DNA of 64,000 bases, taken from assembly GCA_009387755.1 (NCBI GenBank), contig GG697240.1, forward strand, positions 1-64,000, read 5' to 3'. This DNA comes from Candidatus Micrarchaeum acidiphilum ARMAN-2 (GTDB taxonomy: Archaea; Micrarchaeota; Micrarchaeia; Micrarchaeales; Micrarchaeaceae). A model generated the notes under the pieces. It worked only from the letters and a program-made list of their open reading frames with translations. It was not told the origin of the DNA and did no database searches. Positions 1-64,000 of this stretch are shown in pieces (the stretch's first letter is position 1; every line of letters begins with the position of its first letter). The translations under genes were made by a program, and so were the position numbers.

Positions 1-1
1 T

Positions 2-706
2 AAAAAATTGAAACAAGTATTTATAAATTTACAAAAAGCCATAAGAGTACAAAATAGACTTGATGAAAAAAAGTTAATAAGTATGGGTTATAAAGGTAAA
101 ATATATAATATACCTCCATTTATAAATATTCCCAAAAAGACCTCCTCTACCAAATCAGAAAGATTTATTGCTCTCTCGGTTAGCCGTTTAAGTATTAAGC
201 ATAAAGGCATAGATTTATTGTGCGAGGTCATAGAAAAGACATTAAACAAGACCGATAAGATCATATTTTATATTGTGGGTTCTGGGGATGACGGCGAAAC
301 ACTAATTAGAAATTTAGAAAATAAGTACCCTAAAAATGTAAAATGGTTTGGGTTTATTGATGAAACTATATTGTACAAAATATATCAAAGATCAAATTTG
401 TTTATCTCAACTTCTCGTGGTGAGAATTTCGGGATTAATGTAGGGGAGGCTCAAATAAGCGGGCTTCCAACAATAGCATTTGATGTTATGGGTTCTCAGG
501 ATATAATAACAAACAAGATTCAGGGCGAATTAATAAAACCGTTTGATGTAAATAAGTTTTCAAATTCAATAATAAAGTTCTATGATTTTTACAATAAAAA
601 CGAAGCTGGATATAAGAACTTAAAAAAGAAAATATCAGATATAAGTATAAAAAGATATAATTATAAACTAATCATAAAACTGCTTATAAAAATGTTTATT
701 GATTGA
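2..706 (+). CDS. glycosyltransferase family 4, C-terminal part (5' end outside window)
   Basis: The reading frame is open to the window edge, so the first TTG at base 8 is probably not the true start and the N-terminal nucleotide-acceptor domain is cut off. The visible 230 residues form the GT-B C-terminal Rossmann domain of family 4 glycosyltransferases: a donor-binding strand (LSVSRLSIKHKGIDLL), a mid-domain YIVGSGDDG turn, and the sugar-nucleotide motif SRGENFGINVGEAQISGLP, the equivalent of the E-x7-E region with the second glutamate in GEAQ. It should move a sugar from a nucleotide donor onto a glycan or lipid at the cytoplasmic membrane face. It lies 9 bases ahead of a family 2 glycosyltransferase on the same strand. 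Both genes are far richer in A+T than the rest of the window, which suggests transfer. Family assignment is firm; substrate is unknown. Confidence 0.85.
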   Translation, partial: KKLKQVFINLQKAIRVQNRLDEKKLISMGYKGKIYNIPPFINIPKKTSSTKSERFIALSVSRLSIKHKGIDLLCEVIEKTLNKTDKIIFYIVGSGDDGETLIRNLENKYPKNVKWFGFIDETILYKIYQRSNLFISTSRGENFGINVGEAQISGLPTIAFDVMGSQDIITNKIQGELIKPFDVNKFSNSIIKFYDFYNKNEAGYKNLKKKISDISIKRYNYKLIIKLLIKMFID

Positions 707-715
707 GGTACTAAA

Positions 716-1411
716 ATGAAGAGAAAACTTTTTATTTATGGTACTATCTTCAATAATTCTTTGTGGGTAAGGGACAGTATAAAAAGTATACAATTGCTAA
801 AACCTGCTGCAATATATATTTGTGATAATTTTTCTACAGATGGAACTTATGAACTATTAAAAAATCTGAATAGAAGATATAAGAATATATATATAGTTAG
901 AGTAAAAAGCAGCAGGGGTAAAGGCCGTCAAGTTGCGCTTGATTTAGTATACAAAGCGTCTAAAAATACTGACTTGGCCATGTATGTTGATTTTGATACA
1001 ATATATAAAAAGCCTTATTTGTTACTTATTCAAAAATTAATTGAAGCAATAAAAGGTAAAGAAGTATCAATAGGCATGCTTGCTACAATTAAAACAAATA
1101 AACTATGTAAATTTAAGAATTTGAATGCCGCAGAAGATGTTGAAAGATACGCCCACTTTATTGCTTTAGGATGTAAACTAATTGATGTTCCCAAAACAGC
1201 TAAACAATATAAAAATCTGGCGACAGAATCAATTAAGGGTAATAGGTTAATATCGCGCGAATTGTACTATTCGAAAAATCCAATCAGGTTGGTAAGGTGG
1301 ACCATTGATTTATATCGCGGGCATGCATACGATAATTATAAAAATGCATTAACTGATAAAGCATCTCAAATTATAAAGTTTATTGACATTTTTGGCTTTT
1401 TTGATGGCTAA
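716..1411 (+). CDS. glycosyltransferase family 2 (GT-A fold), short form
   Basis: Start ATG follows a GAGGT Shine-Dalgarno-like stretch and sits 9 bases after the family 4 gene, so the two are probably co-transcribed. The 231-residue product has GT-A landmarks: an N-terminal strand with N-x-D type nucleotide contacts (DNFSTDGTYELL), a basic RGKGRQVAL segment, and a DxD-type metal motif in YVDFDTIY near residue 99. There is no C-terminal membrane anchor. Family 2 enzymes use nucleotide sugars to extend polysaccharide or glycolipid chains; here it likely decorates surface glycans with its neighbour. Low G+C and poor match to the codon use downstream suggest it belongs to a transferred surface-glycan island. 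Donor and acceptor cannot be read from sequence. Confidence 0.8.
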   Translation: MKRKLFIYGTIFNNSLWVRDSIKSIQLLKPAAIYICDNFSTDGTYELLKNLNRRYKNIYIVRVKSSRGKGRQVALDLVYKASKNTDLAMYVDFDTIYKKPYLLLIQKLIEAIKGKEVSIGMLATIKTNKLCKFKNLNAAEDVERYAHFIALGCKLIDVPKTAKQYKNLATESIKGNRLISRELYYSKNPIRLVRWTIDLYRGHAYDNYKNALTDKASQIIKFIDIFGFFDG

Positions 1412-1513
1412 AGTTATTGGGACTTATAGATATAACGAGAACTTAGATAATCGTAGTTTAATTACACATAAGAGTGAATACCGATTTTTAAAAAAAAGAA
1501 TAACTATTTCTAG

Positions 1514-2212
1514 TTCCTGCTGGACAACCGCATGGACCTTTTCGAAGGTGTCAAATACGGCATAATAGGAGAGGCGTCTTTCATGGGCTCTAAAATGAAC
1601 ATGCAGACCGCACAGAAAGGTGCCATGAACATCGATATCACCTTTAGGGGCAAGGCTGCCCACGGCTCAAGGCCGTGGCTGGGCGACAACGCGATACTCA
1701 AGGCGATAAAATTTATAGATTCATACCAGCAGGCGGCGGAAAATCTAAAAACTGAAGACAGACTCCTGGGAAAGGGCTCGGTCAACATAGGCACGATAAA
1801 TGGAGGGACTGCCAGCAACGTGGTACCAGATACTTGCAGGGTTGAGGTAGACAGAAGGTTGGTTCCTGGCGAAACTGCTGAAGAGGCGCTGGGGCAGGTT
1901 AAAAGTGTGCTTGAATCTCTCGGGATAAGCGCGGAGATAAGCGTGCCTGTGTCCAGAGGGGCGTATAAGCTTAGGACCGATTCTAAGATACTGGAGATAA
2001 TGAGGCATGCAGCTGGTGAAAACTTCAGTGAAATAGGCGCAACCGGATATACCGAAGCAGAACTTTACAATGCAAGAGCTGGCATAGATTCTGTTGTATT
2101 TGGACCTGGCGAAAAGGAGGTAATCCACCAAGTCGATGAATATGTACCGATAAAGAACCTTCTTGAGGCTGCAAATGTCTACGAGAAGGTAATACGGGAA
2201 TGGTGCTTCTAG
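1514..2212 (+). pseudogene. M20 peptidase (ArgE/DapE-like), N-terminal catalytic half missing
   Basis: The frame opens after a TAG at 1511-1513, with ATG at 1532. The 226-residue product starts in the middle of an M20 metallopeptidase, at the strand carrying the IIGEAS metal-ligand segment, then continues through the dimerisation domain (FRGKAAHGSRPWLGDNA, NGGTASNVVPDTCRVEVDRR) to the C-terminal His ligand in EKEVIHQVDEY. The usual N-terminal H-x-D and EE catalytic segments (about 130 residues) are absent. The break coincides with the edge of the AT-rich glycosyltransferase block, so the gene was probably truncated by insertion or deletion there. Without the first metal ligands and general base the product cannot be an active peptidase. 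A second, intact M20 gene lies at 14076-15287. Confidence 0.8.
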
Positions 2213-2317
2213 CCATAAATTGCATAGAGGGCTTTGATTTTACTTCACTACGATTCAACCTTGCACGGAAGCTTCGCCGAATTTATGCGCTTGCAGACGT
2301 TTTGCCTGCCTCCTGAC

Positions 2318-2337
2318 ACATTTGCGCGCGCAAATGT
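2318..2337. promoter_or_regulatory. perfect 20-bp palindrome upstream of DMT transporter
   Basis: The sequence ACATTTGCGC is followed directly by its reverse complement, giving an uninterrupted 20-bp dyad. It lies 59 bases before the transporter start and overlaps the region where a TATA-like TGTATTTAG occurs (2335-2343). A dimeric regulator site is the natural reading. No regulator gene is adjacent, so the binding protein is unknown. Confidence 0.45.
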
Positions 2338-2396
2338 ATTTAGGCGCCCGCGTCATAATTTCTGTGAGGATTTGAATCCGCGCCTGCCGTGGTATT

Positions 2397-3236
2397 ATGT
2401 TTTACCTGTATCTTGCCGGTCTTACTGCCGTGCTGTGGTCAATTTCAGGGATAATAATAAAGATGGTGTCATCCAAGTTCGGGAACCTTTTTGCGACCGC
2501 TTTTGTTGGCATTGGAAACGTAATAGTCCTTTCAGCAATAGTGCTGCTGCTGGGCAATTTGGGGATAAGTGCGTATGCCGCCGCGCTCAGCGTTGCTGGC
2601 GGGATAATAACAGGAATAGGATACCTCTTATTCTACAAATCGCTGCAGAGGCAGCAGGCATCAAACACCTTTTCCACAATAGAGATACAGGTCGCAATTT
2701 TATTTCTCTACGGCGTTTTGGTGCTGGGCGAGGCCGTAAGCACCCTAGATGTGCTTGGCATAGTAACCATAGCGCTGGGTACCCTGGCAGTTTCAATAGA
2801 AAAAGCGAGGTTTAACAGGGGGCTTTTGCCTGCAATTGCAGCGCAAGTCTTTTGGGCTCTGGGCTGGATCTTTCTGGTTTACCCCATATCCGTAACACCC
2901 AACCACATACTGCCAAACTTGGTGAGTTTCACTGCAGCGCTCACAATGGTCTGCCTGATACTGCTGGCCTATAAGATTAATAAAAAGTTGGATGCGCATC
3001 CCGATGGCAGGGGGGTGGCGGTCGGTGTATCCGCAGGGCTGTTCTCGGGATCCGGAAACGCAGTATACACGCTGCTAATCTACCTAAAGGAGCTGGCGCT
3101 GAGCGCGCCGATATCCAACAGCAGCCCAATAATAATAGCAGTTATAGCGCACTTCGTCTACAAAGAAAGGTTAAGCACCATCCAGGCCATTGGAATAATT
3201 GCAGTTGTGCTTGGCGCAGTAATTCTAAGTATATGA
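2397..3236 (+). CDS. EamA/DMT superfamily transporter
   Basis: A 279-residue protein that is hydrophobic almost throughout, with about ten predicted membrane helices arranged as two EamA repeats (roughly residues 1-135 and 140-279). The first repeat starts with FYLYLAGLTAVLWSISGI, and the ends of both repeats show the typical ILFLYGVLVLGEAVSTLDVLG and HFVYKERLSTIQAIG pattern, a conserved E followed by a helix ending the repeat. Such proteins export or import small metabolites (amino acids, purines, nucleotide sugars) across the cytoplasmic membrane. Length is normal. The gene is apparently monocistronic, with a perfect palindrome in its upstream region. The substrate is not predictable. Confidence 0.85.
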   Translation: MFYLYLAGLTAVLWSISGIIIKMVSSKFGNLFATAFVGIGNVIVLSAIVLLLGNLGISAYAAALSVAGGIITGIGYLLFYKSLQRQQASNTFSTIEIQVAILFLYGVLVLGEAVSTLDVLGIVTIALGTLAVSIEKARFNRGLLPAIAAQVFWALGWIFLVYPISVTPNHILPNLVSFTAALTMVCLILLAYKINKKLDAHPDGRGVAVGVSAGLFSGSGNAVYTLLIYLKELALSAPISNSSPIIIAVIAHFVYKERLSTIQAIGIIAVVLGAVILSI

Positions 3237-3407
3237 TTCTGCTTATTTTGGGCCTTGCGCTGCGCAAATAGCTGTGTTTATGCCTAGGCGTTGCGTTTCA
3301 GCTTTTAGGGTTCAAGGAAAAATGCAGCCCTGGCCTAAGCCGCAGGATTATTCATCAGCCAGAGGTTGCCATCTGTAGAATTCGCTTTTATGTCCAAGCG
3401 TTGCGAA

Positions 3408-3920
3408 TCAGATACTCGGCAAAATACTGTTCATCGATATGAACTTGTCTCCTACGGTAATGCCCTTTTTGGATATTAGGATTTTTGGCGCTTGAGCTCC
3501 GAGCTTGCTTTCCTTATCTGTCAAAGGCACAAGGTATAATCCGTCTTCGGAGTATACTATTTTGGAATCCACTCTGTAGGTATCCGCGTCGTAGCCACGA
3601 TAGCCGCTTGGGAGTGCCTCGGCCGTCAAGCCCCCGTCCTTTTCAATGACTATTTCTGCCCCATATTCTTCACGTGCGCCTGACCCTCCATAAAAATTGA
3701 TTGAAATTTTAGTAGTTTTGTTAAAAGTGTCAGTAGCACTATCATACCCTGCCCTCTGGCGTGCAGAAATAACCACTTCAGGATATGCAATTACATGGCC
3801 TTCTTCCTCATTAAAGTACAGGCGAAGCTCTGTTTCTGAATCTGTGTCTATTACCTTCTTCTCGGTTTGTTCGCCCCTCAACTTTATATCGGTATTCTTC
3901 CTTACATTCTCTTTATCCAT
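3408..3920 (-). CDS. conserved-type hypothetical protein, 170 aa
   Basis: I do not recognise this family. The protein has no membrane segment or signal peptide. It begins with a charged, probably disordered stretch (residues 1-25) and then becomes beta-rich, with alternating patterns such as ELRLYFNEEEGHVIAYPEVVIS and SKIVYSEDGLYLVPLTD. The start ATG is supported by a GGTGAT Shine-Dalgarno sequence 3 bases upstream and a TATA-like run about 30 bases upstream. It is divergent from the AbrB-PhoU regulator at 4004, and both promoters lie within 83 bases, so coregulation is possible. Confidence 0.6.
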   Translation of the reverse strand: MDKENVRKNTDIKLRGEQTEKKVIDTDSETELRLYFNEEEGHVIAYPEVVISARQRAGYDSATDTFNKTTKISINFYGGSGAREEYGAEIVIEKDGGLTAEALPSGYRGYDADTYRVDSKIVYSEDGLYLVPLTDKESKLGAQAPKILISKKGITVGDKFISMNSILPSI

Positions 3921-3947
3921 ATTATCACCAATATCTATGTGCGCAAG

Positions 3948-3982
3948 GTTATATATATGCCTTTACCATATTATATATATAT
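3948..3982. promoter_or_regulatory. divergent pair of TATA boxes
   Basis: Two TATA-like runs face away from each other: 3948-3959 for the leftward gene starting at 3920, and 3970-3982 for the rightward gene starting at 4004. The second is centred about 28 bases before the ATG, the expected distance for a leaderless archaeal transcript. The pairing is by position only. Confidence 0.5.
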
Positions 3983-4003
3983 TTGCATATGTGATATATT
4001 ATT

Positions 4004-4879
4004 ATGGAAAAGCATATCTTCAAATTCGGAAAAAACAGCCTGGCGTTTATAATACCGAAAAAGTGGGCCGACAAATACGGATTGAGGGCGTCCAGCAGGA
4101 TTTTTGTAGGCGAAGACGATGCTGGAAATCTGACCGTCTCCGGGAGCGGAGCTTCGAGGAGCGAAAAGGAAATAGATATCGATAGCAGCATTAGGCCAGA
4201 TGTGCTAAGCAGATGGGTTGGCCTCCACTACATGCAGGGTACGCAAGCACTCAGGATCCATTCATCCGGAGGGATCACTACAGAGCAGGCAATGGCCGTG
4301 GCAAACAGGATAAGCAGCGAGTGCTCCGGCTTCGAGATAACAAGCCAGTCGAGCAGCGATATCATCATAGAAAATTTCTCAGACATGGGTGAAGTCGAAA
4401 TTGACAGGATACTGATGAGGATAGAGGCGCTGATATCGCAGGAGTTTATTGAGCTTGTGAGGGGAAACCCGGATGTTGTTCCTGAAATAGAAAAACTTGT
4501 AAACAGGTTTTACATGCTTGGAATGAGATATACGAATATGGCAAGGTCGCGCAGTTCAATGGCCTATTTTTCAGCCCTGAGCACGCTTGAGGATATTTCA
4601 GACAAGCTTGATGAGGCGAGTAAAATACGCCCCCTGCCACACCAGCTAATGACGGATCTCAAAGATGCATTTTCACTGTGCAATAAGGCAATGTCCGGCG
4701 ATATTAAGTCAATAAACAGAATATTCGAAATCAGGGCAAAGGTACTTGGCGGCATTCCAAAATTGAAATCCGCCGGCGAGGCAGCAGCTCTGCTCGCTTC
4801 GATTGCATATGACACATCAGGATTGGCAGAGCTAGGCCTCATTAAAATCAAGAGCCTGGCAGAAAGCCTGACAAGCTAG
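4004..4879 (+). CDS. AbrB-like DNA-binding domain plus PhoU-like domain regulator
   Basis: The N-terminal 45 residues are a SpoVT/AbrB swapped-hairpin domain (KFGKNSLAFIIPKKWADKYG), the archaeal transcription-factor type. The remaining roughly 190 residues from about position 95 are helical and match the PhoU-like architecture, including an EFIELVRG / RYTNMARSRSSM helix pair. Archaeal proteins with this fusion are annotated as phosphate-uptake regulators; they probably sense phosphate transport status through the PhoU part and bind DNA through the AbrB part. No pst transporter gene is in the window, so the target is unknown. The gene appears leaderless, with a TATA box 28 bases before the ATG. 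Length (291 aa) is typical. Family assignment is strong, role moderate. Confidence 0.8.
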   Translation: MEKHIFKFGKNSLAFIIPKKWADKYGLRASSRIFVGEDDAGNLTVSGSGASRSEKEIDIDSSIRPDVLSRWVGLHYMQGTQALRIHSSGGITTEQAMAVANRISSECSGFEITSQSSSDIIIENFSDMGEVEIDRILMRIEALISQEFIELVRGNPDVVPEIEKLVNRFYMLGMRYTNMARSRSSMAYFSALSTLEDISDKLDEASKIRPLPHQLMTDLKDAFSLCNKAMSGDIKSINRIFEIRAKVLGGIPKLKSAGEAAALLASIAYDTSGLAELGLIKIKSLAESLTS

Positions 4880-4923
4880 GCTTTGCGCAGGCACACTGCT
4901 TGTGATTAGGCCTGCCGGCTTAA

Positions 4924-5115
4924 TTATATCTTCTTTACCTTCTTTGCCCTTGGGCCTCTTTCAGCCTGCTCGACTTCGTACTCTACTGCGTCGCCAACCG
5001 CCAGTGTTGCTCCGCCTTCAATAGCCGTGCTGTGCACGTATATGTCTTTTCCGTCTTCTCCCGTAATGAATCCGAAACCCCTTTCAGAGTTAAACATTTT
5101 GACTTTTCCTTTCAC
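4924..5115 (-). CDS. cspA: cold-shock domain protein (CspA family)
   Basis: A 63-residue single OB-fold cold-shock domain. The start KGKVKMFN, the RNP1-like segment ERGFGFIT and the RNP2-like segment DIYVHST are all present; RNP2 normally reads VFVHFS, so it is slightly altered. Such proteins bind single-stranded RNA or DNA and act as RNA chaperones in the cytoplasm. The start codon is GTG at 5115, preceded by a TATA-like TTTATATCC about 40 bases upstream. The family is common in bacteria and patchy in archaea, so acquisition is possible. It is convergent with the AbrB-PhoU gene. Confidence 0.92.
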   Translation of the reverse strand: MKGKVKMFNSERGFGFITGEDGKDIYVHSTAIEGGATLAVGDAVEYEVEQAERGPRAKKVKKI

Positions 5116-5212
5116 AAAACCACTTTTTGTCAGCTATTTATCGAATTTAGGATATAAAATACTTTGTGAAGTCCGCTTTAATCGGTCGTGCTGCATTTTC
5201 GCGGCGCAGGAG

Positions 5213-5932
5213 CTAAAATTTTTTGGCTTTGTGACTAGGCGACGCCTTCATAAACCTTGAGATAATGTATTTTTTGCTGAAGCCTGCTCTGTTAAAGTAC
5301 TCCCATATCTGCGATGGTATCGTAGACGGGTCGGTGCCGTATAGCGGATGGTTTCGCTTTACCGTTGCTTCAAACTCACTGTTTTTAACGTTTTTATAAA
5401 GCGATACAACCAATGCAAGCGACTTGGCCTCCTTGCGGCGAGCCCTTTCCAACTCTGCCTTGCTAAGGCAGGATTCTGCAGGGCTTTCAATTACAACGTA
5501 TCTGCTTCCGAGGGCCTTTCGGAATATGTATGACGCCCTCGGCATGTGGTACGCTACCGCAACCAGCAGTATGCGTTTTGTGCCTCGCATTTTGCGGATT
5601 ATCTTGGAGCTGTACAGAGCGTTTCCTATGGTGTCCATGGACCTTTTCTCGGTGATAAGAGCCGAGGCAGGTGCGCCCAAAGAAACTGCATATCGCCTCA
5701 TGCCCTCCGACTCGGTAAGCCTTGGCTTCCTTCTATGCTTAAAGCTCCAGCCGCCGCTGAAAAGTATCGCCTTGGCCCTGCCTTCCTTGAGCAGCAGAAC
5801 CGCGTGCTCTACAATTTTTTTCGATTCGCAGGTCAGGGAACCGCCTTGGCTGATTTCCTTGCCAAGCGCCACTATTATGGTATTGCCGCGGTATTGCATC
5901 TCCTCCTTACGGACAAAGAGCTTTCTAGCCAT
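5213..5932 (-). CDS. DUF218 / YdcF-SanA-like protein
   Basis: The open frame extends to 6100 but would overlap the upstream amidohydrolase; the ATG at 5932 (MARKLFVRKEE) removes the overlap and leaves a 56-base gap. The 239-residue product has the DUF218 pattern: an N-terminal strand NTIIVALGKEI, a Ser/Glu segment (RLTESEGMRRYAVSLGAP), a TIGNALYSS motif and the RILLVAVAYHMPRASYIF segment with the conserved His-x-x-Arg. Bacterial relatives (YdcF, SanA, ElyC) have been linked to envelope metabolism, and some bind nucleotide cofactors. No membrane anchor is present here, so a cytosolic role is likely. It may be transcribed with the amidohydrolase gene upstream. Confidence 0.75.
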   Translation of the reverse strand: MARKLFVRKEEMQYRGNTIIVALGKEISQGGSLTCESKKIVEHAVLLLKEGRAKAILFSGGWSFKHRRKPRLTESEGMRRYAVSLGAPASALITEKRSMDTIGNALYSSKIIRKMRGTKRILLVAVAYHMPRASYIFRKALGSRYVVIESPAESCLSKAELERARRKEAKSLALVVSLYKNVKNSEFEATVKRNHPLYGTDPSTIPSQIWEYFNRAGFSKKYIISRFMKASPSHKAKKF

Positions 5933-5988
5933 GCTGTAATCAATCTTACTTTTTACGATCCGGACGCAGCGGCATCTTCCGTGCACGG

Positions 5989-6930
5989 CTATCTTGTCCT
6001 CAACACTATCCTGGCGTTTGCAGAGTATATCTTCTCTGTCTGGGCATCGTCCAGGGAAAGCTGTTTTATGCTGCCCATTATCCTTTCTGTGCTGCCCCAC
6101 GGGTAGTCAGTCCCGAAAATCACATGGTCAATACCGAAAAAGTCCAATGCGATCCTTAGCCACGGCCACCACATCCCTTCTGCTGTATCGACATAAAGGC
6201 TTTTCAGGACGTCGAGCGGATTCTTCCTGTGGGTTTGTGCATATGTTGCGTCCTGCATCGCAAAATCTGAAATCCTTCCCGCAAGGAGCGGCACTATCGA
6301 GCCCAGGTGATGGACCACCACTTTCAGCCTGTCGTGCTTTTCGAGCACTCCGGACCTGAAAAGCCTGAATAGTGCAAGCGTCGTGTCCATGTCCCATCCA
6401 AGCGCTATGTCCGCATTGTAATCCTTAAGCCATGGATATGAATTTGCCATAAATGTCGGGTGTATCCAAAGTCCGGATCCTATGGATTCCAGGACCGAGT
6501 AAAATCCATCCAGCTCCGGTCCGTCTATGGGCTTGCCGTTGACATTAGACACTACCTGTATGCCGGAAAGCCCGAGGTCGTGAATGCACCTCTTCGCTTC
6601 ATCAGCTGCGAAACCAGGATCAGAAAGCGAGACCGTGCCTATCCCAAGGAACCTGTCTTTGTACTTTTCAACAAGGCTTCTTATGCCGTTGTTGGCCTCT
6701 ACGGTTATATGCTTTGTAGACTTTTCGTCTAGGCCCAGCCCATCGATCGCAGGCATGGCAAGAGAGAGCACTTCTTGATCTATGCCTAGCCTGTCCATTA
6801 CAGACAGCCTGTATTCCACATCGCGCAGTGCCCTGAGGGAATTCGCCATGTTTTTTACCATGTCTGGAATGCTTCCCATGGCATTGATATATTCATCCGG
6901 ATATATGTGGTTGAATATGTCAATTTTCAT
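5989..6930 (-). CDS. amidohydrolase family 2 (ACMSD-like) metal hydrolase
   Basis: I take the start as ATG at 6930 (MKIDIFNHIYPDEY) because the longer frame adds 29 residues unlike the family. The 313-residue TIM-barrel protein has the N-terminal His segment (FNHIYP, where the first His of the usual HxH is Asn-preceded), ELDGFYSVLESIGSGLWIHP with a His metal ligand, VVVHHLGSIVPLLAGR, and the C-terminal GTDYPWG aspartate. The family includes decarboxylases and hydrolases of aromatic or acyl substrates, such as ACMSD and isoorotate decarboxylase. The divergent HxlR regulator at 7043 is a likely local controller. The exact substrate is unknown; the altered first metal motif is worth noting. Confidence 0.8.
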   Translation of the reverse strand: MKIDIFNHIYPDEYINAMGSIPDMVKNMANSLRALRDVEYRLSVMDRLGIDQEVLSLAMPAIDGLGLDEKSTKHITVEANNGIRSLVEKYKDRFLGIGTVSLSDPGFAADEAKRCIHDLGLSGIQVVSNVNGKPIDGPELDGFYSVLESIGSGLWIHPTFMANSYPWLKDYNADIALGWDMDTTLALFRLFRSGVLEKHDRLKVVVHHLGSIVPLLAGRISDFAMQDATYAQTHRKNPLDVLKSLYVDTAEGMWWPWLRIALDFFGIDHVIFGTDYPWGSTERIMGSIKQLSLDDAQTEKIYSANARIVLRTR

Positions 6931-7042
6931 AATAAGCATTGGCGAATCTAAATTTATAAGCATTATCGCTGTTTTGCCGCATATGCATTGTATGGATGCA
7001 GGCACAGCACTATACATAAATATCTATTGATAAAATTGATAT

Positions 7043-7423
7043 GTGATTGATATGGAAAGGATTGAAATGTGCCCAACACTCGAAGTGCTCCACTTATTGG
7101 GGAGAAAGTGGGCCGTTCCAGTGCTTGACGAAATATATTTTTCAGAGAAATACGCAAGATTCAACGATATGGCGAGCTCTCTGCACCCAATAACTCCGAG
7201 AGAGCTGAACCTTATGCTATTAAAGCTGGTTGATTCCGGCATTGTAGAAAAGGTTGATCTTCGCGGGAAAACCGCCTACACCCTGACAAAAAGAGGCGTA
7301 CTAGTGCACGATCTAATAAAAGCCATAAAACGTCAGGGCAACAAGTTAGGAAATGAAGGGTACGACTGCGTGAACACGAGGTGCAGTCAGTGCGCGCAGT
7401 TCAAAGTCTGCCTTAACGAATAG
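7043..7423 (+). CDS. HxlR-type winged-helix regulator with C-terminal cysteine cluster
   Basis: A 126-residue HxlR-family regulator: MCPTLEVLHLLGRKWAVPVL with the family Cys, a recognition helix around RFNDMASSLHPITPRELNLML, and the wing VDLRGKTAYTLTKRG. The GTG at 7043 lies about 28 bases after a TATATA-like element (7011-7018), consistent with a leaderless message; an in-frame ATG at 7052 is the alternative. The C terminus carries four cysteines in the pattern CX4CX2CX5C, not part of the standard HxlR fold, which could bind zinc or an iron-sulfur cluster or sense redox state. It is divergent from the amidohydrolase, which it probably controls. Confidence 0.85.
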   Translation: MIDMERIEMCPTLEVLHLLGRKWAVPVLDEIYFSEKYARFNDMASSLHPITPRELNLMLLKLVDSGIVEKVDLRGKTAYTLTKRGVLVHDLIKAIKRQGNKLGNEGYDCVNTRCSQCAQFKVCLNE

Positions 7424-7448
7424 CCAGTCTGCGCTGGCATACTGCAGA

Positions 7449-8270
7449 TTATGCACGATTCTTAATTATATGTTCAATCCCAAAAGCGGTAACCGACATA
7501 GTTGCGAGCTCAACCGCGTTTTTGAGCGCTGACTCTGGGCCTGCTCCCGCTGCGGTTTGGGCCATAAATGCCCCTCCGAGTATGTCTCCGGAACCGCTTT
7601 TTTCCACCTGCTTTACTCTTGGTGCCTGCGCATGGAATGCAGTGCCTTTGCCAGAGTACACTGCCCCGTACCTGCCGAGCTTGTAGACAAACGCCTTGCT
7701 TTCTAGCAGTGGCTTGTCAATAAGCCTAAATTCGTTCATGTCAAAGAAAAGCACGTCGGCAACTGCCATTGCGGCAGATATTTCTGCGTGCCTGCTCACC
7801 AGGTACTCTTTTACAGTGTCAATGCCTATCACAGCGCCTTTCACCGTGGACCTGATGTAGGACGCCACATCGCCTTGCTTTTTTGGGTCCGTAGTTGCTA
7901 TGTAGTAATATTTACACTTCAGATAATGCTCAGGAATCATCCGGATCGAAAATCTTTCGCGCACACCCGGAAAAATCTGGATGTCCCGCTTATAGCCGTC
8001 CTTGGCGTATTTGCACACGCACAAGAAGCTGCTTCCCGGTGAAGTTTGAACGCCTTCTGTGTCTGCGCCAAGGAGTGCAAGTTTGCCCATGTCATAATCG
8101 CTACCTACTATTGAGAGCAGTCCTACCCTGTCCGAGAACCTCGAGGCACCAGCTGCAGCATAATATGCAGATCCGCCCTGCATTTTCATGTTGATATCCG
8201 GTGCATGCAGTTCGTCATAGCCCAGGTCTCCGAATATCACAAGTTCTGGCGCTTTTTTAACTTCGTCCAT
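7449..8270 (-). CDS. PfkB-family carbohydrate or nucleoside kinase
   Basis: The 273-residue protein has the ribokinase-like fold: an N-terminal GDLGYDELH, the substrate-binding GGSAYYAAAGASRF segment, and the C-terminal anion hole and base KSGSGDILGGAFMAQ, with the catalytic Asp in GSGD. It phosphorylates a sugar, nucleoside or related alcohol with ATP in the cytosol. The first motif is short of the usual double glycine, and the protein is somewhat shorter than typical ribokinases (about 300). It is the last gene of an apparent leftward operon with CYTH, radical SAM and thymidylate kinase genes, 26 bases after the CYTH stop. A nucleoside substrate would fit that context, but this is inference. 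Confidence 0.85.
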   Translation of the reverse strand: MDEVKKAPELVIFGDLGYDELHAPDINMKMQGGSAYYAAAGASRFSDRVGLLSIVGSDYDMGKLALLGADTEGVQTSPGSSFLCVCKYAKDGYKRDIQIFPGVRERFSIRMIPEHYLKCKYYYIATTDPKKQGDVASYIRSTVKGAVIGIDTVKEYLVSRHAEISAAMAVADVLFFDMNEFRLIDKPLLESKAFVYKLGRYGAVYSGKGTAFHAQAPRVKQVEKSGSGDILGGAFMAQTAAGAGPESALKNAVELATMSVTAFGIEHIIKNRA

Positions 8271-8296
8271 AGGTTCCGCCTTTCAGGTCATGCGGT

Positions 8297-8830
8297 TCAT
8301 TCGTCAAACTTTAAGGTTTTAAAGCTTTTCAAATCCATGCCGTGCATGGCGTAGACCTTTTCCCAGCTTATATTCCCAAGCTCCCTTCCAGCTATTCCTA
8401 TCTCAGATATGGCCGACCGCACCTCTCTTTCGGACTTTGCCTCGACTTCAGCTACCGGCTTAAGCTTCGGCCATTCGTTTATGGTTATCTCTGCATTTTT
8501 GTAGATGTAAGTATATCTGACGTTTTCCTGATACAGCCCGTCGCCCAGTGCTTTCTGGAATATCTTTACGGCGGTGTCAAAGTCTTCAACAGCGGTTTCC
8601 AGCTCTTCGGTATTGGCGAGGCCGCTGCCGGTCCTGTACTTGTAGGTGACTGTGGCGGTTTTTCCGTCGGTCCTCACGCGTATGAATCTGTCCTCGTTTT
8701 CGGCCTTCTTTAAAGCGAAGACCCACCTTTTTTGCAGTGTCTTGCCAGCGAATTTAGCGCCGTTTTTTTCCAACTTTGCAATCAGGCCGTCCTTGTCTAT
8801 GTCGATTATCTTAGTTTCAATTTCGATCAT
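8297..8830 (-). CDS. CYTH-domain phosphohydrolase/cyclase
   Basis: The 177-residue protein begins with the diagnostic ExExK motif (MIEIETKI) and continues with alternating basic and acidic strands (DRFIRVRTDG, TVTYKYR, ITINEWPKLKPVAEVEAKS) that form the CYTH tunnel. CYTH proteins bind triphosphates with divalent metal; known members are class IV adenylate cyclases, thiamine triphosphatases and tripolyphosphatases. Its ATG overlaps the stop of the radical SAM gene (ATGA), indicating translational coupling. The genes around it suggest a triphosphate substrate connected to nucleotide metabolism, but cyclase or polyphosphatase activity cannot be separated by eye. Confidence 0.88.
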   Translation of the reverse strand: MIEIETKIIDIDKDGLIAKLEKNGAKFAGKTLQKRWVFALKKAENEDRFIRVRTDGKTATVTYKYRTGSGLANTEELETAVEDFDTAVKIFQKALGDGLYQENVRYTYIYKNAEITINEWPKLKPVAEVEAKSEREVRSAISEIGIAGRELGNISWEKVYAMHGMDLKSFKTLKFDE

Positions 8831-9870
8831 TCAATCACTGCAGCAAGATTTTCGTATAGTATCTTTCCTCCGCTTAAAAGGCTTTTATATATTTGCTCGT
8901 GGCTTACTGCATCATTTTTTAGGTCTATGAGGTTGTCGGTCCTGGCCCCGCAGGGCTGCAGTATGCCTGTGGGTGAGAGCCTGGCATAATATCTGCAGCC
9001 CTCTAGGCATGCGCTTCGGGCTTTGCAGTTAACTACGGGGCAGTTGTTTGTCAGCGAATCCTTCAGGTCGATTATTGCGTTGCCTATTATGAAAATCTTG
9101 CCGTAGTAAGGCTGTATGTATGAATATGCAGAAGATGCCCGGGCGTCAAGCCTTTTTTCGAATTCCTTAAGCAACTGGTCAAAATGCTCCTGGTTCTGCC
9201 CGCTCTGGTCAATTATATGGAAAAATTTTATTCTGATGCCGAGGTTGTCTGAAAGCGCTATGTAATCGTCCAATTCCGCAAACGTTTCGTCTCTGATAAG
9301 CACATTTACACTTGTTTTGAGCCCGGAGCCTATTGCGCTTATTACGCCTTTCATTACAGCTTCTTGCGCGTCTATTCCAGTTATGCGCTTGAATTCGGTC
9401 CTGTCAAGTGAGTGCATCGACACATTTACCTCATTCAAGCCGGCATCCTTTAGGCGTGAGGCAAGGTTAGGATTCCCGCCAGAAAGCCGTGTTCCGTTCG
9501 TCGTAAGTTTGATATTTTTTATGTACCCTATTTTGCGCATTCTTGAAATAAGGTCTAAAAGTTCAGTTTCAAACAGCGTGGGCTCGCCATCGCCTGCAAT
9601 GTGAACGTTTATGTCCACCGAAGTAGCCGAATGCAGCTTTTCTACAATTGCAATTATTTCATTGTTCGATATTGCATTGCCGCTCCCTCTGTAGCTGTTG
9701 TCATCGTGGCATGCCACGCCAAGCTTCTTGTCGAAAATGCAGTTTTCATTGCATATACGTTTGCTTACGACTACTCCTTGCGGCACTGTTTTGTCTATTC
9801 TGAGATTCAATGATTTTGTCCTACCCAATTTTTTTTCTATTATTTCTATTGCCTTTTCCTCTGGGGTCAT
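8827..9870 (-). CDS. MoaA-like radical SAM protein with unusual CX3CX9C cluster motif
   Basis: I choose ATG at 9870 (MTPEEKAIEI), supported by a GGTG Shine-Dalgarno five bases upstream; the longer frame would overlap the kinase gene. The barrel features are clear: HIAGDGEPTLF, a SAM-binding GEPT motif, and KLTTNGT on strand 4, followed by NEVNVSMHSL. The cluster loop, however, reads C40-x3-C44-x9-C54 where radical SAM proteins normally have CX3CX2C. The C-terminal part has five more cysteines (NCPVVNCKARSACLEGC and LQPCG), resembling the auxiliary cluster site of MoaA or SPASM/twitch proteins. It sits between thymidylate kinase and CYTH genes. The reaction is unknown. Radical SAM membership is very likely, the cofactor geometry uncertain. 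Confidence 0.82.
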   Translation of the reverse strand: MTPEEKAIEIIEKKLGRTKSLNLRIDKTVPQGVVVSKRICNENCIFDKKLGVACHDDNSYRGSGNAISNNEIIAIVEKLHSATSVDINVHIAGDGEPTLFETELLDLISRMRKIGYIKNIKLTTNGTRLSGGNPNLASRLKDAGLNEVNVSMHSLDRTEFKRITGIDAQEAVMKGVISAIGSGLKTSVNVLIRDETFAELDDYIALSDNLGIRIKFFHIIDQSGQNQEHFDQLLKEFEKRLDARASSAYSYIQPYYGKIFIIGNAIIDLKDSLTNNCPVVNCKARSACLEGCRYYARLSPTGILQPCGARTDNLIDLKNDAVSHEQIYKSLLSGGKILYENLAAVIE

Positions 9871-9880
9871 TGGAACACCA

Positions 9881-10537
9881 TTAGAGTCTTTCGCGCCTCT
9901 TGATGGCCCGTATTTTGCCAAGCGCAATCTTTGAGATTATGCAATCAACAGTCTCTTCAGGAGTGAGATTCGTGTTGTCTATCTCAATTACCTGTGCCTT
10001 GCCTCTTTCCCTTAGCTCCGCGGCGTACTTATAGAATTCCGAATCAATAAATGCCATTATCTTCGAGTCCCAGTCCAAACTGCTGTTTTTCACAGCTTCT
10101 CTTCGTGCAATCCTTCTAACCCGCTCTTCTTTGCCAACATGAAGGAACACCACAATGTCCGGATGCACTAGAGATCTTTCGGCAGAAGCAACAATGTCAT
10201 TTATTACAGATTTGTTGGCATCGCCATCGTACAGGGCATCGTAGGCAAAGTGATACGCCTTTGTGGAGTAAATGGATCTAACGAGTATTGTATCGATACC
10301 CTTCCTTTCGTTTTCAGCGGCCTCGTTGGAGGATAACTGATTAGTTCCTAGGAAGTATATCAGCCTGGCTAAAATTAGATCGCCAGCCTGGCCATTTAGA
10401 AAGTCCCGGAGGTCCGGCAGGAAGTCAACCCTCTTGGATTGCTCTATGACCTTAGATCCTGGCATTCTTTCAGAGAGCATTGCAGATATGGTAGATTTGC
10501 CGGAACCGTCACACCCTTCTATCGCTAAGATGACCAT
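9881..10537 (-). CDS. tmk: thymidylate kinase-like P-loop kinase
   Basis: The ATG at 10537 (MVILAIEGCDGSGKST) follows an AGGTG Shine-Dalgarno sequence and puts the Walker A loop at the correct position; the frame could extend nine codons further. The 218-residue protein has the dNMP-kinase layout: P-loop, TILVRSIYSTKAYHFAY with the D/E-R-Y-type motif altered to VRSIYST, and a LID-like RRIARREAVKN segment rich in arginine. It would phosphorylate dTMP or a related deoxynucleotide. Because the canonical DRY motif is changed, a different nucleotide or non-nucleotide substrate is possible. It heads an operon with radical SAM, CYTH and PfkB genes (gaps of 10 bases or overlaps). Confidence 0.78.
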   Translation of the reverse strand: MVILAIEGCDGSGKSTISAMLSERMPGSKVIEQSKRVDFLPDLRDFLNGQAGDLILARLIYFLGTNQLSSNEAAENERKGIDTILVRSIYSTKAYHFAYDALYDGDANKSVINDIVASAERSLVHPDIVVFLHVGKEERVRRIARREAVKNSSLDWDSKIMAFIDSEFYKYAAELRERGKAQVIEIDNTNLTPEETVDCIISKIALGKIRAIKRRERL

Positions 10538-10829
10538 GCGGATACACCTGCTAAGAGTTGCCACTCACTCCCATTTATAGTATAGCTGTTTTTCACGTTT
10601 GGTTATAATTTAAATATAATACTGCGCGGCGGTGCAATATCGATTGGGATGGAAACGCGAAAAATGCTGAAAAAAGTAAGTATGCAGGTATTTTGGCGTT
10701 AGACGATAGTATAGCTTAGCGACGTCAGAATTGATAGCTCGGCAACTAATTTATTTTTATATATATAAATCTTTTGCTATGTAGAAAGGTATAAATATAT
10801 GATAAAATAATATATTTACTGGTGTAAAT

Positions 10830-11312
10830 ATGACCAAACAAAAAACCAATTCGGATGGCATAACAAGAAGGATCTTCACGAAGGAAGTCGTAAAGTTGCG
10901 GGAGAGTTATAACGGCAAGGTAAGCGAGGAAGAGATGAAGAGCATAGGTGCAATACTGGAAACGGTAGATGCGACGTTTATTGGAACAAGCCGCTACAGC
11001 AAACCAGAAAATGGCTATGATCTCATAGCAAGCAGCATATACGCGGCGGCAGTTCAGGCAAAAATGAATGGCCATGACAACCTCTGGAAGGATTTGGCAT
11101 CCGTAGAGAATTCTGACTCGCTAATAAACAAGTTCAGCAGGTTTGTTAAATCAGATGCCGCCATTGTGGAGCAGAGAAAGAAGAAGTTTGATAAATTACA
11201 GTATCTCAGGGAAGTTGAAAACACACCGGGAGGGCTCGCAAGCATTCTTTCAAGCGAAAAAGGCAGGGCGGATCTGCTCAAGCAGCTCAGGAGGATAGAG
11301 AAGGAATCCTAA
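10830..11312 (+). CDS. uncharacterised helical protein, 160 aa
   Basis: I do not recognise this family. The protein is charged and mainly helical, with no membrane segment and no cysteine. Helical blocks are KEVVKLRESYNGKVSEEEM, a central Ala-rich stretch, and a basic C-terminal helix (KGRADLLKQLRRIEKES). Start ATG has a GGTG Shine-Dalgarno five bases upstream and a TATAAATATA box 40 bases upstream, so it is probably transcribed alone. The 265-base gap before it contains TATA-like runs but nothing else I can identify. Confidence 0.6.
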   Translation: MTKQKTNSDGITRRIFTKEVVKLRESYNGKVSEEEMKSIGAILETVDATFIGTSRYSKPENGYDLIASSIYAAAVQAKMNGHDNLWKDLASVENSDSLINKFSRFVKSDAAIVEQRKKKFDKLQYLREVENTPGGLASILSSEKGRADLLKQLRRIEKES

Positions 11313-11384
11313 ATCTAGGTAATTGCGAGATTTCATGCTCGCAATGCCAAGCCGTTGTGTATTGGAGAATGCGCAGGCGTGAAC

Positions 11385-12053
11385 TCAGATAGTGGCGCGT
11401 GGTCTTTTGCGCCTGCGGCCCATCTCTTTCAGGTAAAGCCTGAAGAGGTCCATTCTTCTGCTTGCGTTTCTGAGCAAAAAGTCAGTCATGCCCATTGAGT
11501 AAATGCTGCCCCTATATATGTTCTTCGTTACGAATCTCATTCCGAAGCCGGTGGCGCGCTTCACTGCCCCGGGTGTAACGGCGTTGGTAATCCTTTCGGT
11601 AAAAAATACACCGCTTCTTGCGAAGTCGTAAACCGCATCATAGAACGATTCGTCAAGCATGGCAACCGCGTCGGTATTTCTTATGTCGGGGTGCGTTACG
11701 GTTTCTACGAAATACATCATGTAGCGCCCCCTTTTCTCCAGCGAGTATACGTTGTTTGCGGTTATCTCCTGATCTAGCATAAGGCCCTTTTTGGCTTTCC
11801 TGAACATTTTTTCCTTTAGTGCAACAAAATGCCAGTAACCAAGTATGTTCAAATTTCCATCGACAAGATACCTCGAAGAGTAAGGGCTCTTCTTGAAAAC
11901 CGGTACCCAGTTCTCGCGCGTCCCTTCCTCCTCCTTGGTTATGCCCTTCATGTCTGCGTAATCCAGATAGATAAGCCTGTCAAGCAGGGATTCGTAGCTG
12001 TATTTTCCGCTTAGAAATGGGTGATATGGAATTACGGCAAGTGTTTCGAACAT
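11385..12053 (-). CDS. hypothetical protein, 222 aa (weak GNAT resemblance)
   Basis: A soluble protein ending in a very basic tail (EMGRRRKRPRATI). The middle part has alternating strand and helix with RGRYMMYFVETVTHPDIRNT followed by a helix and KRATGFGMRFVTKNIYRGS, which faintly recalls the central and late strands of GNAT acetyltransferases, but the acetyl-CoA loop (R/Q-x-x-G-x-G/A) is not evident. I therefore leave the function open. It is convergent with the gene at 10830 and followed on its other side by a SET-gene remnant. Confidence 0.55.
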   Translation of the reverse strand: MFETLAVIPYHPFLSGKYSYESLLDRLIYLDYADMKGITKEEEGTRENWVPVFKKSPYSSRYLVDGNLNILGYWHFVALKEKMFRKAKKGLMLDQEITANNVYSLEKRGRYMMYFVETVTHPDIRNTDAVAMLDESFYDAVYDFARSGVFFTERITNAVTPGAVKRATGFGMRFVTKNIYRGSIYSMGMTDFLLRNASRRMDLFRLYLKEMGRRRKRPRATI

Positions 12054-12161
12054 TGTATCGCGCTTTGATCAGTTTAATAATCCAGCAAAGATTATGCGTC
12101 ATGCAAGTTATAAAAACTTTCATCGGATTGCAGTACAGTTTGCATCCCTATACTCCGCAAG

Positions 12162-12258
12162 AATCAGATACGGATGGGTAAAGCGACAAGAACCATTTGC
12201 TTTGCTTCGCCCTTTTTCCAGGATGGCTCGTATGTTGATATGCCACTCTTGCTTCATT
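12162..12258 (+). pseudogene. fragment of a SET-domain gene
   Basis: About 50 bases from 12162 match the SET gene near 20270 almost exactly (AATCAGATACGGATGG, then GACAAGA-CCATTTGCTTTGC, then TTCGCCCT), and a weaker match continues to about 12258. One extra base after the TGG codon shifts the frame relative to the intact gene: the IRYGW stretch is in one frame, and the following ICFA..QDGSYVD in another. Neither the N-terminal nor the C-terminal catalytic part of the SET domain is left. This is the only recognisable content in the 300 bases between 12054 and 12354 besides the promoter of the downstream gene. Confidence 0.7.
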
Positions 12259-12354
12259 CTGCAACTCTCATGCACACTGCAATTATTAAAAAGTGTCTCA
12301 GCTCTACAGTAACAGTTAAAAGATTTTATATTGATAATCAAATCAGTGCGTTCT

Positions 12355-14070
12355 ATGGAAGATATATATCATAGTGTATTGGAAATCTCCGGAGATAAAC
12401 TTAAGATAGAGGACATTGTCCGCGTAGGCAATTCTATCCCTGGAACAGTTATGGTGAGACTGTCCAAAAATGCAGAAGACTCCATGCGCAAATCTAGGAA
12501 GTTTGTGGATGAAGCTGTTGAAAACAAATTAACAATATATGGCATTAACACTGGTTTCGGTTCACAGGCTGAGAATGTGATATCGAGCGAAGATGTTGCT
12601 CTCCTGCAGCGCTACCTGATAGTAAGCCATTCTGCAGGGGTAGGAGACCCTTTCAGTCAGGAACTGATAAGAGCTTCAATGCTGATAAGGGCAAATACGC
12701 TGGCAAAGGGCAACTCAGGAATCAGGATAGAAGTAGTGCAAACGCTCATAGATATGATAAACAAAGGCGTGGCCCCGTTTGTGCCTAGGAAGGGATCGCT
12801 AGGCGCCAGTGGAGATCTGGCCCCGTTATCGCATATTGCGCTAGTAATGACACGCGACCCGAGGGATACACACATAAAGATTGAGGATGAGCTAGCCAAG
12901 AAAGCAGCTTCTGGGATGCATTTCGATGATGACGAACGCAGAAAATCTCTAAAGGAGTCTGGAGAGGCATATCTTTGGTCGTCTGAAAGAAGCTCATGGG
13001 AGCGGATGACCGGAATTGAAGCAATGGCAAAGGCCGGAATCAAAAGGATAACCTTGAGCGCAAAGGAAGGTCTTGCATTGAACAATGGAAGCACGGTTTC
13101 GGCCGCTATGGCGGCATACGCCATCCATTACGGAGAAAACTTGCAGCGCAGCGCAGACATAATAGCCGCGCTAACCACGGAATCTGTTAAGGGTTTCGAG
13201 TCCGCATTCTATGAAGAGCTTCATGCGACACGTCCGCACCCGGGGCAGGCTGAATCTGCCAAAAGGATACGCAATTACTTGAAATCTAGTGGAATGGTTA
13301 CGCACATAGAGCAGATACAAAACTCGCGAAATGTATATCAGGACTTTAAAAAGGTTCAGGACTCGTATTCTATAAGGTGTATTCCCCAGGTTCATGGCCC
13401 GGTGATAGACACGCTGAGGTCCTCGAGAGAAATGATTGATAAGGAGATCAATTCTGCAACCGATAATCCATTGATAATGCCGGACAACAGCTACTTTAAC
13501 AAGAGTTTCAGCGGAGGCAATTTCCACGGCCAGTACATAAGCCTCTACATGGATAATCTCGGCACAGCACTCGGCATACTCGGCAACATAGCCGAGAGAA
13601 GGATTTTCAAGCTCGTGACAAGGAATCTGAGCGAAGGGCTGCCAGGGTTTCTGATATCTCCAGCACCGGATAAGGCCGGGCTCATGAATGGTGCGATGAT
13701 ACTTCAGTATACTGCAGCACACCTGGTATCGGAGAACAAGGTATTCTCGCATCCAGCGTCAGCTGATAGCATACCCTCGTGCGAAGACAAAGAAGATTTC
13801 GTAAGCATGGCGCCCATAGCAGCCAGCAAGGCACTGGCGATACTGGAAAACTCTGAGAATATACTTGCAATAGAGCTTTGGTGCGATATAGTCGCCCTCA
13901 GGATCAGGATGAAAGAGGGCCTTACACCAAGCGATAACGCCAAAAAGGTCCTTGGTCTCTTCAAGGACAAGGTTGCGGAGTTTGAGGAGGACAGAGTAGT
14001 CTATGACGAGGTGAGGGAGCTGAAGGCGTTCATACACGATGGCGGGCTGCAGTCCATGACCCGGCAGTAA
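12355..14070 (+). CDS. hutH: histidine ammonia-lyase (aromatic amino acid lyase)
   Basis: The 571-residue protein has the complete aromatic ammonia-lyase signature. Residues Ala151-Ser152-Gly153 in KGSLGASGDLAPLSHIAL form the MIO prosthetic group; YGINTGFG supplies the catalytic Tyr region, and LIVSHSAGVG plus SENKVFSHPASADSIP follow the histidine-specific pattern (Ser-His and Glu). HAL releases ammonia from L-histidine, giving urocanate. The motif usually QEDHVSM reads KEDFVSM, one departure from typical HAL. ATG 12355 is chosen over an upstream TTG because TTTTATAT lies about 28 bases ahead, typical of a leaderless message. No hutU, hutI or hutG gene is near, so the fate of urocanate is unclear. 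It is slightly longer than the usual 500-510 residues, with an insertion after residue 170. Confidence 0.92.
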   Translation: MEDIYHSVLEISGDKLKIEDIVRVGNSIPGTVMVRLSKNAEDSMRKSRKFVDEAVENKLTIYGINTGFGSQAENVISSEDVALLQRYLIVSHSAGVGDPFSQELIRASMLIRANTLAKGNSGIRIEVVQTLIDMINKGVAPFVPRKGSLGASGDLAPLSHIALVMTRDPRDTHIKIEDELAKKAASGMHFDDDERRKSLKESGEAYLWSSERSSWERMTGIEAMAKAGIKRITLSAKEGLALNNGSTVSAAMAAYAIHYGENLQRSADIIAALTTESVKGFESAFYEELHATRPHPGQAESAKRIRNYLKSSGMVTHIEQIQNSRNVYQDFKKVQDSYSIRCIPQVHGPVIDTLRSSREMIDKEINSATDNPLIMPDNSYFNKSFSGGNFHGQYISLYMDNLGTALGILGNIAERRIFKLVTRNLSEGLPGFLISPAPDKAGLMNGAMILQYTAAHLVSENKVFSHPASADSIPSCEDKEDFVSMAPIAASKALAILENSENILAIELWCDIVALRIRMKEGLTPSDNAKKVLGLFKDKVAEFEEDRVVYDEVRELKAFIHDGGLQSMTRQ

Positions 14071-14075
14071 GCTCT

Positions 14076-15287
14076 TCACTTCTGCCTAAACAGGCCCAAG
14101 AAGACCTTTGCATCGTTTACCATGTTTTCGATACTTGCATATTCATTAGGCTGATGCGCTACGTCGTCCCCCGTGAACCAAACGGCGGTCGGGAAGCCCT
14201 TCCTCCTAAAGAATGTGGCGCACGTGCCTCCACCTATGCCCACGGGTTTCAGCTCAAAGCCCCTATATTCCTTTACTGTTCCGCGCAGAAGCTTTACAAT
14301 TTCGGCCGACACGGGAGTCGCCTGTGGTGCAGCATTCTTCTCTTCTATATCTATGGTTATCTTTGCAGGGCTGAATTCAGGAGATTTGGAAAATTCTTCG
14401 ATATCTCTAAGTACCTGATTTATGTCGTAACATGGCAATATTCTAGAGTCAAGGTAGAACACCTCCTTGCCTGGAACAATGTTTACGCTGTCTACATTCT
14501 TTTCGTGCTTCGTCATTTCAAAAGTAGAAACGCTAGGTTCGAATATAGGGTCGCGGGCGCTGTACTTTTCATGGAGAAGGTTGTCCAGTCTATAGAAGAA
14601 CTTGATTGCCACGCGAAGTGCGTTGACTCCATCGTCAGGCGTACTTGCATGCACCTGCTTTCCCTCAAACGTGAATTTGAGCCAGAGAACGCTCTTTTCG
14701 GCAACCTCAACCTTACTACCATCACTTGTGCTCCAGTCGGGGACCATGAACATGTCGGAACTGGAAAACAGTCCCTTTTCTTCAACAAGTTTTTCAATGC
14801 CATATACGCTTCCCAGCTCCTCGTCCGCCACTATTGCCAGCCCAAAGTTAATGGGGGGGTTTGAGCCTGAATCCTTTAGTGCCCTGAGCGCGTATAGGGC
14901 GCTAACAAGGCTTTGCCCGTCATCCATGCTGCCCCTGCCATATATCTTACCATCCCTTATAGTTGCGGTAAAAGGGTCAGTTTTCCAAGCTTCCAAATCG
15001 CCTGCCGCCACCGTGTCCATATGCGGCACCAACCAAAGTGTTCTATCATTATCGCCATACTTGACAACGAGGTTTGGCCTCTTTACGCCATCGGAATCAG
15101 TGTAATCATATTCTTTCACTTCAAAACCCCAGCGTTCTAGAATGGACCTCAAGAATTGCGCCCTTTCCATCTCGCCTGCGCCGCCACTCTTTGGTGATAT
15201 CGCCTTTATAGCTATCATCTTCGATAGTGTGTCAACCATTTCCTTCGTATCTAAGAGTTCACCAATATTTTTTCTCGTTGTTGTCAT
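14076..15287 (-). CDS. M20 family metallopeptidase (ArgE/DapE/dipeptidase type)
   Basis: Full-length M20 enzyme, 403 residues from ATG 15287, which has GGTG five bases upstream (a GTG two codons earlier is the alternative). Metal and catalytic residues are all visible: LVPHMDT (His ligand and Asp), GRGSMDDGQ (bridging Asp), ADEELG (general-base Glu and ligand Glu), MVPDWS (ligand Asp) and HQPNEY (final His). The dimerisation domain lies between about residues 190 and 310. The family hydrolyses N-acyl amino acids or dipeptides using two zinc ions in the cytosol. It converges with histidine ammonia-lyase with only 5 bases between stops; a shared role in amino-acid catabolism is possible but not shown. 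Confidence 0.9.
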   Translation of the reverse strand: MTTTRKNIGELLDTKEMVDTLSKMIAIKAISPKSGGAGEMERAQFLRSILERWGFEVKEYDYTDSDGVKRPNLVVKYGDNDRTLWLVPHMDTVAAGDLEAWKTDPFTATIRDGKIYGRGSMDDGQSLVSALYALRALKDSGSNPPINFGLAIVADEELGSVYGIEKLVEEKGLFSSSDMFMVPDWSTSDGSKVEVAEKSVLWLKFTFEGKQVHASTPDDGVNALRVAIKFFYRLDNLLHEKYSARDPIFEPSVSTFEMTKHEKNVDSVNIVPGKEVFYLDSRILPCYDINQVLRDIEEFSKSPEFSPAKITIDIEEKNAAPQATPVSAEIVKLLRGTVKEYRGFELKPVGIGGGTCATFFRRKGFPTAVWFTGDDVAHQPNEYASIENMVNDAKVFLGLFRQK

Positions 15288-15350
15288 ATCCACACCACAT
15301 ATAACTATTCTATGATTACTCTTTCAATATTTATCATTTTGGATAACCGG

Positions 15351-15914
15351 CTATGATTTGGCGTCGCCATCGTACTTCAGCCTGTAGAGTTCTGCCTCTT
15401 TAAACGCTTCTTCTACCGCCTCTTCGGGAGTCTTTGCCGGATAAACTTGCCTGCGTTTCCTTCCGTCAAAGAATTTGCCTGCCATGTCGTCCGCCCATCC
15501 GCCAAAGCCCTGGAGTGCTATCAGTGGTATGTCCGCTTGGTACGCAACGGCCAGCTCGTTGAGCGTCCCGGAGCCGCCGCTCACTCCTATGACCGCGTCG
15601 CACGCCAGGACAAGCACGAATTCCCTGCCCCCACCTCTCTCCATGCCGCAGGGCACTATAACATCAACGCCCTCCTTCTGGTAGATATCCTTTCTCTTGC
15701 CATATGTCACCCCCACGGTAAGACCACCTCCTTTCTTGGCTCCCCTACATGCTGCAGTGGAGAGCGAGTCATAATCCTTTTCGGCACCAAAAACCAGAAT
15801 CCCGCCCTTTTTGGCTATTAGCTCGCCCATCCTCTCGGCGGCACGCTCCGCCTCCTTGGCATACTTCAGATCTGCAGCAGAACCCATCACACCTATCTGC
15901 AATCTCCTTGGCAT
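15351..15914 (-). CDS. LOG-family / TIGR00725-like nucleotide-binding protein
   Basis: A 187-residue Rossmann-type protein of the lysine-decarboxylase-like (LOG) superfamily: N-terminal LQIGVMGSAAD strand-turn, KKGGILVFGAEKDY, and the signature GVSGGSGTLNELAVAYQ, a variant of PGGxGTxxE with the catalytic Glu kept. Plant and bacterial LOG proteins release free cytokinin bases from nucleoside monophosphates, and related enzymes cleave other nucleotides; the TIGR00725 branch has no assigned substrate. Start ATG follows GTGAT. It is oriented with the M20 gene downstream, 63 bases away. Confidence 0.8.
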   Translation of the reverse strand: MPRRLQIGVMGSAADLKYAKEAERAAERMGELIAKKGGILVFGAEKDYDSLSTAACRGAKKGGGLTVGVTYGKRKDIYQKEGVDVIVPCGMERGGGREFVLVLACDAVIGVSGGSGTLNELAVAYQADIPLIALQGFGGWADDMAGKFFDGRKRRQVYPAKTPEEAVEEAFKEAELYRLKYDGDAKS

Positions 15915-15984
15915 TATATCACAAAATCAAATAAGCTTAAAGGCTTATAAAACTACCTAAAAGTTTTACAATAAATCTTCCATT

Positions 15985-16890
15985 TCATGAAACTACCGTC
16001 TCCAGTTCTGACAGCCCGAGTTTGGCGTAATAAGCGGACTTTGACTTGTCAGTGTTTATCCTGACAAAAGAGGACAATGAGAACTGCAGGGCACGGCCCA
16101 AGGCTAACTGCCTTCTCGTTTTGTCTTCGCCGAGGTCCAAGAGCTTTGCTACCTTGCCGACCAAATCATTCAGATGCTGCGCCTGTGCCGCCATAGGAAT
16201 CTGATAGACATCTGCCAGCAATGCGGTAAATATGCCGATGCAGGGAAGCATTGTGCCCCTATATGTAGACTGCGGCCAGGGATCGATAAATTTAATCGAA
16301 TCATTATGTACAAAGAAATTGTCTGGCGTCGAGTCCAGCACCATAATAGTACTGTTCCTAGAGGCAATATCTTCCGGCTTCAGCCTTGTCAAAAGGTCCC
16401 TGTACCTAGTGTCTATCACACTATTTTGTTCCAACACTCCGTACCATTTCTTAATTTGCGACGCTATTTCTACGATTCCTGCATACTGTTCATCCGTGTT
16501 CTTCACCAGCGTTTTCTCTGCAAGCGACTGCAATTTATCGAAAAAAGTGTCTAGCACAGCAGGATTGTCTCTAGCGCATTGTGTAATATTTTTGCCCAGA
16601 TATGGCATTACCAGCGCGCTAAACTGCTTTTCTTTCAACACCATCAATCTATCTGGCACTAATGCTCTCCCGCCTTCTCTGGAAATCATAGCGTAGCCAT
16701 TTACATTGTTTGACACTTCATTCATGCTTTCCTTATCTACCCCTATCTTTGCCACCATCTGTTGTTTGCCCTTGCGGCACAGGTAAAGCTTAGTTGTCGT
16801 GTGTCCCTGTATTGCCAACGGCTCGAAATCATAGAGCGAGAATTTCTTTGCCAAATGCTCTAAAATCCTATTTTGGGTGCTTTCCGACAA
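15985..16890 (-). CDS. aminoglycoside-phosphotransferase/kinase-like protein
   Basis: The 301-residue protein starts with TTG inside the end of the preceding HAD gene (23-base overlap), which implies coupled translation. It looks like a degenerate APH-type kinase: TTTKLYLCRKGKQQMVAKIG carries the ATP-lobe lysine, and VLDSTPDNFFVHNDSIKFIDP aligns with the catalytic loop HxDxxxxN followed by the metal-binding IDP/DFG-like aspartate. In the catalytic loop the usual His is replaced by Leu (LDSTPDN). The C-terminal half is helical as expected for the substrate-binding lobe. It may phosphorylate a small molecule made by the two upstream genes. Assignment rests on motif order only. Confidence 0.65.
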   Translation of the reverse strand: MSESTQNRILEHLAKKFSLYDFEPLAIQGHTTTKLYLCRKGKQQMVAKIGVDKESMNEVSNNVNGYAMISREGGRALVPDRLMVLKEKQFSALVMPYLGKNITQCARDNPAVLDTFFDKLQSLAEKTLVKNTDEQYAGIVEIASQIKKWYGVLEQNSVIDTRYRDLLTRLKPEDIASRNSTIMVLDSTPDNFFVHNDSIKFIDPWPQSTYRGTMLPCIGIFTALLADVYQIPMAAQAQHLNDLVGKVAKLLDLGEDKTRRQLALGRALQFSLSSFVRINTDKSKSAYYAKLGLSELETVVS

Positions 16891-17731
16891 TTGCCTCAGT
16901 CCTTAAAAATTTAGTCAGTATCTCAATCACGCCGCCGGTTATGTTATTTTCAGCAACGTATATTGCCTTGTCCTTAAATTCATTACCGGCATTTCCAACC
17001 GCATAATGCAAAGCTATGTCTTCGCCCAAATAATCGGACATGGAGTTGCCTATCATACCTATCTGCTTCAAACCTAATTCCTGCATTAAAAGTTTTGTTC
17101 CATCGCGCTTGCTTCCGCCCTTCGGCGCAATTATTATAACTCCATCCCCTGCGTTTAAATCGTTATGTGTACCAATAGTTTGCCAGTTCAAAACAGGTTT
17201 TATCACTTCAAGAATCTTATTGTATTCATCAAATTCTGGAAACCTAAAGTGCGTGCCATCGTTTATTCTTACAAACAATCCAAGACTGCATTTGCGCAAT
17301 GGGTTTAACATAACAACTGTTTCCCCACGCCCTCCTATCAGTTCTCCGTTGCGGATTCTTGCCACTGGATCTCCGCCCGACCACACCGTTATACCTTCAG
17401 CCTCCAGCAAAGTTTGAGCCGTCTTGAACATCTTTTCAAATTCGATAGGGATATCCCTATCCTTTACGATGGTTTTGCCATCAATCATTAAGAGTTGGCC
17501 CTTTTCTGCCACGACAGGTCCGTTAAGTCCTATCTCGTTTTCCCAATTTACCAATACTTGAAGCGGCGTGTCTGAGTTCAACCCTATTTTCCAGCCCGCA
17601 TTTTCCATGCTTTCTACTACTCTACGTAGCTGCTGAAGTGGCCATGTAAAATTATAATTTTTGTCTATAAGGGTTGCATCTAGATCCAACAGCACTAATT
17701 TATTAAGTGGAATTTTCATGTAACGGGACAT
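16868..17731 (-). CDS. HAD-superfamily phosphatase (Cof/IIB type)
   Basis: A 287-residue HAD-IIB protein. Motif I is LLDLDATLID (nucleophile and acid/base Asp), motif II is GLNSDT, the lysine motif lies in KGGSKRDGTKLL, and motif IV is MIGNSMSDYLG with its aspartate. The cap, roughly residues 85-200, includes VARIRNGELIGG. Similar enzymes remove phosphate from sugar phosphates, for example sucrose-phosphate or mannosyl-3-phosphoglycerate phosphatase. An in-frame ATG four codons inside is a second possible start. It is flanked by a PRTase-like gene upstream (43 bases) and overlaps a kinase-like gene downstream, forming a tight three-gene unit. The second HAD at 18860 is a distant paralogue. 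Confidence 0.82.
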   Translation of the reverse strand: MSRYMKIPLNKLVLLDLDATLIDKNYNFTWPLQQLRRVVESMENAGWKIGLNSDTPLQVLVNWENEIGLNGPVVAEKGQLLMIDGKTIVKDRDIPIEFEKMFKTAQTLLEAEGITVWSGGDPVARIRNGELIGGRGETVVMLNPLRKCSLGLFVRINDGTHFRFPEFDEYNKILEVIKPVLNWQTIGTHNDLNAGDGVIIIAPKGGSKRDGTKLLMQELGLKQIGMIGNSMSDYLGEDIALHYAVGNAGNEFKDKAIYVAENNITGGVIEILTKFLRTEAIVGKHPK

Positions 17732-17774
17732 AAATTAATCACTCTGTGCCTAACGCGTTTTATGCCAATCGATC

Positions 17775-18662
17775 TTAGTCAGCATTCCGTGATTTGACTA
17801 AAGGTACAAACTCGCCAACGCGTTTTTTTACATCGACACCTGCATTTCTGAGCATTCCTGTGATCTGGCCGTATGAATTTCTGCAGAGAGCCTTGCATTC
17901 CTCTATTTTGTCTTTAGGTATACTGGCAAAGGACTGCAAGTCTTCTGTATATGGTATATATCTCCTGATTCCATCTGCAGTGTAACTATCTGGTACTTTC
18001 CTTCCATCAATCAAGAGTAAATCCCTCATTTCAAGCCACTCATATTCCATAGACTGGTCTATGTTTACCACTTCGGTAACTATACCGTTGTCATTGTACT
18101 TGTTTTTCAACTTGTTAGTTAGTATGTCAGACGAGGCGCCAAGAACCACACCTGCGACAGGTATACCGAATTTTTCAATTTCTTTTGTGATAAATTCGAG
18201 TGTCTTGCCCTCAAATGATCCAACATCAGTTAGGATTACAGCGTCATATCTGCGTTTGTCATTCATCATCTGCTTTAGCATTGCCATTTGAACGTCCACT
18301 GCAGGCGCGCCAAACCTATTTGCTATTCTGTAGGTACCGTCCAGCGGATTGGTTTCTCTTGTCACTTCAAGATAAAAATCTGCATTTGGGCAGTATACCC
18401 TGTCAAGACTTACGACCATAGCCGTTTCATTCATTATTTTGACTTTGGCGATTGCAGCATCCATTTTTTTAGAAACGTCTGAAGCATAAATAATCTTAAG
18501 CGTATATTCTGGCGAAATCACATTCTTCATAGCTGTTGCAAGGTTTTCCTGAATTTCAATTAGGGCATTCCTCAGGTCAGGCATATCATTGACCTCATTT
18601 ATTCCTAGCTTGCGGGCCAGTACTTCGATTCCATCCATAGTTATCAGATATGGTTTGGACAT
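17775..18662 (-). CDS. phosphoribosyltransferase-like protein
   Basis: A 295-residue soluble protein not matching a family I can name with certainty. The segment RRYDAVILTDVGSFEGKTLEF followed by GIPVAGVVLGASS resembles the PRPP-binding strand-loop and next strand of type I phosphoribosyltransferases (usual form: hydrophobic strand, acidic pair, T-G-x-T). A second conserved-looking block is DRVYCPNADFYLEVTRETNP. A C-terminal helical extension follows. Gene order suggests it acts first in a PRTase-like, HAD, kinase-like set. If correct it would make or break an N-glycosidic nucleotide; this is inference and the acidic pair is only partly conserved. Confidence 0.55.
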   Translation of the reverse strand: MSKPYLITMDGIEVLARKLGINEVNDMPDLRNALIEIQENLATAMKNVISPEYTLKIIYASDVSKKMDAAIAKVKIMNETAMVVSLDRVYCPNADFYLEVTRETNPLDGTYRIANRFGAPAVDVQMAMLKQMMNDKRRYDAVILTDVGSFEGKTLEFITKEIEKFGIPVAGVVLGASSDILTNKLKNKYNDNGIVTEVVNIDQSMEYEWLEMRDLLLIDGRKVPDSYTADGIRRYIPYTEDLQSFASIPKDKIEECKALCRNSYGQITGMLRNAGVDVKKRVGEFVPLVKSRNAD

Positions 18663-18859
18663 TCACTCACACCTTTGAATTCTATTTTATTACGTGCGGT
18701 TCAGATATAAATATGTTGACCTAAGTGCTTAATAGAAAGCTTTGTTGCGCCCGACCGCATGCAAGATTTCCACAATAATTGACACTTTTGCTTCTGCACA
18801 TGCAATTGCGTGGAATCCGTATTCAAAAACATCTGTGAATTGTCCTTATGGTTTGTTCA

Positions 18860-19738
18860 CTAACGCCACAGCCATGGTGTTTTTGGAAGTTTGGCGCTCA
18901 ATACGCATAGCAATTCGATTACTCCCTTCGAGTACTTGTGCCTTGCATATGCATACGCTTTCTTCTTCAACGTCTGGCTTGCATTGCCAACCGCCATAAA
19001 CTTTCCAATCCTGTTGACCATTTTGTAGTCATTATCTTCGTCTCCTATGGCGTAGAGATTGCAGGAGCCTGTCGTCTTTTTCAGCCATTTAACTGCAGTG
19101 CGCTTGGACACTTTCGATGTGTAAAACAGCATGTTTCCGAACTGCGAGACCACGATTGTGAACTCCTTTTTGTTTTTGAAAAGCGTTTTCATATGCACCT
19201 CCAACCCGGACATGATTCCCGGGGCATCTACTAGCTTCTTGTGCTGTACGAGTTTCAGGTATAAGCTTGTAGTATACACCCTCGATTTTGTGTTCAGAAT
19301 CAGAAGCGTGCCATCAGGGTAGTTGAATCTGCCCTGGCGTTTTAACGCTGCAACAGTGTCTGTCTCCAACCATATTACTCTGCGCCCTGACGAACCTGCC
19401 AGGTAGGACAGGACAGCCCTTTGAAATTTCAGTTTGGCATTTCTGATAGCTTTCAGGTCGTTCACGCCAAGAAGTGCGATCGCCTTCCTGCCTCTAGAAA
19501 CTTTGGCAATCAGACCATTCTCGGCGACCAGCGGCCCGTTGAAGCCAAACTTCCTGTAAACGGGCAGCATGTCACTCATTGATCTGTTCGAATTCAGGCC
19601 GAATAGGAATCCGTGCTTTGCCAGCTTATTCATCTCAGATCTAATTCTAACGGCGTCTCCTTCGCTAACATGATACTTATTCTTCGTGTTAACGAGCGTG
19701 CCATCTATGTCTATAAAAACTATTGTTTTCTTAGCCAT
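18860..19738 (-). CDS. HAD-IIB phosphatase, mannosyl-3-phosphoglycerate-phosphatase-like
   Basis: I start at ATG 19738 (MAKKTIVFIDIDGT), which puts motif I at the normal distance; the frame runs 21 codons further upstream without similarity. The 292-residue protein has FIDIDGTLVNT (motif I), FGLNSNRS (motif II), FGFNGPLVAENG typical of the sugar-phosphatase branch, and YAIGDEDNDYKMV (motif IV, with acidic residues). A C2-type cap lies between about 90 and 210 and is very basic. It likely dephosphorylates a sugar phosphate. A short hairpin (CTGAAC-GGTG-GTTCAG, 19761-19776) lies in its upstream region and could be a control site. Confidence 0.8.
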   Translation of the reverse strand: MAKKTIVFIDIDGTLVNTKNKYHVSEGDAVRIRSEMNKLAKHGFLFGLNSNRSMSDMLPVYRKFGFNGPLVAENGLIAKVSRGRKAIALLGVNDLKAIRNAKLKFQRAVLSYLAGSSGRRVIWLETDTVAALKRQGRFNYPDGTLLILNTKSRVYTTSLYLKLVQHKKLVDAPGIMSGLEVHMKTLFKNKKEFTIVVSQFGNMLFYTSKVSKRTAVKWLKKTTGSCNLYAIGDEDNDYKMVNRIGKFMAVGNASQTLKKKAYAYARHKYSKGVIELLCVLSAKLPKTPWLWR

Positions 19739-20098
19739 GTTGGGACGAGACCTTCCCATATCTGAACGGTGGTTCAGAAAAGAACCATTAACAATAATCA
19801 CAGTAATTTAGGAAGTTGAATTCTTAAATAATTTTGTACCAATAATAAATTTATGGTGCTTTCTCTCTTCTTTTTATTATTGGGTGATATGCGGTCTAGC
19901 TGGGAGAGAGAATCTGTTCTTCGAATAAAAGAGCATTGTTTGATGCGCATCTTCTCCGCGTTGCAGAAACTGTTCACAGAAAACGCGATTACAAAATCTT
20001 GGCATATGTCTATTGGTGCCATATTCCTCATCGCAAGAGTAAGAGGATAAATATATAAAAGCCATTTATACTAATCTAAAATCTAAGGAGTTGATTGC
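19739..20098. other. 360-base stretch without a convincing gene
   Basis: The stretch holds the hairpin CTGAAC-GGTG-GTTCAG at 19761-19776, AT-rich promoter-like runs near 19830-19850, and a 65-codon frame at 19853-20050 on the plus strand. That frame has a GGTGAT preceding an internal ATG at 19889 and could encode a short helical peptide, but a similar frame exists on the other strand and the codon use is not persuasive. A TATA-like AAATATATAAA at 20047-20058 and GGAGTTGAT at about 20087 serve the SET gene. Confidence 0.4.
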
Positions 20099-20494
20099 AT
20101 GATGCTCATAAAAACTAGGATAGGGCCTAGCAGGATACAGGGCATAGGGCTTTTTGCCGACCAAGATATAAAGAAGGGCACGCCTGTATGGAAGTTTACG
20201 CCCGGATTCGATCTGAGGTTTACCGAAGAACAGCTCAGGCGCTTACCTCCCAGGGCAAGGAGGTATGTAATCAGATACGGATGGAAAAGTGACAAGAGCC
20301 ATTTGCTTTGCTTCGCCCTGGATGACGGGAAATACTTCAACCACTCAGACAATCCGAACACGCTGAGCAGATACTACGATGACGAAGAGGAGGTCGTTAC
20401 CAAGGCCATAAGGGACATAAGGAAGGGAGAAGAGATCACGGATAACTACAGGTCCTTTGAAAGCACATTCAGAAAGCCCAAGAACTATAAGTAG
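20099..20494 (+). CDS. stand-alone SET-domain protein (putative lysine methyltransferase)
   Basis: A 131-residue protein that is nearly all SET domain: the N-terminal motif GIGLFADQDIKKGTPVW, the SAM/pseudoknot motif YFNHSDNPN, and the C-terminal KGEEITDNYRS. Archaeal SET proteins of this size methylate lysines of chromatin or other DNA-associated proteins with SAM. No post-SET cysteine cluster is present. Start: two adjacent ATGs after the Shine-Dalgarno AAGGAG; I take the first. A broken piece of a second copy lies at 12162-12258, which shows that a duplicate once existed. Confidence 0.88.
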   Translation: MMLIKTRIGPSRIQGIGLFADQDIKKGTPVWKFTPGFDLRFTEEQLRRLPPRARRYVIRYGWKSDKSHLLCFALDDGKYFNHSDNPNTLSRYYDDEEEVVTKAIRDIRKGEEITDNYRSFESTFRKPKNYK

Positions 20495-20605
20495 AAAACT
20501 GCGCCGTGAAGAACATTGAAAGCTTGTTATATTTTGTCGCTTTTGCGGCAATAGCATTAAATAGGGAAAGGAAAAATCAGTTATTGAATACTTTTACGTG
20601 ATACC

Positions 20606-21145
20606 ATGTCAGAGCAATCAAGCAATGCGCGAAGCAAAAGCAGTAAACAGAGCACATATCTTGCCAGTGCAATAATATTGATAGTTGTAGTGCTGGCTGT
20701 TGGGTATTTTGCCTACAGCGGCGCGGCGCCGGGCGCTGTGGCGGTCGGCGACAATGTCAGCGTGTTTTATACAGGAAGCTTCACTAACGGAACAGTATTC
20801 AATACCAACGTAGGCAGCGCACCATTTAACTTTACAGTAGGGGCCGGTGAGGTAATACCGGGATTCAACAGCGCAGTCATAGGCATGCATGTAGGGCAGA
20901 ACAAAACAGTAACGCTTCCTCCGAGCGAAGCGTACGGCCCTGTAAACCAGAGCTTGATAGTGCAAGCACCGCTTTCCGAATTTAAGAGCACAAACGTGAC
21001 AGTCGGCCTACATGTTTCTACGCAGTCCGGACTTTCCGGAGTGGTCACTACTGTCACCTCAAACACTGCAACTGTCGATTTTAACCCGCCGCTGGCAGGC
21101 AAAACCCTAATATTCAACATAAAGGTAGTGGCAATAAGAAAATAG
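20606..21145 (+). CDS. membrane-anchored FKBP-type peptidyl-prolyl isomerase
   Basis: A 179-residue protein with a Ser-rich cytoplasmic start, one membrane helix at about residues 18-40 (LASAIILIVVVLAVGYFAY), and an extracytoplasmic FKBP domain: GDNVSVFYTGSFTNGTVFNT, AGEVIPGFNSAVIGM and VTLPPSEAYGPVN match the FKBP core. An insertion after YGPVNQSL fits the insert-in-flap (SlyD-like) subgroup of archaea. It probably assists folding of exported proteins on the outer face of the membrane. It is a single gene, converging with the ABC operon. Confidence 0.9.
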   Translation: MSEQSSNARSKSSKQSTYLASAIILIVVVLAVGYFAYSGAAPGAVAVGDNVSVFYTGSFTNGTVFNTNVGSAPFNFTVGAGEVIPGFNSAVIGMHVGQNKTVTLPPSEAYGPVNQSLIVQAPLSEFKSTNVTVGLHVSTQSGLSGVVTTVTSNTATVDFNPPLAGKTLIFNIKVVAIRK

Positions 21146-21201
21146 TCTGGCATTCGCACAAAATCCGCATTGAACAGTAAATTAAATCTGAGTGGACTGA
21201 G

Positions 21202-22005
21202 TTAGCCTATTGCACTTGTGTAGTTCTTCAGGTAGTGGTAAAAGGCCTTCCTGAAAACGTATATCAGCACCACTGCAAAAAGCACTATGGCAAGCGAAGC
21301 CCACGCATTTACCCTGCCTAGCAGTATCTCTGCAGGATAGTATACTGCAAGGCCCATTGGAACCAGAAGGGAAAATATGAAGACGCCCACTATACTGTAT
21401 ATCTGCAGCGGATAAGAGGAAAACTCGCTGAAGACATTCATCAAATTGCCCGACCACCTGGCAGATTTCATCAGGGAATACACGACCATGGTGAACACCA
21501 TCATAAACGAGATCATAGCGGCGAGGCCGAATCCAGCAACAACGATAAACTCGAGAAGCTCGGGGACTGTTGGGCCAATGTTAAAGAGCGCATACGAGAT
21601 TATCGCAACGCTGGTAAAGGCGCTTGAAAGCGAATAGATGCTTCCCAAAGCCAGTGACGACAGGTATGGCGAATAAGGTCGGGTAAGGTAAATGTCTAGG
21701 CCTCCTTGTCGCATGAGCGCAACGATGGCTCTGGGAGAAGAGAAATAATTAAGCATCGAAAGAATAAAGGTGGACATGCTGCTAAGGAACAGAAGTTGGT
21801 AATAACTCCATCCCGCGATTCCGCTCGAAACTGAGTATATTATCGTTATAAATATGAAGTTCAAAAGCGGCCCTGTTGCTATGGCGAGCAGCACGAAAAC
21901 TGCAGACGCCCTGTAGGCGAGCACTTCCTTCCATGCGTACAGCTGCATCGCTAGGAATACCCTTGCATTGCGCACCTGACTTCTAATAAATCTGCTGAAT
22001 TGCAT
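21202..22005 (-). CDS. ABC-2 type permease, DUF990 family
   Basis: A 267-residue membrane protein with about six helices. The segment MRQGGLDIYLTRPYSPYLSSL is the characteristic cytoplasmic loop of the ABC-2 DUF990 family (usual form: G-x-L-D-x-x-L-x-P). It is the third gene of a leftward ABC exporter unit, one base after the second permease, so the two permeases probably form a heterodimer with the ATPase at 22806-23810. The DUF990 pair is commonly assigned to export of lipids, glycans or antimicrobials; no substrate is evident. Confidence 0.82.
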   Translation of the reverse strand: MQFSRFIRSQVRNARVFLAMQLYAWKEVLAYRASAVFVLLAIATGPLLNFIFITIIYSVSSGIAGWSYYQLLFLSSMSTFILSMLNYFSSPRAIVALMRQGGLDIYLTRPYSPYLSSLALGSIYSLSSAFTSVAIISYALFNIGPTVPELLEFIVVAGFGLAAMISFMMVFTMVVYSLMKSARWSGNLMNVFSEFSSYPLQIYSIVGVFIFSLLVPMGLAVYYPAEILLGRVNAWASLAIVLFAVVLIYVFRKAFYHYLKNYTSAIG

Positions 22006-22006
22006 T

Positions 22007-22822
22007 TCAACCGCCGGCCGAAGTTATGCTCTTGTAAGCCTGCTTCCAAGTAAAGTGCCCTATCGTGTAAAGCACTGCAAACCATGCGAGGCCGCCTAAA
22101 AACATTTCTGGAGCAACCGCGCTTGGATTTGTGAGGGCAGTTATCGGGAGGTAAAACATGTACTGGAACGGCAGCAATCCTATTATCCCTGCCGCAGCCC
22201 CGGAAAACAGGGAAAGAGGTATCATGGATCCGCCCAGCAGCGATGCAAGCAGCCCCTCGAATATCACGAACCCGTGTATGTCGTTCGCATACGCGCTCAG
22301 AGCACCTATGATGAATTCCATTGAATAGCTTACGCCCATGCCTATGCCCATCATAGCTATGAATTCTATCGCAGCAATTGCACTAAGGTGAACCTTGAAA
22401 ACTACTAGTATTATAACCAGCAAGGGCAGCTCGGCCATGGCCGCCCAGGTAAAGTTTTCAATGATAACGGTTGTAACTGTGTACCTTACGTATCCCATCG
22501 GCAGAGCGAGCTTGGACGCTATCGCGCCGTGCTTTATGTCGTGCTGTATGCTATATGGAAGGTCGGTATACAGTATCAAGCTTACCACGCTTGCAAGGAA
22601 AAAGTAAAGTATCATGCTGTCAAGAGTGTAAGTGCCTATGCGGTTTGTCCTGGTGGTCGCATATATGACAGTCCAAACGAAAACCATGACAAGGGGATAT
22701 AGTATGCGCATTAAGAAGCTCAGGACAAGATCTGACCGGTATGCCAGAAGGTCCTTTGCATTGAGCTTGAACATGGCCCAGTACCTTGCTATGCTCGTTG
22801 CTAGGTCAATCTTTGCTGCCAT
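22007..22822 (-). CDS. ABC-2 type permease, partner subunit
   Basis: Start ATG 22822 (MAAKIDLATSIARYW) overlaps the ATPase end by 17 bases; the frame can be extended by 15 codons without family likeness. The 271-residue protein has six predicted membrane helices. The segment YSIQHDIKHGAIASKLALPMGYVRY corresponds to the cytoplasmic coupling loop before helix 3 in ABC-2 permeases (here kept short: KHGAIASKLALP). It pairs with the downstream permease and the upstream ATPase. Tight overlaps on both sides show a single operon. Confidence 0.82.
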   Translation of the reverse strand: MAAKIDLATSIARYWAMFKLNAKDLLAYRSDLVLSFLMRILYPLVMVFVWTVIYATTRTNRIGTYTLDSMILYFFLASVVSLILYTDLPYSIQHDIKHGAIASKLALPMGYVRYTVTTVIIENFTWAAMAELPLLVIILVVFKVHLSAIAAIEFIAMMGIGMGVSYSMEFIIGALSAYANDIHGFVIFEGLLASLLGGSMIPLSLFSGAAAGIIGLLPFQYMFYLPITALTNPSAVAPEMFLGGLAWFAVLYTIGHFTWKQAYKSITSAGG

Positions 22823-23810
22823 GGTCTGAAGCCCTTTTCTTGTAGAATTGGTGCAGCGTAATGCCAAAGTCCGGCTCTGCTATGCTGTAATCGGCAACCT
22901 TGTCCGAAGACAGGAATGCGCCAAGTCTCTTATCCTTTATCATCTTGCCCGGAATGCTGAACTTTATGTAGTCTTTAGTACGCTCAAGTGTCCTCACGCC
23001 AGACAGGTGCGGCAGTTTTGTGCTTCCTTTCAGATAAGCGGTCACCTCTCTGTAGTCTCCGAACATCTTTGATATTCCCTGATTTGTGCCGTCATATATC
23101 ACGCTACCATTGTCAAGTATTATGGTCCTTTTGGCGAGTATCTTTATGTCGTCTATTATATGCGTCGCTATTATGAATGTAGTACCGAACCGCTTGTTCA
23201 TATCAAACAGTGCATCCCTTAGCGCGAAGCTCGAAGGCAAGTCAACCCCTATGGTAGGCTCGTCCAAGAAGACTACCTCGGGCATATGGAGCAGCGACGC
23301 CGCGAAATTGCACTTCATCCTTTCGCCAAGGGAAAGCTCGCGCACCTGCCTCTTGTAGACCTTTTCCAGCTCCAGCACACCCACAAGATACCTGACCCGT
23401 CTTTTGAATTCATCGTCAGATATGCCGTATAGGGCCTTCCTGAATTGGAAGGTGTCCAGTGCGGGCAGATTCCAGTAGAGCTGCTCATGCGCCCCGAATA
23501 CAACGCCTATGCGCATGGCAAGAGTTTCCCTCGAAATCCACGGGTCCATTCCCAACACTCTAATAGTGCCGGAGTCTGGATGCAGGACCCCGGTTAGTAC
23601 CTTTATCATTGTCGATTTTCCGCTGCCGTTCTTGCCGAGCAGCGCAACTATCTCGCCCTTTTTGACTGAAAAGCTGACGCCGTTCAGCGCCTGCTTTATT
23701 ATGTACTGCCTGCGTATCGAAGATAGGATGCCCTGCCCATGCTTGGTCTCATAGCTCTTGAATTTTTTTCTTACATCTTCTACCAGCACAGCTAGCGAAT
23801 CATCTTTCAT
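22806..23810 (-). CDS. ABC transporter ATPase
   Basis: A 334-residue nucleotide-binding subunit from ATG 23810 (MKDDSLAVLVED). Walker A is LGKNGSGKST, the Q-loop lies in VVFGAHEQL, the signature is LSLGERMK, Walker B is VVFLDEPTIGVD, and the switch His is in IIATHIIDD. The C-terminal 80 residues past the NBD carry a beta-rich extension, as in drug- or polysaccharide-type exporters. It powers the two downstream permeases. The operon is divergent from the zinc-ribbon and hemC genes. Confidence 0.93.
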   Translation of the reverse strand: MKDDSLAVLVEDVRKKFKSYETKHGQGILSSIRRQYIIKQALNGVSFSVKKGEIVALLGKNGSGKSTMIKVLTGVLHPDSGTIRVLGMDPWISRETLAMRIGVVFGAHEQLYWNLPALDTFQFRKALYGISDDEFKRRVRYLVGVLELEKVYKRQVRELSLGERMKCNFAASLLHMPEVVFLDEPTIGVDLPSSFALRDALFDMNKRFGTTFIIATHIIDDIKILAKRTIILDNGSVIYDGTNQGISKMFGDYREVTAYLKGSTKLPHLSGVRTLERTKDYIKFSIPGKMIKDKRLGAFLSSDKVADYSIAEPDFGITLHQFYKKRASDHGSKD

Positions 23811-23930
23811 GTTGGCCACTACGACAGTAAGAGTCAATATTTTATCTTTAGCACAGTAATTTAACTGTTCTCTTTAATGGCGTTCTTCATCCCAGTAAAG
23901 CTTATAATTTTTTCTTGAGCAGGCTACCTG

Positions 23931-24077
23931 ATGATTGGGACAAGGGATGAAGTTTTTGTAGATGAAAACAGATGCCTTGTGTGCGGGCATCCCATGGTTC
24001 ATGTGCAAGCCTGCCATTTGAAATGCACGAACTGCGGCCGGGAGATGGACTGCTCTGACAAGGGTTTTATCTGGTAA
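23931..24077 (+). CDS. 48-residue zinc-ribbon protein
   Basis: This short frame runs from ATG 23931 to TAA 24075-24077. The peptide has two CxxC knuckles, CLVCG (residues 14-18) and CTNCG (around 33-37), plus a later Cys in MDCSD and two His, which is the layout of a rubredoxin-like zinc ribbon. The ending DCSDKGFIW resembles small archaeal zinc-ribbon proteins of unknown function. A TATA-like TTATAATTTT centred about 28 bases before the ATG supports leaderless expression. It precedes hemC by 66 bases in the same direction; a functional tie to haem synthesis is only suggested by position. Confidence 0.7.
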   Translation: MIGTRDEVFVDENRCLVCGHPMVHVQACHLKCTNCGREMDCSDKGFIW

Positions 24078-24143
24078 ATTAGTGCTGTGGCTGCATGGGC
24101 AGGAATTCTCAGGGATTGCGCAATAGGCTGCAGAGATGTTTAG

Positions 24144-25049
24144 ATGTCTGAAAGCGAGATAACAATTGGCACGCGGGGAAGCGAGCTTGCAGTGGCGCAG
24201 GCGGAGATTGTAAGAAATAAACTTGCTGCAATCGAGCCGAGGATTTCCTTCAGGATTGTCAAAATAAAAACACTCAATGAGAAGGTAGACAGATCCAAGG
24301 CAAGAACAGAAAAGGATATCTACACCAAGGAAATAGACGAGGCCATTTTGGAACGCAGGATAGACATTGCAGTTCATAGCCTGAAGGACCTGAAGTTCAA
24401 CATGGATGAGAATATGCAGATAGGTGCAGTGCCCGACAGAGACGACCCGAGGGATGTGTTTATAGGAAACACAGAAACGGAATTTGAGCATCTGGGCACG
24501 GACGCGCTTGTAGGTACAAGCAGCATTAGGAGAAGGGTTCAGCTGACAAGGATAAACCCCAAACCAATGATTTCTGACCTGCACGGCAACATTGACACCA
24601 GGCTGTCAAAACTCAATTCTGGGGAATTTTCTGGAATTGTTATTGCAGCCGCTGGGGTAAAGAGGCTTGGAAAGGCAGTTAGAATGCAGTATTTCGATGA
24701 AAGGGATGTGGTGCCGGCCATAGGGCAGGGTGCAATAGCAGTAACAGTACACAAGGACAACTCGGCTGCGGCTGAGCTCCTTAAACGCATAGACAACATG
24801 AAAGCGCGGGTTGAAGTTGGAGAAGAGATAGAATTTGGAAAGGCATTCGGAACCGGCTGCAACCTCCCAATAGGTGCCAATGCGAAAATGCTTGAAAGCG
24901 GGAAGATCGGCATCGTCGGATTCGTAAGTGATCTCGCTGGCAAGACTTTAGTCAAGGGGGAAACCGAGACCGGGCCAGGACACGCAGGAAAAAGCCTGGC
25001 CGAACTGCTAATCAAAAAAGGGGCGGGTAATCTCATTGAAAGGAACTAA
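24144..25049 (+). CDS. hemC: hydroxymethylbilane synthase (porphobilinogen deaminase)
   Basis: A 301-residue enzyme that joins four porphobilinogens into hydroxymethylbilane. Diagnostic segments: TIGTRGSELAVAQAE at the start, VHSLKDLKF, DDPRDVFIG with the catalytic Asp, GTSSIRRRVQL, and PAIGQGAIAVTV. Cys239 in GTGCNLPIGA is the attachment site of the dipyrromethane cofactor. Length is normal. It starts the rightward hemC-hemD-hemE run and overlaps hemD by 14 bases. In archaea this step feeds both sirohaem and haem. Confidence 0.96.
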   Translation: MSESEITIGTRGSELAVAQAEIVRNKLAAIEPRISFRIVKIKTLNEKVDRSKARTEKDIYTKEIDEAILERRIDIAVHSLKDLKFNMDENMQIGAVPDRDDPRDVFIGNTETEFEHLGTDALVGTSSIRRRVQLTRINPKPMISDLHGNIDTRLSKLNSGEFSGIVIAAAGVKRLGKAVRMQYFDERDVVPAIGQGAIAVTVHKDNSAAAELLKRIDNMKARVEVGEEIEFGKAFGTGCNLPIGANAKMLESGKIGIVGFVSDLAGKTLVKGETETGPGHAGKSLAELLIKKGAGNLIERN

Positions 25050-25749
25050 GCCGCGGGTTTTGGTGCTGAGGTCTTCCGAGAATCTGGCGGAAACCTGCGC
25101 CGAACTGCGAAAGGCGTCGATAGAATGCATTCCTGTCGAGGCAATAAGAGCCGAGGCGGTTGCACAGGAAGGCAGGTTAATGCGCAGCATGATAGCCAGC
25201 GCAGACTACGTGATATTTACATCCAAGAATTCGATTGCGTTTTCAAAGAGCTACTTTTCGGGAGTGTATGCTGGGCACAAGTTCCTAACATGCGGGATAT
25301 CAACGAAAACGTTTGCCGAGGAGTCTGGGTTCAGAGTTTCCTACGCACCAAAGACAGGAGGTATTAACGCAGTAATAAAATGGCTGAAGGCAAAACGGCC
25401 GGGTCCAGTGCTCTGCATATCTGGAGAATCGTCTTCGAACGATTTTTTGCAGGTTTTGCTTCGCGGCTTTACTGTAATCGAGGTAGGAGTTTACCGGATA
25501 AAAAGACTCCGCCCAAAAATACCTGCCGAGGCAATAACTGGGATTTCGCATGTGCTATTTTTCAGCTCTGCCGAAGTTGACGTTTTCAGAGACGCAGTTG
25601 CATCGCATAATGGCCTTGACTTTGACAGCGTCTCCGCGGTTTGCATAGGCAGAAAAACTTTTGAGCGTGCCGCTGCAATTTTTAGGAAACCTGTGCTTTC
25701 CAGGCAGAATGGCATAGCAGGCGCAATTGAGGCGATAAAAAATGGATAA
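25036..25749 (+). CDS. hemD: uroporphyrinogen-III synthase
   Basis: The frame starts with TTG at 25036 inside the end of hemC. The 237-residue protein is the divergent two-domain HemD type: LVLRSSENLAETCAELRKAS, ADYVIFTSKNSIAFSKSYF (the conserved F-T-S-x-N-x-V/I segment), AEESGFRVSYAPKTGGI, and SHVLFFSSAEVDVF (second-domain F-T/S-S). It closes and inverts ring D of hydroxymethylbilane to uroporphyrinogen III. HemD proteins are poorly conserved, so position between hemC and hemE adds weight. Confidence 0.92.
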   Translation: MKGTKPRVLVLRSSENLAETCAELRKASIECIPVEAIRAEAVAQEGRLMRSMIASADYVIFTSKNSIAFSKSYFSGVYAGHKFLTCGISTKTFAEESGFRVSYAPKTGGINAVIKWLKAKRPGPVLCISGESSSNDFLQVLLRGFTVIEVGVYRIKRLRPKIPAEAITGISHVLFFSSAEVDVFRDAVASHNGLDFDSVSAVCIGRKTFERAAAIFRKPVLSRQNGIAGAIEAIKNG

Positions 25750-26782
25750 TATAAAGGATAGCCTGTTCATAAGGGCCTGTTATGGAAAGCACGTGGAAAG
25801 GCACCCGGTATGGTTTATGCGCCAGGCAGGCAGGTACCTGCCCGAATACTCCAAGATAAAGGGAGCTAGGAACGTGCTTGATGTGCAGTCCGATCCACTT
25901 GCATCTTCGGAGATAACCGTGCTTCCTGTAGACAAGCTTGGCGTTGATGCGGCCATACTCTACGCTGATATAATGATACCGATAAGGGCGGCAGGGCTTG
26001 GTGTCAGAATAGAGGAAAACATAGGGCCAGTTATGGATTTTGCAGTTGGAGAACCTGACGACCTTGCGCCGCTGGAAAGGTTCAGTTGCGATAGGGATGC
26101 TCCATATGTCCTAGAAAACATAGTCCGTACCAAGGAGAAGCTTGCCGGACGCGTGCCACTGATCGGTTTTGCAGCAGGGCCATTTACCTTGCTGAGCTAT
26201 CTTCTTGAGGGCAGACCTTCAAGGACCTTTGACAGATGCAGGGCCATAATCCAGGATGATCCGGACCTTTGGAGTAGGTTCATGGATATGGCTGCATCTA
26301 TGACAATAAGATACTTAAGGTCGCAAGTAAGGACCGGTGTAGACGCAGTACAGATATTCGACAGCTGGGCCGGATTTCTGGAGCCCGAAGTTTATAGAAA
26401 ACACGTGCTTGAGCATACAAAGCGCATAGTCGACGAGATCAAAGGCATCGTGCCTATAATACATTTCTCCGCAAGAAGCTCGGGCATTATGAGAGACCTG
26501 AGAGAGCTAGACTGCGAGGTGATAAGCATCGGACCCGACGTGGAGCTGAAGCTTGCCAGATCCGCGCTAGGAAATGGAAAGTCGCTGCAGGGCAATCTCG
26601 ACCCAAGCATGGCTGTGCGCGGAGGCGCAGAAATGCTTGCAAGGACAGACAGCATACTGGACGAGATGGATGGCGTTGATGGATTCGTTTTCAACCTTGG
26701 CCATGGAGTTGCAAAAGACACGCCCCCAGAGAACCTTATGAAAATAGTTGAGCGCGTAAAGGCAAGGCCCGCGCATCAGTAG
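25742..26782 (+). CDS. hemE: uroporphyrinogen decarboxylase
   Basis: The 346-residue enzyme has the family N-terminal signature PVWFMRQAGRYLPEY with the substrate-binding Arg pair, ILYADIMIP (catalytic Asp), GFAAGPFTLLSYL, QIFDSWAGFL and the C-terminal FNLGHGV. It decarboxylates the four acetate side chains of uroporphyrinogen III to give coproporphyrinogen III. It overlaps the end of hemD by 8 bases. Presence of hemE rules in a route through coproporphyrinogen, which sirohaem-only archaea lack. Confidence 0.97.
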   Translation: MDNIKDSLFIRACYGKHVERHPVWFMRQAGRYLPEYSKIKGARNVLDVQSDPLASSEITVLPVDKLGVDAAILYADIMIPIRAAGLGVRIEENIGPVMDFAVGEPDDLAPLERFSCDRDAPYVLENIVRTKEKLAGRVPLIGFAAGPFTLLSYLLEGRPSRTFDRCRAIIQDDPDLWSRFMDMAASMTIRYLRSQVRTGVDAVQIFDSWAGFLEPEVYRKHVLEHTKRIVDEIKGIVPIIHFSARSSGIMRDLRELDCEVISIGPDVELKLARSALGNGKSLQGNLDPSMAVRGGAEMLARTDSILDEMDGVDGFVFNLGHGVAKDTPPENLMKIVERVKARPAHQ

Positions 26783-27672
26783 CCCAGAGCCCTTGAACTG
26801 GCTTCGAAAAGCGCTTTCACTATTTCATCAGAATCGTTCGGCATTTTGGAAACCTTGAAGTTTATGCCTTTGCTTTTGCAGAGCGATCCCAATACGATTC
26901 CGGCGTCGTACATTGTTTCGAGGTTGTCAGTTACGAATCCTATCGGTATTATTGCCAGATTCTTGATGCCGGATTCAGCCAGTTCGGCTACTTTCTGCTC
27001 TGCCGAAGGCCCTATCCAGCGGCCCGGCATGTCTGCCGCACTCTGGAAGCAAAGGGTCCAGCTGTTGCCGAACTGCGCCTGCACCTTTGCACATGCCTCC
27101 AGAATCTGATCTGTGTATACTGCAAGATCGTCTTCCGGCGTCACAGGCATGCTGTGCGCAGTAAACAGCAGCATATAGCTGTCATCTATTCCAAGTTTGG
27201 AGATTTCGTTCTGCCAAGCCTTTATAAGTCCGGGCTCCGCGCTCCACGAATTAACCTTGAAGATCTCCGGTTTCCATCCTATAGACGCAGCTGCAGCATC
27301 GACCATGCCAAAGTAGCTTTCGGCACTTATCTTTGAGTAGAAGGGGGCCACAGGCACGCACGCTAGCCTTTCTATGCCCGCATCTGCAGCGGATTTTAGC
27401 GAATCTAGTATGTAGGGCCTTGAATACTTCATCCCCACAAACACCTCTGCGGCTTTCCCGGTCTCAGACATCATGCGCTGCAATTTTTTTGCCTGGCTGA
27501 AGGTTACTTCAAGGAGCGGGGATCTGCCGCCTATAGCCCTGTATCTTTCGATCAGCCTTTTGAGCTGCTCTGGTGGCGGCTTTTTGCCCCGGAGTATGTT
27601 TGTATAGTATTCTTCGACCCCGTCGATGCCCGGCGGAGTGCCATAAGCCATCAGCATTATTCCATCAGTCAT
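26776..27672 (-). CDS. hemH: ferrochelatase (coproporphyrin ferrochelatase type)
   Basis: A 298-residue ferrochelatase: MLMAYGTPPGIDGVEEYYTN, RYRAIGGRSPLLEVT, GMKYSRPYI, LLFTAHSMPV with the metal-delivering His, QSAADMPGRWIGPS, and IIPIGFVTDNLETMYD (catalytic Glu region). Soluble, short and without a [2Fe-2S] C terminus, it is like Gram-positive-type enzymes that insert iron into coproporphyrin III. Its start overlaps the hemQ stop (ATGA), and its end overlaps the converging hemE stop by 7 bases. Confidence 0.94.
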   Translation of the reverse strand: MTDGIMLMAYGTPPGIDGVEEYYTNILRGKKPPPEQLKRLIERYRAIGGRSPLLEVTFSQAKKLQRMMSETGKAAEVFVGMKYSRPYILDSLKSAADAGIERLACVPVAPFYSKISAESYFGMVDAAAASIGWKPEIFKVNSWSAEPGLIKAWQNEISKLGIDDSYMLLFTAHSMPVTPEDDLAVYTDQILEACAKVQAQFGNSWTLCFQSAADMPGRWIGPSAEQKVAELAESGIKNLAIIPIGFVTDNLETMYDAGIVLGSLCKSKGINFKVSKMPNDSDEIVKALFEASSRALGY

Positions 27673-28286
27673 GAGATGAGCCCGTCAATTCTTTTTATCC
27701 CGGTCAATATAGGAGTTTCATTCCTTATCCACTTTCTTGCTTCGGCGTGCCTGAGTTCTTCAGTAACTGCGACCCACTTTGCTATATTGCGTAGCTCGTA
27801 TATTACTACGAATTCCCAGTCTCCTATGCCGAACGATTCGGTGGTGTAAGATATAACTCCATAATTGTTGCTGCTTTCAATTGCAATTTTCACATGTGCT
27901 GCAATTATGCTTTTCCTTTCAGCCTCAGGTAGAAGGTACCAGCTCGGATCCTTAGACATAGGATACGCAACGAAATACTTGTACTCGCTGGTTGTGCTGC
28001 GCTTCCTGGCGTCTTTGAAGACTGAAAGCATGCCGTGCCGCGGCTTGGCAAAACCCGCAAGCTCCTTTTCAATATAGAACCTTGCATCCGACACGGTCGC
28101 GGGATCCTCGGCCATGAACCAGAAAATGATGTCGCAGTCGTTCCTCAGGGATTCATAAATATTAAAGCGCGCGCCTCCGCTTTTCTTCCATGATTCCGCC
28201 CACTTGGATATCTTTTCGAGTTTTTTTGCCCTCTCAGACCTTCCGGTTGACCACCAGCGGCTGCCCAGCGAAAAAGAAATCACCAT
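27669..28286 (-). CDS. hemQ: HemQ: coproheme decarboxylase (chlorite dismutase family)
   Basis: The open frame reaches 28679, but only the last 205 residues match; I start at ATG 28286 (MVISFSLGSRWWSTG). The Cld-fold pattern of HemQ is clear: FNIYESLRNDCDIIFWFMAED, YFVAYPMSKDPSWYLLPE, AAHVKIAIESS with a proximal-His candidate, SFGIGDWEFVVIYEL, and ending TPILTGI. HemQ turns coproheme into haem b using hydrogen peroxide. It is translationally coupled to hemH, which acts just before it. No chlorite-type distal Arg can be asserted by eye. Confidence 0.88.
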   Translation of the reverse strand: MVISFSLGSRWWSTGRSERAKKLEKISKWAESWKKSGGARFNIYESLRNDCDIIFWFMAEDPATVSDARFYIEKELAGFAKPRHGMLSVFKDARKRSTTSEYKYFVAYPMSKDPSWYLLPEAERKSIIAAHVKIAIESSNNYGVISYTTESFGIGDWEFVVIYELRNIAKWVAVTEELRHAEARKWIRNETPILTGIKRIDGLIS

Positions 28287-28398
28287 GGAGGTAAGTTCGT
28301 TCAAGCTTACACCGTAGACAATTCTCACGTAAAATATAAATACGGCAGCAGCTGCAAGCTTGTGCCGCGTGCCATGCGGCGAGCATAAATATAATAAG

Positions 28399-28998
28399 AT
28401 GCCAAACGAATTGTTTCTGCAAGAAGGCGATGGTTTTATGGTCAAACCCAAGCACCACAGGTATATACCAGGAAAGAAAAAGTATGTATTCAGGAAGGCC
28501 AGCACTGCATATGCCAAGACCTTTAAAACTGAGAAGGCGCGGCTTTCCAAGTGCATCAAGGGCGATTTGGCAGCCATAGAGCACGTGGGCAGCACCGCAG
28601 TTCCTGGTTTGGGCGGAAAGAACATACTTGACATATTAGTAGGGATTAAAAAACCAGATAGACGGGCACTTAAGGGCATGCTGGAGGAATTGGGCTACGA
28701 CTTTATGCCGGAAGCAGGCTCTCAGCGCAGGCTGTTCTTTGTTAGAGACGCGCGCTTTGAGGGAAAGCAGATGAGAATACACCTGCACCTTGTCAAATTC
28801 GAAGGCACCGAATGGAAACAGAAGATCTCCTTCAGGGATTACCTCAGAAAGCACAAGGAACTCGTCAAAGAATACGAAAGAGTGAAGAAAGAAGCAGTTA
28901 AAAAGGCAAATGGAAACAAAGAGGCTTATCTTAAGGCCAAAAGCAGGTTCATAGATAGTGTGACCCGAAAGGCGCTTGGACGTAAGATAAAATCCTGA
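28399..28998 (+). CDS. GrpB/UPF0157 nucleotidyltransferase-like protein
   Basis: The core motif EHVGSTAVPGLGGKNILDILVG identifies the GrpB family of the nucleotidyltransferase superfamily, with the G-S and D-x-D/L positions typical of the fold. Later features are LHLVKFEGTEWKQKISFRDYL, the usual H-L-h-V..W...L.FRD.L signature. The tail is rich in lysine. Start choices are ATG 28399 (200 aa) or ATG 28438 (187 aa); TATA-like runs precede both. GrpB proteins are widespread, but their substrate is unknown. The gene is divergent from hemQ. Confidence 0.85.
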   Translation: MPNELFLQEGDGFMVKPKHHRYIPGKKKYVFRKASTAYAKTFKTEKARLSKCIKGDLAAIEHVGSTAVPGLGGKNILDILVGIKKPDRRALKGMLEELGYDFMPEAGSQRRLFFVRDARFEGKQMRIHLHLVKFEGTEWKQKISFRDYLRKHKELVKEYERVKKEAVKKANGNKEAYLKAKSRFIDSVTRKALGRKIKS

Positions 28999-29125
28999 AT
29001 TAGGCTTACTTAATTTTCGATTAGTTGAAGCATCACTTTTAGTACAAATGCATGTTTCCGGGATATGCTTAATACTGCCCTAGCCCGGCTTTGGTTTCCA
29101 TAGCCCGGGTTGCCTCGACCGCTTT

Positions 29126-30283
29126 CTATTTCGGCTGGCTCTTTGATAGCGTGACTGTGTCACTGCCGCTTCCTGAATCGTCATCGGCGTCTTGCTTGAC
29201 GGACATGCCCTTGGCGGCCTTTTGGGCCTTTTTGCCCTGCTGCTTTGCCTGGCTGTCCTGTTGAGGCTGCGGCCTCTCAGTCTCTCCCACTATTGAGCCC
29301 ATGTCAGCAGATGCTGGAGCGCTGCTGCTGGGCTGTGCGGCGTTGTCGCCGCTCTTTGATGTGTCATCGCCGACATTTCCAATTCCGGTAAGCTTGTCTA
29401 TGCCGAGCACGCCTATCGGAGTCGGTATGCCTAGTCCTCTAGACTCCGTCGGGATGAATATCAGGTGGTTCTTGCCGCTTATGCCTATTTCGTACAGCAT
29501 GTTAAGGGCCCTTAGCTGCATTGCGTAGACATTGGAGTTGTATGCATGTGCAGCCGCAACCATGTTGGTAGCAGCAAGCTTTTCAGATTCCGCAAGTATC
29601 ACCCTAGCATCGCGCTCCCTTGATGCTATGGCCACCTTAGCCATTGCGTCTTGCAGGTCGTCAGGTATCTTTACATCACGTATTTCAACAGATATGACGT
29701 TGACGCCCCAGGGCGTAACCCTCTGGTCTATAAGCGTCTTGACCTGCGAGGCTATTTCGCTCCTGCCTATTATCATGTTGCTGAGGTTCACTTTTCCGAT
29801 GACATCCCTGAGCGCAGTCTGAGCTGCAAGGGAAACAGCCTGATCTACATTGTTTACCTGAAGCGCTGTGCTTTCCGGATTCTCGATCCTTGTGAACATT
29901 ATGGCTTCGACATCGACGCTGACATTGTCCTGCGTCAGTGTCTTCTCCGCAGAGAACGATGCCGAGAAGGTCCTAAGGTCGAACTTATAGGGCATGCTCT
30001 GAACCAAAGGCATTATGAAGAAAAGCCCTGGGCCGTAGGTGCCCTTGTACTTTCCAAGAGTGAGGATTGGCGCCCTTTTCCACTCCGGCAGTATCTTTAT
30101 GCTCAGGCCCACATATATTATAAGTATGAAGACGAACAGCCCCGCAGCGACCTCGTAGCTGAGGGTTGCCAAGTATCCAAGGGCAGCAAATATGGCGGAT
30201 ATTATTACCCCCAGAAATAGTGTAAGAACGGAGTTGCCGTGCATTCCCTGCGTGCTTTTGTACAAGTAAATCTGATTTTCCAT
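29126..30283 (-). CDS. SPFH/band-7 (stomatin/prohibitin-like) membrane protein
   Basis: Residues 17-65 form two membrane helices (GVIISAIFAALGYLATL and GLFVFILIIYVGLSI). Then comes a full band-7 domain from about 80 to 265: YGPGLFFIMPLVQSM, SVDVEAIMFTRIENPE, AAQTALRDVIGKV, WGVNVISVEIRDVKIPDDL, followed by the heptad-rich REDARVILAESEK segment. The C-terminal 90 residues are low-complexity Ser/Gln/Lys/Asp-rich and probably disordered. Such proteins build ring- or raft-like membrane scaffolds and often associate with an NfeD protease subunit; no nfeD is next to it here. Confidence 0.92.
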   Translation of the reverse strand: MENQIYLYKSTQGMHGNSVLTLFLGVIISAIFAALGYLATLSYEVAAGLFVFILIIYVGLSIKILPEWKRAPILTLGKYKGTYGPGLFFIMPLVQSMPYKFDLRTFSASFSAEKTLTQDNVSVDVEAIMFTRIENPESTALQVNNVDQAVSLAAQTALRDVIGKVNLSNMIIGRSEIASQVKTLIDQRVTPWGVNVISVEIRDVKIPDDLQDAMAKVAIASRERDARVILAESEKLAATNMVAAAHAYNSNVYAMQLRALNMLYEIGISGKNHLIFIPTESRGLGIPTPIGVLGIDKLTGIGNVGDDTSKSGDNAAQPSSSAPASADMGSIVGETERPQPQQDSQAKQQGKKAQKAAKGMSVKQDADDDSGSGSDTVTLSKSQPK

Positions 30284-30370
30284 CTATTCACCACAAGCCG
30301 GTAGCGCACCCGGAGAAGCGCGTAGCGGGCATCACTAGTACATTTCGGTGCTAGAATTTAAATAGTTACG

Positions 30371-30422
30371 TGACATCCACTTACCCTAAACAGCACAGGT
30401 TTTCCCGCTCACGGCGCTAAAT
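30371..30422 (-). mobile_element. decayed right end of a TnpB-type (IS200/IS605) element, copy B
   Basis: On the minus strand the stretch ends in GGATGTCA, the usual 3' terminus of IS200/IS605 TnpB elements. It shares TTTAGCGCCG and GTGCTGTTT blocks with copy A at 31799-31893. The hairpin section present in copy A is missing here. It lies in the 232-base gap between the SPFH gene and the DAHP synthase, which otherwise holds nothing I recognise. Confidence 0.5.
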
Positions 30423-30515
30423 ACGATTCCACTTGTCAATTGCTGCGCGGAATTATTGACCCTCCACTAGCTCACTTGTCTGTAGACTGATAGTTGAATT
30501 ATTGTAGATATGCGG

Positions 30516-31520
30516 TTACTTTCTGAGCAGCCTATGCGCATCGAGAATCAATTTCTCAGTCTCTTCCCACCCTATGCATGAATCCGTCACCGAGACGCCA
30601 TACTTGAGGTCCTTTGCACGCTTAGGAATTGGTTGCGATCCCTCATTTATGTTCGACTCGAGCATGAGCCCCCTTATGCCGGTGTTGCCCCGGAGTATCT
30701 GCCCGATTACATCTTTAAAAACCTTAGACTGCATCCTATAGTCCTTGTTTGAATTTCCATGGGAGCAGTCGACCATTAGCGTGTCGCTTAGCCCGTTTTC
30801 CTTGAGTATTACCTGCGCCTTCTCTACACTCGCAGCGTCGTAATTCGGCCCGTTGTCTCCACCCCTCAGTATTATGTGGGTGTTGGAGTTCCCTTTGGTA
30901 GTTACTGCAGATACCGTCCCGTTCTGGTCTATTCCTAAAAACCATTGGGGTTTGGATGCGGCAATTACTGCGTGCATTGCTACTGTAATATCTCCCTGCG
31001 TGCTGTTTTTGAACCCTATCGGCATGGAGAGTCCCGATGCCATCTGGCGATGCACAGAGGATTGCACGGTTCTTGCGCCTATCGCAGCCCATGAGATGGT
31101 GCCGCCGAGATATTGTGGTACAAACGGGTCCAAGAATTCCGTTCCAGAGAGGAGTCCCATCTCCGCATTCCTCACCAGTATTTCCCTGGCAAGCCTGAGC
31201 CCTTTATTGATATTCTCCGTGCCGTCAAGGTTAGGATCGTATATGAGCCCTTTCCACCCCACAGTTGTCCTCGGCTTTTCGAAATATACGCGCTTTACTA
31301 TTATGAAAACGTCATCGACAGCCTTGCTCAGGGAGAGCAGCCTCTTGGAGTACTCCGCATCCGACGCCACATCGTGTATGGAACACTGGCCCACTACAAG
31401 GACTATTCTTTTGTCCCTTCCATGTATTGATTCTATGACATCGTACCTTCCACGCGCGACGGTTTCCCTACCGCGGCTGGTCAGGGGCACCTCCTGCTTT
31501 AATGCCGCAGGGGTTATCAA
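30516..31520 (-). CDS. aroG: 3-deoxy-7-phosphoheptulonate (DAHP) synthase, AroG/F/H type
   Basis: A class I-alpha DAHP synthase, the bacterial/fungal form that joins PEP and erythrose 4-phosphate to open the shikimate pathway. Motifs: VVGQCSIHDV (usually GPCSIHD, so Pro is Gln here), RVYFEKPRTTVGWKGL, GTEFLDPFVPQYL, SSVHRQMASGLSMPIGFKN, HIILRGG and DCSHGNSNKD with metal ligands. The first usual start in frame is TTG at 31520, yet coding similarity (IEDSNITGYRPL) clearly continues upstream of it to about 31553 with no ATG, GTG or TTG before the stop at 31610. One base fewer in the A-run near 31555 would join it to ATG 31596. Most archaea use other DAHP synthases, so transfer is likely; IS remnants flank it. 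Confidence 0.9.
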   Translation of the reverse strand: MITPAALKQEVPLTSRGRETVARGRYDVIESIHGRDKRIVLVVGQCSIHDVASDAEYSKRLLSLSKAVDDVFIIVKRVYFEKPRTTVGWKGLIYDPNLDGTENINKGLRLAREILVRNAEMGLLSGTEFLDPFVPQYLGGTISWAAIGARTVQSSVHRQMASGLSMPIGFKNSTQGDITVAMHAVIAASKPQWFLGIDQNGTVSAVTTKGNSNTHIILRGGDNGPNYDAASVEKAQVILKENGLSDTLMVDCSHGNSNKDYRMQSKVFKDVIGQILRGNTGIRGLMLESNINEGSQPIPKRAKDLKYGVSVTDSCIGWEETEKLILDAHRLLRK

Positions 31521-31798
31521 CGGGCGATATCCAGTTATGTTGCTGTCTTCTATTTTCCTTTTTGTGGATTGTGGCGTTATAGCACCTATTTGCCATTTTA
31601 CCTGCGATTAATGATAGGTAGATATGTTAAGAGCAGTATGGTTAATATTCTTTTTGTACAACTGCTTCCAGAAAATGTGTATCGCAGTCATACCGCGCAG
31701 GATGACTTTTGAAAGGGAGAGTTTATCGCAGGGGCGGGGCAGTGTGCTTTGTCAACTGGCCGCGATGATGGGGTCGATGCTTTTATAATATTAGTATA

Positions 31799-32014
31799 TT
31801 GACATCCTCTCCCAACTGGAGGTTGGTAATTAAAATTCTCGGTGGCATCCCCCCCCACGCAAACAGCACAAGGTTCCAGCCTACGGCGCTAAAATTCGCG
31901 CCTGTACGCAATGCACGTGCCGCTTGTAAGCGTGTTCATTCCGTTCCTGTATTCTATGCCGGACTCAGAAGGCTGCTCCGTTAGGAGCTGAAATCCATCA
32001 AGGTTGTAGGACAT
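31799..32014 (-). mobile_element. TnpB-type element remnant with right end (copy A)
   Basis: Reading the minus strand, a short frame from ATG 32014 to TAG 31889 (41 residues, MSYNLDGFQLLTEQ... to REF) is followed by TAGCGCC, a CCAAC-CTCCA-GTTGG hairpin (near 31813-31827) and the terminus GGATGTCAA at 31799-31807. This order, a coding tail, hairpin and GGATGTCA end, is that of the 3' end of a tnpB gene with its omega-RNA scaffold. A stop lies just upstream of the frame, so the gene is a fragment. The rest of the 605-base gap from 31521 to 32125 holds a GGCGCA-AC-TGCGCC palindrome (32028-32042) and nothing else recognisable. Confidence 0.5.
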
Positions 32015-32125
32015 CACGTCTTAGATGAAGGCGCAACTGCGCCGTAGCAATGCCAATATTCATTATATTAGCATTGAGTTGTAGCTTGGACATGCAAAGG
32101 CTGCGCTAAGCTTCACATCGTGCAG

Positions 32126-33106
32126 CTAGTGCTCTGTTATCCGTATAGACACTCCGCTTTCATTGGCACTAATCTTCGCCTTTCCGCCTATTGGAAAAGT
32201 GACAAGCGGTGTTGTATGTCCAAAGTCCGCGCCGCTTATTACGGGGATTCCTTCAAGTTCCTTCTTTGTCTTTATTATCTTTTCAAGAAGCGGCTGGGTC
32301 ATCTGGCTCTTGAGTTCAAACCTGCCTATCACTATGCCTCTGACGCCATCAAACCCGGGCTGCTGTATTACAGACTGTAAGTCCCTGGCAAAAGTCACTG
32401 GGTTTGTTGCCTCGTCGTCCTCAAGAAAAAGTATGGAGTCTTTTAGGCTCGGCATGTACTGCGTTCCCTGGAGCAAGTTAAAGGTGCACAGATTGCCCCC
32501 AAGTATAGTCCCTTCTGCAGAGCCTTTGTTTATGACCTTGTAGCCTTCATTTCTGAGAAATTTCCTGTTTTCCTGGTCCTTGTACCAGGAGTCGTTGCTC
32601 CACTCCTTTGAAGGCACTATGTCGTACGGTTCTTCAGACATTATGCATTTTTTGAAGTAGTCTATTGTGTACTCATTACCCTTTAGCATTCCAAATGTGG
32701 TAAAATGCGGGCCCGAATATGAAACCATACCGGTTTTGGCGAATATTGCATCTTGCAGTGCGGTTATATCTGAAAAGCCGCATAGCGGCTTTGGATTCTT
32801 AGCAATCAGGCCAAAGTCAATATAGTCAAGAAGCTCGTTGCTATTGAATCCGCCTATCACGGTAAGCATGCCTTGTATCTCCTTACTTTCAAAGGCCCTA
32901 GTAAGATCCTCGACCCTAGACGCAACGGAAGATGACTCAAATTCGTCTGTTTCTTCTGCATGCCTGGATACCTCTACTTCGAGCCCTAGCCTCCTGAGGC
33001 ACTCGGTTGCATATCTGCGGGTTTCGTTGTTCAATATCGACATGCTGCGTGCAGGAGCTATAACGGCGACTTTGTCCCCTCTTGCCAGCTTTCTAGGCAC
33101 TATCAT
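32126..33106 (-). CDS. S66 peptidase, LD-carboxypeptidase / MccF-like
   Basis: The ATG at 33106 (MIVPRKLARGD) has GGTG five bases upstream and is preferred to longer starts. The 326-residue protein has the S66 catalytic triad: nucleophile Ser112 in CGFSDITAL, Glu in LFLEDDE, and His in GADFGHTTP. The usual first strand KVAVIAPA is present. Bacterial relatives trim peptidoglycan tetrapeptides; archaea without murein keep MccF-like members that cleave acyl-sulfamoyl nucleotides such as microcin C or recycle peptides. The MccF reading fits an organism without peptidoglycan, but substrate is not decided by the sequence. Confidence 0.9.
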   Translation of the reverse strand: MIVPRKLARGDKVAVIAPARSMSILNNETRRYATECLRRLGLEVEVSRHAEETDEFESSSVASRVEDLTRAFESKEIQGMLTVIGGFNSNELLDYIDFGLIAKNPKPLCGFSDITALQDAIFAKTGMVSYSGPHFTTFGMLKGNEYTIDYFKKCIMSEEPYDIVPSKEWSNDSWYKDQENRKFLRNEGYKVINKGSAEGTILGGNLCTFNLLQGTQYMPSLKDSILFLEDDEATNPVTFARDLQSVIQQPGFDGVRGIVIGRFELKSQMTQPLLEKIIKTKKELEGIPVISGADFGHTTPLVTFPIGGKAKISANESGVSIRITEH

Positions 33107-33236
33107 AAAAACACCAAGCATGTTAAATTCAAGATATATAATTATTGCTTTTGTACAAGGGGGCTTGCAGCTTGCAACACTGGCCAGAATTCCCAATAGA
33201 AAACGCTTAAATATCTAGCCGGGCACAAAAAATACT

Positions 33237-33863
33237 ATGTCAAAAAAGGCGAAGACTTGGCAGAACAGGGACAGGGAGTACAACATAACCCCGCTTGAAC
33301 TGCTGGACATTTATCACAGGCTTGAAAAGCTGTTCGACGATGTCGCAATACTGGGCGGAAGGGCCGTAAACATATACATATCGGGAGACAAAAGGTTTAC
33401 CAAGGATATAGATGTAGTCGTAAAGCTTCCAGATATTCCTTTGAACATGCTCAAGGATGCAATACTTGAAAACGGGTTCATATACGAAACATACGATAAT
33501 GGAAACCTTAAAAAACTAATAAACAAAGAAACCAATACCTCGATAGACCTGTATTACTCCGCCAACTTGGGCGGCATACGCATCCAGGATCTGCTTGACC
33601 TTGCAAAGACCAGGATCCTAGGCCACGACAACGAAACAGTCAAAGTAGTGCATCCGGCGCTGCTAATTCTGATGAAACTGAAGAGCAACAGGCCAAAGGA
33701 TATAGAGGACGTCGGCAAGCTCGTCCACAACCTGTATGGCACGCCAGAAAAGTTCATAGAAAGGGAGAATGCCGTGCTGTCGCGCTATCTTGACCTGTCC
33801 GATTTCGGTTTCCTGAGATCTAGGCTGGAGACCACACGCTACGAGCAGCTTCTGCGAAACTGA
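33237..33863 (+). CDS. nucleotidyltransferase-fold protein (AbiEii-like)
   Basis: A 208-residue protein whose VAILGGRAVNIYISGDKRFTKDIDVVV segment (kept here in parts: LGGRAVN, RFTKDIDVVV) is the catalytic signature of minimal or AbiEii-type nucleotidyltransferases: G-G-x-A, then R-x-T-x-D-x-D. The third carboxylate is probably in SIDLYYS. The C-terminal half is helical. AbiEii proteins are toxins in abortive-infection systems when paired with AbiEi; no antitoxin-like gene is adjacent, so it may be a solitary housekeeping or orphan enzyme. Start ATG follows TATCTAGCC-rich sequence and AAAATACT. Confidence 0.78.
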   Translation: MSKKAKTWQNRDREYNITPLELLDIYHRLEKLFDDVAILGGRAVNIYISGDKRFTKDIDVVVKLPDIPLNMLKDAILENGFIYETYDNGNLKKLINKETNTSIDLYYSANLGGIRIQDLLDLAKTRILGHDNETVKVVHPALLILMKLKSNRPKDIEDVGKLVHNLYGTPEKFIERENAVLSRYLDLSDFGFLRSRLETTRYEQLLRN

Positions 33864-33980
33864 GCGACGGCAGCTAAGCTCTGCCTACGCGCAGGTAAAC
33901 TCTTTTTTTAGATAGATTTAAATACCTTAAATACATTAGATTAAAAATAAACTAGTTTATAATTAAAATAGCTTATTGGG

Positions 33981-34355
33981 GTGCACTGCTTGCCGCGCGG
34001 AAACGAAGGAAACGAAATGCAGAACTACATGACCAAGGACATGTACCATCTCATAATGAAGCTGGTTATACTTGGCTCTATAAAAAAGAAGAAGATGTAC
34101 CCCTACGAACTCATAAACCGCGTCGCAATGCACGTGCCGAAGTACAAAAGCGACAAGAAGGAGATAAAAAACGACGTTTACAACACCCTTGCCGTTCTGG
34201 AAAGGATTGGTTATATACGCCTGGAAAGGAAGCTTGCCGGAGGCAGGGTCAAAAACTTCTACACGATTACAAAGAAGGGTAATGAATCGCTTCTTGCATC
34301 TAAAAGGATACTTGCGGAAGCGATGATAAACGTCACAAAGCAACTGAAGGGATGA
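33981..34355 (+). CDS. PadR-family transcriptional regulator
   Basis: A 124-residue PadR winged helix: LVILGSIKKKKMYPYELINRV, DVYNTLAVLERIGYIRLERKLAGGR and FYTITKKGNESL correspond to helix 1-2, recognition helix and wing. The GTG at 33981 is about 25 bases after TTTATAATT (leaderless option); ATG 34017 after GAAGGAAACGA is the alternative. Its last bases overlap the start of the ABC ATPase gene (ATGA), so the regulator is part of the exporter operon it likely controls. AT-rich dyad-like sequence lies at 33905-33965. Confidence 0.85.
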   Translation: MHCLPRGNEGNEMQNYMTKDMYHLIMKLVILGSIKKKKMYPYELINRVAMHVPKYKSDKKEIKNDVYNTLAVLERIGYIRLERKLAGGRVKNFYTITKKGNESLLASKRILAEAMINVTKQLKG

Positions 34356-35347
34356 CAATGAATAACTCTGTTGAAATATACGGGCTGACAAAGAAATTCG
34401 GGGATTTGACCGCGGTCAACAATATAGACCTTACCATAAAGAAGGGCGAGATATTCGGCCTATTGGGGCCCAACGGCGCGGGCAAGACCACTACCATAAG
34501 CATGCTGCTAGGCATAGTCAAACCCACTTCGGGCAGGATAATAATAGAAGGCTACAACGCGCAGAAGGAAAGCGCAAAGGTTAAGCAGGTTGTCGGCTTC
34601 ATGGCGCAGGAAACCATAGTGGACAGCGACCTTACCGCATACCAGAACCTGGAGATAGCGGCTAGGCTGTACCACATGCCCAGGAACGAATGGGCGGAGA
34701 GGATATCGGGGGCCCTGAAGTCCGCGCAGCTGGAGCAGTTCGCAGACAAAAAGGCGGGTACATTCTCAGGAGGCATGAAAAGGAGGCTTTACCTGGTAAA
34801 GTCAATGCTGCATGCGCCGCAGCTTATCATACTGGACGAGCCGACCACTGGCTTGGACGTCCAGAACAGGATAGAGATGTGGAGGCAGATACGGGAGCTT
34901 AACAAGAGCGGCGTTACAGTAATAATTACCACGCAGTACCTTGAGGAGGCAGACAACCTGTGCAACAGGATAGCGATAATAGACCACGGGCAGCTAAAGG
35001 CGATAGGCACGCCCTCGGAGCTTAAAAGGAGCGTGTCAGAGGGCCAGATACTCGAGATAATAAGCACGGCTTCAGAGGTAGAAGGCATATCGAAACTGCT
35101 CAAGTCAAAGTTCGGGATAAACTCGGAATTCAAGGACGACAAGGTTACCGGCCTGATAGAGAAGGATCCGATAGGCATGCTGCCAAAGATACTTAACGAG
35201 CTCAAGAAGGAGAAGCTTTATGTTGCAGCGGTTAACATGCACCTGCCCACCATGGATGACGTGTTCATAAAGCTTACGGGCTCAACGATACGCGACAAGG
35301 CAGGCGAATTCCAGTCGGACAGGAATATGCTGCTGACAATGAGATGA
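34352..35347 (+). CDS. ABC exporter ATPase (DrrA/CcmA-like)
   Basis: A 331-residue NBD: Walker A LGPNGAGKTT, Q-loop in GFMAQETIV, signature FSGGMKRR, Walker B LIILDEPTTGLD, switch His replaced by Gln in ITTQYLEEAD, as in the DrrA subfamily. The C-terminal 90 residues match the DrrA accessory domain (EILEIISTASEVEG and MDDVFIKLTG). It energises the next gene's permease. A four-gene operon: PadR, ATPase, permease, surface protein. Confidence 0.94.
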   Translation: MTMNNSVEIYGLTKKFGDLTAVNNIDLTIKKGEIFGLLGPNGAGKTTTISMLLGIVKPTSGRIIIEGYNAQKESAKVKQVVGFMAQETIVDSDLTAYQNLEIAARLYHMPRNEWAERISGALKSAQLEQFADKKAGTFSGGMKRRLYLVKSMLHAPQLIILDEPTTGLDVQNRIEMWRQIRELNKSGVTVIITTQYLEEADNLCNRIAIIDHGQLKAIGTPSELKRSVSEGQILEIISTASEVEGISKLLKSKFGINSEFKDDKVTGLIEKDPIGMLPKILNELKKEKLYVAAVNMHLPTMDDVFIKLTGSTIRDKAGEFQSDRNMLLTMR

Positions 35348-35351
35348 AATC

Positions 35352-36485
35352 ATGGGTTTCTTCGAAGACACTATGACGATATTCAGGCGCGAGATGCTCG
35401 TATTCAAGAGCAACCTTAGGACCAACATAATCAGGTCGATAATATTCCCGATAGTGATAATTTTCTTCTTCGGCAACATAAACGCAAGCACGTTTAACAC
35501 TGCGGTTGCGGTAGTAAACTATGCGAACAACCCCGCCTCGATAGCGTTCATTAGCGACCTGCAGCAGGGCCAGGCCCTTGCCATATCGACAGTCACAACC
35601 CAGCAAACGGCATTGACGATGCTGCACAACAGCCAGGTGTCGGCCGTTGTCGTGATTCTGCCGAATTTTCCAGATGGCAATCCGTCCGGCGCAACAGATG
35701 TCGATGTATATTACAGCGAGAGCAACTTTGCCGCTGTTCCGGAGGCCTTGGCGACCATACAGGCAGTGTCGGAAAAGTTTGCTGTAAGCCCATCAGAATT
35801 TGCTGAAGGATCCGTAACTCCGCCAAAGCCGACTAACTACGGCCTCTCGCAGGTACTGCTTTACGGGGCCAACACCAATTATAAAACCTTCCTTACCGCA
35901 GGCATAATAGCCATGGTGGCTGCGTTCGGCTCGCTTTTCGGAGGAGGCGTATCGCTTATAACAGACAGGCAGCTTGGAAACCTGAAGGCATTCCTTCTTT
36001 CCCCGATATCGAAAAACGCCGTGATACTTGGAAAGGTGCTGTCCGGCACTGCCCAGTCGGTACTATACGGCATCCTGGCTCTCATTGTGGGCCTAGTGGC
36101 TGGCGCAAGCATAGCCATGGGGATTATAGGCGTTCTTTGGATAGTGCTTATAGTAATAATGATATCCCTGGGTTTCAGCGGGGTCACCATAATACTCGCG
36201 TCGAGAATGTCGCAGATACAAACCTATTCAATCTTAGGGAACGTCATAGTGCTGCCCATGTGGTTTCTTTCAGGCGCGTTCTTCCCGGCAAGCTCGCTGC
36301 CGTCGTTCATGCAGCCTTTTAGCACGTTCAACCCCATGACTTACGCAGTCTCCGGAATGCGCGACGTGATGCTGGTCGGATATTTCCCCATAGGGTCGAT
36401 AATATTGGATATAGGCGTGCTGGTAATATTCCTGGCGTTCGGCGTTCTTGCAACATTCAAGCTTTTCAAGCCGAATATAAGTTGA
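35352..36485 (+). CDS. ABC-2 type permease
   Basis: A 377-residue permease with one N-terminal helix, an extracytoplasmic domain of about 140 residues (SNLRT through VSEKFAV, including VYYSESNFAAVPEALA), and five more helices in the second half. The LKAFLLSPISKNAVILGKVL segment is the family coupling loop, and NPMTYAVSGMRDVML near the end is the ABC-2 hallmark. Starts 4 bases after the ATPase stop. It probably exports a lipid, peptide or drug. Confidence 0.92.
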   Translation: MGFFEDTMTIFRREMLVFKSNLRTNIIRSIIFPIVIIFFFGNINASTFNTAVAVVNYANNPASIAFISDLQQGQALAISTVTTQQTALTMLHNSQVSAVVVILPNFPDGNPSGATDVDVYYSESNFAAVPEALATIQAVSEKFAVSPSEFAEGSVTPPKPTNYGLSQVLLYGANTNYKTFLTAGIIAMVAAFGSLFGGGVSLITDRQLGNLKAFLLSPISKNAVILGKVLSGTAQSVLYGILALIVGLVAGASIAMGIIGVLWIVLIVIMISLGFSGVTIILASRMSQIQTYSILGNVIVLPMWFLSGAFFPASSLPSFMQPFSTFNPMTYAVSGMRDVMLVGYFPIGSIILDIGVLVIFLAFGVLATFKLFKPNIS

Positions 36486-36514
36486 ATTTTTTATGATAAT
36501 AAACTGGTGTAAAC

Positions 36515-38257
36515 ATGTCGCAAAAAATAAGGATTTCGATGTTTTCGGTCGCTGCGGTGCTGCTGGCAGTATTCATGCTTCAGGCGGCATATGCACAGCC
36601 TGCAGGGTCCACCGGCGGAGCTCCGACAGGCAGCGGCGCTCTTTCGATACAGGATCTGTCGGTGTCACCAAACTATGTGGTTTCAGGCGACAACATAAGC
36701 CTGTCATTCCAGCTCTACAATTCTTATTCCAGCAGCCTCAGGAACGTAAACTTGGACCTTGAAGCTTCCAACCCGCTCCTCAACGTGTCGCCATCTTACA
36801 CCAGCTTGGCTGACAGCATAGGCAGCGGGACGTATGGCGGCCTGGGCCTTGATGTATACAGCTACAAGATTCATGTGCCATCCACCCTGCCGGAGGGGGT
36901 TTATACCATTTCCGTAGTAGCCACTTACGAGACAACGGTCAGCGACGGGCTGCTGAGCTACGACGTTCCGGGCGAATCTGTGATGCCGATATACATATAC
37001 GTGCATGGGCTGCCGAAGCTCGGCATCAATCTGGCGCCTTCATCGCAGATAGAGCCAAACCAGAACGTTCAGATGCAGATTGCGGCGACCAACTTCGGAA
37101 CCGGAACCGCTTACAACGTGACTGCGGTTCTTGAGAATTCGACATATTTCAAGCCGTTTGGAAATAAGGTTTTTGTGCTGGGCAACATGGAGCCCGGGAC
37201 ACCCGCAACTGCAGACGCAAACGTGTACGTGGCCAGAAACATAGTAAACGGCACGCAGTTCATCAACATGACAGTATCCTACCAGTACGACAACGGAACG
37301 CATGCCGAGAGCAATGTGAGCGTGCCCGTGGGCGTGCTGCTGAACTCGCCGGATGTGATCGCAACGGTGCAGTCCACTGAGCCGTCAGAACTCTACATTG
37401 GCTCCAACCAGTCGGTGCAGATAGCAATACAGAACGTAGGCTCCGGGCTTGCAAGGAACGTAAGCGTATCAGTATTAAGCGGCAGAGGCACGATAGTCGG
37501 AAGCTCGTCAAGGAGCTTTTTCATAAGTTCGCTGCAGCCAGGACAAAGTGCAACTGAAAGCGTCATGGTAAGCTCCAATGAGAGCAACCCGCAGAACTCG
37601 TCAGACATCTATGCGATGATAGGGTATGAGGGCGCCAACTACATGGGCAATTACTCAAAGACCGTTGCGATACCACTCAGCCTGTTCCCATCGGCAGAAT
37701 TCAACGTGACAGCAGTAAGGGGCAGCCTGACACCTGGAGGAACGTACCTGCCGGTCACTTACGAAATAAAGAATATAGGGAACGAGCCGGCAAAGGAGGT
37801 GTCGCTCTCGCTGCAGTCAATATACCCGATAACTCCTGTCTCAGGAACTGCATATGTGGAAAGCATAATGCCCGGCGAAGCCGCCAATGTGACCTTCTAC
37901 GTGGATGTTGATCCGAACGGCGCACAGGGCTCCTACCCTGTAACGATATATGAGCAGTGGAGGCAGCCGAACGGGGCGTCTTCCCAGCAGTTCTCAGGAT
38001 CCAGCAGCTATTACATAAAGGTAGGAGATGCTGGAGCCAGTTCAAGCTCAGGGGCAGGCTCAAATGCAGGGCAGCAGGGTGCTGGTCAAAGCGCAATTGG
38101 CATAGTAATTGCAGTTGTTGTGATATTGGCGATAGCTGCGTTCGTAATGCGCAAAAGGTCTTCGGCGTCGAGGGCCAGTGCCAAAAGAGATTCAAATGAG
38201 CAGCAGGACGAAAAGCGAGGAGAAGGCCGCAGGAGGGGCGTGAAACAGGGTAGCTGA
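36515..38257 (+). CDS. secreted CARDB/COG1361-type surface protein with C-terminal anchor
   Basis: A 580-residue protein with signal peptide (residues 1-27, ending AAYAQPAG), then three to four repeated beta-sandwich units of the COG1361/CARDB type (each starting near VSPNYVVSGDN, INLAPSSQIEPN, VQSTEPSELYIGS, VRGSLTPGG), a Ser/Gly-rich stalk, one membrane helix (IGIVIAVVVILAIAAFVM) and a basic, charged cytoplasmic tail. Start ATG follows GGTG. Proteins of this type commonly follow ABC exporters in archaea; it may be an extracellular partner of the permease. No enzymatic motif is visible. Confidence 0.85.
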   Translation: MSQKIRISMFSVAAVLLAVFMLQAAYAQPAGSTGGAPTGSGALSIQDLSVSPNYVVSGDNISLSFQLYNSYSSSLRNVNLDLEASNPLLNVSPSYTSLADSIGSGTYGGLGLDVYSYKIHVPSTLPEGVYTISVVATYETTVSDGLLSYDVPGESVMPIYIYVHGLPKLGINLAPSSQIEPNQNVQMQIAATNFGTGTAYNVTAVLENSTYFKPFGNKVFVLGNMEPGTPATADANVYVARNIVNGTQFINMTVSYQYDNGTHAESNVSVPVGVLLNSPDVIATVQSTEPSELYIGSNQSVQIAIQNVGSGLARNVSVSVLSGRGTIVGSSSRSFFISSLQPGQSATESVMVSSNESNPQNSSDIYAMIGYEGANYMGNYSKTVAIPLSLFPSAEFNVTAVRGSLTPGGTYLPVTYEIKNIGNEPAKEVSLSLQSIYPITPVSGTAYVESIMPGEAANVTFYVDVDPNGAQGSYPVTIYEQWRQPNGASSQQFSGSSSYYIKVGDAGASSSSGAGSNAGQQGAGQSAIGIVIAVVVILAIAAFVMRKRSSASRASAKRDSNEQQDEKRGEGRRRGVKQGS

Positions 38258-38285
38258 TTCATTGCCACGGCATAAATGCGCGTTC

Positions 38286-38696
38286 TTATGTCCTTGTTGC
38301 GCTTTCCGCTTCGCCTGCCATATCTAGGGCTCCCCGTAAATCTTTGCTTATGGCCTTGTTACGCTTCATTCTCAGATATGAAAATCCTGAGAGTGTAGCG
38401 AAAACTCCGCCGAATATGGAAAATGTGGCAGCCATGGATGCGCCTGCGCCCGAAAATATTGACCAGGCGGCACCGGCAGCCTCTGCCACTGCTAGCGCTG
38501 CGTTATAAACTGCTAGCGTCCTGTATCTTATGCTTGAGTTCTTGAACGTATCGGACATTTTTTCGAAGAATTCTTGCCCGGAAGATGATTTCCTAAGCGG
38601 AATCGTGGCCGGTGGCCATACTTCCTTTCTTATAATAGACGCAACGCTGGATTTTTTCTCCATTTCACCGCTTTGCGGCATCTTCTGGATATTCAT
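38286..38696 (-). CDS. small two-helix membrane protein, 136 aa
   Basis: I do not recognise this family. After a soluble N-terminal half (about 60 residues) it has two adjacent hydrophobic segments (LAVYNAALAVAEAAGAAWSIF and MAATFSIFGGVFATLSGFSYL) with a short loop, and a charged C-terminal tail. It is convergent with the surface-protein operon and possibly monocistronic. Function unknown. Confidence 0.55.
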   Translation of the reverse strand: MNIQKMPQSGEMEKKSSVASIIRKEVWPPATIPLRKSSSGQEFFEKMSDTFKNSSIRYRTLAVYNAALAVAEAAGAAWSIFSGAGASMAATFSIFGGVFATLSGFSYLRMKRNKAISKDLRGALDMAGEAESATRT

Positions 38697-38786
38697 AGCA
38701 CCACAGTAAATTATGCTTACCAGATATTTATACTTGCCAGTGCTGGGATTGGATTTGCATTAGCAGAGCACACGCCACTACACATC

Positions 38787-39416
38787 TCAGCGGTACAGGC
38801 CGCTGGGATCCGTTGGGCCCTTTTCCGAGCCCTCAGAGTAATCGTCTTCGTCGTCGTATGCACGGAGCAGCGTGGTAAGCTGCTTTTCAGCAAATTTTGA
38901 GAGGTTCAGATCAAGGCCTTTTGAAGCCTTTGAAAGGTAGCCCAGGCCGGTTTCAATGTCTGTTGCGGTCATCGCATTCTTGGCAATAAGTACTGCATTC
39001 CAGGCGCCTCTGACCTGCGCATCTGATTCGGGTCCTGATGCCGCGGAAAGCAGCTTGTTTCTCTCGCCGAGCAGCATTACCTGGATAGTGCTGTAGAACG
39101 CCGCCTCCTCGGATCCCGGTGTGACTTCGTCAAGGCATATCTTGACCCTGTCCATGTAAATGTCTATTATTATCATTGAGAATATCCTGTAAAAGCCCTC
39201 TTTGTCTAATCCCTTGAGGTTTTTTGAGTCCTTCAGGATAGGCATTGCAACATCGGAAAGGTACTTGTATTCGGACTCGGCCAGCTTCTTTTGCACCTGC
39301 GTGCCGTTCTCAAGGCCAAGGTATTCCATGCCAATTACATTGCCGTGTGTCCTTTGATGGACTTCTGCGGCTCTCTTTTCCATCATATACTTTGCGTTCG
39401 TTCTTTTATCAGGCAT
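38787..39416 (-). CDS. uncharacterised soluble protein, 209 aa
   Basis: No known motif found. The protein is predominantly helical, starts with a basic region (MPDKRTNAKYMMEKRAAEVHQ) and ends with an acidic tail (YDDEDDYSEGSEKG). Pattern of hydrophobic residues suggests a globular helical bundle without membrane segment or cysteine ligand set; MCLDEVTPGSEEAAF and NAVLIAKNAMTATDIETGL are typical stretches. The neighbouring genes are also of unknown function. Confidence 0.55.
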   Translation of the reverse strand: MPDKRTNAKYMMEKRAAEVHQRTHGNVIGMEYLGLENGTQVQKKLAESEYKYLSDVAMPILKDSKNLKGLDKEGFYRIFSMIIIDIYMDRVKICLDEVTPGSEEAAFYSTIQVMLLGERNKLLSAASGPESDAQVRGAWNAVLIAKNAMTATDIETGLGYLSKASKGLDLNLSKFAEKQLTTLLRAYDDEDDYSEGSEKGPTDPSGLYR

Positions 39417-39594
39417 ACTTAATTCACCATTCTCAAAGCCACCATATTCTTATACAGTTGGGCTGCCATTTTTGTGCAGTCTGCCACCAATCATTTACTG
39501 ATCTAAGATATTTATTTATTGCCGCAATACGCCTTTTGTCTTATGCCAAGGCGTAGTGTTTAAAGTTGCATAGACGTCTCTATAATTAGATATT

Positions 39595-40098
39595 GTGAAA
39601 TGGAGACGGCGACTGCCACCTATAGAGATTACATCTGTCGAATCAGAAACTGACAGCTATGCCAATATATGCAGCGACGTAGCCTCAATGCTTAGGGACG
39701 CAATTGACAGCATGGCTTTGAAGGCATGCATAGAGCGCCAGGATGTAGCAAAGATGCATGCGTCTGATACTGCTTTCAAAATGCTTGTTGCAAGGCTGGA
39801 AGAAGACAATCGGGCATCTGAGGATGCATTATCCAGGATTGAGCCAAGCAGGCGCAGCTCTGAGCCATACTGCGAATACGCCGAGATACTTGACCACAAC
39901 ATGAAAATAAGAAATATGCTCTTTTCATGTCCTGACGCGCTATTCCTGGACGCCGTAACCGGAATCGAAAGGGATTATGGCGGCTTTCTCAGGGCTGTTG
40001 AGGACTTCAATTTCCTTGAGCGCTATAAGGGCTGGATAAAGGAAAAGATTATAAAGGAAGTAAAAGAAGGCTGGGCAGGGCCTGAAAATAATGAATAG
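39595..40098 (+). CDS. uncharacterised helical protein, 167 aa
   Basis: The start is GTG at 39595, about 20 bases after a TATA-like CTATAATTAG, which suggests leaderless expression. The product is helical throughout, with acidic and basic residues alternating, three or four cysteines without ligand spacing, and no membrane segment. No family recognised. Confidence 0.55.
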   Translation: MKWRRRLPPIEITSVESETDSYANICSDVASMLRDAIDSMALKACIERQDVAKMHASDTAFKMLVARLEEDNRASEDALSRIEPSRRSSEPYCEYAEILDHNMKIRNMLFSCPDALFLDAVTGIERDYGGFLRAVEDFNFLERYKGWIKEKIIKEVKEGWAGPENNE

Positions 40099-40117
40099 AT
40101 TGCCCAAATGAAATGGC

Positions 40118-40450
40118 TTACTCCGCGAACAGCTCTTCCGCAAGCTCCTCCTTGGCGTCTGCGTACTCCTTGTTCTTTATTATGTCTTCGACCTTGCTGC
40201 TCTTTATCAGTGCGTATTTTATGCTCCCCTGGGACATCATGTAGGAGCCTGGGCACATCACGCCCTCGCGCACTGCAATAACATCAGGGCTAAGCCTAAG
40301 TATGCTCGCCATTGTGGCCTCCTTGCTGCCATAGCCTGGATTTTCGCTTTCAGAAAGCTTGCCGCTCTGGTCGTCGTATATTTCTATGAATTCCGCCTGG
40401 TCGAGGGGCACTATTTCCTTGTCTTTGCTGCATGCTATTGCCACTTTCAT
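40118..40450 (-). CDS. NifX/NafY-like (FeMo-co-binding) domain protein
   Basis: A 110-residue protein whose start MKVAIACSKDKE and the following FIEIYDDQSGKL and PDVIAVREGVMCPGSYM resemble the dinitrogenase Fe-Mo cofactor biosynthesis domain (NifX/NifB C-terminal type), an RNase-H-like fold that binds metal clusters in many archaea without nitrogenase. One Cys in VMCPG and one at CSKD could be ligands. No nitrogenase gene is near. Function in general iron-sulfur handling is a possibility. Confidence 0.65.
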   Translation of the reverse strand: MKVAIACSKDKEIVPLDQAEFIEIYDDQSGKLSESENPGYGSKEATMASILRLSPDVIAVREGVMCPGSYMMSQGSIKYALIKSSKVEDIIKNKEYADAKEELAEELFAE

Positions 40451-40537
40451 AATATCACAAGCATATATCGTTCTAAAAATTATTTAATTTGGTAGGCAAG
40501 CGGCCTTTTATGTGCGTAAAATTTGTGCAGCGATGCG

Positions 40538-42673
40538 TTACCTGCCCTTTTGCCTGCGGGCAAGCGCATAAGCGAATATTACCGCCACCACTATTATTAT
40601 TAATGCAGCAATTATGCCGCTGTCGTTGCTGGAGGGTTTTGGCACGGCTGGTACGGTTGTCGCGGGTGTAGTGGTAGGCGCAATAGTGGTGGTTGGAACT
40701 GTGGTGTTTGCGTATAGTGCGACTATCGGGTCTGATGAAACGCTGAATGATATAGTGCATGTTACCGGGTTTACAGTGTAAGGCACTATTGGTTGCAGCG
40801 AACCGTTCACGAGTTCGTATGGCGCAGTTGGGTATCCTGATGCGCAGTCATAGGTAGTGGTTATGTTTGCGGTTATGCTGCCTGCAGAGGTAAAGTTTAG
40901 TATGAATGCCTTAACCATTGTGTGGTTGGCGAAGAACGGCAATGTGCCAGTGTAGTTTGCAATTGTGAAATTGACGTTAGTCGAATTTGGAGAAGGAGTT
41001 GCAAATGAAACGAACATGCCCAGGTTGCCGAAGCTAATGTTAAAGGGCTTTCCGGCCGATGTACCGAAAGATCCAGTATATGAAGCTGTTGAACTGGATA
41101 TGTTTAGAGTGTGTTGCGGCACGGTTGTCGTTGCAGTAGAGGTTGTAGTTGAATTGACAATGTACAGCACGGTTGTCGTTGCAATCGAGGTAGATGTGCT
41201 GGTTGCATGGCCTGAACCCGGCGCTTGCACTTCGTATGCGTAGGTTATGGAGTCTGCGGAATAGTTGGCGTTGCCTGTTTCATTGAAAGTGTAGGTATAG
41301 AGCCCTATTGAGTTTGAACCAGTGTAAGTTATAGTGTTGGACGTGCTGCCTACAAGCGTTCCGTTTAGATAGAGTTTGGCGGTTATCTGGCTGTTGTATG
41401 TTTCTATCGAAGCAATCGTATTGCATGACAGACCATCGACAGTATAGGTGCTGCAGGACTGGGGGAACGACATTTTCGGCGCTGCCTTGTATATAGAATA
41501 ATTTCCAATCGAGAATCCTTCTGCATATACAACGTTGCCTGTGTTGTAGAACTCAAAGGAGTAGTTGCCAGCAACTGCGGGTGCGTTGTAGGCAATCGAC
41601 CCAAAACCGGCTGTGGAAGAGTCAACCTTTGAATATGGGCCACCGTTCACTGACATGTATAGGTTGCCTATTGCGTTTGACGGAGATATTGAAGCGGTTA
41701 CGGTTGCATTAGAGCCATTGTATACGAAGCTGCGTGGCACAGAAATTGAAGTATGCGCAGCCGCAGCAGATATCACAAAATTTTCTATTATGTTTGCTGG
41801 GGTGTAGTTTGCATTTCCAGGCGTTTCGAATTCAAGTGTGTAGTTGCCCACGTTTATTGCGTTGATCGGCGCGGTCTGTACATGGCCCGGCGCATTTGCC
41901 GAATAGGTTGCGATAGTATTGCCATTTAGCATCAGTGTGCCGCCTAGTGGCTGCAATGTATTGGATATTGAGAATGTTGCAGTTGCGTTTATGGAATTGC
42001 CAGTGTATACGTAGCTAGAAGCTATTCCAGACAAGTGGATGTCTGGCGTTGCCTTTGATATAGTGTATATGTCGTTTGAAACGCCTATGCCGGTGTAGTT
42101 CGAATTTGGTATCTGGAAGTCAAGCGCATATGTGCCTGCAGCTGCAGGGAGAGAATATTCGGTTTCAGGGCTTAGTTTTATTGCGACAATCGTATAGTTA
42201 TTTGCTTCGTTTTCATATCCAGAAGGTCCTATAAGGTAAACCGTCCCATTTTTTCCCGTAAAGGCATAGTAAGGATCTTCGTAGAATGGTACTGTTTGAA
42301 TGCCGCCGACTTGGGCGTTTGTAGTGGTATTCAGAACTACTACGCCGTACGCATATGATCCAGAATACCCGCTAGAAGATGGATCGTAGCTAAAAAGATA
42401 GACATTGCCTCCGGACACGGCAGATATATACGGATAGTATACCGGAACGTTTTTTACAGTAGATCTTGTATGGGTGTTGTACACTTCAACATACTCTCCA
42501 TAATATATAGGTATATACAAGTATTCACCATTGGATGATATTGATATTTGGCCGGTATCCTCCTCGGATGTTGGTATTCTGTATTGCAAGGTGTTTGTAG
42601 TTGTATTTATTACTGTAAAATCATAGTAGTATCCTGAAACATAGAGGTGCCTGCCGCTGGGCGAAAGCACCAT
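40538..42673 (-). CDS. C-terminal part of giant beta-propeller/Ig-like surface protein (split by frameshift)
   Basis: The 711-residue frame starts at an internal ATG but its real beginning is the upstream frame at 42610-46461. It first completes a YVTN-type beta-propeller (HLYVSGYYYDFTVINTTTN), then has several Ig-like/MBG-type repeats beginning like ATPDIHLSGIASSYVYTG and SISVPRSFVYNGSNA, a Thr/Ser-rich region with poly-T-S-T runs, an extracellular domain near residues 560-650, a Thr/Pro-rich stalk, one helix (IIAALIIIVVAVIFAYALA) and a basic end RRQKGR. It should be a cell-wall-exposed adhesin anchored by its C terminus. A single inserted base near 42690 in the run CC would join the two frames. 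Confidence 0.8.
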   Translation of the reverse strand: MVLSPSGRHLYVSGYYYDFTVINTTTNTLQYRIPTSEEDTGQISISSNGEYLYIPIYYGEYVEVYNTHTRSTVKNVPVYYPYISAVSGGNVYLFSYDPSSSGYSGSYAYGVVVLNTTTNAQVGGIQTVPFYEDPYYAFTGKNGTVYLIGPSGYENEANNYTIVAIKLSPETEYSLPAAAGTYALDFQIPNSNYTGIGVSNDIYTISKATPDIHLSGIASSYVYTGNSINATATFSISNTLQPLGGTLMLNGNTIATYSANAPGHVQTAPINAINVGNYTLEFETPGNANYTPANIIENFVISAAAAHTSISVPRSFVYNGSNATVTASISPSNAIGNLYMSVNGGPYSKVDSSTAGFGSIAYNAPAVAGNYSFEFYNTGNVVYAEGFSIGNYSIYKAAPKMSFPQSCSTYTVDGLSCNTIASIETYNSQITAKLYLNGTLVGSTSNTITYTGSNSIGLYTYTFNETGNANYSADSITYAYEVQAPGSGHATSTSTSIATTTVLYIVNSTTTSTATTTVPQHTLNISSSTASYTGSFGTSAGKPFNISFGNLGMFVSFATPSPNSTNVNFTIANYTGTLPFFANHTMVKAFILNFTSAGSITANITTTYDCASGYPTAPYELVNGSLQPIVPYTVNPVTCTISFSVSSDPIVALYANTTVPTTTIAPTTTPATTVPAVPKPSSNDSGIIAALIIIVVAVIFAYALARRQKGR

Positions 42674-45600
42674 ATAGAAAGGATAGGAAACGAATCTGAG
42701 CCAAGGCTTATCTGTGTTATTGCATTTGTGGCAAGGTTTATGGCATCTATGCTGTTTGTACCGTAGTTTGACGCGTAGAGCACTGTGTCGTTCTTGCTAA
42801 GGACGTCGTAGTAAATCTCCGACGAGCTGTTTGGAAGAACTATGCTGTTTACAATCTTGTTTGTTGCAAGATTTAGTACCAATATGGTATTTCCTGCGTA
42901 TGATGATACATATGCATAGTCGGTAACGTTTGATATTGCAATGCCGTAAGATTCGAATCCGCTAGGCAGATATATTATGTCGTTGCCAAAGGTTGAGCCA
43001 GGAGGATAATAATAGACAGTATTAGACTCTGTAGTGAAATATGCAGTTCCGTTTTTACTTTCTGCCCCGGCATAGAATGGTACTGTTGTTATTCCGTTTG
43101 AGTTTAAAAGTGATGGTTTTGGCAGCGTATTGCCGTTTAAGGTTGCACTAAGGCCGAGCTGCGAGGCATTGGCATTATATGCAGTTACAGTGAAGTTTGT
43201 TCCTGTGTAAACTGAGTTTGAAGGAAGAGAGCTCACAACCTTTAGAGAGGCAGGGGATATTGTTAGTGTAGACACTGCGTTTGAGGGAACGTAATTGCCA
43301 GAAAGGACAGGAACCGCTTTCAAAGAATAGCTGCCTACTGCTGCAGGGCCTGTGTAAGCAAAGTTAAACTTTGTCGGGGCAGATATATTTTTTATTACAG
43401 TAATATTTTTAAGCTCGGTAAAGTTTTCATAGTTGATTAAGTATATGTCACTGCCATCCGTAACTGAATATTCAGTATAATTTGAACCTGTGTTTATTGA
43501 CCCCATCAGACTCCCAGAAGAAACGTTCACAATATAGGTAACGCTATTGGCTCTTAAAGAGCTATTGCTTGCGAAGACATACCCACCCAAAGCAGAAACT
43601 GCAGTCATCCCGCTTGGAATTCCAGAAATGGCGCTTAATGTGCCAGTAGCTGTATTGTATACAACAACACCAGTGCTGCCAGCATCTGCAGGTATGTACA
43701 GGTTAGAGCCGACCAGTGCCATATTTGAACCTGCTTTTGTTAAGTATTGGGAAAGTGATACAGCTGTTACTGTGTAGGTACTTGTGTTTATCAAATAAAG
43801 TGAAGAGGAATTTTCTGCCACATATATCGTATTTCCGTTCTGAGACAGTGCTATTGAGTACGGACCCGAGGAGCTCGGAAGCGACACATTTTTTATTACT
43901 GTGCCCGTGCTTGTGTTTACCACAGTTATGCTGTCAGTACCGTAGTCCGTTACATATAACAATTTCCCATCTGGCGAAGCAGCTATGTAATATGGTTTTA
44001 TTGAAGAAAGTAGCAAAGAGTTGCTGCTCAGTGGTATGTCTTTTTCCACTGTATTGGTGGATAAGTTAAAAACCGCCAAAGTGCCGTTAAGGTAGTTGGT
44101 AATGTAAGCATTGCCCGTGTTGTTCGGAATCACGATCCCTGTGGGGCCGTTTAGAAGGCTTGAGTTTATGTTTTTTACAACTGCACTGGTCTTGGTATTA
44201 ATTACTGATATTAAATTATAATAGTACGCTGGAGAATAAAGGTAAGTGCCGTTTTGCGACACTGCGGCGCCATAATAGCCGTAATAGGGGCTTGTCTTTA
44301 TGGGCATCAGCTCCAAATTTACTGGGAGTTCGGTGCTGCTTTGGACAAGAGTGTTGTTAACGTATAGGTCAATTCCAATCGTATTGCTGTAATATGTTGT
44401 AAGGCCGTAGCTTATTATCGCATTTGAGCCGTCGTAAGTGAAGCTGTTTGACGGAAGCACGGATATGCTTGGCTTGGGGTTATACTGGCTTATTATGTAG
44501 TTTGCCGTGGTGCTTTCTGCGCTGTAAATCGCGTTTGCGTCAGTAGCCAAAGTAAACGAGTACGATCCAGCAGATGCAGGTGCGTTGTATGTTATGGTAT
44601 TGGATGAAGACGTAAGCGCGACAACGTCAATGCCCGTGCCTCCGTTGACAGACATTATCAGGTTTCCGGTCAGGCCGGAAGGATACACCGACGCGGTTAC
44701 GGTTGCGTTTACTGCATTGTAGGTAAAGCTGGATGGGACCTCAAGAGACAGCGATGGAGTCAGGCTGTTTACCGTAAATAGTTTCGATGAAAACGCGGTT
44801 ACTGCGGGTGAAGCGCTGTCTGTAAGGGTCACGTTGGCGAAATATGTGCCTGGGTCCAGAGTGCCTGTTGAGTAGTTTGCAATGCCGTTATTTGCATTTA
44901 TTGTTACGCTATTGCTTTCGGTAAAGCCTGTGAATGGATTTGAAATTGATATAGCAACCGAATACGGCGGAGTGCCATTGACAGCCTTTATCTTGACCGT
45001 TGGGAAATTTGGATATGTCAATGAGTTAGATGATAGTGTCTCTATTATTTTTGGGGCTGCAGTTATCACGAAGTTGCCGGATAGGGATGAGTTTGTTTCG
45101 GGACCTGTGCCGCTAGAGTCTGCAACAGTTGCCTTCAGGTAGTATGTTCCTGGTGCAAGATCATTGCTCTGTATTGGTATATTCGCAGTATCAGAGGAAA
45201 TTCCGCCCAGGCTGAGGCCAGGTAGCCCTGTCATTAACGCATTTGATGTTGCATTATAAATGTAAACGTTGGCAGTGTATGGCTCTGTGCCGCCGGTCCA
45301 CGACAGCGATGCGCTGAAAGGCTGCCCCTGCTCTATGAGATTTGAGCTCAGGGATATGGAAGGTACGGACAAGGTGGGGCTTACGGTATATGTGATGCTG
45401 TCTGGAGAGCCGGAAGACTCAAATGTGTAGGGACTTGCACCGCCGTTGTTCGTTTCTTCATCTATCGCCTTTACGTAATAGCTGTAACTGCCAGGAGTGT
45501 TAGGCAAGTTAAATGTGAAGCTGCCTGAAGAGCCTGGCGAGTTTAATGTTAATGTATTGCCTATCTGTGAGCCGTTTTGCGCGGATATCAAAGACACTTC

Positions 45601-46461
45601 GAACGGGCCTATCCCACCATTAAGAGCGAAGCCAAACGTAGCAGACTGACCCTGATCATAATTAAAATTAGTGACTGATAGTCTGATTGTAGGCGTCCCT
45701 GCAACATATAGCGGCATTGCAGTAGAACTTTTAGTTTCCGGATTCCCATAGGAGCTGTCTTTCACTACTGCACAATAATATATGGTGCCTGTAGTCGTAG
45801 GAGACACAGTAAACGATTCTGAGTAAGTGGTTATGTCATTTGATGAATCTACAAGTGTAGCGCCAGATCCCCCACAGGAACTCGTAGAGCTTGAATACAA
45901 ATTAACTGTGAACGGAGGAGTTCCTGTAGCGAACGAGTTATTCGGGTAATTCCATTTGACCGTCATAATGGCTGATTGGCCAACGTCCAATGCGTTTGTA
46001 GAAAGAGAGAGTGTTGGAGTTACAAGGTTGTAATTTACAGTATATGTTGCTTTGGCCGATGCGATTTCAGCGCCGTTACCCGAATCATTGTATGTAGTAA
46101 ATGTTATGTTATATGGACCGTAAAGTGGCGCAAATGTCAAAGATCCATTATCCAGACAACCAGTATTTATATTAGTCCCGTTAGATATTAGGCTATAGTT
46201 ATAAGATTGGCCATTTGTTTCAGATGTTTCATTTATAAAACATTCACCGCCAAGACTTGTTTCGGCTTTTATTTGTATATCGTATGCCATAGTTGGAGTT
46301 CCGCTTCCGTTTGGGGGAAGACCAACCCCGGTTCCGGTAAAAGTAAATACGGTTGTTGTATAATTGTGGGAGCTTCTGGTGTCAACACTGACGTTCTGCG
46401 GGCTAATTGTGGCTGTACCTGCATGGCTTAGATGTATTATCGGTAAAGTAAAAACTAGCAC
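42610..46461 (-). CDS. N-terminal part of giant surface protein (Ig-like repeats plus beta-propeller)
   Basis: The 1283-residue frame carries a signal-like segment at its beginning (LVFTLPIIHLSHA), four to five Ig-like repeats up to about residue 700 (for example TPTLSLSTNALDVGQSA and VPSISLSSNLIEQGQP), then YVTN-repeat beta-propeller blades (PYYIAASPDGKLLYVTD, PYSIALSQNGNTIYVAE) and a second propeller. The annotated GTG start at 46461 leaves the signal peptide too short; in-frame codons KPLILLFAV lie upstream with no ATG. An ATG at 46493 would join in frame if one base were added between it and the following ATAAAG. The last 15 residues are out of frame with the continuation, which is the frame of the entry at 40538-42673. 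Confidence 0.8.
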   Translation of the reverse strand: MLVFTLPIIHLSHAGTATISPQNVSVDTRSSHNYTTTVFTFTGTGVGLPPNGSGTPTMAYDIQIKAETSLGGECFINETSETNGQSYNYSLISNGTNINTGCLDNGSLTFAPLYGPYNITFTTYNDSGNGAEIASAKATYTVNYNLVTPTLSLSTNALDVGQSAIMTVKWNYPNNSFATGTPPFTVNLYSSSTSSCGGSGATLVDSSNDITTYSESFTVSPTTTGTIYYCAVVKDSSYGNPETKSSTAMPLYVAGTPTIRLSVTNFNYDQGQSATFGFALNGGIGPFEVSLISAQNGSQIGNTLTLNSPGSSGSFTFNLPNTPGSYSYYVKAIDEETNNGGASPYTFESSGSPDSITYTVSPTLSVPSISLSSNLIEQGQPFSASLSWTGGTEPYTANVYIYNATSNALMTGLPGLSLGGISSDTANIPIQSNDLAPGTYYLKATVADSSGTGPETNSSLSGNFVITAAPKIIETLSSNSLTYPNFPTVKIKAVNGTPPYSVAISISNPFTGFTESNSVTINANNGIANYSTGTLDPGTYFANVTLTDSASPAVTAFSSKLFTVNSLTPSLSLEVPSSFTYNAVNATVTASVYPSGLTGNLIMSVNGGTGIDVVALTSSSNTITYNAPASAGSYSFTLATDANAIYSAESTTANYIISQYNPKPSISVLPSNSFTYDGSNAIISYGLTTYYSNTIGIDLYVNNTLVQSSTELPVNLELMPIKTSPYYGYYGAAVSQNGTYLYSPAYYYNLISVINTKTSAVVKNINSSLLNGPTGIVIPNNTGNAYITNYLNGTLAVFNLSTNTVEKDIPLSSNSLLLSSIKPYYIAASPDGKLLYVTDYGTDSITVVNTSTGTVIKNVSLPSSSGPYSIALSQNGNTIYVAENSSSLYLINTSTYTVTAVSLSQYLTKAGSNMALVGSNLYIPADAGSTGVVVYNTATGTLSAISGIPSGMTAVSALGGYVFASNSSLRANSVTYIVNVSSGSLMGSINTGSNYTEYSVTDGSDIYLINYENFTELKNITVIKNISAPTKFNFAYTGPAAVGSYSLKAVPVLSGNYVPSNAVSTLTISPASLKVVSSLPSNSVYTGTNFTVTAYNANASQLGLSATLNGNTLPKPSLLNSNGITTVPFYAGAESKNGTAYFTTESNTVYYYPPGSTFGNDIIYLPSGFESYGIAISNVTDYAYVSSYAGNTILVLNLATNKIVNSIVLPNSSSEIYYDVLSKNDTVLYASNYGTNSIDAINLATNAITQISLGSDSFPILSIWCFRPAAGTSMFQDTTMILQ

Positions 46462-46732
46462 CGCGAACAGGAGAATTAGGGGCTTTATCGCATTGCTGCT
46501 TATTTTATCACGTTATTATACAAACAAACTGTGCTATGCTTGTTTATACTATACTTGATTATACTCTTTTTATTGTTTTTTCATGCGGTTGTTATAAATA
46601 CTTTTTGCTTTTCCGTAGCGTAGTTGAATACAAGAAATTGGATTTGCCAGGCTGCCTATTTGGCGCACGAATCAGAGTGCGGCTGAGACTTCCGGTTGAT
46701 ACCTGCTTTGCATTTTGCGCGTACCGGGCCTT

Positions 46733-47368
46733 TTAAGATTTGCCGCGCCTGCCAACAGTCTCCATCATGCCGCTGCCTTGGGCCTTTGCGCCCCTGTGCT
46801 GCATGGAGCCAGATGCCTTCCTATAGCCGTGCTTGTACGCGGCATGCACCATTACTGCTGCAATTAGGACGGCTATCAGAATTATCATGTATGCATTTCC
46901 CTGGCTGCGCCGGCCGGTAGAGCGTATCACACCCATAGATTCCTTGAATGAGGATATGTACATGCTTATGTCGAATGCCATTGCAAAGGAGTTGTAAAGT
47001 GCTATTATTATGCTCCATGCGCCGGGCTTCCTTACAGCTATTATTATTGACTGCACGGTTATTATGAATCCGAAGCCTATGATCAGTATGCCCAGGAAAA
47101 TGAAGTCAAAGCTGAGCAGGAACTGGAAGGAGGAAAGCGTTATGTACGAAGCGTAGTATGCCAGGAATCCCAGGACTATCGCCATTACGTAAGTGGCTCC
47201 CACGAGGCCGAGACCGACAGCAGAGTACGCCGCTGCCTTCCTGAACTTCGACTTGTCGCCCTTGGCTTTTATCGCGCCCAAGCTGTACCCGCCGGCATAG
47301 GCGTCCCACATCGATATGAGGAAGTCTACCGCAATTATTATTACTATGAATATGGCTCCGAGGCCCAA
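46733..47368 (-). CDS. multi-pass membrane protein, 211 aa
   Basis: Five to six membrane helices: an N-terminal one (AIFIVIIIAVDFLISMWDAY), then a basic loop (KAKGDKSKFRKAA), VGLGLVGATYVMAIVLGFLAYY, two more around FLGILIIGFGFIITV and GAWSIIIALYNSFAM, and one near the C terminus (AYMIILIAVLIAAVMVHAAY), followed by a basic tail. No transporter signature I can name. Located 117 bases after the GHKL-peptidase gene on the same strand, it may be its operon partner. Confidence 0.6.
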   Translation of the reverse strand: MGLGAIFIVIIIAVDFLISMWDAYAGGYSLGAIKAKGDKSKFRKAAAYSAVGLGLVGATYVMAIVLGFLAYYASYITLSSFQFLLSFDFIFLGILIIGFGFIITVQSIIIAVRKPGAWSIIIALYNSFAMAFDISMYISSFKESMGVIRSTGRRSQGNAYMIILIAVLIAAVMVHAAYKHGYRKASGSMQHRGAKAQGSGMMETVGRRGKS

Positions 47369-47485
47369 AGCGTCACCTTATGAAAGCTTTTTGCGTTTGC
47401 ACACTCTAGAAGGCATGCGCACGCACCGTAGCGCTTGCGCTTTTTATATTTTTATACATGGCGCAAAATAATTAGTATTTGATTG

Positions 47486-49324
47486 CTATTGCGCGCCCTT
47501 TTCCTTAGAGCTTTCGGCTGTGTCCCTGCCTGCGTTTTCATCCCTTTTCAGACTGAACACGCCCAGGCTCCTCATTATTTCTTCGTACCTGTCGCCCAGG
47601 TCTATGGCGAAGTACGGGCTTGCATCCCCGTGGCCGTCAACGAAGTGCGTCACCTCGTGGGCTATGACATTTATGGTTTTGTATGGATCGTCAAGGATGT
47701 CAGTCTTTATCATTATCCTGTCCCTGTATGTGATTCCCTCGGTATCGCCATCGCTTGAAGCAGTGTAGAAACCTACCGGCACTATGTCCACGTCCTTGAA
47801 GCGGCCGCTCAGCACACGTAGCTTGCTGCGGTCCAAAACGTCCGCGATGCCGGTGGCGCGCAGCAGCCCCGATGCCATGGCCTGGAACTCTATCACCGGA
47901 GGGGGCTTCTTTCCTTCCAGCGGCAGCAGCTTTATGCCTATGCCCTCGAAGAGCTTTGCAGCCTTGTCGAAGTTTTGCCTTTGGATCTCGGTCAGCGACT
48001 CCTGGCTTACCTGCTCCACGTTTGTCTTCTGCTCCACCACTTTTGGCGAATAGAATGGTATGCCCAGGCACCTGTTGAAGAACATTTCCCATTCAATGTT
48101 TGGGAGCTCTATTATCGAGCTTTCTGACAGTGTGTACTCCGCCTCTTTCCTCTGCGACGGATCCCTAAGGATTACAGGGTCCTCGCCGTATATCTCTTTT
48201 ATGGCCTCAATCCATTCCTTCTTTGCCGGCGCGTCTGCCACCGCGTCGAAATCGACGTTTGCTTCGAACGAGTCCTGGTTTTTATTTATCCAGTATATGA
48301 GCTCCTTTATGTGCTCCTTGCTGGCCAGGTTGGCTATTAGCCTGCCTGCGGCCATCTTTGCGCGGTACCAGTTCGGCACTATTCTGTCCTCGCCTGACAT
48401 CATGTCCTTTCCGCCGGGCGCGACGCCGTTGAAGTCGTAGCTGAACAGGCCGGTAAACCCGTAGTCGTTCCTGCCGTCGAGATCCGCAAGCGCTATGCCC
48501 CTTACATATATCTTGGGCGACCTTTCGACCATGAGCTTGTCGGTCAGGACCGATTTCTTTGATCTTATATCGTTGACTGCTATTATGTCCCTTGGGGCAA
48601 GGTCCACGAACATGCTGCGCATGAGCTTTGCCATCCTGCCCTCTCCTTCAACCATGTAGCACGTGCCCTTGAAGGCCGCCGAGTCCAGCTTCTTTATTTC
48701 CAAGGTAAGGACCTCCTTGCCGTTTTTGTCCTTTGACATTTTCGGCTCTATTATAGTATCGTTGGCAATGACCTTTATGTTTATGCCGGACCTTAGCAGG
48801 ACCAAGTATGCAATCTTCAGCCCGGAGCCGAAAACGCCTGCCAGGCCTTCCGCATTCTTCTTGTCGCCCTCTCCCAGGTACACTAGGCCGTCCATTGCCG
48901 CGCCCCTGCCGTTGTCCCATACATATAGGTCTCCGCCTTTGCTTGACACTCCGAACGTCGTTGCATAGCCCAGGGCTTTTTCGTCCCTGACGTTTTGGAC
49001 CAATTCCCTTATCGCCATCTCCTTGGACCAATCAAGCTTCCATTCTGAAGTTATGTTGGTGTCCTTGATGAAGGTCTCCTTGGGCATTCTCTCGAATATG
49101 CTGTGGTCCAGCTCTATGTCGTAGCTTTCTCGTTCCTTTTCTTTCTCCTTTTCCATCCGGCTTAGCGCAACGCGCTGCTGCCTTCTTGCAAGCGCGGGCT
49201 TTATCTCTGCTTTTGCAATTCGCGCGGAGCCATATGTAACTAAGAATGTTCCGAATATGGCGTCGAATGTCACGTTTGTGCCGAAAAACGGAGCAGATGG
49301 GTTCAGGAAGGGCAGCGCGCCCAC
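47486..49324 (-). CDS. GHKL-type ATPase fused to an HEXXH metallopeptidase
   Basis: 612 residues from the GTG at 49324. An N-terminal hydrophobic stretch precedes a GHKL (Hsp90/MutL/histidine-kinase type) ATPase: N-box REL-VQN with Glu107 and Asn111, DNGRG (Asp137) and GVFGSGLK at 163-170. The middle part (about 250-420) is a mixed domain; the last 150 residues contain HEVTH (556-560) with FVDGHGD following, a zincin active site, after VIRAT-like strands and VPVGFYTASS. The combination is rare. In-frame sequence with coding character (IFKTAKEGIKRHSAGLIG) continues upstream of the GTG to about 49411 without ATG, GTG or TTG; GGTGAAAAG lies before an ACG codon there. The next gene upstream ends at 49452. 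Confidence 0.78.
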   Translation of the reverse strand: MGALPFLNPSAPFFGTNVTFDAIFGTFLVTYGSARIAKAEIKPALARRQQRVALSRMEKEKEKERESYDIELDHSIFERMPKETFIKDTNITSEWKLDWSKEMAIRELVQNVRDEKALGYATTFGVSSKGGDLYVWDNGRGAAMDGLVYLGEGDKKNAEGLAGVFGSGLKIAYLVLLRSGINIKVIANDTIIEPKMSKDKNGKEVLTLEIKKLDSAAFKGTCYMVEGEGRMAKLMRSMFVDLAPRDIIAVNDIRSKKSVLTDKLMVERSPKIYVRGIALADLDGRNDYGFTGLFSYDFNGVAPGGKDMMSGEDRIVPNWYRAKMAAGRLIANLASKEHIKELIYWINKNQDSFEANVDFDAVADAPAKKEWIEAIKEIYGEDPVILRDPSQRKEAEYTLSESSIIELPNIEWEMFFNRCLGIPFYSPKVVEQKTNVEQVSQESLTEIQRQNFDKAAKLFEGIGIKLLPLEGKKPPPVIEFQAMASGLLRATGIADVLDRSKLRVLSGRFKDVDIVPVGFYTASSDGDTEGITYRDRIMIKTDILDDPYKTINVIAHEVTHFVDGHGDASPYFAIDLGDRYEEIMRSLGVFSLKRDENAGRDTAESSKEKGAQ

Positions 49325-49451
49325 TAGGGCGCCGTCTGCAGCCAGGACTGTGCCAATCAGCCCTGCGCTATGCCTTTTTATCCCTTCCTTTGCCGTTTTA
49401 AAGATTTGCGTCTTTTCACCTTTTTGGTTGCCGCATGCCCGCTGATTTCGC

Positions 49452-49886
49452 CTATTCCCTCAGGCCGAATCCATCCAATGTGGTTTTGCCCACAAAGGTA
49501 TCGTCTCTGTTTAAGAACTCAAGCTCCGAATCCGCAAGCCTGGCCTCGAAATAGAACGGGTAGTCCCTGCTGCTCAGGTCTCTGCGCTTCTGCACGCGCA
49601 GCCTTGCGAAGGTCAGTGCGCTGTCGTGGTGCGCTTCCATGAATTCCTTGACGGTCTTTTCAGCGGTGCCGCCGTCCACGTTATATATGAATATGTACAC
49701 ATTCTTTCCCGAATCGTGCTTGTACTTTGTCTTTATGAAAAGCGTGCAGCTTGCATTCTGCTCTGTATTCTTAGTTATGCCGACGAATTCTGCAGGCACG
49801 CATATCTTTCCGCCGCTGCCATAGGGTATGCGGTACAGGTCGAACACGCTATCGACCCTGAAGTCTTTTGCGTTTTTTGTCACCAT
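49452..49886 (-). CDS. uncharacterised protein, 144 aa
   Basis: A soluble protein with alternating beta and helix (LFIKTKYKHDSGKNVYIFIYN, FYFEARLADSELEFLN). It ends 128 bases before the annotated GTG of the GHKL gene and about 40 before its likely true start; same strand, so possibly same operon. No motif found. Confidence 0.55.
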   Translation of the reverse strand: MVTKNAKDFRVDSVFDLYRIPYGSGGKICVPAEFVGITKNTEQNASCTLFIKTKYKHDSGKNVYIFIYNVDGGTAEKTVKEFMEAHHDSALTFARLRVQKRRDLSSRDYPFYFEARLADSELEFLNRDDTFVGKTTLDGFGLRE

Positions 49887-49929
49887 TTAATTACCCAAGA
49901 TTTTACATATGGCAATTCTTTGCTTTTTG

Positions 49930-50274
49930 CTACTGCCATTCCGGGTGCATTGCGTAGGTCCAGAATTTGCTTATGGCTGCCTCGCTTGCCATGTTATCTA
50001 TCATTTCAGCGAAATTTTTGTTGCTGAACCTGTAAAGGTCGAGTATGAACCTTCCTGCTATGCCTTCGTCCTTGAGCTTTGCGAGTATGGAGGGTGCGTC
50101 GTAGGAGTTGCGTTTTGCGTACTCTGTAAAATCCTTCACGAGCCTTTCGACTGCTTCGTCATCCATTGTAAGCGCTTTGATGGCTGGCACGTCTGCGTCC
50201 AGCTGCTGCTTTGCATCCGCGTTTGAGGCTTCGGGCCTACTTGAGCTCTTTTTTGGATTAGGTACGGTTACCAT
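49930..50274 (-). CDS. uncharacterised helical protein, 114 aa
   Basis: I choose ATG 50274 because GGTG lies six bases upstream; a second ATG is 12 bases further. The N terminus is Ser/Lys-rich and probably flexible, the rest helical (DDEAVERLVKDFTEYAKRN, GRFILDLYRFSNKNF). No known family. Same strand as 49452 and the GHKL gene, 43 bases before the former. Confidence 0.55.
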   Translation of the reverse strand: MVTVPNPKKSSSRPEASNADAKQQLDADVPAIKALTMDDEAVERLVKDFTEYAKRNSYDAPSILAKLKDEGIAGRFILDLYRFSNKNFAEMIDNMASEAAISKFWTYAMHPEWQ

Positions 50275-50424
50275 ATTTTGCACCATCGCATCTTTAACGC
50301 AGAATGCATTTGGTTATATATAATATTTATACTTTTCACAGCCCCTGGCGCGAGGACTGATTCGCCGATTGACGAATACGCTGCAAGGTTAATAAGAATG
50401 CTAGGGCATAAAATAGCGTTGAAT

Positions 50425-51468
50425 ATGGAAGCCAGAGCGCCAGGAGTGATTAAGCTGTTCGGCGAGCATGCTGTGGTATACGACAGGCTTGCAGTTGCCA
50501 TGGCTATAGACAAATACGCCTACGCCAACGTTGGAAAGGCTGCTGGAGAATTTTCGGTCGGCCTGCTTGATTTCGGCAGGTCAGGAAATTTCTCAGAGAA
50601 GGAGCTCGAATCTATTTACATTTCTTATTTTGCAAAGGACTCCATCCCCGACCAGAAAGGCAAGACGGAGCACATACTTAAATTCATAGGCGAGAACAGC
50701 GCAGTAGACGCAGATCTGCTGCCTTTTGCCGTCATAGCGTCAAGGATACACAAACAGTATGGCGCAGGGCTTAACGGCATCAAGGCCGAAATAAGGTCAG
50801 AAATACCCACGCAAAAAGGATTTGCAAGCAGCGCGTCATGCTATACCGCATTTACATTGGCAATGCTGAACTATCTTGGAATATCGTTGGGTCACGATGA
50901 GATAATCGAGATAGCCAAGGATGGCGAAAGGGTGCGGCACAAAAACGAAGGCGCAGGAAAGATAGACGTCAGCACTTCATATTATGGGGGCTTCGTAAGC
51001 TACAGAGGCTCATCTGGCGCAAAAAAGGAAAACGATATAAATACAAATATAGTTCTGCATGCAATAGACACCGGACCCAAGAAGAGCACTGCTGAGATGG
51101 TTGGGCGCGTGAGGGAGATTTATGAAAGCAACCGAGAATACGCGAACTACCTGCTAGATAGGATAGAGGCCTGCAGCACAAGGGGCATAGCCGCGCTGAA
51201 AAGTGATGATGCTGAGAGCCTTGGAAAGATTATGGATGAAAACCACTCCTATCTGAGGATGCTTGGAGTTTCCAGCGAATCGCTTGAAGACGCTATTGCC
51301 CTGACCAAAGCTGCAGGTGGCCTTGGCGCGAAGCTGTCAGGTGGAGGAGGCGGAGGAATCGCCATTGCAATTACAAAAGACCACGACGCTCTTGAAAAGG
51401 AGTTGGCATTGCATGGCTACGTAAACTACTCTGTTGGTGTTTCGAAGAGCGGCGCGTCGGTTAATTAG
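50425..51468 (+). CDS. mvk: mevalonate kinase
   Basis: The ATG at 50425 (MEARAPGVIKLFGEHAVVY) fits the GHMP kinase start; the frame extends 49 codons further upstream, where the similarity ends. 347 residues with the three GHMP motifs: APGVIKLFGEH, the phosphate loop PTQKGFASSASC, and KLSGGGGGGIAIAI near the end. It phosphorylates mevalonate to mevalonate 5-phosphate. It is the first gene of a mvk - decarboxylase - ipk set on the same strand; gap to the next gene is 11 bases. Confidence 0.9.
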   Translation: MEARAPGVIKLFGEHAVVYDRLAVAMAIDKYAYANVGKAAGEFSVGLLDFGRSGNFSEKELESIYISYFAKDSIPDQKGKTEHILKFIGENSAVDADLLPFAVIASRIHKQYGAGLNGIKAEIRSEIPTQKGFASSASCYTAFTLAMLNYLGISLGHDEIIEIAKDGERVRHKNEGAGKIDVSTSYYGGFVSYRGSSGAKKENDINTNIVLHAIDTGPKKSTAEMVGRVREIYESNREYANYLLDRIEACSTRGIAALKSDDAESLGKIMDENHSYLRMLGVSSESLEDAIALTKAAGGLGAKLSGGGGGGIAIAITKDHDALEKELALHGYVNYSVGVSKSGASVN

Positions 51469-51479
51469 ATGGTGAAATT

Positions 51480-52541
51480 ATGGAAGATAGAATTTACACT
51501 GCGATTGGATCCTCGAACATAGCCTTCATAAAGTACTGGGGCAAGAGGGATGGCAAGATAAACCTTCCAAATAACTCCAGCATAAGCATGACCCTTGACA
51601 GGAATGTTGGCACCAAGACTAGCGTGCTTTTTTCCAGCAAGCTGAAAAGCGATAGACTGTTCATAAACGGGAAGGAGGAGAACATCAAAGAGGGTGCAAA
51701 CGAGAAATCTAGGTTTATAAGCGAGATGCTTGCCTATTGCAAAAAGGCGGCAGGAATAAACACGAATGCACTGATAGTGTCAGAAAATAATTTTCCATCA
51801 GACAGCGGCCTGGCTTCAAGCGCATCCGGCGGTGCGACTCTTGCATTCCTGCTGTCTAACGCCCTTGATCTGAAGATGGACTCCAGAGAGATATCAATAA
51901 TGGCAAGAAAGATAAGTGGAAGCGCGTGCAGAAGCGTTTACGGGGGCATAGTGAAATGGGATGCGGGAAGCAAGCAAGATGGCAGCGACTCCTTTGCAGA
52001 GCAGGTAGTTGATCATCGATACTGGCCTGATTTGATGGACATAATCGCAATAGTTGATCCTTCTAAGAAAAAAGTTTCTAGCAGTGCAGGGCATGCTATT
52101 ACTGTAAAGACTAGTTCACTATACAGGGTTAGACCGCAGGTGGCGGAGGAAGGCGTAAAAAAAGTTGTTAATGCAGTCACGAACAAAGATTTCCAGGTCC
52201 TTGCCGAAACTGTGATGCGCGACAGCAACAACATGCACGCCACGATGATGGACAGCTGGCCGCCAATAATGTACCTGAGCGATGCATCACGCAGCATAAT
52301 ATACGCAATGCACGAGCTCAACGAAAGCGAGGGCAAGTATGTCGCAGCGTACACGTTTGACGCAGGGCCGAATGCACATATAATAACTACCTCGAGCAAC
52401 AGAAGCAAGGTGATTAAGATGCTTGAAGAAATCGGAGTTGCAAGAAGCATAATAGAATCTAAGATGGGTGCAGGGCCGGAGATGCTGGAAGGAGAAGAGT
52501 CGCTTATCGACCAAGAATCTATGGCTCCTGTGCATAAATAA
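51480..52541 (+). CDS. mvaD: mevalonate (di)phosphate decarboxylase
   Basis: 353 residues, start supported by GGTG five bases upstream. The family marks are NIAFIKYWGKRDGKINLP, NNSSISMTLD, DSGLASSASGGATLAF (phosphate loop), KISGSACRSVYGG and FDAGPNAHI with the catalytic Asp. The enzyme decarboxylates a mevalonate phosphate with ATP. With an isopentenyl phosphate kinase as the next gene and no phosphomevalonate kinase here, the substrate may be mevalonate 5-phosphate rather than the diphosphate. Confidence 0.88.
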   Translation: MEDRIYTAIGSSNIAFIKYWGKRDGKINLPNNSSISMTLDRNVGTKTSVLFSSKLKSDRLFINGKEENIKEGANEKSRFISEMLAYCKKAAGINTNALIVSENNFPSDSGLASSASGGATLAFLLSNALDLKMDSREISIMARKISGSACRSVYGGIVKWDAGSKQDGSDSFAEQVVDHRYWPDLMDIIAIVDPSKKKVSSSAGHAITVKTSSLYRVRPQVAEEGVKKVVNAVTNKDFQVLAETVMRDSNNMHATMMDSWPPIMYLSDASRSIIYAMHELNESEGKYVAAYTFDAGPNAHIITTSSNRSKVIKMLEEIGVARSIIESKMGAGPEMLEGEESLIDQESMAPVHK

Positions 52542-52582
52542 TAAATATTAAATAAACCTATTAACTTAGACGCAGTGAAGAA

Positions 52583-53392
52583 ATGGCAAAGAAGCTCTAC
52601 ATGATAAAGCTTGGAGGAGGCGTAGTATCTGATATAGCGACTGCCAGGAAACCACTTGTTGACGAAATCAGTAGGGTTATCAACGAGGTAAAGGCTGCAA
52701 AGGATGAAGGGGGTTTCGACCTTATAATAGGCCACGGCTCGGGGTCTTTTGGCCACATACCAGCACACACCTACAGGGTAAACGAAGGGCTTGTCGGACC
52801 TGAGAGCAGGAAAGGAGCCGCAATAACCCAGCAGGTGGCGCAGGAGCTCAACAGGATAATAATTAGTGAGGCGATAAACGCAGGGCTAGATCCATTCCCG
52901 TTCTCGCCTTCCTCATTCATGATAGCGGATGGCGGCGTGCCCTCTGAAGGCAGCGCAGCGCACATCAGGCATGCAATAGACAGGGGCTTTGTTCCTATAG
53001 TTTACGGCGATGTGGTCATGGACAGGAAGATGGGCGTTAGCATAGCCTCTACAGAAAAGGTATTCAGCTTCCTGGCGAGGCAGATTGGCGTAGACAGGTT
53101 TGTGCTTGCAACCGACGTTGACGGCGTGTTCGACAAGGATCCGAGGACTAATCCTGATGCAAAGCTTGTAAGGCTCATAGACGGATCAAATATAGACAGC
53201 ATATTGGAGCACGCAGAAACCAACAAGATGAAAATAGACGTTACAGGGGGCATGAAAACAAAGGTCTTGGGCATGCATGAGATGGTATCTTTAAGCGGCA
53301 CCGAGGGCATAATAATAAACGGCAAGGTTCCAGGCAGGATACGCGACGCGCTTCTTGGAAAGGATGTGCCAGGGACCATAGTCAGGCCATAA
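52583..53392 (+). CDS. ipk: isopentenyl phosphate kinase
   Basis: A 269-residue amino-acid-kinase-fold enzyme: MIKLGGGVVSD at the start, GHGSGSFGH with His58 (the position equal to the catalytic His of archaeal IPK), VPIVYGDVVMD, VLATDVDGVFDKDPR and VTGGMKTKV. It converts isopentenyl phosphate to isopentenyl diphosphate, the last step of the archaeal alternative mevalonate pathway. It starts 41 bases after the decarboxylase gene and ends the set. Confidence 0.92.
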   Translation: MAKKLYMIKLGGGVVSDIATARKPLVDEISRVINEVKAAKDEGGFDLIIGHGSGSFGHIPAHTYRVNEGLVGPESRKGAAITQQVAQELNRIIISEAINAGLDPFPFSPSSFMIADGGVPSEGSAAHIRHAIDRGFVPIVYGDVVMDRKMGVSIASTEKVFSFLARQIGVDRFVLATDVDGVFDKDPRTNPDAKLVRLIDGSNIDSILEHAETNKMKIDVTGGMKTKVLGMHEMVSLSGTEGIIINGKVPGRIRDALLGKDVPGTIVRP

Positions 53393-53771
53393 CGGGAATT
53401 GCTGGCCTTAGAATAGTAATTTGAAGACTTTTTTGCCTACCGCAGTCAAAATGGAAAGAAATAAAAAGGTATATTGAGAATTGGATAATGCGGTGGCAGA
53501 GATGAGTGGACAATCTGGTGGCTAAAGCGATTAGAGGATAAGATAAACACATCGTTTGACTTTGTTGGACTCCCATGATACGAATATAGTGCTATTGGGT
53601 AGAATCAACTGGTTTATATTAATGCCGAAATCTGTAACTGTTGTTTTATTCAAGTTGTGATGAAGATGATACGGTTCGATGTTGCTTTGTTTAAGTATCT
53701 GTAAAATGACACGCCACCAGTGCCCTGGGCACAACCCTTAAAAGCAAGCCTTGCATCAGCTGCTAGCTCTT
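53393..53771. other. 379-base gap with no gene recognised
   Basis: The gap between ipk and the converging HAD gene has short frames on both strands without coding character. It contains a GTGATGA (53657-53663), like a C box of C/D guide RNAs, but no D box CTGA within a sensible distance. A TTTATATTAA run at 53612 is TATA-like. I see nothing else. Confidence 0.5.
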
Positions 53772-54443
53772 TCAACTCTTTTTTAGGCTTTTCAGTATCT
53801 TGATTATATCTTTGAAGCTTCCCGCGGCGTAGTCGGCACTTTGATGGCCTTTGTATGATATCGTTGTCATGCCCATCAGTTTTGCGCCGTCAAGCTCATC
53901 CTTGTCATGGCCGACGAAAACTGCGTTTTCGGGCCGGGCCTTGAAGTGCGCAAGCGCAACTTCATATGCTTCGCGGTCCGGCTTCCTGTGACCCGTGTCC
54001 ATTGGCACAAATATCTCGTCGAATATGCTTCCGAGGCCTGCGTATGCGAGCATGTCCTCTTTCTCCTTCTTCGAATTTATGGAATCGGTTAGCACTGCCA
54101 GGTATATGCCCAAGCGCTTTATCTTCGTCAGGGACTGCCTTAGGTCCTGCTCCGTTGCCCTATACAGCTTGGTCGAAGACTTGTGCAGCGCTACGAATTC
54201 TGATTGAAGATTTGGTGGTGCGCCGAGCAGCTTCGTGAACCTGCCCATTGTTATGTAGAGCTCATCCTCCCCGGGAGTTGTGCCTCGCATAGCCTTGATC
54301 CATGCGCTGTCCAGCATTTTTGCAGTGGCCGCTATTCCGGCAGCCTTGAGCAGCTTTATTGCCTCTTTGTTGAAGTATTCGTTGGATTCACTGCCGTCCA
54401 GCAGCACCCCGTTAGAGTCAAATATTGCAACGTATATTGACAT
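53772..54443 (-). CDS. HAD-superfamily hydrolase with altered motif I
   Basis: A 223-residue HAD-I protein: motif I AIFDSNGVLLD, motif II LAVLTDS, the lysine in GHRKPDREAYEVAL, and motif IV VFVGHDKDELDGAK. The second acid of motif I (normally D-x-D) is Asn, which in phosphatases removes the general acid/base. The cap domain sits between residues 20 and 95. It might still transfer or bind a phosphate, or use another substrate class as in the dehalogenase/phosphonatase branches. Solitary gene; start ATG 54443. Confidence 0.78.
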   Translation of the reverse strand: MSIYVAIFDSNGVLLDGSESNEYFNKEAIKLLKAAGIAATAKMLDSAWIKAMRGTTPGEDELYITMGRFTKLLGAPPNLQSEFVALHKSSTKLYRATEQDLRQSLTKIKRLGIYLAVLTDSINSKKEKEDMLAYAGLGSIFDEIFVPMDTGHRKPDREAYEVALAHFKARPENAVFVGHDKDELDGAKLMGMTTISYKGHQSADYAAGSFKDIIKILKSLKKS

Positions 54444-54577
54444 GTGATTACCGTCCTTGCTGCTATACGTATGTCCAGCTATAAAACCTTTACTGCATGA
54501 TAGAAATATGCGGCATTGTCAAAAGTGTTAGGTAAAATCTAAATATTTCAAAAAGCGGATATATTAATCGGATATTC

Positions 54578-54901
54578 ATGCAAACGACTGAAAATACTTA
54601 TGGGCATGCAGCACAGGCGCGAAATGAAAAACTGTCAAGTGGCATCAGGAGGGCGCTTGGCAAAGCGGCGCTTCTGGCCGGCAGCGCGCTTGAGGGGGTT
54701 TCGGCATACCTTATGATACGCCTTGATCCGCATGAGATTGCTGCTTACAATTCAAATGTTACGCTCCCTGCGCAGTATATGCTAGGACATCCATTGCAAA
54801 ATGATATTGCCATTGGCGCGACGATTGCGGGCGTACCCGGCATAATCGCACTTGCTGCCGGGCTAAAAATGCTTTTAAGGAAGGATGATGAAGAACAATG
54901 A
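54578..54901 (+). CDS. small membrane protein, 107 aa
   Basis: A 107-residue protein with two hydrophobic helices: one around AALLAGSALEGVSAYLMI, the other AIGATIAGVPGIIALAAGL. Its end is 14 bases ahead of the SAM-fold gene, so they may be co-expressed. Family not recognised. Confidence 0.55.
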   Translation: MQTTENTYGHAAQARNEKLSSGIRRALGKAALLAGSALEGVSAYLMIRLDPHEIAAYNSNVTLPAQYMLGHPLQNDIAIGATIAGVPGIIALAAGLKMLLRKDDEEQ

Positions 54902-54915
54902 GGTTATGGAAGTAA

Positions 54916-55665
54916 ATGACCAATACATATAATTCCAGAAAAGCAGGTGCATCAAGCCTAGCATGGACCGCCGAAGAAGAAAAGTCGTTCGCGCGGTGCA
55001 GCTCCAAATCTAAAAAACTGCGGGTTGAAATCGTAGGCATGGCAGACCTGCTTAGGAGCGAGGACAGGCCTGAATGCTTTCAATATCCGTACACCAACGA
55101 AACCTACAGCATCTTAACCCTGGACAAGCTAAGGCGGGTGGTTAGGGGCAAAAAAAGGCTTTTGTTTGTGGTTGGAGGAGGAGGGATATTGAAACTTCTG
55201 CCTGCGCTGGCTGAAGGCAATGATTTCGAAAGCATTACTGGAATTGATATAAACCTTGGACAGCTGCTCAATTTCAAGCATCTCTGCAAAAAGATAAACG
55301 AAGGCAAGGATGTATTCATAAGAAGGAATACCAGTTATGGAAACACTGTGTCGCTAAAGCAAACTGTGATAGCAGGCTCGGAGTGGCTCGGAAATGTTGG
55401 GCTTCATAGATATGAGTTCTTCTTAGTTCCTGGGATAAAGCTTGAAAGGAACATACCAGGGATAAACCTTATTCATGACAGCATTGAAAGATATCTTCAA
55501 AGGGTGCCTGATAAGCACGCTCCCGATGTCCTATACCTATCTAACGTGCTTGAATGGAACAGCGATCTGTACTCTGTAATACATAAAAGCAGGAAGATAC
55601 CTAAGAACGCAGTAATAATGGCGTATAAAACAGCGCGCGATGGACTAGGTTTTTACAGAAAGTAG
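54916..55665 (+). CDS. putative SAM-binding-fold protein (methyltransferase/DUF3419-like)
   Basis: The ORF at 54916 (ATG after AAGT) encodes 249 residues with a Rossmann-like core: KRLLFVVGGGGILKLLP (glycine loop after strand 1), ESITGIDINLGQLLNFKHL (acidic end of strand 2 followed by the N/Q-L helix), and DVLYLSNVLEWNS (strand 4-5 region). The D-I-N-x-x-Q-L-x-x-x-K pattern resembles DUF3419/BtaA-type aminocarboxypropyltransferases (D-L-N-P-x-Q), but overall length is shorter. It probably uses SAM; the acceptor is unknown. It converges on the MFS gene with four bases between. Confidence 0.65.
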   Translation: MTNTYNSRKAGASSLAWTAEEEKSFARCSSKSKKLRVEIVGMADLLRSEDRPECFQYPYTNETYSILTLDKLRRVVRGKKRLLFVVGGGGILKLLPALAEGNDFESITGIDINLGQLLNFKHLCKKINEGKDVFIRRNTSYGNTVSLKQTVIAGSEWLGNVGLHRYEFFLVPGIKLERNIPGINLIHDSIERYLQRVPDKHAPDVLYLSNVLEWNSDLYSVIHKSRKIPKNAVIMAYKTARDGLGFYRK

Positions 55666-55669
55666 CGCG

Positions 55670-56836
55670 CTACTTTATCAGTTTCTTGTAGGCGAAGCCG
55701 CTGGCTGCCTGCAATACACCGCCTATAATTAGTGGCGCCGGAAGTGCTATGTCCATTAGATAGCCGCTGGTGCCAGCTGTCATCTGCGATGCCCTGGTAG
55801 CTATACCCTGAACGCTTGTTGCAGTTCCATAATCCTCAACGTCCACGCCGCGCACCATGACAGTTGACCTCGCGGGGGAGCCGAAGGATGCCACTACACC
55901 CCTTAACACGAAAAATGCAGATGCAAGCACAGGTATAGGCGACAGTGCCATTGCAATAAGCAGCAGCCCGTTTGAAAGCCTTGTTGCAAGCACAACATTA
56001 ATCAGGTTATACTTGAAAGATATCGCCCTTGCAAGGTACGACCCCAGTATGCCCATTGCGTAGTAGACTATGTAGACCGTGCCTATGTATGAAGTGCCTA
56101 TGCCAAACGATAACTCGAACCATAGCGGCAGTATCGGTATTGACATGCCTATGCCTGCGCCACTAAGGCTGTTTGCAGCGATTATGCGCAGTATGTATTT
56201 CATGCTCGTGCGCTTCATCACCTTAGTAGTCTTTGCAGGGCGCTTGATCTCCGAGAGTAGGAACAGCGAGAGCAGGGAAAGAAGAAGAAGCACAGCTGAA
56301 ATTTCGAACACCACCCTAAATGCGGAAATGTTTCCGTATATAGTTGCAAAGTAAGAATGGAGCGAGACCAGCAGGGCGCCGATTACACTGCCAAACCCCC
56401 CGAGCAGCATTAGCAGGGACATGCGCCTTACTCTTTCCTTTTCGTCGCGCCAGTTGTTTGCCAGGAAGGGCATCAGCCCGTTTGAGAAGGTGCCCCTGGC
56501 GGTGCCTCCTCCGCCGCTGAGTCCGCCCAGTATGATAGCCGCTATTATTAGGTAGATAGACGTGGAAACGGACAGCAGCAATATCCCGGCAAACGATATT
56601 CCCTCGGATATTATCAATGATTTTTTATATCCATATCTGTCCCCTATGGCGCCCCCAATAAGCACAACAACCATGCTGAACAGTACTGTTGCAAATATTA
56701 CTATTCCTATGGATATTAGGTCAAGATGCAGCGCGTACAGATACAGCGGAAAAGATACGTTTACGGCTATCAGCCCTATGCTCCTAAATATCCTGGATGC
56801 TCCCAGTGCTGCGTATCCGTAGCTGCGCTGTTCCAT
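55670..56836 (-). CDS. major facilitator superfamily transporter
   Basis: A 388-residue protein with about twelve membrane helices. The MFS signature loop between helices 2 and 3 is GGAIGDRYGYKKSLI, and the pattern repeats weakly in the second half at SYLARAISFKYNLINV. The N-terminal and C-terminal halves are of similar length with a central basic loop (SEIKRPAKTTKVMKRTS). Probably a drug or metabolite exporter. Start ATG 56836. Confidence 0.88.
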   Translation of the reverse strand: MEQRSYGYAALGASRIFRSIGLIAVNVSFPLYLYALHLDLISIGIVIFATVLFSMVVVLIGGAIGDRYGYKKSLIISEGISFAGILLLSVSTSIYLIIAAIILGGLSGGGGTARGTFSNGLMPFLANNWRDEKERVRRMSLLMLLGGFGSVIGALLVSLHSYFATIYGNISAFRVVFEISAVLLLLSLLSLFLLSEIKRPAKTTKVMKRTSMKYILRIIAANSLSGAGIGMSIPILPLWFELSFGIGTSYIGTVYIVYYAMGILGSYLARAISFKYNLINVVLATRLSNGLLLIAMALSPIPVLASAFFVLRGVVASFGSPARSTVMVRGVDVEDYGTATSVQGIATRASQMTAGTSGYLMDIALPAPLIIGGVLQAASGFAYKKLIK

Positions 56837-56883
56837 GCTATTGATTTGCCAGCAAACTAATTTATCATTTTATGCTCAGAGGG

Positions 56884-57621
56884 CTAATCCTGCGCAGCTC
56901 CAGAACCAATGTGCCTCATCATGTAGGCGAGAAAAATAAGGGCGATTATAGTTGATGGTATCCAAACAATAAGTTCTCCTGCAGCATATGAAAAGCCTAA
57001 CAGCGCCGTAGCTATGGTTATATAGATTAGCATGCCATCTATGTATGAGTGGGCCAGGAAAGTAACCAAAAAATTTCTGGGCGCCTTCTTCCTTGCAATG
57101 CCGCCTTTCAAAAAGACCGCTGTGCTAGTGTGGAATATCATTGAAAATGGCGCTTGCAGGACTATGCCTATCAGCAAAAATGCGCCGGTTGCAGCAGCAG
57201 TGCCAGACGTAGAAAGGCCAGGGAGTAGCCCGAAGACAAAAATTGCGATGTCGACAACCGCAAAACCAAAGCCAATCCAGGACGCATCCTGCACCGTGCG
57301 GTACTTTACTGCAAAAAGCTTCGCGCCTTCCTGCCAAAGCCCAGCCATTATTCCCAAGAAAGCGGCTATTGCAAGGGGGTATTCCTTTTGAAGGGCAACG
57401 TATTTCAGGCTTGCGGCGGACAAGCTCTTTGAAGACTCAAGTATGAGTATGAATGGGATCTCCTGGAAAATCGACTGCGCCACAAGCGCTATGGCCATTG
57501 CACCTATGCCTATCATGACTGCAAGCACTGCGCCTGATCTTGATTTTTTGAGTAGAAGCCCGGCTGCAAGCAGCATTACTGCAACGGAGATTGTTATGCC
57601 GAGCAAAGATGCGAGCACCAT
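56884..57621 (-). CDS. YhfC/PrsW-like membrane protein
   Basis: A 245-residue protein with about seven helices. The line GIMAGLWQEGAKLFAVKY carries the E-x-x-K/R pattern of the YhfC family, and HTSTAVFLKGG and LAHSYIDGMLIY provide two further conserved-looking polar sites within membrane segments. YhfC and PrsW are distantly tied to the CPBP intramembrane-protease class; catalytic function is unproven here. Located 47 bases after the MFS gene's start, same strand. Confidence 0.7.
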   Translation of the reverse strand: MVLASLLGITISVAVMLLAAGLLLKKSRSGAVLAVMIGIGAMAIALVAQSIFQEIPFILILESSKSLSAASLKYVALQKEYPLAIAAFLGIMAGLWQEGAKLFAVKYRTVQDASWIGFGFAVVDIAIFVFGLLPGLSTSGTAAATGAFLLIGIVLQAPFSMIFHTSTAVFLKGGIARKKAPRNFLVTFLAHSYIDGMLIYITIATALLGFSYAAGELIVWIPSTIIALIFLAYMMRHIGSGAAQD

Positions 57622-57721
57622 TATAATACCCTTAAAATAGCCAAACCTAAAATTTTTATACAGCCCTGTGCACTAGAAAAAATATAAATATCATGGCAGG
57701 TGCAGTATATATAGTGTTTGC

Positions 57722-60244
57722 ATGGATGCTGACGTGAAGGATATCTTTGACCTGGCATACGAGAACGCGCTTGCGCGCCGCGCACATGTCGATAGCAACT
57801 ACATTGATGCACTCAATCATGGCATTGAAGTTGCCCTTGGCAAGAAGGACGCCGCAGACTTAAGCGTAGAAGCAGGAAAGCTTGATTCCGTACTGCTTGC
57901 CTTGGAAAGCATAAATAGCATATGCGAAGCAAAGGCGTACAGCGAAAGCTTGGAATTCTTTCCGGTCAGGCACAGCATTTCTAGAGACACAAAGAGGAAG
58001 AGTATGGTAACCATAAGGCTAAGGGCGGGAGAGGCTAAATTCAAGACTCCGGATAGCGCCAAACCGGCAAATTCAAGCGCCACTACAATTGAGCGTAATG
58101 TGCATGAAACTGTAGCACAGGTTACAGCACGGCCAAAAAAGGAAACACCCGGCGCTATGGGATTTGCCGAAGTGGTAAACAGCAGCTATGAAAAAATTGC
58201 AGAGCATTACAAGAGGCTGAGCAAGGAAGAGTACGGCATAGAATTCAAAGTACCTGAAGTCAGAATGTTTTCAGATGACAAAGCAGAGCCCGACAACGAA
58301 TCGAAATTTAAAGCGGGCGTCTTGGGCTACTACAAAGACTCTGAAAACACCATTCATCTAACTAGGGCGCTATATGAAAAATATTTATTAAATGATACCT
58401 CGATCCGCAATGAGGATATTTATTTGACATTGGAGCATGAACTCGGACATGCATTTGCTACGCAGATGGGCTATGACAAAACTTATGGGCTACGCGGCGA
58501 ATACTATGGCAGCAGCCGCCTAAGATACAGGGGGATAAGAGATATTGTTGCCTCAGAATTTTTGGCAAACCTTTTCGGGGCAAGGATTGATATCGAGATT
58601 AAAGGCGCATCTCCCACAAATAAAGCTCTGGCCGATGAGCTCCTCAATCAGGCGACACTTGACTACTTATACAAGGATACAGATGCAGCAAAGATTTATT
58701 TTGATACGCTTTTGAAAAAATCCAAGGAGCTCATGGATAAGCACGCCGAAATTAAGACTGAATTCAAGAAAAAGAAGCGCGACTACACTGACAATGGTGG
58801 TGAGATAGACTTGGGATACTTTAAAACTTACCTTCTTGAAGCCACTGCAGAGGCCATAACGTACTTGAAATTCATAGAAGACGGGCTTTCTGCGCTGGAG
58901 ATTTATGGCGGACCTGTGCTAGGGGCTGTAAAGGCTCTTGAGGAGGGAATGAGTTTCGACAGGCTGGTCAGCAAGGCGTCGAAAAATATAAAATCCTTGA
59001 AATATGTAAAAGAATACTTTCCTGGCGCGGCCGCGGTAGAATACTCAAGCCTGTATTCGTCTTTTGATCTCTTTGAAAGCCTGGGCCCGTATATGACGGA
59101 CGTGCTTGGCCTGAGCACAGATCAAAACAAAAATTTGAATCCAGAAAAGCGCATGCGCGATGAACTTGAAAAATGTGAGGATGCAATAGGAGGGATGGAG
59201 GGGTACTTTAAAAGGATGGAGCGCGTGGGCAGGGACATGTACGAAAACGAAAAGAAGGTCCTTGGCGAAATGGAAAGGCTTAAGAAAGAATTGAATGGCG
59301 CCCTACCTGGGCCGGGCGGGAACAAAGTCCAAGCGGCCAATGCGGATATGCAGATGTACAACATGCTGGATAACAGCGCAATCGAGCTTCATGACATTGC
59401 CAGGCGCCTCGAATCCGAGTTTAATGGAGCAAGTGCCAAAGAAAAACTGCAAGACAAAGCATTCTTATATTCATTATTGGATGACCTCGGGAAAATGGTG
59501 TTGCGCGATCTGAATGGAATGATGAGGCTTGCGGCTGGAGACGCGTGGATTGACTTGAAGCCAAGCGATTTCAAAGTGGGGGAGGATATAGACGTCCCTG
59601 TATCTTTAGGAATTCTAGGAATTTACAAATCGAAGAGTTTCAGAGTAGATCCGTTTGAAGGTATCAAGAACCTCATTGAACCCATGGAAAGATATGAAGG
59701 AAACATTAGCGAACGCACTGCATACGATTTAGTAAGGCACCTATATCAGTTAGTAGTCCATGAGGGCTTTCATGCAGTACAGAATGAAAGATTAAATTCG
59801 GAAAAACAGGTAAATAGGGTCCTGCACGGCAAGGATACGGATATTTTCATAGAAGGCGGAGCCCATTTTGTGGAAAGGTATGTGAAGGCGCTCATAGAAG
59901 CTAGGGAGCGGGACAGGATTAGAAGCGCGGATGATATAAAACATATGTTCCTAGATGAATTTAATTTGTCGTCAGTTGCAAAATTGCTCGATGAAAAGCC
60001 CAGAAGTATAGCAGGTAAGCTGCATAAATATAGCGCGTATGACGTCGGCATGTTTATGTTTACGGTCAGGTACGTTGCGAACGGCAGCTTCATAAGCACG
60101 CTAAATGAAATCCGTAAAATGGCAGACGAAGATGGTACAGGCGGTATAAGCAACAGGAAACTTTACCAGATGTTGGACAGGGACATTGAAAATGGCAACG
60201 TTGCCAAGCTGAAAAGAGAGATTCAAGCGTACCGAATAAAGTAA
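57722..60244 (+). CDS. 840-residue protein with two separate HEXXH zincin sites
   Basis: The N-terminal 110 residues form a domain that recurs at the start of the partial gene at 63645. After a Pro/Ala/Ser-rich linker comes a first zincin, with His239-Glu-Leu-Gly-His243 and ASEFLANLFG (Glu279) about 36 residues later, the layout of ImmA/IrrE-like peptidases. A coiled, charged middle region (about 320-560) follows. The second zincin has His680-Glu-Gly-Phe-His684 and FIEGGAHFVERY about 30 residues later, a glutamate-type third ligand. No signal peptide, so it acts in the cytosol. Two independent metallopeptidase sites in one chain are unusual. A TATA-like AAATATAAATATC lies 35 bases upstream of the ATG. 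Confidence 0.75.
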   Translation: MDADVKDIFDLAYENALARRAHVDSNYIDALNHGIEVALGKKDAADLSVEAGKLDSVLLALESINSICEAKAYSESLEFFPVRHSISRDTKRKSMVTIRLRAGEAKFKTPDSAKPANSSATTIERNVHETVAQVTARPKKETPGAMGFAEVVNSSYEKIAEHYKRLSKEEYGIEFKVPEVRMFSDDKAEPDNESKFKAGVLGYYKDSENTIHLTRALYEKYLLNDTSIRNEDIYLTLEHELGHAFATQMGYDKTYGLRGEYYGSSRLRYRGIRDIVASEFLANLFGARIDIEIKGASPTNKALADELLNQATLDYLYKDTDAAKIYFDTLLKKSKELMDKHAEIKTEFKKKKRDYTDNGGEIDLGYFKTYLLEATAEAITYLKFIEDGLSALEIYGGPVLGAVKALEEGMSFDRLVSKASKNIKSLKYVKEYFPGAAAVEYSSLYSSFDLFESLGPYMTDVLGLSTDQNKNLNPEKRMRDELEKCEDAIGGMEGYFKRMERVGRDMYENEKKVLGEMERLKKELNGALPGPGGNKVQAANADMQMYNMLDNSAIELHDIARRLESEFNGASAKEKLQDKAFLYSLLDDLGKMVLRDLNGMMRLAAGDAWIDLKPSDFKVGEDIDVPVSLGILGIYKSKSFRVDPFEGIKNLIEPMERYEGNISERTAYDLVRHLYQLVVHEGFHAVQNERLNSEKQVNRVLHGKDTDIFIEGGAHFVERYVKALIEARERDRIRSADDIKHMFLDEFNLSSVAKLLDEKPRSIAGKLHKYSAYDVGMFMFTVRYVANGSFISTLNEIRKMADEDGTGGISNRKLYQMLDRDIENGNVAKLKREIQAYRIK

Positions 60245-60385
60245 GGTCATTCCCGCGGAGGATGAAGGCGAACTGCAGGCAAGTATAATGCCTCCTTATG
60301 CCGTTTGAGACTATGACTTAATACCCTGTTTAGTTTGGTATGCTCCCCATTGAATTTGCCTAATTGGAAGTTAGATCTTACATTT

Positions 60386-61876
60386 TCATCTGCAAAATTT
60401 ATCCTTCTGAATTCCGTAGTGTCCTAGCACAAGGTACGACCTTACTGAAGTATAAATATATAAAGCTGCTTATCCACAACACTATTGGTGTTTGTTTCAA
60501 AAAATGACATAAATAGCGGACTGTGGTATAATGAGTTTTGTGGATTTTTTTGTTGAATCTTACAGGAAGGCATTCGGAATAATGCTTCATCCTGGGAAAA
60601 ACGCAAGAGGTGCACTTAGCGTTGGCGATGCACTGAAATTCTATTACACTATAGCGATAATACCTTTGATACTTGGAGTTGCCTTGTCCCTGCTGACAAA
60701 TGCAAGCTTCCTCAGCGTATTTGGAGGGTTTTCCGGAAGCAGTGCGTTGGGACCTGGCGCAGCCGCACCTGGTGGCGGACTGTATTTTGCATTATACCTT
60801 ATAGCGTTTTTCGCAGTCCTTGTGCCACTTGGCCTGTTATTTGACACCGCGATGTACCACGTAATAATAAAGTCGCTTTTAAAGATGTACAACAAGCCAT
60901 ACTCGACGGCATTTACTGCGTTCACCTACGCCATGATACCGGCGGTGCTTGTTTATTGGCTACTTCCATTAGGCATACTTGGGTATCTGGTAATACTGCT
61001 GTTTGGCTTGTGGAGCTTAGTAATAGAAATAATCTCACTTTCGAACCTGCTTTCTATAAGCAGGCTTATGGCGTTAGGTAGCCTCATACTTGACGAGCTT
61101 ATAGTTGCGGTAATATTATTCGGGGCGCTGTTCCTGGCAATTCTTGGTTCGGCGGGGCCGATGCTGCTAAATTCCTCCGTAATAAGCAGCAACCATTCCG
61201 TGCCTACAACCATACCCAACTATATTAACACAACCAGCATTGCAGTTCCGGCCACAACAATCCCAAGCACTAACACTAGCCAGAGCGGACCTTATTCCAG
61301 CATAGTAGGCACACAACCTGCTAGCACATCGTCTGCGAACTACTCTTCGTGTGCAAATTTTACAATATCAAATCCTAATGAATATAACCAGACAAGCCAC
61401 GCCAGCACTTTAGTATACGCCACATGCAAATGGGGTGGGGGCATGCTCTACGTTTATACGGCTGGAGGAAACTCCGGTTATGCGCATCTGAACATAAACG
61501 GAAGCAACGGCAAGACATATTTTGCCAATTCGACGAACTCGAGGTGCTATGCATATGCAGGTTCCTTCTATGCCCCGGCGCAGGATTACAAGCTTTGGAT
61601 AAGTGCGGGAGGAGGAGGCGGAATTTGCGGCAATGCAGCTGCACTGATCGTATCGGCCAACCATGTAAATACTTCGGCTGCAGCGCCCGGATCAAGCATA
61701 AAGCTTCCGTTCGGCAGCATGCTATTCTCCTCGAGCAGCACGCCGTCCAATGTCAGCTCCGCGGCCAACAGGATTCTTGGCAGCACGCAGCTTGATTTTT
61801 ATTCGAATGACAGTGCAAGAGTACTGCTTCAGAACGGAACAGAGATCTGGCTGGGCACCATCCCGTTAAACGAATC
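60386..61876 (+). repeat. tandem direct duplication, copy 1 (1491 bp)
   Basis: The unit starts at TCATCTGCAAAATTT in the intergenic region and ends inside the Yip1-like gene. The next copy follows immediately at 61877. Sequence is the same base for base apart from one 21-base gap relative to copy 2. The promoter (TATA-like TATAAATATATAAA at 60451-60464) is part of the unit, so both gene copies have the same upstream region. Confidence 0.95.
60451..60464 (+). promoter_or_regulatory. TATA-like element of Yip1-like gene copy 1
   Basis: A long TATAAATATATAAA run 67 bases before the ATG at 60531, duplicated at 61942-61955 before copy 2. The expected transcript start at about 60485 gives a leader of about 45 bases, containing the mini-frame ATG-ACA-TAA. 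Confidence 0.5.
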
Positions 61877-61901
61877 TCATCTGCAAAATTTATCCTTCTG
61901 A
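60531..61901 (+). CDS. Yip1-like membrane protein, copy 1 (C-terminus truncated by duplication)
   Basis: A 456-residue protein. The first 215 residues hold five to six membrane helices in a Yip1-like arrangement (FFVESYRKAFGIMLHPGKNA at the start is the family opening). After the last helix comes a Thr/Ser/Pro-rich extracellular segment, then a beta-rich domain with cysteines (ATCKWGG, SRCYAYAG, GGICGN). Compared with copy 2 the last shared helix lacks seven residues (FYIIIAV). The C terminus ends in HLQNLSF, which is the repeat's intergenic start read as protein; about 50 normal residues are lost. It may still insert in the membrane. Confidence 0.82.
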   Translation: MSFVDFFVESYRKAFGIMLHPGKNARGALSVGDALKFYYTIAIIPLILGVALSLLTNASFLSVFGGFSGSSALGPGAAAPGGGLYFALYLIAFFAVLVPLGLLFDTAMYHVIIKSLLKMYNKPYSTAFTAFTYAMIPAVLVYWLLPLGILGYLVILLFGLWSLVIEIISLSNLLSISRLMALGSLILDELIVAVILFGALFLAILGSAGPMLLNSSVISSNHSVPTTIPNYINTTSIAVPATTIPSTNTSQSGPYSSIVGTQPASTSSANYSSCANFTISNPNEYNQTSHASTLVYATCKWGGGMLYVYTAGGNSGYAHLNINGSNGKTYFANSTNSRCYAYAGSFYAPAQDYKLWISAGGGGGICGNAAALIVSANHVNTSAAAPGSSIKLPFGSMLFSSSSTPSNVSSAANRILGSTQLDFYSNDSARVLLQNGTEIWLGTIPLNESHLQNLSF

Positions 61902-63388
61902 ATTCCGTAGTGTCCTAGCACAAGGTACGACCTTACTGAAGTATAAATATATAAAGCTGCTTATCCACAACACTATTGGTGTTTGTTTCAAAAAATGACA
62001 TAAATAGCGGACTGTGGTATAATGAGTTTTGTGGATTTTTTTGTTGAATCTTACAGGAAGGCATTCGGAATAATGCTTCATCCTGGGAAAAACGCAAGAG
62101 GTGCACTTAGCGTTGGCGATGCACTGAAATTCTATTACACTATAGCGATAATACCTTTGATACTTGGAGTTGCCTTGTCCCTGCTGACAAATGCAAGCTT
62201 CCTCAGCGTATTTGGAGGGTTTTCCGGAAGCAGTGCGTTGGGACCTGGCGCAGCCGCACCTGGTGGCGGACTGTATTTTGCATTATACCTTATAGCGTTT
62301 TTCGCAGTCCTTGTGCCACTTGGCCTGTTATTTGACACCGCGATGTACCACGTAATAATAAAGTCGCTTTTAAAGATGTACAACAAGCCATACTCGACGG
62401 CATTTACTGCGTTCACCTACGCCATGATACCGGCGGTGCTTGTTTATTGGCTACTTCCATTAGGCATACTTGGGTATCTGGTAATACTGCTGTTTGGCTT
62501 GTGGAGCTTAGTAATAGAAATAATCTCACTTTCGAACCTGCTTTCTATAAGCAGGCTTATGGCGTTAGGTAGCCTCATACTTGACGAGCTTATAGTTGCG
62601 GTAATATTTTACATAATAATTGCTGTGATATTCGGGGCGCTGTTCCTGGCAATTCTTGGTTCGGCGGGGCCGATGCTGCTAAATTCCTCCGTAATAAGCA
62701 GCAACCATTCCGTGCCTACAACCATACCCAACTATATTAACACAACCAGCATTGCAGTTCCGGCCACAACAATCCCAAGCACTAACACTAGCCAGAGCGG
62801 ACCTTATTCCAGCATAGTAGGCACACAACCTGCTAGCACATCGTCTGCGAACTACTCTTCGTGTGCAAATTTTACAATATCAAATCCTAATGAATATAAC
62901 CAGACAAGCCACGCCAGCACTTTAGTATACGCCACATGCAAATGGGGTGGGGGCATGCTCTACGTTTATACGGCTGGAGGAAACTCCGGTTATGCGCATC
63001 TGAACATAAACGGAAGCAACGGCAAGACATATTTTGCCAATTCGACGAACTCGAGGTGCTATGCATATGCAGGTTCCTTCTATGCCCCGGCGCAGGATTA
63101 CAAGCTTTGGATAAGTGCGGGAGGAGGAGGCGGAATTTGCGGCAATGCAGCTGCACTGATCGTATCGGCCAACCATGTAAATACTTCGGCTGCAGCGCCC
63201 GGATCAAGCATAAAGCTTCCGTTCGGCAGCATGCTATTCTCCTCGAGCAGCACGCCGTCCAATGTCAGCTCCGCGGCCAACAGGATTCTTGGCAGCACGC
63301 AGCTTGATTTTTATTCGAATGACAGTGCAAGAGTACTGCTTCAGAACGGAACAGAGATCTGGCTGGGCACCATCCCGTTAAACGAATC
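61877..63388 (+). repeat. tandem direct duplication, copy 2 (1512 bp)
   Basis: Second copy of the unit at 60386, 21 bases longer because of the segment TTACATAATAATTGCTGTGAT at about 62609-62629. Beyond 63388 the sequence goes on into the proper end of the Yip1-like gene. The junction shares only a one-to-three base overlap (TCT), consistent with a micro-homology tandem duplication. Confidence 0.95.
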
Positions 63389-63566
63389 TGTCAGCCAGAT
63401 GAGCCTGTACTACAAGTCCTGGCCCGGCGGCTACGTTTCGGAGGGCATCAGATTCGAGAACATTGACTTGCTGATATCAGGCAGCGCCACTTCTGCAGTA
63501 GTTACGGCAACATATCCTGCAGATTCGAACTACACATTCGTAGTGGATTATGGAGGCGTGGGCTGA
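62022..63566 (+). CDS. Yip1-like membrane protein with extracellular cysteine domain, copy 2 (full length)
   Basis: The complete 514-residue version. Helices lie at about 45-65, 80-105, 115-140, 145-165 and 185-215, the last including FYIIIAVIFGALFLAIL. The stalk is Thr/Ser/Pro-rich (TTIPNYINTTSIAVPATT), followed by the cysteine-containing beta domain and a C-terminal SYYKSWPGGYV-like beta end absent from copy 1. Yip1-family proteins act in membrane traffic in eukaryotes; the archaeal relatives have no known role. It lies between a double-HEXXH gene and its paralogue. Confidence 0.85.
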   Translation: MSFVDFFVESYRKAFGIMLHPGKNARGALSVGDALKFYYTIAIIPLILGVALSLLTNASFLSVFGGFSGSSALGPGAAAPGGGLYFALYLIAFFAVLVPLGLLFDTAMYHVIIKSLLKMYNKPYSTAFTAFTYAMIPAVLVYWLLPLGILGYLVILLFGLWSLVIEIISLSNLLSISRLMALGSLILDELIVAVIFYIIIAVIFGALFLAILGSAGPMLLNSSVISSNHSVPTTIPNYINTTSIAVPATTIPSTNTSQSGPYSSIVGTQPASTSSANYSSCANFTISNPNEYNQTSHASTLVYATCKWGGGMLYVYTAGGNSGYAHLNINGSNGKTYFANSTNSRCYAYAGSFYAPAQDYKLWISAGGGGGICGNAAALIVSANHVNTSAAAPGSSIKLPFGSMLFSSSSTPSNVSSAANRILGSTQLDFYSNDSARVLLQNGTEIWLGTIPLNESVSQMSLYYKSWPGGYVSEGIRFENIDLLISGSATSAVVTATYPADSNYTFVVDYGGVG

Positions 63567-63644
63567 TTTTAGAGGTAATGCGTTAAAATCAGCAGACACT
63601 GCACTGGTTTTAAATATTATTTAAGCCGATATAATAATGAGTCT

Positions 63645-64000
63645 ATGGCGGACGAAAAGCTGCTAGAGGTTGTGGACAGGGTGCAGACCGAGGCATTGGG
63701 CTTTAGCATTGCCGAGGGAGCAGGGGATCCAGACAGACTCAACAACATAATTGACGCTATCTTTTCTGGCAGAGAAGAAATTGAAGTTGGCATTGGAGAG
63801 AAGCGGCTTAAGCCCTTCCTGGAAACACTTGAAGCAATAAATCTTGTATGTTCTGCAAAGGCGAACTATTCTGGATGGGAGTTTGAACCTATAAAGCACA
63901 GTACTGTAGAAAGCGACGTTGCAGGAGACAACGTCACCGTAAAGCTAAAAAGGGGCGCGATAAAATTCAGGCAGCCAGAGGAAAAACCGCTAGTGCAAAA
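63645..64000 (+). CDS. paralogue of the double-HEXXH protein, N-terminal part (runs off the window)
   Basis: ATG 63645 opens a frame that remains open to the window end (118 codons). The segment FLETLEAINLVCSAKANYSG..FEPIKHST..VTVKLKRGAIKFRQPEE matches residues 57-110 of the 840-residue protein (LLALESINSICEAKA...FFPVRHSIS...VTIRLRAGEAKFKTPD), with 40-45% similar positions by eye. The initial 50 residues differ more. Whether it carries the HEXXH sites cannot be seen. A TATA-like TTTAAATATTATTTAA run is at 63608-63623. Confidence 0.75.
   Translation, partial: MADEKLLEVVDRVQTEALGFSIAEGAGDPDRLNNIIDAIFSGREEIEVGIGEKRLKPFLETLEAINLVCSAKANYSGWEFEPIKHSTVESDVAGDNVTVKLKRGAIKFRQPEEKPLVQ

What the first reader, a model, noticed from the sequence alone, without database searches (positions are those of the whole stretch)
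47486..49411. Fusion of a GHKL ATPase with an HEXXH metallopeptidase
A clear GHKL ATP site (E-x3-N, DxGxG, GxFGSGLK) and a C-terminal HEVTH zincin site share one 600-residue chain with an N-terminal hydrophobic part. An ATP-gated peptidase of this makeup is not a family I know. Co-directional small genes of unknown function (49452-50274) and a membrane protein (46733-47368) could be its partners, making a candidate novel system.
Basis: partly seen in the sequence, partly recalled or inferred. Interest (0 to 1): 0.75.

Follow-up and report, generated by a model that had tools for sequence, protein, structure and literature searches.

The report
ATP-gated Spartan-like protease in microbes
The gene joins an Hsp90/MutL-type ATP-driven clamp to a protease shaped like the eukaryotic enzymes that chew proteins off DNA (Wss1/Spartan); relatives occur widely in bacteria, archaea and phages, several beside the Mre11-Rad50 DNA-end repair genes, which suggests an undescribed way of clearing proteins from DNA.

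Summary
Window 47486-49411 (minus strand) encodes one chain with a GHKL ATP site and a C-terminal HEVTH zincin. It is under purifying selection against a sister species. The fusion is not unique to this genome. One scan of species-representative genomes found 170 relatives; 77 of the 80 kept carry HExxH at the end of the same frame. They span most bacterial phyla, several archaeal phyla, phages and plasmids. No Pfam, NCBIfam or PADLOC model covers the full chain, and no paper I could search describes the fusion. AlphaFold models support both halves. The ATPase resembles TRAP1, GyrB and MORC2. The protease's best matches are yeast Wss1 (Z 10.5) and S. pombe Wss1 (9.2), with human Spartan lower (7.5). 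These proteases digest DNA-protein crosslinks. In seven lineages the gene lies within two genes of SbcD/Mre11, usually with Rad50, as a tight gene run in three DPANN archaea. Best explanation: an ATP-gated clamp that proteolyses DNA-bound proteins (inferred). Main rival: an anti-phage effector, since other copies sit among defence genes. The window copy is divergent, seems membrane-anchored and has no Mre11-Rad50 beside it, so its own role is less sure than the family's.

The parts
47486..49411 (-). GHKL ATPase-zincin fusion gene (641 residues read from 49411; first standard start GTG at 49324 gives 612 aa)
   Evidence: codon-position bias against the sister species 22/18/101
49226..49366 (-). 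N-terminal hydrophobic, probably membrane-associated segment (residues 16-62)
   Evidence: hydropathy scan; absent from most homologues in the alignment; low model confidence
49127..49225 (-). charged helix linking the hydrophobic segment to the ATPase (residues 63-95)
   Evidence: model helix 49-95
48587..49084 (-). GHKL (Bergerat) ATPase domain, residues 110-275, with E136/N140, D166xGxG and GVFGSGLK 192-199
   Evidence: NF047352 E 1.5e-5; phrog_6077 E 2.6e-21; VIA Z 10-11 to TRAP1, GyrB, MORC2; invariance
48047..48526 (-). GHKL transducer/middle domain, residues 296-455
   Evidence: VIA alignments to TRAP1 and MORC2 run to residue 384-457
47567..48016 (-). Wss1/Spartan-like zincin domain, residues 466-615
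   Evidence: domain model Z 10.5 to Wss1 5xbv; profile hit to Wss1p E 0.0028; SprT-like Pfam in 33 of 42 members at E up to 1
47645..47659 (-). HEVTH zinc motif, residues 585-589
   Evidence: H, E and H invariant in 94 of 94
47624..47626 (-). D596, candidate third zinc ligand
   Evidence: D in 91 and H in 3 of 94
49452..49886 (-). 144-aa gene upstream in the same run; conserved in order in the sister species, genus-restricted
49930..50286 (-). 118-aa gene upstream in the same run; conserved in order in the sister species; Mre11_C Pfam hit below cut-off (E 0.02)
46733..47368 (-). 211-aa predicted membrane protein downstream, same strand; partnership untested because the sister contig ends inside the fusion gene

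Best explanation
It is a membrane-associated member of a widespread, unnamed family in which a dimerising GHKL ATPase clamp (as in MutL, GyrB, MORC2 and Hsp90) controls a C-terminal Wss1/Spartan-like zinc protease. Most likely the clamp closes around DNA or a DNA-bound protein on ATP binding and brings the protease onto proteins stuck on DNA (covalent crosslinks or tight roadblocks). In several lineages Mre11-Rad50 then trims the cleared or blocked end. Shown here: the fusion, both folds, conservation of both active sites, and the recurrent Mre11-Rad50 neighbourhood. Inferred: peptidase activity, DNA binding, ATP gating, the substrate, and that the diverged window copy keeps this role at the membrane.
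For: GHKL fold: TRAP1, GyrB, MORC2 Z 10-11; profile hits Hsp90 and GyrB; phrog_6077 2.6e-21. Protease fold: window zincin model ranks S. cerevisiae Wss1 Z 10.5/10.4, S. pombe Wss1 9.2/9.0 and human Spartan 7.5; profile hits Wss1p 0.0028 and S. pombe Wss1 0.0047; SprT-like Pfam in 33 of 42 members at a loose E limit of 1, best 1.3e-4. Active sites invariant. Mre11/SbcD lies within two genes in 8 of 80 cellular loci (7 independent) and Rad50/SbcC adjoins in 7 of those 8; all SbcD hits are at offset 2 or less although offsets to 5 were searched (P about 1e-7 under an assumed 1.5 SbcD per 2500 genes). Gaps of about 10 bases or less, or overlap, with Rad50 in three DPANN archaea. Some phage copies lie by helicase, SSB or exonuclease genes. 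E. coli SbcCD processes protein-bound DNA ends and T4 gp46/47 acts on topoisomerase adducts (PMC6945406); SPRTN cleaves MRE11 (PMC7870818, abstract).
Against: The window locus has no Mre11-Rad50 neighbour, and searches for SbcD_C and for a DPANN Mre11 found nothing in its genome (the second had no positive control). Only about a tenth of the sampled cellular loci have the Mre11 link; others lie among restriction, pAgo, Druantia and Gabija-like genes. The third ligand is Asp in place of the usual Wss1/Spartan His. The window protein departs from near-universal R341 (E here; R in 93 of 94) and E602 (A here; E in 77 of 94) and sits on a very long branch (5.04). Plain Foldseek of the protease domain gave no significant hit (best E 0.18); the Wss1 match comes from the second-look aligner and from profiles. 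No DNA-binding region was identified.
Confidence: 0.5

Rival explanations
1. It is an anti-phage or anti-plasmid effector: the GHKL clamp senses invading DNA or replication intermediates and unleashes the protease on a viral or host protein, with phage versions acting as counter-defence.
For: Neighbours match pAgo, PprPIWI, Druantia DruE, Gabija GajA, type IIG enzymes, methyltransferases and the Rad50-like LmuB model. The Natrinema plasmid copy lies near Piwi and phospholipase D genes. A stop-ridden copy in a related genome lies beside a subtilase and a Schlafen-type helicase. A GHKL domain proposed to control a C-terminal nuclease in a working defence protein is published (VcSduA, PMC12137116). 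Lamassu combines a Rad50-like sensor with varied effectors, including predicted proteases (PMC10586767).
Against: PADLOC has no model for the fusion. Neighbour match counts were not compared with a background rate. The most repeated neighbour pair is SbcD-SbcC/Rad50 with an Mre11 nuclease, not a Lamassu set. The window has housekeeping neighbours (mevalonate pathway) and no recognised defence gene adjacent.
Confidence: 0.3
2. The window copy is a membrane protein quality-control enzyme: an Hsp90-like ATPase feeding a zinc protease at the membrane, unrelated to DNA.
For: N-terminal hydrophobic segment conserved with the sister species; adjacent membrane-protein gene on the same strand; Hsp90/TRAP1 are among the top structural matches.
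Against: MORC2 and GyrB tie with the Hsp90 rows within about 1 Z unit. The protease half matches DNA-repair proteases rather than HtpX or FtsH. The extension is special to this genus, while the rest belongs to a family repeatedly found beside DNA-repair or defence genes.
Confidence: 0.13
3. The window copy is a degenerate, non-catalytic descendant.
For: Long branch, loss of R341 and E602 conservation, stop-ridden copy in a related genome, uncertain start codon.
Against: HExxH, D596 and all core GHKL motif residues are intact; clear purifying selection over 300 codons of the N-terminal half.
Confidence: 0.07

Closest known systems
Wss1 / SPRTN (WLM and SprT-like proteases of DNA-protein crosslink repair)
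   Same: Zincin fold (window domain Z 10.5 to Wss1, 7.5 to SPRTN), HExxH, profile similarity, a link to Mre11-Rad50 in some members
   Different: Asp (rarely His) in place of the third His ligand; fused to a GHKL ATPase; prokaryotic and viral; ubiquitin, SUMO or p97 motifs were not looked for
phrog_6077 phage GHKL proteins (unknown function, one annotated RIIA)
   Same: GHKL plus transducer, E 2.6e-21 over residues 117-372
   Different: the members read here lack the protease half (KF-1, SNUABM_01, PH1, Pluto, phi1_175008)
T4-type RIIA
   Same: N-terminal GHKL ATPase with a variable C-terminal part (PMC7824862); structural matches in BFVD
   Different: no sequence match of the window protein to RIIA PHROGs; similarity limited to the ATPase region
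VcSduA (GHKL-Shedu)
   Same: GHKL ATPase thought to control a C-terminal effector in one chain
   Different: effector is a PD-(D/E)xK nuclease, not a protease
MORC / MutL / GyrB GHKL clamps
   Same: ATPase plus transducer fold (MORC2 Z 10.5, GyrB 10.3)
   Different: no nuclease, Toprim or CW domain; a protease instead
Lamassu (Rad50-like LmuB plus effector)
   Same: Rad50-like neighbours of some family members match LmuB models
   Different: the neighbour is a SbcD-SbcC/Mre11-Rad50 pair; none at the window locus

Membership tests
GHKL ATPase superfamily | Bergerat motifs N (E-x3-N), G1 (DxGxG) and G2 (GxxGxG...K) | tested here: met
   E136/N140, D166-G170, G192-K199; conserved across 94 sequences
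GHKL ATPase superfamily | Bergerat alpha/beta fold with transducer | tested here: met
   AlphaFold plus VIA Z 10-11 to TRAP1, GyrB, MORC2
Wss1/SPRTN (WLM/SprT-like) zincins | fold | tested here: met
   Z 10.5 Wss1, 9.2 S. pombe Wss1, 7.5 SPRTN; plain Foldseek not significant
Wss1/SPRTN (WLM/SprT-like) zincins | HExxH | tested here: met
   HEVTH; 94 of 94
Wss1/SPRTN (WLM/SprT-like) zincins | third His zinc ligand after HExxH | tested here: not met
   Asp in 91 of 94, His in only 3; so similar in fold, not filed as a member
Wss1/SPRTN (WLM/SprT-like) zincins | curated Pfam cut-off reached by the window protein | tested here: not met
   no family for the window protein
Wss1/SPRTN (WLM/SprT-like) zincins | DNA-dependent proteolysis | not testable with these tools
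   needs biochemistry
phrog_6077 | profile match over GHKL and transducer | tested here: met
   E 2.6e-21, profile positions 5-243 of 366
T4 RIIA | match to RIIA PHROGs (2979, 612) | tested here: not met
   not among the hits of the window protein; fold similarity in the ATPase only
Lamassu | LmuA-LmuB operon | tested here: not met
   no PADLOC hit for the window gene or its three adjacent genes
Shedu / VcSduA | DUF4263 nuclease domain | tested here: not met
   no Pfam hit; C-terminus models as a zincin

The most novel reading that the evidence does not exclude
A prokaryote- and phage-wide class of proteases gated by a GHKL clamp, working with Mre11-Rad50 to strip proteins from DNA ends: a prokaryotic counterpart of Wss1/Spartan with its ATPase built in, and a kind of ATP-dependent protease driven by neither an AAA+ motor nor a proteasome.
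Probability: 0.4. Interest if true: 0.88.

Novelty: new variant of a known kind. Interest (0 to 1): 0.72.

Why it matters
Known ATP-dependent proteases use AAA+ unfoldases (general knowledge). A GHKL-clamp protease would be a different design. Dedicated proteases for DNA-protein crosslinks are known from eukaryotes (Wss1, SPRTN), while bacterial cytosolic ATP-dependent proteases were reported not to matter for survival after formaldehyde (PMC6945406). A Spartan-like protease beside Mre11-Rad50 in bacteria and archaea makes it testable whether prokaryotes have their own. The family is broad (at least 170 species-representative genomes from one pattern) and has no named model, so many genes now called 'ATP-binding protein' or 'hypothetical' could be assigned a testable function.

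Tried and rejected
Direct Pfam search of the window protein: nothing even at E 10. PADLOC: nothing for the window protein. Single-sequence PDB search: nothing useful. Viral scan with the window protein alone: no relative, because its patterns were too private; alignments of plasmid and phage relatives worked. Plain Foldseek of the protease domain: no significant hit, best E 0.18; the VIA second look was decisive. The Mre11_C hit in the 118-aa neighbour (E 0.02, below cut-off) is not relied on. Glu after the invariant Phe (77 of 94) was considered as third ligand; rejected as less likely because the window and G017/G085 copies lack it while keeping Asp, and because the Asp position is His in three Chloroflexota members, but this is not proven without coordinates. 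Partnership with the two small upstream genes: the 144-aa one is genus-restricted and neither is seen beside the G017 and G085 copies.

Full report
1. What is there. The minus-strand frame at 47486-49411 is real: against the sister-species copy (90% identical in the aligned part, cut by a contig end) codon differences fall 22/18/101 by position. The chain has a hydrophobic N-terminus, a charged helix, a GHKL ATPase (E136/N140, D166xGxG, GVFGSGLK), a transducer, and a C-terminal domain with HEVTH (47645-47659) and D596. The start is uncertain: GTG at 49324 gives 612 aa, while similarity to the sister runs about 29 residues further; an in-frame ATG there in the sister is one base out of frame here. 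The host has a small genome (1.01 Mb in 8 contigs) and mevalonate-pathway genes next door (read from the ORFs). I take it as a DPANN archaeon; this was not formally typed.

2. The fusion is a family. The protein has no Pfam or PADLOC match, but NCBIfam's sacsin-like ATP-binding domain reaches E 1.5e-5 (below cut-off) and the phage family phrog_6077 reaches 2.6e-21 over residues 117-372. Homologues in G017 and G085 keep GHKL plus HELDH. tblastn led to an Exiguobacterium phage, a Moorella phage, haloarchaeal plasmids, and Aneurinibacillus, Alkaliphilus and Euzebya plasmids with the same two-part make-up; the Aneurinibacillus and Alkaliphilus proteins have repeated ATPase-type units. One scan of 84,980 species genomes gave 170 relatives, 80 kept. 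In 77 of 80 the same open frame ends in HExxH; the three exceptions include a frame-broken copy (L057) and one cut short (L069). Viral contigs gave 41 more, many with a variant HExxH..DGxxxH end or no protease; one has a TerD domain in front (PF02342 E 3e-51). In the window's own phylum only a few of 301 genomes carry strong matches, some broken.

3. Both folds. The full model (pLDDT 76; ATPase core mostly above 90; HExxH region 84-96) aligns at Z 10-11 with TRAP1, HtpG, GyrB and MORC2 over residues 92-457. The protease domain folded alone (pLDDT 80) gave no significant plain Foldseek hit. The second-look aligner ranked S. cerevisiae Wss1 (Z 10.5, rmsd 2.7, 102 aligned), S. pombe Wss1 (9.2) and, lower, SPRTN (7.5, level with YbeY 7.6). 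Independently, a profile of the domain hits Wss1p at 0.0028 and S. pombe Wss1 at 0.0047 as its two best PDB sequences, and 33 of 42 members match Pfam SprT-like at a loose E limit of 1, best 1.3e-4. Across 94 sequences HExxH is kept in 94, position 596 is Asp in 91 and His in 3, and E136, N140, D143, G192, G195, G197 and K199 are kept in 92-94.

4. Neighbours. Clustering 979 neighbours gave one clearly recurrent protein in cellular genomes: SbcD/Mre11 in 8 loci (Actinobacteria, Demequina, Elusimicrobia, Nanoarchaeota, two Aenigmatarchaeota, two near-identical Novosphingobium), 7 of them also with SbcC/Rad50. All SbcD hits lie within two genes; the chance of 7 or more among the 614 neighbours of the cellular loci is about 1e-7 at an assumed 1.5 SbcD per 2500 genes (the rate is my assumption). 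In the three DPANN cases Mre11, Rad50 and the fusion form a gene run with gaps of about 10 bases or less, or overlaps. These loci fall in several parts of the tree: the parsimony count is 3 changes, though starred branches force only one. Other loci lie among defence genes, without a background comparison.

5. Mechanism. Wss1 and SPRTN digest proteins crosslinked to DNA; Mre11-Rad50, including E. coli SbcCD and T4 gp46/47, acts on protein-blocked ends (PMC6945406). GHKL proteins with a transducer close on ATP binding, several of them around DNA (general knowledge), and in VcSduA a GHKL domain is proposed to control a C-terminal nuclease (PMC12137116). I therefore favour an ATP-gated clamp protease for DNA-bound proteins (0.5). 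The defence reading is the main rival (0.3). For the window copy itself certainty is lower: N-terminal membrane segment, long branch (5.04), two departures from conserved residues, no Mre11-Rad50 beside it and none found in the genome by two searches.

6. Novelty. Ten full-text searches of open-licence papers found no description of a GHKL-zincin fusion; subscription papers were not searchable. Both halves are known kinds; the combination and its Mre11-Rad50 linkage appear new.

Noticed in passing
57722-60244 (+): 840-aa ORF with two HExxH-type motifs (EHELGHAF and VVHEGFHAVQ) and no Pfam match; only a below-cut-off NCBIfam hit to Hvo_1808.
   Followed up: partly
60531-61901 and 62022-63566 (+): Two nearly identical membrane-protein genes in tandem; a recent duplication or an assembly artefact.
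   Followed up: no
40538-42673 and 42610-46461 (-): Two overlapping frames of one giant surface-type repeat protein, possibly split by a frameshift.
   Followed up: no
24144-27672: ORFs that look by eye like a late haem-biosynthesis set (HemC, HemD, HemE, ferrochelatase) in a 1-Mb archaeal genome.
   Followed up: no
L021/L148 (IMGVR_UViG_3300001239_000050): TerD-GHKL-zincin triple fusion, 672 aa, on a viral contig.
   Followed up: partly
L068, L074, L091 (Chloroflexota): Family members with His in place of the conserved Asp after HExxH, a natural ligand swap.
   Followed up: partly
G152, L111: Stop-ridden family copy beside a subtilase and a Schlafen-group-3-type helicase gene.
   Followed up: partly
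BFVD A0A3Q8Q6V3 (Sulfolobales Beppu filamentous virus): 595-aa archaeal virus protein matching the model at E 1.6e-10; not read.
   Followed up: no
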